Shown here: positions 1 to 25,629 of the stretch, in pieces | Numbering within the stretch: position 1 is the first letter of the stretch | How the letters are laid out: each line of letters opens with the position of its first letter | Origin: a virus | Reading direction: 5' to 3' (one strand) | DNA: 25,629 nucleotides | Virus record (IMG/VR): IMGVR_UViG_3300020474_001196 | Span: 1 to 25,629 of that record | Notes under the pieces: generated by a model | Database searches by the model: none | What the model was told of the DNA's origin: nothing | The model's input: only the letters and a program-made list of their open reading frames with translations | Made by a program: the position numbers and the translations under genes

Positions 1-53
1 ACAACTTCTTTCGTTTCACCAGTCTTCGTATTTTTAATAGGATAAGTAGCCAT
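1..53 (-). CDS. FmdB-like small conserved phage protein, N-terminal part only
   Basis: The window edge cuts this gene; 17 codons are visible, starting at the ATG at 53-51 and reading MATYPIKNTKTGETKEV. This N-terminus (a short strand followed by a K-x-T-G-E turn) resembles the small FmdB-like proteins common in T4-like cyanophages, whose role is unknown. It lies 23 bp downstream of the 2OG oxygenase gene, and a TAAATA late-promoter-like box (74-81) sits just upstream, so it may have its own late transcript. The assignment rests on N-terminal resemblance only, because the rest of the protein is outside the window. Confidence 0.6.
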   Translation of the reverse strand, partial: MATYPIKNTKTGETKEV

Positions 54-73
54 AAAAGTTTACATAGGATAGT

Positions 74-81
74 TATTTAGA
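74..81 (-). promoter_or_regulatory. Late-promoter-like box TCTAAATA
   Basis: On the minus strand the box reads TCTAAATA, seven of eight positions like the T4 late promoter TATAAATA. It lies 21 bp before the ATG of the FmdB-like gene. It overlaps the stop codon of the preceding gene, so the match could be chance in AT-rich DNA. Confidence 0.35.
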
Positions 82-721
82 GTATGACAAGATTGTCATC
101 ATCCACATGAACAAGGTTCTTGTATGTCACTAGATCAAATGCAATACTGATTCTAGGAATATCTGATTCATGAACAGATGTATGATGTGTCAAATAGTTA
201 GGAAATAGTGTAATTTCACCAACTCTGTTTTCTAGATCATATTCTTCTTGAGTATATGGGTGCATATACGAAGTTGAAGTATTCTCAGCAGTTACACAGA
301 AATGCCCACCAAGATAAGAGTGTGGATGTGTAGAATGTGTATGCTTTTGGATCTGTTGACCTTTACGCATTACATTTGCCCAACATCTAACTTTTAAAGG
401 TGGTGGTTCAGAACCAACCACTTGAGCAAAATATTCATCATGAAAAATACGAATTTCTTGATGTAATTGTGCTATATCAACTTCCTGCCATTTTAGCACA
501 TTAAAGTGTTTAAATCTAGCAGTTAGACTATCTGCACCTAATCCAGTATTACCATCATCGTCTCCAGAGTACTTTTCTATTATTTCTTTCTCTTTTTCTA
601 AAACTATCTTAGCAATATTTTCTGTATTAATAATAATTGGTTTCACAGCAATACTGTAATCCCAAACTGGTGCAAAAGGAGTTTCTGGAGGTTCACTGAC
701 AAAACGGATTCCTCTTGTCAT
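77..721 (-). CDS. Fe(II)/2-oxoglutarate-dependent oxygenase, TIGR02466-like
   Basis: This 214-residue protein has the C-terminal double-stranded beta-helix signature of phage 2OG-Fe(II) oxygenases. The HTHSTHPHS segment at residues 127-135 supplies the first iron histidine region, FPNYLTHH at 173-180 supplies the distal histidine, and R190 in PRISIAFD is the expected 2-oxoglutarate-binding arginine. Such enzymes couple 2OG decarboxylation to hydroxylation of a protein, nucleic acid or small molecule; the substrate here is unknown. The start ATG overlaps the TGA of the upstream 48-residue gene (ATGA), indicating translational coupling. The N-terminal ~100 residues are less recognisable. Family call is firm, substrate is not. 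Confidence 0.8.
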   Translation of the reverse strand: MTRGIRFVSEPPETPFAPVWDYSIAVKPIIINTENIAKIVLEKEKEIIEKYSGDDDGNTGLGADSLTARFKHFNVLKWQEVDIAQLHQEIRIFHDEYFAQVVGSEPPPLKVRCWANVMRKGQQIQKHTHSTHPHSYLGGHFCVTAENTSTSYMHPYTQEEYDLENRVGEITLFPNYLTHHTSVHESDIPRISIAFDLVTYKNLVHVDDDNLVIL

Positions 722-864
722 AATTTAGGTTCTTCTGGGTTCACTGTAACTGTGTCTAGTTGCTTCCTTATCATTTTAGCATAGTTTACCTCTTCTGGTG
801 TATACCAGTTTCGGTTGAGTTTTGCTCTTTTAATCAATTTTTTCGCTGCTTTTTTGTCTTTCAT
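718..864 (-). CDS. Small basic conserved phage protein (48 aa)
   Basis: This short gene reads from ATG (864-862) to TGA (720-718) and encodes 48 residues beginning MKDKKAAKKLIKRAKLNRNW, with a later YTPEEVNYAKMIRKQL segment. The first half is strongly lysine/arginine-rich and the middle looks helical. From memory, similar short Lys-rich proteins occur in T4-like cyanophages, function unknown. It overlaps the end of the preceding gene by 35 bp and the start of the 2OG oxygenase by an ATGA tetranucleotide, the usual sign of a translationally coupled gene pair. Nucleic-acid binding is possible from charge alone but unproven. Confidence 0.7.
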   Translation of the reverse strand: MKDKKAAKKLIKRAKLNRNWYTPEEVNYAKMIRKQLDTVTVNPEEPKL

Positions 865-1024
865 ATTTTCCGTAGTACGCATTAAAATATGCTACTAATC
901 CTTTGGTTGTCGGTTGTTTGGAACACCAATCATCGGCACACTCGTAAATCGAACGATTTGTGTGAGTATTACCAAAATTCTTTAAAAGCAATTTTAGAGT
1001 TTGTTCTCTAATCTGAGTATCCAT
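830..1024 (-). CDS. Small conserved phage protein (64 aa)
   Basis: Reading from the ATG at 1024 the product starts MDTQIREQTLKLLLKNFGNT and continues with SIYECADDWCSKQ and AYFNAYYGKYERQ. An ATG seven codons earlier (1045) is in frame, but the residues it adds are low-complexity and lie deeper inside the preceding gene, so I prefer 1024. I recognise no catalytic motif; the two cysteines in CADDWC could pair or bind metal. The gene overlaps its neighbours on both sides, by 17 bp upstream and 35 bp downstream. Real gene likely, function unknown. Confidence 0.65.
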   Translation of the reverse strand: MDTQIREQTLKLLLKNFGNTHTNRSIYECADDWCSKQPTTKGLVAYFNAYYGKYERQKSSEKID

Positions 1025-1238
1025 CGTCATCATCGTAGAGTTCATAATCTTGTTGTGGTCCTGACGCTACAGTAGAATATGCATCTTCTGCCTGTGATGA
1101 ACCATACATGTCAAATCTATCAGCATTAATTTCAGCAGCTTTAGCATATGCTTCTTTATCAGAGTATACTTCAGCTTCTAGTTCTGATAGAACTTGTTTT
1201 AGCATTAATACCATGCCTTTTAAAACTTGGCGATCCAT
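1008..1238 (-). CDS. Small acidic conserved phage protein (76 aa)
   Basis: The protein begins MDRQVLKGMVLMLKQVLSEL, an amphipathic leucine-rich helix, continues with an alanine/glutamate-rich helical stretch (YSDKEAYAKAAEINADRF) and ends in a very acidic tail of aspartates and tyrosines (YELYDDDDGYSD). No known family is recognisable. It follows a terminator hairpin (1261-1285) and a TATAAATT box, so it is probably the first gene of the transcript that continues through the 2OG oxygenase. The acidic tail may mimic DNA or dock to a partner, but that is speculation. Confidence 0.7.
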   Translation of the reverse strand: MDRQVLKGMVLMLKQVLSELEAEVYSDKEAYAKAAEINADRFDMYGSSQAEDAYSTVASGPQQDYELYDDDDGYSD

Positions 1239-1250
1239 AGCTTTTAGTAT

Positions 1251-1258
1251 AATTTATA
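1251..1258 (-). promoter_or_regulatory. Late-promoter-like box TATAAATT
   Basis: The minus strand reads TATAAATT immediately after the terminator U-tract and 13 bp before the ATG at 1238. It matches the T4 late box at seven of eight positions. The leader would be only a few bases long and no Shine-Dalgarno is visible, which weakens the call. Confidence 0.35.
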
Positions 1259-1285
1259 AAAAAGAGGGTCTCTAAAACCCTCTTT
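1255..1285 (-). terminator. Rho-independent terminator
   Basis: On the minus strand AAAGAGGGT (1285-1277) pairs perfectly with ACCCTCTTT (1269-1261) across a 7-base loop, followed by further T residues. It lies 25 bp past the stop of the YRG-repeat gene and ends its transcript just before the late-promoter-like box at 1251-1258. Confidence 0.85.
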
Positions 1286-1309
1286 AGATCAATGTGTAAG
1301 ATGTCCAGA

Positions 1310-1435
1310 CTAAGCAGTAGCAAGATCCTTTTCAGTTTTTACTCCACGATAAGTTCCAGTGAACTTCTGTGTTTTTGCTTGATTTGGGCGGTTGTTGGTG
1401 TCATATACAACACCACGGTAAGTGACTTGTGCCAT
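1310..1435 (-). CDS. DUF4278-like YRG-repeat miniprotein (41 aa)
   Basis: From the ATG at 1435 the protein starts MAQVTYRGVVYDTNNRP and has a second TGTYRGVKTEK near the C-terminus. Repeated TYRG motifs are the hallmark of DUF4278-type proteins, small proteins of unknown function widespread in cyanobacteria and their phages. A longer in-frame ORF opens at 1507, but AGGA about 8 bases before the ATG at 1435 and the start of family similarity there decide the start. A strong terminator follows. The likely origin is the cyanobacterial host, which fits a cyanophage. Confidence 0.75.
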   Translation of the reverse strand: MAQVTYRGVVYDTNNRPNQAKTQKFTGTYRGVKTEKDLATA

Positions 1436-1479
1436 TGGGTTTTTCCTAAAGTAATTGGATGTTTTTAAGATCCGTTCCT

Positions 1480-1680
1480 TCAGTCGTTTTCGTCCTTTGG
1501 AAAACATGCTGGATCAGTATGTGCAATGATAACCCTAGTTAATTCCAATCTCTCGGACTTATTAGGATTATTACTCACAGTTTCTAATAGTTCAGCAGTG
1601 TGCTCACAATCAAGTGGAGCACCGATAGCTATTAGACTGAGAAGAATGTGATACAAGGATGAACGCTCCGTTCCGCGACT
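1480..1680 (-). pseudogene. Open frame without a start, probable frameshifted 3' half of the gene at 1680-1913
   Basis: The minus-strand frame ending at TGA 1482-1480 stays open back past 1680 and encodes a protein-like sequence: SLYHILLSLIAIGAPLDCEH, then a TAELLETV segment, NPNKSERLELTRVIIAHTD and a final PACFPKDEND. It contains no ATG; the only weak internal start is a TTG near 1656. It begins where the 77-residue ORF at 1680-1913 stops, and a single -1 shift around 1680-1690 joins the two into a protein of about 143 residues. Either a real frameshift mutation, a programmed shift or a sequencing/assembly indel explains this. Helical content and absence of stops favour genuine coding sequence. 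Confidence 0.55.
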
Positions 1681-1913
1681 TACTTGCGTCCAATAATAAA
1701 AGGTTCACAATTTCCTGACACTTTGGTTAGAAAATAATCTATAAGGTACTCTTGAGCATCAGACCTAAGATTCTTATCGCTAAGTATCTCGATCCTATTC
1801 TGATTCCATTCTGAACAGGTCATTTCCCAGTGGGAAGCGTTATGTTCAGCAAGGAGAGATGCCAATAGTGTGACTTCGATCATTGGATGAACGCTGTATG
1901 TTAATTCTAACAC
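1680..1913 (-). CDS. Hypothetical phage protein, probably 5' half of a frameshifted gene
   Basis: The 77-residue product starts at a GTG (1913) or at an ATG ten codons in (1883), reading MIEVTLLASLLAEHNASHWE and continuing with MTCSEWNQNRIEILSD and EYLIDYFLTKVSG; it looks mainly helical. No family is recognised. A perfect TATAAATA late box at 1919-1926 is so close to the GTG that the ATG may be the true start, although neither has a convincing Shine-Dalgarno. The stop at 1680 meets another open frame that continues coding-like sequence to 1480 (see that entry). Confidence 0.6.
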   Translation of the reverse strand: MLELTYSVHPMIEVTLLASLLAEHNASHWEMTCSEWNQNRIEILSDKNLRSDAQEYLIDYFLTKVSGNCEPFIIGRK

Positions 1914-1918
1914 ATAAC

Positions 1919-1926
1919 TATTTATA
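1919..1926 (-). promoter_or_regulatory. T4-type late promoter TATAAATA
   Basis: The minus strand carries the exact T4 late promoter octamer TATAAATA between two genes, directly upstream of the 1680-1913 gene. Initiation would be expected about six bases downstream, near 1913. Confidence 0.6.
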
Positions 1927-1953
1927 ATGCAACCTCGTATATTTTGATACGGT

Positions 1954-2121
1954 TTACAGGGGTTTAATATTCTCTCTTGATTCTTTTAACATTTTGTGTG
2001 CGTGACTATTATATTTTGCTAATTTCTCTGCCCAGATCATATCATCTAAGGTAACTGTTCTTCCATTTACGATTTCAACGCAAATATCAATAAGTTTCAT
2101 TCTTTGTTTTGCTGAAAGCAT
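1954..2121 (-). CDS. Small hypothetical phage protein (55 aa)
   Basis: This gene runs from ATG (2121) to TAA (1956-1954). The product starts MLSAKQRMKLIDICVEIVNG, continues RTVTLDDMIWAEKLAKYNSH and ends in a basic KMLKESRENIKPL helix. It is soluble and mostly helical with no known motif. AGGA eight bases before the ATG supports the start. Its leader (2119-2166) is strikingly similar to the leader of the gene at 16224-17048. It lies between the sugar epimerase gene and the late promoter at 1919-1926. Confidence 0.7.
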   Translation of the reverse strand: MLSAKQRMKLIDICVEIVNGRTVTLDDMIWAEKLAKYNSHAHKMLKESRENIKPL

Positions 2122-2166
2122 TTTGAAATCCTGTGGCTGAAAAAATTTGCGGAGTTTTTTTTCCCG
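2119..2166 (-). repeat. 48-nt leader element, copy 1
   Basis: Read on the minus strand to the ATG, this leader starts CGGGAAAAA, has a CTCCG segment that can fold back on CGGG, a T6 run and an AGGATTT Shine-Dalgarno. It aligns without gaps to 17046-17093 with 31 of 48 positions identical (counted by eye). It could act as a terminator-like hairpin, a promoter, or a translational leader. Confidence 0.5.
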
Positions 2167-2167
2167 A

Positions 2168-2935
2168 TTATCTGAAAAAAGAGTTCGGTTTTCCCTCAGG
2201 AATACATTCTAACACTTTTTCTCTAGGAAACCAACCCAACTCACGCAAGGCAGTGGTGTCAGCACATGTGATGTCTCTTTCGCCTGGTGTACTATCTTTG
2301 ACAGGTAGATTAACATAACCAAATGCTTCTGCTAATTCTTTAACAGTTGTAGTCTCACCTGTTCCAACATCAATATGTCCAGTATATGTACTAGACATTA
2401 GATAACAAATTGCCCTAGCAACATCTTTGACATGAATCCAATCTCTCTTATGATTGGTAATATATTTAACTGTATTGTCTTGCAGCATTCTGAATAGCAT
2501 ATCAGGTCTGCTATCTTCTCCATATACTGTCTGGAATCTCATCCCCACACTATTAGGTGGTGCTTGTAGTTCGTTAACCTTCTTGGTAATACCATAAGGA
2601 TTTTGCCACCACTCTTCTACTTGTGCCGAACTAGCATAAAGCAATCTAGTATTGTATCTCTCACAATAATCAAAGATAGGTTTAGATTTTTCTACATTAT
2701 TTTCCCAAAATTTATCTGGATTATCTACACTCTCTCTAATAGCAGCAAATGCTGCTAGATGTATGATGTAATCATAAGGTTTATCAAACATGCTAATTTC
2801 TGACTTGAAATCCCCAATGTCATCAGGAAAATCCATGCCATCAACTAGATATCCGTAACCTGCATCATGTCTAAGGTGATTGAAGACATAGTTGCCTATG
2901 AATCCCTTATGACCTGTAACTAATATTCTTGTCAT
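2168..2935 (-). CDS. NAD-dependent sugar-nucleotide epimerase/dehydratase (extended SDR)
   Basis: The 255-residue protein opens with the Rossmann glycine motif TGHKGFIG (residues 7-14). It has IIHLAAFAAIRES near residue 57, a serine-rich active-site strand LLYASSAQVEEW at 98-109, and the catalytic YxxxK pair Y114/K118 in YGITKK. These are hallmarks of the GalE/GMD/fucose-synthase group of extended SDR enzymes acting on NDP-sugars. The exact reaction cannot be read from the motifs. At 255 residues it is shorter than the usual 310-340, mostly in the C-terminal substrate domain. The ATG overlaps the stop of the preceding gene by four bases. It may supply another activated sugar for the glycan cassette upstream. 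Confidence 0.85.
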   Translation of the reverse strand: MTRILVTGHKGFIGNYVFNHLRHDAGYGYLVDGMDFPDDIGDFKSEISMFDKPYDYIIHLAAFAAIRESVDNPDKFWENNVEKSKPIFDYCERYNTRLLYASSAQVEEWWQNPYGITKKVNELQAPPNSVGMRFQTVYGEDSRPDMLFRMLQDNTVKYITNHKRDWIHVKDVARAICYLMSSTYTGHIDVGTGETTTVKELAEAFGYVNLPVKDSTPGERDITCADTTALRELGWFPREKVLECIPEGKPNSFFR

Positions 2936-3384
2936 CTAACACGATTTCCCCATTCAACATCAGGGTATGCTTCCTTGACGGTGTTATGGGTTATCCTGTA
3001 TTTCTTCTTAAGATCTTTATCTTTAACTAAACAAACGACTTCTGCTTCATCTGGGTGTAGTGACTCCAACAACTCTATGAATAGAGACTCTCTTCTAGTT
3101 CTTTTAAGTCCATCGTTTCCACCCTTAACATAATTGTAAAGAGTTCTATACTGACTGGAAAGTTTGCTTTGTGCTTCTGGAGTTGGAGCATCATTAGGTG
3201 TGTAAGGAACTTCTCCATCTGGTACAGCACTTTCAATACTTTCGTCAAAATTCCAAACAAATAGTGATACCAATGCTGGTGATCTATAATCTTGAAGGAT
3301 TTTTATCTTTTCCTTCTTTGTTTTGGCACTATGTACTGCTTGTAAAATTTCAGATTGTAATGGTTTTGGTGGTAATTTAGCCAT
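2932..3384 (-). CDS. Conserved T4-like phage protein (150 aa), function unknown
   Basis: The product begins MAKLPPKPLQSEILQAVHSA and KTKKEKIKILQDYRSPAL, has a central FVWNFDESIES segment, and ends with a lysine-rich VCLVKDKDLKKKYRITHNTV and a short C-terminal tail. From memory this pattern resembles a conserved uncharacterised protein of T4-like cyanophages (possibly DUF6433), not verified here. The charged, helical composition and absence of membrane segments or enzyme motifs suggest a nucleic-acid or replisome accessory role, which is a guess. Its stop codon overlaps the start of the epimerase gene (ATGA), so they are cotranslated although their functions look unrelated. Confidence 0.65.
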   Translation of the reverse strand: MAKLPPKPLQSEILQAVHSAKTKKEKIKILQDYRSPALVSLFVWNFDESIESAVPDGEVPYTPNDAPTPEAQSKLSSQYRTLYNYVKGGNDGLKRTRRESLFIELLESLHPDEAEVVCLVKDKDLKKKYRITHNTVKEAYPDVEWGNRVR

Positions 3385-3401
3385 AATAATTTCAAGGTTT
3401 A

Positions 3402-3647
3402 CTAATCTTCGCCTAATCCCTCATGGTCATCCTCTTCGGTGATGGTTGGATCATATCTGAATGATATTAAATCACTCAAATTATAATTTCCATTCTCATC
3501 AAACATCTCAGGATGCATTGTAGGTTGAGCAGGTTCTCTATCATGATGATACATCATGTATTCTCTTAGCACCCATCCTAGCATAGAACCGACTAAAAGG
3601 GAACCTATTATAAGAAATGCAGCAACTGCAATAGATATTGCTAACAT
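3402..3647 (-). CDS. Small single-pass membrane protein (81 aa)
   Basis: Residues 1-28 (MLAISIAVAAFLIIGSLLVG and following SMLGWVLR) form one clear hydrophobic membrane helix. A short positively charged and histidine-containing stretch (REYMMYHHDREP) follows, then a polar, acidic domain with MHPEMFDENGNYNLSD and a glutamate/aspartate-rich end. A strong AGGAGGT Shine-Dalgarno six bases before the ATG fixes the start. The topology would place the acidic domain on the cytoplasmic side by the positive-inside rule. Small proteins of this layout recur in T4-like cyanophages; the function is unknown. It overlaps the preceding gene by 7 bp. Confidence 0.7.
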   Translation of the reverse strand: MLAISIAVAAFLIIGSLLVGSMLGWVLREYMMYHHDREPAQPTMHPEMFDENGNYNLSDLISFRYDPTITEEDDHEGLGED

Positions 3648-3793
3648 TTTTCTACCTCCTCTGGGATATCTTTTTTTATGTCCAGAGATAATTCTAAGTT
3701 AAAATGGAGTTCTCTCTTAAAGAGACGCAGCATATTACTGAAATTATACTGAAACGATTTTGGTTTAGGTGGTTTTTTGCCTCCCCCAAGCAT
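3641..3793 (-). CDS. Small conserved phage protein (50 aa)
   Basis: The preferred start is the ATG at 3793, preceded by AGGA at a five-base spacing; an upstream TTG at 3847 in the same frame lacks such support. The protein starts MLGGGKKPPKPKSFQYNFSN, continues MLRLFKRELHFNLELSLDIK and is rich in lysine and proline at its N-terminus. I recall similar short proteins in cyanophages without known function. The last 7 bp overlap the start of the membrane protein gene, suggesting coupled expression of two small proteins. Confidence 0.6.
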   Translation of the reverse strand: MLGGGKKPPKPKSFQYNFSNMLRLFKRELHFNLELSLDIKKDIPEEVEKC

Positions 3794-3839
3794 AATTCCT
3801 ACGCCTCTATTTAGCGGAATTTCAGATAGGTTTTTTTGC

Positions 3840-4082
3840 TCAGACAAGTTGGTTCTCCTTAAAGTATCTCACAGTTTCTTTGGCACCTCCTATAACTTTG
3901 TGGTTATGAGTTTGATCAACGACCTGTGGAAAGTATTTTGTATTGAATTGAGATTCAAATTCTTTTATTGTAAAATCTCTATCTAAAGTATAAATTACAT
4001 GTTCTTGTTTTGCCAGAAGCATTAAGTCTTTAATTAGTTCACAATGCTTACAACCGTCCATTGAGTATACTATGAAGGACAT
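3840..4082 (-). CDS. Glutaredoxin-like protein
   Basis: Starting at the ATG at 4082 the protein is 80 residues: MSFIVYSMDGCKHCELIKDL, containing the redox CxxC motif (C11-K-H-C14) after the first beta strand. FPQVV near residue 53 carries the expected cis-proline, and IGGAKETVRYF near 65 matches the glutathione-binding GG turn. A longer frame opens at 4151 but the extra residues do not belong to the fold. Phage glutaredoxins typically reduce ribonucleotide reductase with glutathione; no RNR gene is in the window. The gene lies 22 bp after an oxygenase gene. Confidence 0.85.
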   Translation of the reverse strand: MSFIVYSMDGCKHCELIKDLMLLAKQEHVIYTLDRDFTIKEFESQFNTKYFPQVVDQTHNHKVIGGAKETVRYFKENQLV

Positions 4083-4104
4083 TAAATTGCCACCCCTAAA
4101 ATTA

Positions 4105-4662
4105 TTATATAGCTTTCCATACTCCTCTGACAGACGGTGTAATGTGATCAAGATTTGCTGCTATACAAATTCTACTTCCTACATGATCACTAGGTACAAA
4201 ATGATCTAGTGCTGCTGGAAATGCTATGACTAATCCGTTCTCCACAGGTCTACATGTTTCTCCTATACAAATAGGTGCAGAGTCCTCTTTAACATCAACA
4301 TAATAAAGGACTGCCATAGTTGATGGGAAGTGATTATGATACTTAGTTCCTTCGTTAGGTCCGTATGTCATAGCCCACATATTAACACAATCAAATTGAC
4401 CTTTGGTGTGCCAATACTGTGTGCTGATATTAAAAACAAACTTCTCAAAGAATGTTTGAATTTCAGCGAATCTTGGATCAGTTTGATGAATGTTCCAATT
4501 AGATCTCCAATTAGCACCTACATTATTATCCTTTGTGGTTTTCTCAAATTCTTTCTTATGATCTAAGATAGATTGTTTATGTTCAGCAAGATGCTCCGTC
4601 CAACTTGTCTCGAAGACAGGAAGTTTAGCATCTACCTTTGCGATTTCTACTTTGGTGGGCAT
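4105..4662 (-). CDS. Fe(II)/2-oxoglutarate-dependent oxygenase, TIGR02466-like (tandem copy 2)
   Basis: The 185-residue protein carries HNHFPSTMAVLYYVD (residues 109-123) with H109 and H111 in the iron-binding region, FPAALDHFVPSDH (148-160) with H154 as distal histidine, and R164 in GSRICIAAN as the 2OG arginine. It is clearly related to its upstream neighbour (4647-5240), which shares the HDHF/HNHF core and the YYVDV-E-D-APIx element, so the two probably arose by tandem duplication. Its ATG lies within the last bases of that neighbour. Substrate unknown. Confidence 0.8.
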   Translation of the reverse strand: MPTKVEIAKVDAKLPVFETSWTEHLAEHKQSILDHKKEFEKTTKDNNVGANWRSNWNIHQTDPRFAEIQTFFEKFVFNISTQYWHTKGQFDCVNMWAMTYGPNEGTKYHNHFPSTMAVLYYVDVKEDSAPICIGETCRPVENGLVIAFPAALDHFVPSDHVGSRICIAANLDHITPSVRGVWKAI

Positions 4663-5240
4663 ACTTTATCAATGTTCATAGCGACTGCGATTCTCCTACC
4701 TGTAGTGGTAGGAACATGATGGACTACATTGCCTGGAAAAAGAACTAGTAATCCTGGTTCTATGTTTATCTGTTTGTCCTCAAGGAATATTGGAGCAACA
4801 TCCTCTTCAACATCAACATAATAAACACAAGACCATGATGATGTAAAATGATCATGCGGTTCAGCATGTTCACCTTCTTCCATGACTACTGCCCATAAAG
4901 ATACTACTTTAAAGTCAGCGTGTGTATGGAAAACATTGTCCATTATATAGTTTAGCACATGTAATACATAATCGGCAACTGGTTGAAACCTATCATCAGT
5001 CTCCAATGTATCCCACTTAGTCACCCAACACTTAACAGAATGACCTGCAGTTTCATGTGAGTCTATAATTTTTGGATCTTTATCTCTCTTCTCTAATATA
5101 ATTTCTTTTAAATCTGTATTAAGGTTGGGGTCTCCCCCATACACTTCAAAGGTTGATACTCTAACATCAACCTTATCATGTATTATTTTTTTAGATGTAG
5201 GTTGGTTCTCCGTCCTGTCCACCGAATGTACAGATGTCAA
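4647..5240 (-). CDS. Fe(II)/2-oxoglutarate-dependent oxygenase, TIGR02466-like (tandem copy 1)
   Basis: The 197-residue product contains PHDHFTSSWSCVYYVDVEED at residues 128-147 (H129, H131), LFPGNVVHHVP at 167-177 (H174/H175) and R183 in GRRIAVAMN: the iron and 2OG ligands of the family. The first codon is TTG at 5240, inside the end of the 1638-residue structural gene; AGGAG three bases before it supports initiation there, and a GTG at 5222 is the alternative. No ATG is available in frame near the N-terminus. The 50-bp overlap couples it to the giant tail protein, hinting that this protein or its glycans could be the substrate. Confidence 0.75.
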   Translation of the reverse strand: MTSVHSVDRTENQPTSKKIIHDKVDVRVSTFEVYGGDPNLNTDLKEIILEKRDKDPKIIDSHETAGHSVKCWVTKWDTLETDDRFQPVADYVLHVLNYIMDNVFHTHADFKVVSLWAVVMEEGEHAEPHDHFTSSWSCVYYVDVEEDVAPIFLEDKQINIEPGLLVLFPGNVVHHVPTTTGRRIAVAMNIDKVCPPK

Positions 5241-8200
5241 GTTCTCCTAAATCCTCCAACGCAGGTATCCCATTATACACTCTAACTATGAAATGATCAA
5301 CTGTTCTGTCACTGATTCTTAAATTAACAATACCACCTGGATATGCATTAGTACCAGAAGCAATTCCTATGACTGCATAGTTGGTATCTGCCATAGCATC
5401 AGCAAAGTTAACTTTGTAAACACCAGTAGCTTGTTGTTCGATAGAACTTACATTGTGTGATCTATCACCAGGTGTATAGTCACTGTTACCAACACCTAAG
5501 TTTGTATTCAAGTACCAAGAGGTAGCACGACCCTCAAACATTTGAGTGTAAGTACAAGTCTTAAGACCTGATGTATTTTTAAACTCACCAACCTTAGCAA
5601 CTCTCTGCATTTCAGGATTGAATACCTGAACAGAGTTACCCATAGAACCATACTGTGTACCAACACCTGCTCCATAGTAGAATAATTCTGGAGTTGTCTC
5701 ATCAACTGCAACTTCTGTATATGAACCAGTAAATGTAACACCCTGAGTCATTTCAGCTGGGTTAGTAGTACCTATACCAACTGAGGTAACACCAGAAGGA
5801 TGATAGTACATCCTGATTGGATAGTTAGCTTGCTGTGATGCATTCTCAAATCTATAAGTCTGACCTACCTCAAATCTTAGGTAAGGTGATTCATAACCTT
5901 GAACATTAATACACTTATCAGATCCAACACCAATGTACCTATGTTCTGAGGTCTTAGTACCGATAGTAACAGGTAATGGTTTGAATGGATTCTCATGCTC
6001 AGTGTAAAGATTCTTAGATGTATCTGCAGCACCAGTTAAGGTAGAGAAACTAGCAGCAGATGCAAAGGTAGCATTGGTTGCCTGTGATGCAAGACCTGCG
6101 AGAGTTGCATAGGTTGCAATACCAGCAACGATTGCTTCAGATGCAATACCAGCAAGAGCAGCACGAGGTGCTTCAACAATGGTAGCAGTAACAATACCAG
6201 CAGAGATAGGTGATACATCAATACCAGCATCAAAGTTAATTGTACCAGCAGTACCAACTAAAGACCCACTATCGTTAACAATAACACCACTACCAGCAGC
6301 AACAATGTTAGTTAATTCTGATCCATCACCAATGAATTTTGGTGCAGTTATATTATTAACACTTGTGATCGTAGCAGTTGATTCTAATTGAGCAGCAGTG
6401 GCAGCGTTGGTTGCATTGTCCGCAGTGGTTGCATTTGTTGCAGTGGTTGCTTGAGTAGCAATACCAGCAACATCAGCATAATTTGATTTAGCAGCAAGTG
6501 CAACAGCAACTCCATCAGCAAGACTGTTTGCAGTTTGAGCAACACCTACAGTATCTGATGCCTCTATTAGTGCAACACCATCATTAACAGTTGCAGTAAT
6601 GTTAGTTCCAAAGTTAATTGTAGCAGCAGTACCAACAATAGTACCACCATCCTCAACATTAACACCAGATCCAACAGCAGTAACGCCAGTCAATCCTGTT
6701 CCATCACCAGAGAATGCTTGAGCAGTAATGATACCAGTGGTGTTCACATTAAGGTTAGATCCTATACCAGAAGGTCCTGGATCCTGTGGAATTGAATGAG
6801 CAACAAAGGTTAAGTTAGGTTTAGAACCACGAACAATTAAACTCTGTCCATTAGAAAGAGCAAGGTTGTCTAATTGTAAATCCTGTAATGGTGCTAGTCT
6901 AAGACCGAAAGCAACATAATCTGACTCTTGGAACTCTGCTATTCCTCCAGATGATATACCAACAGATAACGCTGCAGTAATATCTGGGTTCTGGTTTGTA
7001 GCATGAATCGTAATCAAACTATCTTCTTCTGCAGTAAGAATTTGTAAGTTTGAGTTGATTGTAAATGGTGGTTTGTATGATAAAGTTAATGATTCTTTTC
7101 TACCATGTGTAGCAGCAGAAACATCACTGATCTTATCATAAATCTTAGTAGCAAATGTTAGGAAAGATATATTAGGATCGAATGATGATACAAATATCTT
7201 ATCGCCTGGTTTGATACCAACCTTCTCAATCAGTCTAGTACCACCTCTGTCTAATTGAATACCATAAGCAATGTAGTCGCTAGTTTTGAAACCAGGTGTA
7301 CTAGAGATACCAATGGAGAATGTAGATTCAAAGTCATTCTGGTTTGCAACAGCAACACTAACCTCAAGAAGATCTTCACTCTCAAATAGTAGTGTTGGTT
7401 CAACGACACCCTTAGTTAATGTAGTCTTAACAGATGCAAGACGACCCACTCTTGCTTGGAATGGATCAGGAGTTTGGAAGGATGTTACTACAGAGAATGG
7501 TGAGGTAAATGATTGTCCTTCACTACCATCAGCATTAGATACATGTCTTAATCTTACATAGAATGTAGTAGCAGCAGCTAAACCAGTATTAATAGTCTGA
7601 CTTAGTGAAGTAAGATTAGAACCAATAGAAGTATAAACAACTTGAGAGGGATCAGCAAAACTTATATCTGTACTGACTTCAAATTCAACTGCTTTAAGTG
7701 TACCAGAAACTGCCTCACCATCAATAGCAATGTAAGTACTTGATGATATTACAATACCAAATCTCTGACCTACAGTAGATGCATTTACAGGTCCAGTAAT
7801 AAATGGTGTCTGAACACCTGGTGCATTACCTAAGGTAGCAAACGATACTATACCAGCAGAGTAATTAGAATAATACTGAGTGAATGCGGTACCATCACCG
7901 TTAGATACATGTCTTACTCTTGCATAGTAAGTAGTAAATCCAGCTAGAGTTCCAGTAGTTGTCTGTTCTAATCCAACATTGTTTGTAGTTGATTGGAAAT
8001 CAATGTAACTGAAATCTACATCTTTAGATAGTTGGAATTCAACTGCCTTTAATGTACCTGATACTGTTGTTCCACCGATAGCAGTGTATTCACTTGATCG
8101 TAGTAATAATCCTTCAGTATTAACACCAGTTGCATTGTTAACAGGAGCAAGAACAGAAGGTTCGTTGATTCCTGCAAGTTCTGTAGAGATACCAGAGTTG

Positions 8201-10107
8201 ACATCAATAAAAGTAACATTAACATTACCGTTACCATCTGCAGTTCTCTGGTTGAATTGTCCTGACCAGAAGGTAGCAGTATCAATGTCAGGATGCTGAT
8301 CAAAGAATAAATCATTTCCTAAAATTTTACTACCAGATTCTGATAAAGCACTAGAGGTAGTAAAACCTGTTACCCAATTCTTTGCATCAGTTGGTGTTGC
8401 AGTTGGATTTCTTTGAGCATATAGAGCAATAAGACCAGCAACTACAGGTGCAGCAGCAGAAGTTCCACTAAATTTACAGTCAAAGAAACCACTGTTATCA
8501 AATCTTGGATAGTCTCTATAAGAAGTAACATTATGAAGACCAGGTGCTAGTGTCTCATCAGCAGGAGCATAGATGTCAATACCAGGACCACTGTTAGAGT
8601 ATGTTGCCTTTCTTTCTTTTAAATCTGATTCAATAAAGTCATCCATTGCACCAACATTAATTACTGGATGATATCCAGTAGTTGAGTTGAATCCAATACC
8701 AGATGGGTTCATCCAATCTCTAGATCCACATGGAGTTCTTGTACCACCAAACTCAGCACGAGAATCATTTGAACTAAAGTATGCGTCAGTAAGACCATCA
8801 GTTCTGTGTATATCAGTAAATCCAGCACCAATTCTTTGGTTATTATTACCTGCAGCAGAGATGTAGATGACACCTGCTGCCATCATCTCAGCACCAGCAG
8901 TATCAGAAGCATTATTTCTTGCAGATGATGTCCATGATTTATATGCACCAAGCACTTGGTTGTTGAAACCATAGATCATATCACTGACATCAACAGGATC
9001 TGAACTACTATTAACTGGCATAGTAATACTACCAGTATTGTTCTTAAACTTCCAAGATAAAGTAGCACTGTTACTAGTAGCAGCTTGATAACCCCATGAA
9101 CCATTAACAACAGTCGGAAGTTTTACTCCAAGAATAGTGTTTACTGGTTTATGTTGATGGAAAAACTTAATAAGGTCATAGGATGTTTCAATATCCATAC
9201 CAACATTATCACTGATCGCTGGCATGTTCCATATGTTTGCCTTGAATGCCATACCCATGTTCTTTCCAGCAGCCATACCAGCACATGCTGTACCGTGACC
9301 ACTAGTAAGATTGTTACCACCAGTAGTACCTACACCAACTGCTCTATCACATGTATAGTTTGAAGGGATATTAATTGTAGGTAAAAGTCCTTTAGAAGTA
9401 GATCTTGCGTTGTTATCTTCCCACCATGCAATTGCGTTTGCAGTAGAAATACCAGTGCTTCCATCCTCTCTTGTATAAACATAACCGTAAGTATTAAACC
9501 AGTCTGGGTCAATAAGATAAGGACCATCAAGAACGATATCATTTACTCTACTTGTACCATCATCATTAAGAAACTCAGGGTGAGATCTTAGAACACCAGA
9601 GTCATGTATAACTAAGTCTACATTTCTACCATCGTATGTGTAATTAGTATTAGTAGTGATCGCAGCAAGGTTACCAACATTAGAACCATATATTTCTCCT
9701 GCAGTTTGTACACCTACTCTAGGAACAGCCCAGTTAGTTCTATTTTCTTCTGCACTAGTCAATGCTCCTACTGTAGTAGGTGGATTGTTAGGTGAATCTA
9801 GATCACGATACGCTTTAACATCAGCATCCCACCTTTGTGGCATGGCAAGTTCTGGTTTTGGGAATGAGTCTGGGTTATCTTTTAAAGATAGCTCAATCCA
9901 ATTAACATATGAATGTCTTCCAATCTCAGCAGCCTCTTCATCCGTCAACTCATAGGTTCCACGAGTAGGACTACCTTTTTTTTCATCAGTACAGGTAATC
10001 TTTCTATCAGGAATTCCATCCTCGTTAGAGTCTACGGTGAGAGCACCATGAATCTTATCCCAATAATCAGCACTGGTAACAGATAATGTATATCGTTTTA
10101 AAGCCAT
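5191..10107 (-). CDS. Giant virion/tail protein with subtilisin-like (S8) protease domain
   Basis: This 1638-residue protein has an S8 peptidase domain at about residues 160-580 with all key residues: D169 (VIHDSGV), H271 (SGHGTACAG), oxyanion N421 (SAAGNNNQ) and S550 (FSGTSAAAPVVAG). There is no signal peptide, only a ~120-residue N-terminal region. Two fibronectin-III-like repeats follow (~655-760 and ~770-880), then two beta-rich repeats (~905-1100). Next come GDGTGLT/GDGSELT modules alternating with Ala/Thr-rich low-complexity stretches (~1120-1360), and a cupredoxin-like fold (~1400-1490). The last copper-site residues appear lost (YYGAGVGTQYGSM instead of a YYC...H..M pattern). The architecture fits a late structural tail or baseplate-fibre protein with an embedded protease. 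The last 50 bp overlap an oxygenase gene. Confidence 0.85.
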   Translation of the reverse strand: MALKRYTLSVTSADYWDKIHGALTVDSNEDGIPDRKITCTDEKKGSPTRGTYELTDEEAAEIGRHSYVNWIELSLKDNPDSFPKPELAMPQRWDADVKAYRDLDSPNNPPTTVGALTSAEENRTNWAVPRVGVQTAGEIYGSNVGNLAAITTNTNYTYDGRNVDLVIHDSGVLRSHPEFLNDDGTSRVNDIVLDGPYLIDPDWFNTYGYVYTREDGSTGISTANAIAWWEDNNARSTSKGLLPTINIPSNYTCDRAVGVGTTGGNNLTSGHGTACAGMAAGKNMGMAFKANIWNMPAISDNVGMDIETSYDLIKFFHQHKPVNTILGVKLPTVVNGSWGYQAATSNSATLSWKFKNNTGSITMPVNSSSDPVDVSDMIYGFNNQVLGAYKSWTSSARNNASDTAGAEMMAAGVIYISAAGNNNQRIGAGFTDIHRTDGLTDAYFSSNDSRAEFGGTRTPCGSRDWMNPSGIGFNSTTGYHPVINVGAMDDFIESDLKERKATYSNSGPGIDIYAPADETLAPGLHNVTSYRDYPRFDNSGFFDCKFSGTSAAAPVVAGLIALYAQRNPTATPTDAKNWVTGFTTSSALSESGSKILGNDLFFDQHPDIDTATFWSGQFNQRTADGNGNVNVTFIDVNSGISTELAGINEPSVLAPVNNATGVNTEGLLLRSSEYTAIGGTTVSGTLKAVEFQLSKDVDFSYIDFQSTTNNVGLEQTTTGTLAGFTTYYARVRHVSNGDGTAFTQYYSNYSAGIVSFATLGNAPGVQTPFITGPVNASTVGQRFGIVISSSTYIAIDGEAVSGTLKAVEFEVSTDISFADPSQVVYTSIGSNLTSLSQTINTGLAAATTFYVRLRHVSNADGSEGQSFTSPFSVVTSFQTPDPFQARVGRLASVKTTLTKGVVEPTLLFESEDLLEVSVAVANQNDFESTFSIGISSTPGFKTSDYIAYGIQLDRGGTRLIEKVGIKPGDKIFVSSFDPNISFLTFATKIYDKISDVSAATHGRKESLTLSYKPPFTINSNLQILTAEEDSLITIHATNQNPDITAALSVGISSGGIAEFQESDYVAFGLRLAPLQDLQLDNLALSNGQSLIVRGSKPNLTFVAHSIPQDPGPSGIGSNLNVNTTGIITAQAFSGDGTGLTGVTAVGSGVNVEDGGTIVGTAATINFGTNITATVNDGVALIEASDTVGVAQTANSLADGVAVALAAKSNYADVAGIATQATTATNATTADNATNAATAAQLESTATITSVNNITAPKFIGDGSELTNIVAAGSGVIVNDSGSLVGTAGTINFDAGIDVSPISAGIVTATIVEAPRAALAGIASEAIVAGIATYATLAGLASQATNATFASAASFSTLTGAADTSKNLYTEHENPFKPLPVTIGTKTSEHRYIGVGSDKCINVQGYESPYLRFEVGQTYRFENASQQANYPIRMYYHPSGVTSVGIGTTNPAEMTQGVTFTGSYTEVAVDETTPELFYYGAGVGTQYGSMGNSVQVFNPEMQRVAKVGEFKNTSGLKTCTYTQMFEGRATSWYLNTNLGVGNSDYTPGDRSHNVSSIEQQATGVYKVNFADAMADTNYAVIGIASGTNAYPGGIVNLRISDRTVDHFIVRVYNGIPALEDLGELDICTFGGQDGEPTYI

Positions 10108-10136
10108 GTCTCACGCAACAGAATACACTTTTTTAG

Positions 10137-10144
10137 TATTTAGG
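10137..10144 (-). promoter_or_regulatory. Late-promoter-like box CCTAAATA
   Basis: On the minus strand CCTAAATA lies 30 bp before the ATG of the giant S8 protein gene; the TAAATA core equals the other late boxes in the window. It sits inside the promoter region of the divergent hldD-like gene. Confidence 0.45.
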
Positions 10145-10146
10145 TG

Positions 10147-10155
10147 TGCTATAAT
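10147..10155 (+). promoter_or_regulatory. Host-type extended -10 promoter (TGCTATAAT) for the hldD-like gene
   Basis: TGCTATAAT is a perfect extended -10 element 22 bp before the ATG at 10178. No good -35 hexamer is visible, as expected for extended -10 promoters. Transcription would start near 10162, and an AGAAAG just after it may serve as a Shine-Dalgarno. Confidence 0.6.
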
Positions 10156-10177
10156 ATATACTAGAAAGATTATCGTA

Positions 10178-10957
10178 ATGAATATCGTAACTGGTGCTGG
10201 TGGTTTTATCGGAAAACACTTTGTAAGGTCACTCGAAAATGTCCTTGAAATAGATTTAGATAATTGCGAAGAATTTATAGAGAAATTTAATAGATGGGAT
10301 GAGGTTGATATGATCATCCATCAGGGTGCTTTGTCCTCTACGACCAACAAAGACCTTGGGATGATACACAAATATAATATTGATTATAGTATTAAATTAT
10401 TTGAGAAGGCAATTGAGCATGGTATCCCTGTTAAGTATGCCAGTTCAGCATCTGTCTACGGTAATCAACAAGGCATTATAAATCCCTTGAATTACTACGC
10501 ATTATCTAAAGCAACAGTGGATTACTGGGTCTTAGATAACATTGAAAGGTTCGTACATATTCAAGGGTTCAGATACTTTAATGTATATGGATCAGGTGAA
10601 TACCATAAAGGAACTATGGCAAGTTTGGTCTCTCAGTTTCAGTGGCAGTCTGCCACAGGTCAGGTGCATCCCTTTGAGGGGAGCGATCAGATACATCGTG
10701 ATTATGTGTGGGTTGGGGATCTTGTAAATGTTGTGTTATCGAACACTGCAGGTTCGGGCATATACGATCTTGGCACAGGGTCGCCAACAGCAATTGGCAC
10801 TGTAGCTCAATTAGTTTCACTAAAAACTGGGTGCCAATCGACTCAAATACCATTTCCGCCTCCTCTTAAGGGTAAGTATCAATATTATACCATAGCTGAC
10901 ATGAAATGGTTAAAAGATTACAAATTTAAAACAGTTAAAGAGTATCTCCAGGTATAA
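10178..10957 (+). CDS. hldD: ADP-L-glycero-D-manno-heptose-6-epimerase-like protein
   Basis: From the ATG at 10178 the protein has 259 residues. It starts MNIVTGAGGFIGKHFV with the Rossmann GxxGxxG motif and has the HldD-typical HQGALSSTT (48-56), a YASSASVYG active-site strand (87-95), Y107/K111 as the YxxxK pair, and FRYFNVYGSGEYHKGTMASL (131-150). PFPPPLKGKYQYYTIAD near the C-terminus is also family-typical. HldD converts ADP-D-glycero- to ADP-L-glycero-beta-D-manno-heptose. It is shorter than the ~310-residue bacterial enzyme. A frame opening at 10106 adds 24 unrelated residues. It is the only plus-strand gene, transcribed from an extended -10 promoter and converging with the cupin gene (23-bp tail overlap). 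Strong family call. Confidence 0.88.
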   Translation: MNIVTGAGGFIGKHFVRSLENVLEIDLDNCEEFIEKFNRWDEVDMIIHQGALSSTTNKDLGMIHKYNIDYSIKLFEKAIEHGIPVKYASSASVYGNQQGIINPLNYYALSKATVDYWVLDNIERFVHIQGFRYFNVYGSGEYHKGTMASLVSQFQWQSATGQVHPFEGSDQIHRDYVWVGDLVNVVLSNTAGSGIYDLGTGSPTAIGTVAQLVSLKTGCQSTQIPFPPPLKGKYQYYTIADMKWLKDYKFKTVKEYLQV

Positions 10958-11309
10958 CTCTGTTTGAATCGGAGTCAAAATGTTGTGTAGAAAATTCAAA
11001 TAGTTCTGCGTCTTCTATTGCTACCATCTGATGTCTAGTCTCTCTACAACAATGGAAACTATCACCTGGTTCTAATATCATTGTCTTCGCATCCTCTAAA
11101 TTATCCGTCTTACCATAGAATAAATGAATCTTACCCGACTGTAAATAAAAAGTCTCATCCTTCAGTATATGATAATGCCATGAGCATCTGTGGTTCTTCT
11201 TAATAAACAGTAACTTTCCACAATACTCAGGTGAGTTGGCAATCCATTTCTCCCAACCCCATCCTTTTGGTACAAATTTTGGTTTAGTTTCCTTCAAAAT
11301 AATCCTCAC
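10935..11309 (-). CDS. Cupin-fold protein, sugar-phosphate-isomerase-like
   Basis: The 124-residue protein contains KGWGWEKWI (16-24), then a cupin core: CSWHYHILKDETFYLQSGKI carries motif 1 (His, His and Glu metal ligands), and ILEPGDSFHCCRETRHQMVA carries motif 2. It resembles the cupin part of type II mannose-6-phosphate isomerases and small cupins that sit beside HAD phosphatases in polysaccharide loci. The likely role is sugar-phosphate isomerisation or binding; it could conceivably substitute for the missing GmhA isomerase step, but this is speculative. The first codon appears to be GTG (11309), overlapping the HAD gene's end; a TTG four codons later has a better Shine-Dalgarno spacing. 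Confidence 0.7.
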   Translation of the reverse strand: MRIILKETKPKFVPKGWGWEKWIANSPEYCGKLLFIKKNHRCSWHYHILKDETFYLQSGKIHLFYGKTDNLEDAKTMILEPGDSFHCCRETRHQMVAIEDAELFEFSTQHFDSDSNRVIPGDTL

Positions 11310-11631
11310 TATTCATTGCTTTATCATCTATAAAGATGTCAGCATGTGGTTTACCCATAATCAATTCATGATACTTACATCCCCACATCTTTAATTGTGC
11401 TTCAGTAAGAGGTTTGAATAGATCTTCTGCCTTTTTCTTTGCCTCATCATATGGTAAAGCACTAGACCTTCCCATAGCACGAGCAGTAAAGTATATTATA
11501 TAGTGACCCTCATCATACAAATTATTAAGTTTATCTATTCTACTTTGCATAGGTGTAGAACCCTCATACCTACAATTTCCACATGAACCAGGCGTACATA
11601 TAGTACTATCAATATCAACGCAATATCTCAT
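11284..11631 (-). CDS. HAD-superfamily phosphatase of a polysaccharide locus (GmhB-like role possible)
   Basis: The 115-residue product starts MRYCVDIDSTICTPG, giving the HAD nucleophile motif DxD (D6, D8). YFTARAMG (~47-54) supplies motif II threonine, and KPHADIFIDDKAMN near the C-terminus supplies the motif III lysine and motif IV aspartates. A CGNCR segment after motif I is unusual. GGAGG six bases before the ATG at 11631 favours that start over the ATG at 11637. Similar small HAD proteins accompany sugar nucleotidyltransferases in capsule loci. In this neighbourhood it is the best candidate for removing the 7-phosphate of heptose-1,7-bisphosphate, the step done by GmhB in bacteria; the substrate is inferred from context. 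Confidence 0.75.
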   Translation of the reverse strand: MRYCVDIDSTICTPGSCGNCRYEGSTPMQSRIDKLNNLYDEGHYIIYFTARAMGRSSALPYDEAKKKAEDLFKPLTEAQLKMWGCKYHELIMGKPHADIFIDDKAMNSEDYFEGN

Positions 11632-12397
11632 CAACATCCTCCATTGTTAGTGTGTATGTACCAGGATTCTCAACTGCTATTGCTGCTGCCTTATTAGCAA
11701 AAGCAATAGACTCATCCATAGAATCTAATTGTATATAATAGAAGACTAATGCTGCTAAAAATGTATCACCTGCACCAGTCACATCAAATGTTCTAACAAT
11801 AGGTACTGGGAATTGTTTCTTGTTCCATAGAGCACCATTAGCACCCATAGTAACTATACAATTACTAGAGTTAGGAATATGATCAGATCGTAATGCTTCA
11901 AATTCTTTCTGATTAATTTTGTATACTATATTTCCTCTTCTTGGAGGTGTAGTTGACTTAGTATCAATAAAAACTTTTATATTTGGATTCTTCCTTGCTA
12001 AATCATGAATCAAATCAAGGTTAACAAATCCTTTATTGTAATCTGATACAACTATGGCATCATATTGTTGATGCATTGCTGCGATCATAATTTGATGTTG
12101 TTGTATTTGTGTTACATCTGGTTCAGTATCAAGACGCATGATCTGTTGATTAGATTTCTGATCTACATACCTAGTCTTTGTTATCTTTTCTTTGTTTGTT
12201 ATGAAATTTACATTAATACCAAGAGATTTTAAATTTTCATTGACATTTGCTGCCATACCAGGTGCACTTTGCTTCTCCTGATATTTCATGACAGGGATAG
12301 GTCCCTCTGGACTTAAACGATCACAAGATCCGTACACCCATTCATCGGTGCAACTATCCCCTATCAATAATACATTGTATTGTCTTGCTAGTCGCAT
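11615..12397 (-). CDS. hldE: HldE/RfaE N-terminal-domain-like heptose 7-phosphate kinase (PfkB family)
   Basis: From the ATG at 12397 (AGGA nine bases upstream; a TTG at 12415 is the alternative) the protein has 260 residues. It contains RLSPEGPIPVM and PGMAANVNENL, equivalent to the substrate-binding motifs of RfaE. KTRYVDQKSNQQIMRLD, then VVSDYNKGFV and the PfkB signature DVTGAGDTFLAA follow (~205-216, catalytic base D211). It should phosphorylate D-glycero-D-manno-heptose 7-phosphate at C1. In most bacteria this domain is fused to the adenylyltransferase in one ~475-residue HldE protein; here it is separate and downstream of the adenylyltransferase gene, which it overlaps by 44 bp. Confidence 0.85.
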   Translation of the reverse strand: MRLARQYNVLLIGDSCTDEWVYGSCDRLSPEGPIPVMKYQEKQSAPGMAANVNENLKSLGINVNFITNKEKITKTRYVDQKSNQQIMRLDTEPDVTQIQQHQIMIAAMHQQYDAIVVSDYNKGFVNLDLIHDLARKNPNIKVFIDTKSTTPPRRGNIVYKINQKEFEALRSDHIPNSSNCIVTMGANGALWNKKQFPVPIVRTFDVTGAGDTFLAALVFYYIQLDSMDESIAFANKAAAIAVENPGTYTLTMEDVDEILR

Positions 12398-12785
12398 ACT
12401 TTTCAATCCTATCAAAGAATATTAATTTGCCAGCACTGTGTTTACCAATGACTGACTTACCTTTCCAATCGGAACCAACCATCATTATATCAGGTCTGAC
12501 ATCTTTTATCAATGCTTCAAGAGATTCATCACTACTAAAGTAACTTACTTCATCAACTGCTGACAAAGCAATGAGCATTAATCCTCTGTCTTCCTGATTA
12601 TATATCGGACGATTACTTCCCTTTTTTTCTTTCACTCTGTCATCAGTATCAATACCAACAACAACATAATCTCCTAGAGATTTAGCATGGTTTAGTAGTG
12701 CTATATGACCAGGATGTAAGAGATCAAAGGTTCCATTAACAAAAACTTTGACCCACTTTTTTTCATGTATAAATGTTTTACTCAT
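12354..12785 (-). CDS. hldE: HldE/RfaE C-terminal-domain-like heptose-1-phosphate adenylyltransferase
   Basis: The 143-residue protein carries VFVNGTFDLLHPGHIALLNH (residues 14-33) with the HxGH nucleotidyltransferase signature (H24-P-G-H27), then GIDTDDRVKEKKG, a PDIMMVGSDWKGKSV segment (98-112) and TSKTIQCI (132-139) replacing the usual STT-x-I motif. This is the cytidylyltransferase-fold domain that joins ATP to D-beta-D-heptose 1-phosphate to give ADP-heptose. It stands alone instead of being fused to the kinase. The ATG overlaps the stop of the upstream oxygenase gene by four bases, so the carbamoyltransferase, oxygenase, adenylyltransferase and kinase genes form one coupled operon. A different NDP-glycerol or sugar substrate cannot be excluded. 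Confidence 0.85.
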   Translation of the reverse strand: MSKTFIHEKKWVKVFVNGTFDLLHPGHIALLNHAKSLGDYVVVGIDTDDRVKEKKGSNRPIYNQEDRGLMLIALSAVDEVSYFSSDESLEALIKDVRPDIMMVGSDWKGKSVIGKHSAGKLIFFDRIEKYATSKTIQCIIDRG

Positions 12786-13414
12786 AGTCCTAGATTATAA
12801 TTGACAATACATCTAGTATTACTCTTTGTAGGTTGCTCTGCTGTGTGGTAGAGATGACCATCAAATATAACTATTCTACCTTGTTTTGGTGTGACTCTTT
12901 GATTGATGGTATATTTTTCTGATTTTATTTGTTCATTGTATATAACTGTATCGCCATCACTATCACAAACATAGTAAAGTGCAACTACAAATTTGTTATT
13001 ACCATGAATATCTATGTGTGGTTTGTCAATAGTTCCATCTGTGTTTATTGGAAATTGTAAAAAAGAACGACCTTGAAGAACTGTTGCCTGATTTAATCCA
13101 AGTTTACGAACAACTGTTTCAAGTAAAGGAACAAATAATTCATGGTATTCACTTATTATATGTCCTCCTAAAACATTAGAGTTGATAGTTCCAGTTTTTA
13201 AATCTCTTTCATCTTCATAAGGTAAGTCAACATATACATGAGAAAGTCCTGGTCTATGCTGACTATCACTATCACCAGATGCTGTAACATCGTCGAGATA
13301 ATACCAAGGAAACTGTTCCATGTCAGGTCTTTCCTCACCAAATAGAATAGTTTTAATTTTTTCTTGGTATTCTAAATCAATAAAATCATCAATGACCATT
13401 ACATTATTTGTCAT
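12782..13414 (-). CDS. Prolyl-4-hydroxylase-like Fe(II)/2OG oxygenase
   Basis: The 210-residue protein has the HxD...H...R set in the expected spacing: H133-I-D135 in DKPHIDIHG, H190 in FDGHLYHTAEQ and R201 in NTRCIVNYN. VVALYYVCDSDGDTVIYNE between them is the typical beta-helix core. The N-terminal half starts VMVIDDFIDLEYQEKIKTIL, a standard entry to this fold. It is a different subfamily from the TIGR02466-like oxygenases of the window. Lying between the carbamoyltransferase and adenylyltransferase genes (11-bp and 4-bp overlaps), it may hydroxylate a sugar intermediate or an acceptor, but the substrate is not visible. Confidence 0.8.
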   Translation of the reverse strand: MTNNVMVIDDFIDLEYQEKIKTILFGEERPDMEQFPWYYLDDVTASGDSDSQHRPGLSHVYVDLPYEDERDLKTGTINSNVLGGHIISEYHELFVPLLETVVRKLGLNQATVLQGRSFLQFPINTDGTIDKPHIDIHGNNKFVVALYYVCDSDGDTVIYNEQIKSEKYTINQRVTPKQGRIVIFDGHLYHTAEQPTKSNTRCIVNYNLGL

Positions 13415-15224
13415 TCTTAATAGTAATTAGTTTACCATACTCAGGTAAGTAAAGATATTCAATGTCACTATTGGCAATGGTTTTAACAGCATCTTCTAAT
13501 GTTTCAACTAAAGGTTCACCACCTAAATTGAAAGAAGTATTGAACAGGATAGGACAACCAGTTTGTTTATAAAACTCACTAATTAATTCATGATAATTTT
13601 TATTTTGTTCTTCTGTTACAGTTTGAATTCTACATGTATTATCTACATGAATAATAGCAGGAATCTTTTCTTCAACACCTGGTTTACACTCAACAGCATA
13701 CATCATAAATGGAGTCTCATCCATACCACGAAGGTCAAACCAATCATGTACATGTTCCTTTAGAATAGTACCTGCAAATGGTCTAAAGTATTCACGATGC
13801 TTAACAGTATTAACAAAGTCTTTACCTTCGGGATCACGAGGATCATATAATATAGAACGATTACCAAGAGCACGAGGACCAGACTCCGACTTACCTTGGA
13901 ACATTGCTACAATATTTTCAGAGGTAATCAACTTAATTATATCTTCATGATTAGCATAATTAACAATGCCATCATACTTATCACTAACCTCTATAATATC
14001 ATCTAAAGAATAATTATATTGAGGACCAAGATATAATGTGTTTATCTGAGGTTTAAGTGCATCTTCAACTTGAAATGGTTGTAATGTCTTATAGTAAATA
14101 TATAATGCTGCTCCAATAGCAGTACCAGCATCATTACTAACTGGTTCTACAAATAAATTAATACCTTCATCTTTTAACTGTTCAAGATACCAGTAGTTCG
14201 CAACACAATTCAATCCATATCCACCAGACAATACTATATTCTTTTTACCAGTCATCTCAACTGCCTTACGAATAAGTTTTAAGACTGCTGCTTGTGTCTC
14301 AGTTTGTACTGCATATGCTAAGTCTCTTCTGTTCTGATACTTAGTTAGATCTGATTTAGGATCATCAGGATCTGGATGATCATCAAGGAAAGGATACTCA
14401 TGTACATTAACATGTCCTGCATTTGGATAGGTAGGTATCATTACATTCCTATCTACCGTACCAAATTTCTTAAAGATCTTGGGTACTTCTGGATTAGGTT
14501 TACCGTATGGAAATAGACCCATAGTTTTACCTGCCTCAATAGCATGCCATCCACAATACTGTGTAACTGCCTCGTATGCTTTCACAATACCACAAGTCTC
14601 GTCAAGTAGATACTCAAAGGTTCCTTTCTCAGTAGGGTAAACTTCCTTTGCTTCCATGTCAGGAATGGTTGCTGTAGTAGCAGGTCCTCTAGTACCTAGA
14701 TGTTTCCACACAGTATTAATTTCTTTAGGATAAGTACAATCAAATATAGATTCAACTTCCCATACTGTCTCCTGTCTATCCATGATAGAGAAGTCAATAA
14801 ATGTACCTGCACCATCAACTACTAACGCTGCTGCTTCAGTAAATCCAGAACGATAGAATGCACACGCAGCATGTAACTTATGGTGTATATTTCCTAAGTC
14901 TATAACTTGTGAATGTCCTTTCTTTGGATCTTGACCAGAATTATCATCGATCAATCCCATCTTCCTTGCAAGACCTACATAGGCAGATTCAAAAGAATAT
15001 TCTAATACAGGAGCATCTTTTGCTGCCATCTGAGTGTGAGCAATGACGAGATAGTCTAGTTTATCAGTATACTCTTTGATTAGCATCATAGATGCAAGAG
15101 GAGCACCATCATACTTGCGACGAGAAATTCTCTCCTCTTCTACAGCAAATACAATTTCACCATCTTTAAGAAGACAGACACCTCCGTTGTGTCCTCTTGC
15201 TATGCCAGCAATCCACTGTGTCAT
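13404..15224 (-). CDS. NodU/CmcH-family O-carbamoyltransferase
   Basis: The 606-residue protein matches the family's full length. GHNGGVCLLKDGEIVFAVEE (11-30) and the following ERISRRKYDG form the N-terminal ASKHA-like motif. HHKLHAACAFY (114-124) supplies the conserved histidines, and VVDGAG (135-140) a conserved aspartate. SGGYGLNCVANY (333-344), EPVSNDAGTAIGAALY (360-375) and SESGPRALGNRSIL (446-459) follow, and the C-terminal carbamoylation domain has LFNTSFNLGGEPLV (560-573). Family members transfer a carbamoyl group from carbamoyl phosphate to a hydroxyl of a sugar or antibiotic via carbamoyl-AMP. Its neighbours point to an O-carbamoylated sugar. The start ATG overlaps the preceding GT9-like gene by four bases. 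Confidence 0.9.
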   Translation of the reverse strand: MTQWIAGIARGHNGGVCLLKDGEIVFAVEEERISRRKYDGAPLASMMLIKEYTDKLDYLVIAHTQMAAKDAPVLEYSFESAYVGLARKMGLIDDNSGQDPKKGHSQVIDLGNIHHKLHAACAFYRSGFTEAAALVVDGAGTFIDFSIMDRQETVWEVESIFDCTYPKEINTVWKHLGTRGPATTATIPDMEAKEVYPTEKGTFEYLLDETCGIVKAYEAVTQYCGWHAIEAGKTMGLFPYGKPNPEVPKIFKKFGTVDRNVMIPTYPNAGHVNVHEYPFLDDHPDPDDPKSDLTKYQNRRDLAYAVQTETQAAVLKLIRKAVEMTGKKNIVLSGGYGLNCVANYWYLEQLKDEGINLFVEPVSNDAGTAIGAALYIYYKTLQPFQVEDALKPQINTLYLGPQYNYSLDDIIEVSDKYDGIVNYANHEDIIKLITSENIVAMFQGKSESGPRALGNRSILYDPRDPEGKDFVNTVKHREYFRPFAGTILKEHVHDWFDLRGMDETPFMMYAVECKPGVEEKIPAIIHVDNTCRIQTVTEEQNKNYHELISEFYKQTGCPILFNTSFNLGGEPLVETLEDAVKTIANSDIEYLYLPEYGKLITIKNDK

Positions 15225-16198
15225 TTACCGAACCCCTTAGTTTCTGCTTGTACAACTTTTTTCTTGACAGATTTGCCAAGTCTATCTCTACACGATTTAA
15301 TTACTGCAGAGATATCTTTCTCAGTCATAGACATACACTCATCATTTTGTATGTCTTGATAATCTTCCATAGTTAATCTGATAGGAGAAAAAGTTCTTCT
15401 ATCTTCACCTAGATCTATTATATCAAATTTTGAATCATCTGGATAGGATATATTAATTGGATATGTTGATCCAATCACAGCAGTAACTGTACTACCAACT
15501 GCCTTAGCAATATGTTGACCAACAGAATCACATCCTAAGAAATGATCTGCTCTGTCTATAATACTTGCCCAGATACGAATGTCTTCTATGTTAGGAACAA
15601 TATATGCATCCTTAGATTCTCCCTCTTCTGTCTGGAATGGGAACTCAGACATTACAATCACACAATAATCTTTCTTTAAATTATTAATGATGGTGCTAAT
15701 ATCTGATAGATTAAAACTACGAGAGGTAGGGTCAAACATATACCCACCAGTATCCATGATACCTCTACCAAACGGTTGGATAACTATAACTTTTTCTTTT
15801 CCTGTAGTGCTTATTGCTTCATCAACCAACTGCATTCCTTGAATACCCTCACCTTTTGCCAAGGTAATATTGGGTGCTGGTAATTCTCTAGGTTCTTCTA
15901 AACCATTAATTTCTATATCAAATGCTTGAGCAAGACTACACTTCTGATTATAATAATGCCACTGTCTATATGGTTCTGGTGTTACACAATCTCTATCTTT
16001 AATCTTATCTTCAAACAATCCTTTATGCCAATTATCATAGGCATACTTATGTAATATTGAATGCCCTCTGTAGAAATTCATACCACCTTCACAGACGATT
16101 ATAAAATCGTCATGAGTTTCGGCATATTTTTCCAGTGCAGGGATGGAAGCAACTACTCTACCTGCTCCACCATTAATAAAGAATACTTTAGATCTCAT
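15221..16198 (-). CDS. GT9/heptosyltransferase-like glycosyltransferase
   Basis: The 325-residue protein starts MRSKVFFINGGAGRVVASIP, an N-terminal Rossmann strand and Gly-rich loop like that of GT-B family 9 enzymes, and has VIVIQPFGRG (137-146) opening the second domain. The donor-binding signature is HFLGCDSVGQHIAKAVGSTV (219-238) followed by AVIGSTYP, matching the D-S/G-x-x-x-H-x-A-x-A-x-G pattern of ADP-heptose:LPS heptosyltransferases. It would transfer heptose from the ADP-heptose made by the neighbouring genes; acceptor unknown. Similarity outside the motif is modest, so another sugar is possible. It heads the block coupled by overlaps through to the cupin gene. Confidence 0.7.
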   Translation of the reverse strand: MRSKVFFINGGAGRVVASIPALEKYAETHDDFIIVCEGGMNFYRGHSILHKYAYDNWHKGLFEDKIKDRDCVTPEPYRQWHYYNQKCSLAQAFDIEINGLEEPRELPAPNITLAKGEGIQGMQLVDEAISTTGKEKVIVIQPFGRGIMDTGGYMFDPTSRSFNLSDISTIINNLKKDYCVIVMSEFPFQTEEGESKDAYIVPNIEDIRIWASIIDRADHFLGCDSVGQHIAKAVGSTVTAVIGSTYPINISYPDDSKFDIIDLGEDRRTFSPIRLTMEDYQDIQNDECMSMTEKDISAVIKSCRDRLGKSVKKKVVQAETKGFGK

Positions 16199-16212
16199 AC
16201 TATCACATCAAC

Positions 16213-16220
16213 AATTTATA
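16213..16220 (-). promoter_or_regulatory. Late-promoter-like box TATAAATT
   Basis: The minus strand reads TATAAATT 15 bp before the ATG of the GT9-like gene. It equals the box at 1251-1258 and would drive the glycan cassette late in infection, but there is no Shine-Dalgarno in the short leader. Confidence 0.35.
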
Positions 16221-16223
16221 TAG

Positions 16224-17048
16224 TCATAAAAAAACAACCTGATTTATACGGTCATACCCATCCTTAAACATGGTGGGATCAGCGTTTGGGGAGTGTAATA
16301 CATCAGATTCATACATTATCATTCTATTATACACCATTTCAAACTCATGTTCAACCTTCCATACTCCATCGTATCCTCCACGCATCCATTTATGAATATA
16401 ATCCCATACCCTATCCTGATCCATCCCAACCAACTCATCAAAATTTTCTGGTTTATCAATATAATCCATAACATTATAAGGCAATGTCATTTGTCCTTTG
16501 TAAGAATACAAATTAGTACCACCATGACACTCATCAGGGTAATTTAAAAAGATAACTATACCAAATCTATTATAATCAAAAGTTGATTGAGTACATTGTC
16601 CAACTATACCACGAGTAACACCATGCTCATCTGTATACCCACCACTATCATCTTGATATGGTTGAGAGTATGCATCTTGATGAGGTAAACTTAAAAAAGG
16701 ATTTGCATTGAGAGAATTAGAATTCATTACATTACATAAGAACCCTGCGTTATCCCAGTGAGCTTCATACATTTGATAAGTCATTCTATGTTTCCATAGA
16801 CTCTCATCATAACAATACTTATCAAATAATTCTTTAGTATTTTTTTTAAATTCTGTTGTCTCTATATAACATCTCTCACCTGGAAGACCTTGAATTAATT
16901 CATTTCTTCTCCACTTCTCTGCTTGTACTGCTAGTTCTTTTAGTTCACTAGGATTATCATAAAAATTATCTACGACCAATGCAGTCCTCTTATCAGGACC
17001 AATATTTCTAATTACTTTTTCTTTACGATTAGAGTTCAGTTCAAACAT
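16224..17048 (-). CDS. DUF6445-like putative Fe(II)/2OG oxygenase
   Basis: The 274-residue protein begins with a polar stretch and then ALVVDNFYDNPSELKELAVQ (23-42) and LPGERCYI (55-62), the opening seen in DUF6445-like proteins. LSLPHQDAYSQ supplies a probable HxD pair (H123, D125), GGTNLYSY (176-183) lies in the core, YESDVLHSPN supplies H252, and R267 in GYDRINQVVFL would bind 2-oxoglutarate. It is thus likely to be an oxygenase although the DUF is uncharacterised. Its leader (17046-17093) is shared with the gene at 1954-2121 and includes AGGAT eight bases before the ATG. It separates the structural block from the glycan cassette. Confidence 0.7.
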   Translation of the reverse strand: MFELNSNRKEKVIRNIGPDKRTALVVDNFYDNPSELKELAVQAEKWRRNELIQGLPGERCYIETTEFKKNTKELFDKYCYDESLWKHRMTYQMYEAHWDNAGFLCNVMNSNSLNANPFLSLPHQDAYSQPYQDDSGGYTDEHGVTRGIVGQCTQSTFDYNRFGIVIFLNYPDECHGGTNLYSYKGQMTLPYNVMDYIDKPENFDELVGMDQDRVWDYIHKWMRGGYDGVWKVEHEFEMVYNRMIMYESDVLHSPNADPTMFKDGYDRINQVVFL

Positions 17049-17093
17049 AATAAAATCCTCAGAGACAAAAAAATTCCGAGAAAATTTTTCCCG
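17046..17093 (-). repeat. 48-nt leader element, copy 2
   Basis: Same arrangement as 2119-2166: CGGGAAAAA, a complementary TTTTCTCG arm, a T7 run, an AGGATTT Shine-Dalgarno and the ATG at the identical distance. The two arms form a near-palindrome with one G-U pair. Here it lies 39 bp after a structural gene's stop, so it may end that transcript as well as lead the next. Confidence 0.5.
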
Positions 17094-17131
17094 AAATTTT
17101 GGAATAAAAAGTTACATTTCGTTTTGCATCC

Positions 17132-17902
17132 TTAAGGATCTATATCCTCTGCTGCTTTAGATGTACCACCACTCCAGAAATCACTAGTGTCTGCAGCATC
17201 TCCACTATTAGCAATATCATCTGGTTCATGTGGCCATACAATTCTAAATGTTTCTGTACCTATACCTGCCCAAGTTGTAGGAAGGTCTCTTAATTTCTGA
17301 CGGTAATCTTTCCAAGGTGAACTAAAACTAGTAGGAGCATCATTAGGAATCTTATCATCAGATTGTTTTAAAAGAGAGTCTCTAGTTGCTCTTACCCATT
17401 CCCAACCAAATGTATGTGAATCAGCAGCAGTAGTTCCTTCGCTGTGTGTATTGTTCCACTCTGTAGCATCACTAGAGAAGACAGGATCTCTTGGCCACTT
17501 ACTATTAGTATGATCATACTCTAATGAAAGCATATCAAACACTTCTTGGAAGTGAAGATAGTCATTAAGAATAGGATTAGGTTCTGAGTCAGGACCTGAA
17601 GGAGTTTCTATCTGATAAGGACCTTCAATACCACCATAACATGCGATAGCATTCATTGGATACAAATCAGCATCTAAAGTAACTATCTTAGCATCTGCTG
17701 GAGCATCTCTAGTCTCTGTTCCAGTTTCAAATGCATGCATTTGATGCCAGTCAGGTGATGCATCTGATCCTTTATTCTCGTACCAGAATGTTATATTCTG
17801 AGGTCCGACATAAGTACAGATTCCTGTCCTTGTTGTGTCTTGTGCCTGTCCCATCCATACTGTAGGAACAGGAAATAATACTGTTTTAGTAATGTTTGCC
17901 AT
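17132..17902 (-). CDS. Virion/tail protein with C-terminal tail-assembly-chaperone-like domain
   Basis: The 256-residue protein starts MANITKTVLFPVPTVWMGQA and has a beta-rich N-terminal half (ITFWYENKG, KIVTLDADLYP) without a known fold. A central acidic region includes LNDYLHFQEVFDMLSLEYDH. Residues ~168-212 read WVRATRDSLLKQSDD, a spacer, and WKDYRQKLRDLPTTW, matching the pattern R..R..LL..SD......W..YRQ.LRDLP of phage tail fibre assembly proteins (Phage_tail_APC-like), followed by FRIVWPHEP. It is preceded by a perfect TATAAATA late promoter and follows the Cys-rich adhesin gene. Together they suggest a fibre-tip assembly factor or a minor structural protein. Confidence 0.65.
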   Translation of the reverse strand: MANITKTVLFPVPTVWMGQAQDTTRTGICTYVGPQNITFWYENKGSDASPDWHQMHAFETGTETRDAPADAKIVTLDADLYPMNAIACYGGIEGPYQIETPSGPDSEPNPILNDYLHFQEVFDMLSLEYDHTNSKWPRDPVFSSDATEWNNTHSEGTTAADSHTFGWEWVRATRDSLLKQSDDKIPNDAPTSFSSPWKDYRQKLRDLPTTWAGIGTETFRIVWPHEPDDIANSGDAADTSDFWSGGTSKAAEDIDP

Positions 17903-17933
17903 TGGTTTTGTTCAGGTGTACTCCCTCATTTGT

Positions 17934-17941
17934 TATTTATA
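17934..17941 (-). promoter_or_regulatory. T4-type late promoter TATAAATA
   Basis: An exact TATAAATA octamer on the minus strand lies 32 bp before the ATG at 17902, in a 40-bp gap between two structural genes. A GAGG Shine-Dalgarno-like stretch lies between box and start. Confidence 0.7.
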
Positions 17942-17942
17942 A

Positions 17943-18821
17943 TTAAGACCATGAAGTCACAACAACTAAACCGCCGTTACCGTGATCTCCCCAACATTGT
18001 CCACCTTGAGTAGATCCAGAGTGTCCTCCTCCACCAGGCCAGATAGATGGTGATGAGCAACATCCTCTAGCATTACCATATGAACAACGGTTTGTTCCAA
18101 AGTTTCTATTAGCAGACCAAGGACCTGGAGGTGTAGAAGCAACTGACCATGCACCAGAGTGACAGTTAACATGCTTTAATTCTCCACCAGAAACACCACA
18201 AATATAGAATTCGTTCTCATTGTTCATTGAAGATGCTGTATCTTGTGAATCAGGCCATGATGCAGAGCAACCGTTGAAGCAGTTGTTTCTTTGTGCTTGC
18301 TTAAGACAAGTATAGCAACTAGAAGTACAACGCTTAACACCATATGTTCCACCTTGCATACAGAAAGTTCCTAGTCCACCACCCTGAACATAAGAAGGAC
18401 ATCCGTAAAATCCACAACCAGTTCGTCCATTACAACATCCACAACATGAACATCTACTACTTGAACCAGCACAGATTGTATATTGTGTAGCACCTGCAGT
18501 AAAGTGACCGCAGTTTGCATAGACTGTCTTAGTAGCGTAACCACCACCGCCACCACCAGTACCAGGACCACCACCACAGCATCTAGCAGGACCACCAGAT
18601 CCTCCACCAGATATAATTTCAAATTGAATTGTTTGAACTTTAGAAGGTACAGTCCATTGATAACAACATCCTCCGTTACATGGGTTGTTATTACAGCAGT
18701 TGAAGTAGAAACTTCGGCATTGGATACCAGTCGATAGACCAGTAACCTGTCCTGGACCTAGAGAGTCTGGTATGACTGCCTGATCCCCCTGTATCTTTTT
18801 ATATGTTTGATAATTAGCCAT
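17943..18821 (-). CDS. Cysteine- and glycine-rich tail-tip adhesin candidate
   Basis: The 292-residue protein contains 29 cysteines (about 10 percent) and long glycine runs. Its N-terminal part (MANYQTYKKIQGDQAVIPDS, residues 1-33) is ordinary; a QWTVPSKVQTIQFEIISGGG beta segment (55-74) then leads into GPGTGGGGGGYATKTVYANC. Cysteine clusters follow (CSCCGCCNGRTGCGFYGC near residue 124-141, then CTSSCYTC), and near the end WPGGGGHSG and GNGGLVVVTS. The QWTVP-x(6)-FEI-x(2)-GGGSGG...GGGGGYA arrangement is that of glycine-rich phage and bacterial surface modules, and glycine-rich tips resemble T4-type gp38 adhesins in composition. Disulfides or metal binding could stiffen it after release. It has its own late-promoter-like box and lies next to a fibre gene. 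Role inferred. Confidence 0.7.
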   Translation of the reverse strand: MANYQTYKKIQGDQAVIPDSLGPGQVTGLSTGIQCRSFYFNCCNNNPCNGGCCYQWTVPSKVQTIQFEIISGGGSGGPARCCGGGPGTGGGGGGYATKTVYANCGHFTAGATQYTICAGSSSRCSCCGCCNGRTGCGFYGCPSYVQGGGLGTFCMQGGTYGVKRCTSSCYTCLKQAQRNNCFNGCSASWPDSQDTASSMNNENEFYICGVSGGELKHVNCHSGAWSVASTPPGPWSANRNFGTNRCSYGNARGCCSSPSIWPGGGGHSGSTQGGQCWGDHGNGGLVVVTSWS

Positions 18822-18851
18822 TGTTTAAGCCGAATGGTGGTTCGTTAGTTG

Positions 18852-18859
18852 TATTTATG
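18852..18859 (-). promoter_or_regulatory. Late-promoter-like box CATAAATA
   Basis: CATAAATA on the minus strand differs from the T4 late box only in its first base and lies 31 bp before the Cys-rich adhesin start, directly after the terminator of the fibre gene. The order terminator, promoter, gene supports it. Confidence 0.6.
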
Positions 18860-18882
18860 AAAGAAGGGGGTATTTAACCCCC
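18860..18882 (-). terminator. Rho-independent terminator of the 1337-residue fibre gene
   Basis: On the minus strand GGGGGT (18882-18877) pairs with ACCCCC (18871-18866) around a five-base loop, followed by TTCTTTC. It lies 9 bp after the fibre gene stop and immediately before a late promoter. Confidence 0.8.
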
Positions 18883-18891
18883 ATGAATCTA

Positions 18892-21800
18892 TTAGATGGT
18901 AATGATTCTCCATCCTTGTGTGCCATCATAGAACACAAGTTCAAATGCAGCACCCTCAGTATTAACTGTTAGGTCAGCAGCGTCACCCATGATTGGGTTA
19001 CCGTTTCTACCAATTGTTAGTGCGTTTGAATCAAATGATTTGGTAACATCGAAGAATCTAATGCTATCACCTTTGATTGGTGAGGAAGGTAGAGTAACAG
19101 TGAATCCACCACCTGTTGTGTTACAGAAGATTTGCTGTTTGTTAGAGGCAGTAACTCCAGAAGTAGCATCGACATTCTGATATGCACCTACAGGTAACCA
19201 GTTTGAACCGTTGTAGTATTCATAACTGTTTGTATCAGTATCGTAGCGAAGTCCACCATTAAGTAGTGCGTTACCAGTAGGTCTTCCTGCTTGAGAACCT
19301 CTAGGTGGAACTAAGATTCCTGATGTGGAATCCATCTTACCTCTTGTTAAGAATCCACGAACTGCTTTCTCTGTAGGACATGCTTGGTTAGAATCACCAG
19401 ACATAAGTTCATCAGAGGAGAATTCGTTAATCGCTTCACCAATCTGTCCACCGATAGCACCCAGTCTTAGTTCTGTCAAACCAGATAAGTTGAAAGCGGA
19501 AGCATCCAAGGTAGCAGCACCAGTTAACTGGTTAACAGAGAAGTATTCTCCAACTCTGAAGTTACCTCCTTGGTCAGTTGATACGAAGAAGATCTTACCA
19601 GAGTTAGTTACATTAGTTTCATTACCCTGTGATGCTGTATTCTCATCAGTGTTAGGATAGTTTGTTTGTGCAGTGTTACCTGTACCAATCAATAGGAAGT
19701 CATGACCAGTAAGTCTTAGTTTAGAGAACTTACTTCTCATTGCAAACTCTTGATTGTCGAATGACTTAGGAGCAGATCCCTTACCAGGTGCCACATTAAT
19801 TGTTGCACGACCATTCGCTTGCTGAACAGCATTAGTTGCTGCACTTACAAATGTATGAGCACTTGTATTTGTAGAAGGAATATTTTCTAGTGACTGGAAG
19901 GAGAATGTATTAACAGTCGTTGCAGATAGAGCAACTAATGTTCTATGTAATGGGTCAGCTTTACCAGCGTTAACACCTGTACCTGTAGCACGAGGATAAG
20001 TCTTCTGAGCAACACCACCATCTAGAGAACAAGTAAATGTTAATGAGTTAGGTGTTAGTTGAATCTTATCTCCAACCATCATACCGTGATTATTAGATGT
20101 CAACTGTACGATACCTGTTGATGGGTTATAGGAACCTGCACTTGGAGTGTAGTTATTACCAGCAACATAGTTTGTTATAGCTCTTAAGATGTAAGTATTA
20201 GTATCAGAGAATCCCATACCAACAGTAGTGAATCCTAAAGCATCACCAACAATAGGTGTTGTCGAGAGTCCAGTAACCTCAAAGAGGATATCTGCCTGTC
20301 CATTTGCTGCATTAGAACCAGTACCCATTCTAAAGTATCCAGTAGCACCAGCACCAACAGAGTCAACCTCAACATATTCGCCAGGAGTGAAGACTGTTGT
20401 ACCAATACCAACCGCAGGGTTAATATCAGCAGCGTCTAAGAATGTGTTACCAAATCCAACGAAGTACTTGAAGTAAATTGCATCTGATGCAGACTGATCG
20501 TTAGTTAATTCAGCACGAGCACCTGAGACAGTACCACGCATTGTTGCACCAACAGCAAGAGTTCCAACATAAGTTCCAACAACAGTTGTCATCTTATCAC
20601 CGAACATCCTACCGAATCTAGGAGTCTCTAGTGTAGAGAATCCACATGCAATAGCACCGTAAGTACCATAAGAGTTGTTACCTGATAGAGATCTAATTTC
20701 TGATCCATCATCAGATACATATCCGAATGCACAATAGTATGTGAAGGAAGATACAATCTCAGCGAGAGCATCATCTTCTAGGAAGAATCCTACACCACCC
20801 GAATGAATATTCGTAAAGGCATCGAACACCATCGATTTACCACCAGCACCTTCAGGTGCTAAGTTGTGGACACCACCCTCAATAAAGATACCAATAGCAC
20901 CTTGATGTCCTGTACCATCAAGACAAACATCAGAGAATGCAGTACAGTCTTTAATGTATGGTGAACGGTTTAGAATAGGATCGGTTGGGTTTAATCTGAA
21001 GTATACACCACATGCAGTAGTACCTACACCAGTCTTAATTTGCCACTTATCAGTCTCGAAAGGATCGTTAACATCATAATCAAATCCCTGCAAACCACGC
21101 ATTGTGATTGCCTGAACTGTAGTAGAGTCAGACACAAAGAACATAGTCTGACGAGCGTTAGGAATAACACCCTCAGTTGATATGCCAGGAGCAGGTTGAA
21201 TTGTTGAACCTCTTAGAACATCACCAGCAATTGAGAAGTTCTTAGGTAGAGTAATTGGTAACTCTTCAGAGAATACACCAGCAGATAGTTTGATAATAAC
21301 AGGTGAAGAGTCAGTAACAGTACCACCACTTACATATGTGTGTGCGATAGTTGAGATACTGACATTGGTTACGAAAGTATCAGAGTCAGTTACACTGTCA
21401 ACTTTAAAGTAGAACCCTTGTGTACCATCTGGGAAAATCGTAGTTGTTAAACCAGAGAAACCAGGAGCACAAGTGAATGCTATACCAGAAAGTCTGATGT
21501 CACCTCTTGGGAATAGACCGTGGTTAGCAGCAGTAACAGTTGCAATACCAGAAGTATTATCATAAACAAAGTTAGTAATGTTAGATACTTTCTGTGCTGC
21601 AGTAGATGCGTAGGAAATATTCTGCCATGCATCGTCAGGAGTTAGACCAGAGTTATCGTTTGAACCTTGCTGTGCGTCAATGAAATATATTTTTGTTCTT
21701 TGTCCAGCATACTGCCATTCAACTTCATCAGTACTTGATACTCTTAAGAATGTACCTTGAGTACCAATACCCTGTCTTGAAGGACCAGTACCATCTCTAG

Positions 21801-22905
21801 TTAAGATGTCACCTTTAGTTGTTAAGAGTGCTGCACTATCACCTATAGCAAATGCTTGCCACATGGTAACAGCAGTACCAGGTTGAACATTTAAGTTAGA
21901 AGATGCAACAGAAACATATGCAGAACTTGAGTACTCAACTAAGTCACCTTGCTCATAGTAATTAGAGTTACTCCAAGTACCTCTCCATTTTTGTCCTCTA
22001 ACAAGTAGAGACCAACCATTTTGTCCAGTATCAACATCAGTAATACCAGCACCGATTGGTGGTGTGTCGTTATTAATTATTAATTGGTCAGCAATATAAG
22101 AGTTACCACCGTAGGTAACAATCTGACCTTTACCATATTGTTTTGTCTTATCGTATGTCGCACCAGATCCAGTACCAATACCTTGAACTAAGTTAGACCA
22201 TAGAGCTGGGTTTTGGTTTGGCTGATCTCCTCTTGGGTTAGTACCTATAGCAACATAAGCAGAACCACTAAATTCTACGAGGTCTCCTCTCTCATATCTT
22301 GCACTAGAATCATACTCTCCTTTACCCTCTATTCCGTTAGAGAATGGAGCAAAGTTTGCTGCAGGAGGGAAGAATCCGTCTGATCCAACACCTGAAATAT
22401 CATGTGGGGATGTTGATACACCAGTGGCAGTCTGGTCTGATGGTGATTGGAATGGTGATGTAACACGATATAGTTGAGGACCATATTCAACTACATCATT
22501 AATACCATAGTAAGTATCAGTAGCAAAGGCACCTCTAAAGTTTACGCCCTCTGCATAGATATCCCAATACTGTGGGTAGTCGTTTGCGTACCAGTTACTT
22601 TGAATACCAGTTGAAGTATTCTGTGCTGTACAAATGTATAGGTTACCACCTTCTTTAACGATATCCTGGACAACATATCCAGTACTCACCGTTAGATCTC
22701 CAGCGAAGTTCTGACCTGTAAGGTGCAAACTCCAGTATGCTGAGTCGTTTGGGAAGCCTGTAGCACTAGCGTCAGAAGTATGGTTAACAGTACACACATA
22801 TGAACTAGCACCGTATTTAACGATGTCATCTATTACATATGCGGTAGATGCTGCCCATGCTCCACGCCAGTTGAACTTCAGTCTGCCAAGTCTAAATTCT
22901 GCCAT
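18892..22905 (-). CDS. Large tail fibre protein with six carbohydrate-binding-like repeats and beta-helix region
   Basis: The 1337-residue protein starts MAEFRLGRLKFNWRGAWAAS. Six degenerate modules of the pattern W/F-x-G-x(4-6)-Y-x(3)-D-x-V-x-Y-x-G-x-x-Y occur at about residues 13-38, 67-92, 123-148, 195-220, 249-272 and 308-333; this resembles CBM5/12-type sugar-binding repeats. TTKGDILTRDGTGPSRQGIG (362-381) is a common fibre linker. TKIYFIDAQQGSNDNSGLTP (404-423) opens a pectate-lyase-like beta-helix of several hundred residues. The C-terminal ~250 residues include KIFFVSTDQGGNFRVGEYFS and a final beta-sandwich-like FELVFYDGTQGWRIITI. The layout is that of a receptor-binding fibre or baseplate-attached spike. 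A terminator follows the gene. Confidence 0.8.
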   Translation of the reverse strand: MAEFRLGRLKFNWRGAWAASTAYVIDDIVKYGASSYVCTVNHTSDASATGFPNDSAYWSLHLTGQNFAGDLTVSTGYVVQDIVKEGGNLYICTAQNTSTGIQSNWYANDYPQYWDIYAEGVNFRGAFATDTYYGINDVVEYGPQLYRVTSPFQSPSDQTATGVSTSPHDISGVGSDGFFPPAANFAPFSNGIEGKGEYDSSARYERGDLVEFSGSAYVAIGTNPRGDQPNQNPALWSNLVQGIGTGSGATYDKTKQYGKGQIVTYGGNSYIADQLIINNDTPPIGAGITDVDTGQNGWSLLVRGQKWRGTWSNSNYYEQGDLVEYSSSAYVSVASSNLNVQPGTAVTMWQAFAIGDSAALLTTKGDILTRDGTGPSRQGIGTQGTFLRVSSTDEVEWQYAGQRTKIYFIDAQQGSNDNSGLTPDDAWQNISYASTAAQKVSNITNFVYDNTSGIATVTAANHGLFPRGDIRLSGIAFTCAPGFSGLTTTIFPDGTQGFYFKVDSVTDSDTFVTNVSISTIAHTYVSGGTVTDSSPVIIKLSAGVFSEELPITLPKNFSIAGDVLRGSTIQPAPGISTEGVIPNARQTMFFVSDSTTVQAITMRGLQGFDYDVNDPFETDKWQIKTGVGTTACGVYFRLNPTDPILNRSPYIKDCTAFSDVCLDGTGHQGAIGIFIEGGVHNLAPEGAGGKSMVFDAFTNIHSGGVGFFLEDDALAEIVSSFTYYCAFGYVSDDGSEIRSLSGNNSYGTYGAIACGFSTLETPRFGRMFGDKMTTVVGTYVGTLAVGATMRGTVSGARAELTNDQSASDAIYFKYFVGFGNTFLDAADINPAVGIGTTVFTPGEYVEVDSVGAGATGYFRMGTGSNAANGQADILFEVTGLSTTPIVGDALGFTTVGMGFSDTNTYILRAITNYVAGNNYTPSAGSYNPSTGIVQLTSNNHGMMVGDKIQLTPNSLTFTCSLDGGVAQKTYPRATGTGVNAGKADPLHRTLVALSATTVNTFSFQSLENIPSTNTSAHTFVSAATNAVQQANGRATINVAPGKGSAPKSFDNQEFAMRSKFSKLRLTGHDFLLIGTGNTAQTNYPNTDENTASQGNETNVTNSGKIFFVSTDQGGNFRVGEYFSVNQLTGAATLDASAFNLSGLTELRLGAIGGQIGEAINEFSSDELMSGDSNQACPTEKAVRGFLTRGKMDSTSGILVPPRGSQAGRPTGNALLNGGLRYDTDTNSYEYYNGSNWLPVGAYQNVDATSGVTASNKQQIFCNTTGGGFTVTLPSSPIKGDSIRFFDVTKSFDSNALTIGRNGNPIMGDAADLTVNTEGAAFELVFYDGTQGWRIITI

Positions 22906-22918
22906 TGTTAGTTACTCG

Positions 22919-23269
22919 TTAAACAGGTCCAGTGTATGAATGGGTTCCATTGACTTGAAGGATTAAGTATCCATCAGAATCTAGGAAATAATTTAAGTTA
23001 CGACGATCAAATCGTATCTGTTGATATTTATCTTGCGGATTATTGGCAGTCGCCTTTTGCTCAGTAACTTCCTCAACATAATCCTCATAATCTCCAAACT
23101 CTTCAACTTGCGTTCCATCGAGTCGGAATGGTTCAAAGCTTTCAGTGGTAGAAGCAGTGCTCACCTTAGTAAGGTATAGCATAGAATACTCATCTCTTCT
23201 CAAAGCATAAACAAAATGCCCTGTAGAGTCTTGAGGTTGGAAATGTGCGTTGCTTAATGTTAATGCCAT
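22919..23269 (-). CDS. Small virion structural protein candidate (116 aa)
   Basis: The protein begins MALTLSNAHFQPQDSTGHFV and YALRRDEYSMLYLTKVSTAS, has an acidic middle (EEFGDYEDYVEEVTEQ), and ends with LNYFLDSDGYLILQVNGTHS. I recognise no domain. It lies between two fibre-type genes with gaps of 13 bp and 1 bp, so it is almost certainly cotranscribed with them and may be a connector, head-fibre or fibre-attachment component. Beta-rich composition fits a structural role. No catalytic or membrane features are visible. Confidence 0.6.
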   Translation of the reverse strand: MALTLSNAHFQPQDSTGHFVYALRRDEYSMLYLTKVSTASTTESFEPFRLDGTQVEEFGDYEDYVEEVTEQKATANNPQDKYQQIRFDRRNLNYFLDSDGYLILQVNGTHSYTGPV

Positions 23270-23270
23270 T

Positions 23271-23741
23271 TTAACTAACTATTCTCCAATAACTACCTGT
23301 CCATAAAAACATAACGGTTACACCTGAAACATCTAAGTTTACAGGTCCATCATCAATGTTTCCTATCGCATCCTTAAATTGATGGCTGGCTGAAGTCAAT
23401 GTAACATTATTTATATTCCAACTTTGGCCACCGTCTGCTATCTCAATGCTGTCTCCAGCTGATAAGTTGACCTGTGGCATAGTGGCATTGATAACACCAC
23501 CATTGGTATCAGCAAGGTATCTCTTATTCACAACAAGTTGTGTTGATAGAGGACCAGTCAACTGTGCGAAGACAGGAGTTGCACCAGTAGCAGCTTGTGC
23601 TACGGTTTCAACAGCGTTGCCACTTCTAATGTAGATCTTTTGGTCTACAATATTAATAGCCATTTCTCCATCTTCCAGATCATTAAGACCAGGAATCTGA
23701 CCCTGCGTAATACTTCGTTTTGGTTTAATGCGAGTCGGCAT
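23271..23741 (-). CDS. Fibre-type protein with Mtd-N-like N-terminal domain
   Basis: Residues ~8-46 (RSITQGQIPGLNDLEDGEMA followed by INIVDQKIYIRSGNAVETV) match the pattern G..P.L..L..GE.AIN..D.K.Y... found at the N-terminus of many phage fibre proteins and of the Bordetella phage major tropism determinant. The rest is beta-rich: QLVVNKRYLADTNGGVINAT and LSAGDSIEIADGGQSWNINN resemble a trimeric fibre head, and VTVMFLWTGSYWRIVS ends it. At 156 residues it is a short fibre or adaptor. It is the first gene of the structural block and has an AATAAATA late-promoter-like box upstream. Function: virion structural, receptor-binding possible. Confidence 0.7.
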   Translation of the reverse strand: MPTRIKPKRSITQGQIPGLNDLEDGEMAINIVDQKIYIRSGNAVETVAQAATGATPVFAQLTGPLSTQLVVNKRYLADTNGGVINATMPQVNLSAGDSIEIADGGQSWNINNVTLTSASHQFKDAIGNIDDGPVNLDVSGVTVMFLWTGSYWRIVS

Positions 23742-23769
23742 TACAAGATTTTATAGTATTGCTTCTAGT

Positions 23770-23777
23770 TATTTATT
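23770..23777 (-). promoter_or_regulatory. Late-promoter-like box AATAAATA
   Basis: AATAAATA on the minus strand lies 29 bp before the ATG of the Mtd-N-like fibre gene and just after the stop of an oxygenase gene. It is flanked by the inverted repeat TTCTA/TAGAA, which could form a small hairpin around the box. Confidence 0.5.
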
Positions 23778-24261
23778 AGAAGTAATTAACCGCTAATACA
23801 AACCGTGCTTTTTCGTTTGTGCAGTTCGTACTATTATGTGGTGTAGATCCATCAAAAATTACATTTCTATTAGCAACACTTTCTATCTTAGTTCCGTCTT
23901 CCATCTTAGTATATCCATCGTTGTCATTAAAATATAACAGTGCTGCATTATGACTATACTCAAAGTCTACATGAGGATCATGCTCAATAAATTTTCCTTG
24001 ATTAGGATACAATAAAACTCTTGCTCTAATTATAGACTTAACATTTAAAACTTTGATTAGATAATCATCTAATGGTTCCATGAAAGAACTTACTGGAGAG
24101 AATCTTTCATATAATCTATGCACAAAATAAAAATGCTCGTTATTATTTTCCCAAGGATTTGCTACTCTTGCTTGATACTCCCAAGGAAAGTTATGACCCA
24201 TCACAACTCCTTGTAGCATAGAAAAATATTCTTTCTCAAGAGTGTCGTCAGTAATTCTCAT
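23776..24261 (-). CDS. Fe(II)/2OG oxygenase, prolyl-hydroxylase-like
   Basis: The 161-residue protein contains HDPHVDFEYSHNAALLYFND (residues 94-113) with the iron motif H97-V-D99, then FDGSTPHNSTN with the distal H142 and ARFVLAVNYF with the 2OG-binding R153. The first half (FYFVHRLYERFSP and the following LDDYLIKVLNVKSII) is the usual helical entry of the fold. The gene overlaps the preceding oxygenase gene by four bases (ATGA), so two oxygenases of different subfamilies are translated together. The substrate is not visible. Confidence 0.8.
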   Translation of the reverse strand: MRITDDTLEKEYFSMLQGVVMGHNFPWEYQARVANPWENNNEHFYFVHRLYERFSPVSSFMEPLDDYLIKVLNVKSIIRARVLLYPNQGKFIEHDPHVDFEYSHNAALLYFNDNDGYTKMEDGTKIESVANRNVIFDGSTPHNSTNCTNEKARFVLAVNYF

Positions 24262-24824
24262 GGTTCAAATAAATTAAAAGCAATTGAAAATCTAGGTTCA
24301 TCAGAATAACTCATACTAACATGATGATATAAAGAACCAGGAAACAAATACATGCCACCCTCAACAGGTGGTATGGTAATATTAGTATGTTGTATAGGAG
24401 CAAAGTTATGTTCATCTAGATGATGAAAAATTAATTCTCCTGATTGTTTTGGACAACTAACCCAGAAAACTCCAGCAAGCACACAACCAGGATGTGTGTG
24501 ACTTACATTATAGTTATGCTTGTAATTTATATTGAACCACATGTTAGATAGTTGTGGTTCAAATTCAAAAGAAGTCTCATCATGATTACGATACTCTTCT
24601 ACCAAGTCTAAGATTCTTGGACTCATGTAATTAAGAAATGGTGCGAAGGCATCCATCTCCCAAAAATCATCAGGACTTTGATACCCATCTATATTACTCC
24701 TACTATTGGTTGGATAAGTTTTAGCATAGTTAGTCATCCATGCTACTAAATCATCTTTAACCAAATCAAATTGAGAATCATATGACTTCGCAATTACTGT
24801 AGGAAATATAGTATGGGTGGTCAT
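24258..24824 (-). CDS. Fe(II)/2-oxoglutarate-dependent oxygenase, TIGR02466 family
   Basis: The 188-residue protein is a textbook TIGR02466-type member. It starts HTIFPTVI, has MWFNINYKHNYNVSHTHPGC (95-114) with H109 and H111, AGVFWVSCPKQSGELIFH (117-134) as the SGVYYV-like core, LFPGSLYHHVS (160-170) with H167/H168, and EPRFSIAFNLFEP with R178 as the 2OG arginine. It overlaps both neighbours by four bases. Enzymes of this type are abundant in cyanophages but their substrates are unknown. Confidence 0.88.
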   Translation of the reverse strand: MTTHTIFPTVIAKSYDSQFDLVKDDLVAWMTNYAKTYPTNSRSNIDGYQSPDDFWEMDAFAPFLNYMSPRILDLVEEYRNHDETSFEFEPQLSNMWFNINYKHNYNVSHTHPGCVLAGVFWVSCPKQSGELIFHHLDEHNFAPIQHTNITIPPVEGGMYLFPGSLYHHVSMSYSDEPRFSIAFNLFEP

Positions 24825-25021
24825 AAACCTTTTCTAGATCTATTCTGTATTATTATTCTATCGTTAGCATGGTCTGGTATGAATTCTAAAGTATCATTGT
24901 GTGGCCACATCATCTCTTCATACAAAGCATTGAGACGATCCATGTCCTCCCATAGATCATTAACAGAATCTTTAGGTGTTGGTCTAAACCAATCCTCTTC
25001 TGGTTCTAAATTACCATGCAT
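24821..25021 (-). CDS. Small conserved phage protein (66 aa)
   Basis: The product starts MHGNLEPEEDWFRPTPKDSV, continues NDLWEDMDRLNALYEEMMWP and ends DHANDRIIIQNRSRKGL. The centre is an acidic amphipathic helix. GGAGGT lies upstream at an appropriate distance from the ATG at 25021. I know of similar small proteins in T4-like cyanophages only as hypothetical proteins. It sits one base after the PurC-like gene and overlaps the oxygenase start by four bases, so it is expressed with both. Confidence 0.65.
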   Translation of the reverse strand: MHGNLEPEEDWFRPTPKDSVNDLWEDMDRLNALYEEMMWPHNDTLEFIPDHANDRIIIQNRSRKGL

Positions 25022-25022
25022 G

Positions 25023-25538
25023 TTAAGATACCTCCAATAGATGTTTTAGTATATATTTGTGTGCTCCAATGAGATACTTATTATCTACATTGTTTTTCCA
25101 AATTGTCATGTTATCAATATCTAAATCGTGAAGAAGGAAACGACCATCATCATCTTTACCAAACCCTGCTTCAAAATCAACTAGAGTAAAACCAATCTGT
25201 TGAAACAAATCTTTCAGTATATAATCTATGTCTATTATTCTCATAACATATGGTTCAACTCGATAACCCATCAACCTTACTCTATCAAATGTAAGTAAAG
25301 GAGTCTTGTCAGTCTTTAAAAAGAACTCAACAATAGGAGCATGATGTCCTTTACCACCATCAGCATGTGCTGTTTCTTTTACATGAAAAATATTCTGACC
25401 ATCTTCTATACCTATAGTATCTGTGACCATAGAACCAGTAGCATAGTTTCTACAAACAACTCTGAACGGATGCTCAGTAGTCTGACCATATAGTATGTTA
25501 TTTTTTTCTAGAATTTGTTGTAACTCTGGGTTAATCAT
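25023..25538 (-). CDS. purC: SAICAR synthetase-like protein (PurC), lacking the N-terminal lobe
   Basis: The 171-residue protein matches the central and C-terminal part of PurC. FRVVCRNYATGSM (25-37) is the VVVRNYAAGS motif and APIVEFFLKTD (67-77) the PIVEFYYK motif. LFQQIGFTLVDFEAGFGKDD (111-130) corresponds to LVDFKLEFG, and LLHDLDID (135-142) replaces the ADEISPD motif. PurC joins CAIR and aspartate with ATP in purine synthesis. A normal enzyme has about 235-240 residues; here the ~70-residue N-terminal ATP-binding lobe is absent and DFKLEFG has become DFEAGFG, so activity is doubtful. The start ATG overlaps the end of the upstream gene by 8 bp. Confidence 0.8.
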   Translation of the reverse strand: MINPELQQILEKNNILYGQTTEHPFRVVCRNYATGSMVTDTIGIEDGQNIFHVKETAHADGGKGHHAPIVEFFLKTDKTPLLTFDRVRLMGYRVEPYVMRIIDIDYILKDLFQQIGFTLVDFEAGFGKDDDGRFLLHDLDIDNMTIWKNNVDNKYLIGAHKYILKHLLEVS

Positions 25539-25629
25539 TTTTCTTTAACTCCTTCATGTATTCTTCTCTACCATCTTTAGTAAAGACACCTTTCTCATAA
25601 TCAAAGTAAGGATGTGGAGCAGCAGAAAC
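25531..25629 (-). CDS. C-terminal end of an unknown gene (partial)
   Basis: The window's right edge cuts this gene. The last 32 residues are visible: SAAPHPYFDYEKGVFTKDGR followed by EEYMKELKKND, ending at TAA 25533-25531, eight bases inside the PurC-like gene. The segment is charged and does not resemble the PurC N-terminal lobe. No function can be assigned. Confidence 0.6.
   Translation of the reverse strand, partial: VSAAPHPYFDYEKGVFTKDGREEYMKELKKND

Follow-up and report, generated by a model that had tools for sequence, protein, structure and literature searches.

A cupin as the probable non-homologous replacement of GmhA in a conserved heptose-type gene cassette of T4-like cyanophages

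The bacterial ADP-L,D-heptose pathway proceeds through GmhA, HldE, GmhB and HldD, and in the literature surveyed GmhA is the sole enzyme named for its first committed step. In cyanophages, a block of related genes is known from P-SSM2, S-CAM1 and S-SSM7, and has been described there under the name 'LPS genes'. Sullivan et al. (2010) reported that the clusters T4-GC 304, 305, 307 and 308 are found together in P-SSM2, S-SM2 and S-SSM7 but did not settle on a function, filler being among the possibilities; in the P-SSM2 annotation these clusters are the nucleotidyltransferase, kinase, cupin and epimerase, respectively. The announcement of SynMITS9220M01 likewise lists LPS genes for heptose, among them a 'phosphoheptose isomerase'. 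Working NDP-heptose enzymes of viruses, to which those described here are likened, are reported by Tang et al. (2024) according to the summary in PMC11461863, in which no viral phosphatase is reported and a cupin is unmentioned. Carbamoylation of heptose II is known from Pseudomonas LPS, in which the WapO carbamoyltransferase places the group on a manno-heptose of the cellular LPS core.

The window, i.e. the whole stretch of DNA analysed, comes from a viral record of IMG/VR, spans 25,629 bases and is kin to T4-like cyanophages, with a DNA identity to these of approximately 65-75% over parts of the cassette. A first-pass annotation of the window had proposed eight contiguous genes of heptose synthesis and carbamoylation between tail genes, and every one of these was found at its position (Table 1). 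Seven lie on the minus strand from 16198 down to 10935 as a single tight operon with overlapping ends, on which the epimerase gene is convergent. The setting between tail-protein regions also held, with a tail assembly chaperone, a Gly-rich protein and a fibre protein with CBM5/12 on one flank, and a subtilase-domain protein of 1638 aa with tail-fibre-like segments on the other. The DUF6445 gene lay outside the range originally delimited, yet is part of the conserved block and stands next to the glycosyltransferase (GT) gene in most viral loci. A defence role for the cassette was considered, for which PADLOC returned just a generic 2OG match.

Table 1. Cassette genes and adjoining features of the window, with supporting matches
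Feature	Position	Strand	Evidence
HldD-like ADP-glyceromanno-heptose 6-epimerase	10178..10957	+	TIGR02197 E=1e-55
Cupin; proposed sedoheptulose-7-phosphate isomerase in place of GmhA	10935..11309	-	PF07883 6e-7
HAD-family protein, EcbF/BcbF-like; proposed heptose-bisphosphate 7-phosphatase	11284..11637	-	TIGR01689 5e-6; HAD motifs
HldE-type heptose-7-phosphate kinase (PfkB)	11615..12415	-	TIGR02198 6e-43; PF00294 1e-17; GAGDTF motif
HldE-type heptose-1-phosphate nucleotidyltransferase	12354..12785	-	TIGR02199 1e-32; HPGH motif
2OG-Fe(II) oxygenase, accessory	12782..13414	-	PF13640 3e-6
NodU/TobZ-type O-carbamoyltransferase	13404..15224	-	PF16861 2e-61; PF02543 1e-26
GT9-fold heptosyltransferase	15221..16198	-	AlphaFold2 pLDDT 86; Foldseek GT9 3tov 2e-9
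DUF6445 protein (2OG-oxygenase-like), adjoins GT	16224..17048	-	PF20043 6e-12
Tail assembly chaperone (Phage_tail_APC), flank	17132..17902	-	PF16778 2e-11

The cyanophage 'LPS' block (P-SSM2, S-CAM1, S-CAM3, S-SSM7 and Sf-FS3; T4-GC 302-308) has the same genes in mostly the same order and the same tail-gene setting, the window differing in its 2OG oxygenase between the nucleotidyltransferase and carbamoyltransferase genes. P-SSM2 and S-CAM3 carry the block beside tail genes with the same convergent epimerase, and Sf-FS3 has extra genes inserted. Since the block is known from such phages, the new result lies not in the cassette itself but in the probable assignment of its first step to the cupin. 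With the bacterial pathway the window has HldD-like, HldE-kinase-like and HldE-nucleotidyltransferase-like enzymes in common, but HldE is split, GmhA is absent, the HAD protein is of another subfamily and the cupin is extra.

To describe conservation, viral loci were fetched with the GT profile and were therefore not chosen for their heptose genes; some overlap on one contig. Among the loci in which the kinase was fully visible, the cupin, carbamoyltransferase and epimerase were each present in 19/19, and the HAD and nucleotidyltransferase genes each in 18/19. The usual order was fibre, tail chaperone, DUF6445, GT, carbamoyltransferase, an optional gene (2OG or a second carbamoyltransferase-like gene), nucleotidyltransferase, kinase, HAD and cupin, after which came the convergent epimerase and, at many of the loci, the subtilase protein; some contigs had just the nucleotidyltransferase-kinase-HAD-cupin core within the available stretch. 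The same run of genes recurs in scores of viral contigs and its order is therefore far beyond chance, while intact motifs and an order stable over approximately 50% protein divergence point to selection on the cassette. The existence of the cassette and its conservation among cyanomyoviruses are thus confirmed. GmhA was absent from this pattern: profile searches found none among the cassette proteins of the window and no SIS_2 (GmhA) protein in the complete genomes of P-SSM2, Sf-FS3 and S-CAM3, and a tblastn search of the phage collection with E. coli GmhA returned 13 records, of which none was a cyanophage. Every kinase-bearing cyanophage or marine record (31/31) also had the cupin, a count obtained by matching two lists by eye and including several near-copies. 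One phage contig, L067, encodes a weak GmhA-like SIS protein beside its cupin.

Structure and profile searches of the cassette products, the check named in the first-pass annotation, placed most of them in the families it had given. All NCBIfam equivalog matches fell under their curated cut-offs, and the enzymes are therefore regarded as relatives and not as certified equivalogs; the epimerase reached 189 bits against a cut-off of 275 for TIGR02197, and the kinase (TIGR02198) and nucleotidyltransferase (TIGR02199) were likewise below theirs. Cellular homologues of the kinase and epimerase are longer. The epimerase has the YxxxK and HKG motifs (catalytic Y..K, and K of HKG), which are kept in its relatives, and the nucleotidyltransferase has an altered (F/L)XXGXSTT motif, its product most likely being ADP-linked as judged from its relatives. 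The carbamoyltransferase exceeded both Pfam gathering scores (94.7 bits for PF02543 and 206.8 bits for PF16861) and matched PDB carbamoyltransferases (7xb6, 7e-58; TobZ, 2e-46). The 2OG oxygenase is optional, being missing from many related cassettes. For the GT, the proposed GT9 family was marginal by sequence (Pfam 0.04; 13.7 bits against PF01075, under the gathering score of 22; 8e-5 to a heptosyltransferase III model), and its alignment used as a profile against the PDB gave nothing useful, leaving fold comparison as the informative approach. The top Foldseek matches of the GT model were GT9 structures (TM 0.46-0.61), including 3tov, E. coli WaaF, WaaC and the protein heptosyltransferase TibC with ADP-D,D-heptose, and by its predicted fold the protein is clearly a GT9-type heptosyltransferase.

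The HAD protein fitted its proposed role less closely. In profile searches it was EcbF/BcbF-like and not GmhB, its family placement was weak, and its match to PDB 9iqw, a 'capsule biosynthesis protein', was 2e-9. GmhB-type genes are present in just a few phage variants. In two of these, L153 and L163, the HAD gene is absent and a GmhB-like gene (in L163, 1e-39 to the GmhB model and under its cut-off) accompanies a bifunctional HldE and a divergent cupin; in L026 and L029 the HAD and GmhB-like genes occur together, which counts against the HAD protein being the phosphatase. The proposed phosphatase role is plausible from position and from the two variants with a GmhB-type gene and no HAD gene, though not as that of a GmhB homologue. 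The label 'phosphoheptose isomerase', which in P-SSM2 and other relatives falls on the HAD gene, is ruled out as a function by the HAD motifs and the matches to HAD proteins.

The cupin had been given no role, leaving the GmhA step without a candidate, and it is this protein that is probably the isomerase. Its predicted model (pLDDT 95) had D-lyxose isomerases as its top five PDB matches, including complexes with D-mannose and D-fructose, with the general cupins oxalate decarboxylase and quercetinase close behind. Residues H45, H47, K50, E52 and H93 were invariant in alignments of relatives, and the ligands likewise. The closest solved folds, the D-lyxose/D-mannose isomerases 2y0o and 7nzo, have the metal site, YC-K and K.ETF in common with the phage cupin (profile alignment with 2y0o: YC-K, C..H.H, K.ETF and GK), but act on free sugars and are approximately 22% identical to it. 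The D-lyxose isomerase family PF07385 was matched by 10/10 cupin members scanned (best 3e-4), the window cupin scoring 18.3, under the gathering score of 20.8. The PHROG label of cysteine dioxygenase has little support, sugar isomerases being nearest and cysteine dioxygenase far lower.

The next-closest cupins in Patescibacteria adjoin ManC (mannose-1-phosphate guanylyltransferase; motif in 11/15 of the loci L192-L206), and one member of this sister family, L227, matches the phosphomannose isomerase (PMI) domain of TIGR01479. In a tree built from a short alignment of 119 columns, in which row L220 duplicates the heptose-type L187, phage and HldE-linked cupins were split from PMI-type cupins by a branch with 100/99 support, placing the window-type cupin outside the ManC-linked (type II phosphomannose isomerase) clade. 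The type II phosphomannose isomerase cupins (TIGR01479 C-terminal domain, PF01050) are thus a sister clade whose ketose/aldose reaction is analogous to that proposed for the phage cupin; conversion of sedoheptulose-7-phosphate to manno-heptose-7-phosphate is the seven-carbon counterpart of that of fructose-6-phosphate to mannose-6-phosphate. In contrast to them, the window-type cupin has YCGK and EFST..DS.R..GD signatures and is linked to HldE, not ManC.

The cupin profile matches just a few cellular contigs. One of these, from the Parcubacteria (L175), has the order GT9, cupin, HldE kinase, an unrelated opposite-strand gene, a nucleotidyltransferase-GmhB fusion whose GmhB part is over the curated cut-off, and HldD, and no GmhA match was found in its genome. 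Two surveys of Patescibacteria were conducted, with strong GmhA defined as E<1e-40 and heptose-type cupins by clade, signature or HldE linkage, definitions chosen after the first survey. In the first, HldE kinase was found in 17 of 380 genomes, 11 with strong GmhA and six with the cupin beside or fused to the kinase, one of the latter (G306) having a weaker SIS protein elsewhere (1e-25). The second covered the class of G171 (353 genomes, 20 of them new and HldE-positive), the order of G002 holding only seven genomes; the cupin was in the kinase open frame in 7/20, in which GmhA searches gave just short GlmS-like matches, strong GmhA was present in 11/20, G402 had a weak SIS protein nearby and G407 had neither enzyme. 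Across both surveys plus G002, G004 and G386, the 40 HldE-positive genomes comprised 15 with the cupin, 22 with strong GmhA, none with both and three with neither, the last class being defined by the thresholds used in a set with many incomplete genomes. The chance of zero overlap would be 2e-8 if the genomes were independent, a value that overstates independence because the genomes are related. Lower-scoring cupins found elsewhere in three GmhA genomes (G222, G649 and G650), and a 63-bit cupin in G386, were counted as PMI-type because that of G222 adjoins ManC and matches the PMI domain.

Among the 15 cupin genomes, 11 had a fusion of the cupin with the HldE kinase, two had the genes adjacent, and in G002 and G004 they were unlinked. 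The fused cupins were defined partly by their linkage, so that adjacency gives no independent test for them, whereas the absence of GmhA does. Ten fusions (G171, G193, G306 and the seven of the second survey) have the cupin ahead of the kinase within a single open frame, the kinase part of that in G171 being over the curated HldE-kinase cut-off; that of G223 has the reverse order. In G129 it is GmhA, not the cupin, that is fused to the kinase. A direct exchange was seen between G015 and G037, where the slot between an RmlD-like gene and the kinase has flanks 60-82% identical and holds the cupin in one genome and GmhA in the other. Genome distribution, HldE fusions, this slot swap and the aldose-ketose isomerase relatives together make a likely basis for the assignment, and the cupin is probably a sedoheptulose-7-phosphate isomerase that replaces GmhA non-homologously in phages and some bacteria.

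With the cupin proposed as isomerase, every pathway step has a candidate. The favoured reading, to which we give a probability of roughly 0.74, is that the cassette directs the synthesis of a nucleotide-activated L,D-manno-heptose, its transfer and its carbamoylation, with the cupin taking the first step. Sedoheptulose-7-phosphate, an intermediate of the Calvin cycle, would be drawn from that cycle and converted by the cupin to D-glycero-D-manno-heptose-7-phosphate, which the PfkB kinase, by its family, would phosphorylate to the 1,7-bisphosphate. The HAD protein, as its position suggests, would strip the 7-phosphate, the nucleotidyltransferase would form an NDP-heptose, most likely ADP-heptose, and the HldD-like epimerase would invert C6, the last two steps again being assigned by family. 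The GT9-fold enzyme would move the heptose onto its acceptor, the NodU/TobZ-type enzyme, by its family, would carbamoylate the sugar, and the accessory 2OG oxygenase could, more speculatively, hydroxylate the acceptor or the sugar. The heptose and carbamoylation reading of the first-pass annotation is in line with the enzyme families, the catalytic motifs, the heptosyltransferase fold and the co-conservation, and has a precedent in Pseudomonas LPS; the observations of that annotation were borne out and the interpretation in part, the cupin isomerase having been unforeseen and the HAD protein being just a plausible phosphatase.

Other readings of the cassette were weighed against this one. It is improbable that the cupin is a later sugar-modifying or regulatory protein, with phages using a host isomerase and cupin-bearing Patescibacteria an unrecognised one, although cupin activities are many, the profile picks up quercetinase and oxalate decarboxylase as well, L067 has cupin and SIS protein together, and G407 and G386 have HldE with neither gene found. 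The complementary distribution, HldE fusion, exact slot replacement and aldose-ketose isomerases as nearest relatives all argue for an isomerase instead. Still less probable is another activated sugar or polyol, e.g. a CDP- or GDP-linked hexose or heptose made through HldE-like folds: the sub-threshold equivalog scores, the altered STT motif and the resemblance of the nucleotidyltransferase to glycerol-3-phosphate cytidylyltransferase (3e-20) would suit it, but the ADP-heptose family is best for three enzymes (for the epimerase by many orders of magnitude), the GT fold is that of a heptosyltransferase, and L153 and L163 combine bifunctional HldE with a GmhB-like gene. Carbamoylated cytosine is known in phage DNA, and the cassette might serve base hypermodification of this kind rather than glycans, yet the searches made with window proteins turned up no recognisable base-modifying gene. 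That the genes are filler for headful packaging, a possibility raised by Sullivan et al. for cyanophage LPS genes, is at odds with the intact motifs and stable order, and neither of these non-glycan roles is given more than a very small probability.

The acceptor of the heptose is less certain. The late-promoter-like motif NATAAATA was found upstream of the chaperone gene in 32/49 cases, of the fibre gene in 36/74 and, weakly, of the GT gene in 20/109 (6.2 expected), with none upstream of the inner cassette genes, these counts being based on mono-nucleotide shuffles, approximate start sites and overlapping contigs counted more than once. In the window, ATAAATA lies at 17934-17940, upstream of the tail chaperone gene; it was not enriched overall in the window, and the position-specific count over relatives alone is informative. 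The pattern fits late read-through expression of the cassette. From the tail-gene neighbourhood, a tail or fibre protein appears somewhat likelier than host LPS as the acceptor, at about even odds. A possible but doubtful alternative is that the target of the carbamoyl-heptose late in infection is the host surface, either LPS or capsule, rather than the virion, and that its addition blocks superinfection or the loss of progeny on debris. Such a role would be in keeping with GT9 enzymes being mostly LPS core transferases, with WaaF and WaaC among the fold matches, with the cyanophage literature classing the genes as LPS genes and with carbamoyl-heptose as a feature of Pseudomonas LPS. However, the constant site between fibre, chaperone and virion genes suits a virion substrate, the late-type motifs lie upstream of the neighbouring genes and weakly of the GT, and TibC, which modifies protein, is an equally good fold match. 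The Synechococcus LPS core that has been studied also offers no heptose acceptor, a review describing the LPS of marine strains WH8102 and CC9311 as without heptose and KDO, which for these two strains upholds what the first-pass annotation had stated of picocyanobacteria.

Within the open-access literature searched, no precedent for a cupin heptose isomerase was found. A broader reading is held tentatively, at somewhat less than even odds, namely that the cupin founds a new isomerase family of cyanophages and Patescibacteria, related to PMI and often fused to HldE, and that carbamoyl-heptose decorates the phage's own tail proteins in hosts without LPS heptose. If the cupin is indeed the isomerase, the pathway would be complete in phages and in a set of Patescibacteria with no apparent isomerase, and the database labels of the HAD protein ('phosphoheptose isomerase') and of the cupin ('cysteine dioxygenase' or 'nucleotidyltransferase') would need correction. 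The retention by T4-like cyanophages of genes for a sugar that the host LPS so far studied lacks would also become a testable question.

Two exceptions bear on the proposed enzyme substitutions in the heptose and carbamoylation cassette. In one cassette relative (L067, 7852-13425), the cupin, the proposed sedoheptulose-7-phosphate isomerase, lies close to a weak GmhA-like SIS protein (1.5e-9), which makes this contig, the only phage contig with such a pairing, an exception to the mutual exclusion of cupin and GmhA across genomes. The proposed replacement of GmhB by the EcbF/BcbF-like HAD protein as heptose-bisphosphate 7-phosphatase is weakened by two further relatives, in which a GmhB-like gene (L026, 6210-6896; L029, 4489-5163) occurs within the same cassette as the usual HAD gene. 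In the control genome of Synechococcus elongatus, an HldE-kinase-type match reaches E<=1e-40, yet this genome is not listed for TIGR00441 GmhA.

Within the window, five 2OG-Fe(II) oxygenase genes and one DUF6445 gene occur in 25 kb, most of them with tail genes nearby, and a second epimerase-family gene (2168-2935), which lacks the HldD-type HKG motif, adjoins a DUF6433 gene. The window encodes a subtilase protein, and a PF00082 protein is present amid the tail fibre genes of the T4-like cyanophage P-SSM2.

Tail-type proteins, oxygenase genes and DUF6445 gene of the window
Feature	Position	Detail
2OG-Fe(II) oxygenase gene	77-721	
2OG-Fe(II) oxygenase gene	4105-4662	
2OG-Fe(II) oxygenase gene	4647-5240	
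Subtilase (Peptidase_S8) protein	5191-10107	1638 aa; domain in N-terminal part, plus tail-fibre-like segments
2OG-Fe(II) oxygenase gene	12782-13414	
DUF6445 gene	16224-17048	
Fibre protein	18892-22905	CBM5/12 carbohydrate-binding module close to start (PF02839, 1e-16)
2OG-Fe(II) oxygenase gene	24258-24824	

The PHROGs names of phrog_1238, phrog_7851 and phrog_274, under which the HAD protein is a phosphoheptose isomerase, the cupin a cysteine dioxygenase and the 2OG oxygenase a DNA endonuclease V, look wrong or too narrow. Cassette genes also occur in five contigs (L165, L166, L167, L171 and L176) labelled as Planctomycetaceae, Euryarchaeota and Rhodobacteraceae MAGs, and their gene content suggests that these are phage contigs binned into marine MAGs.
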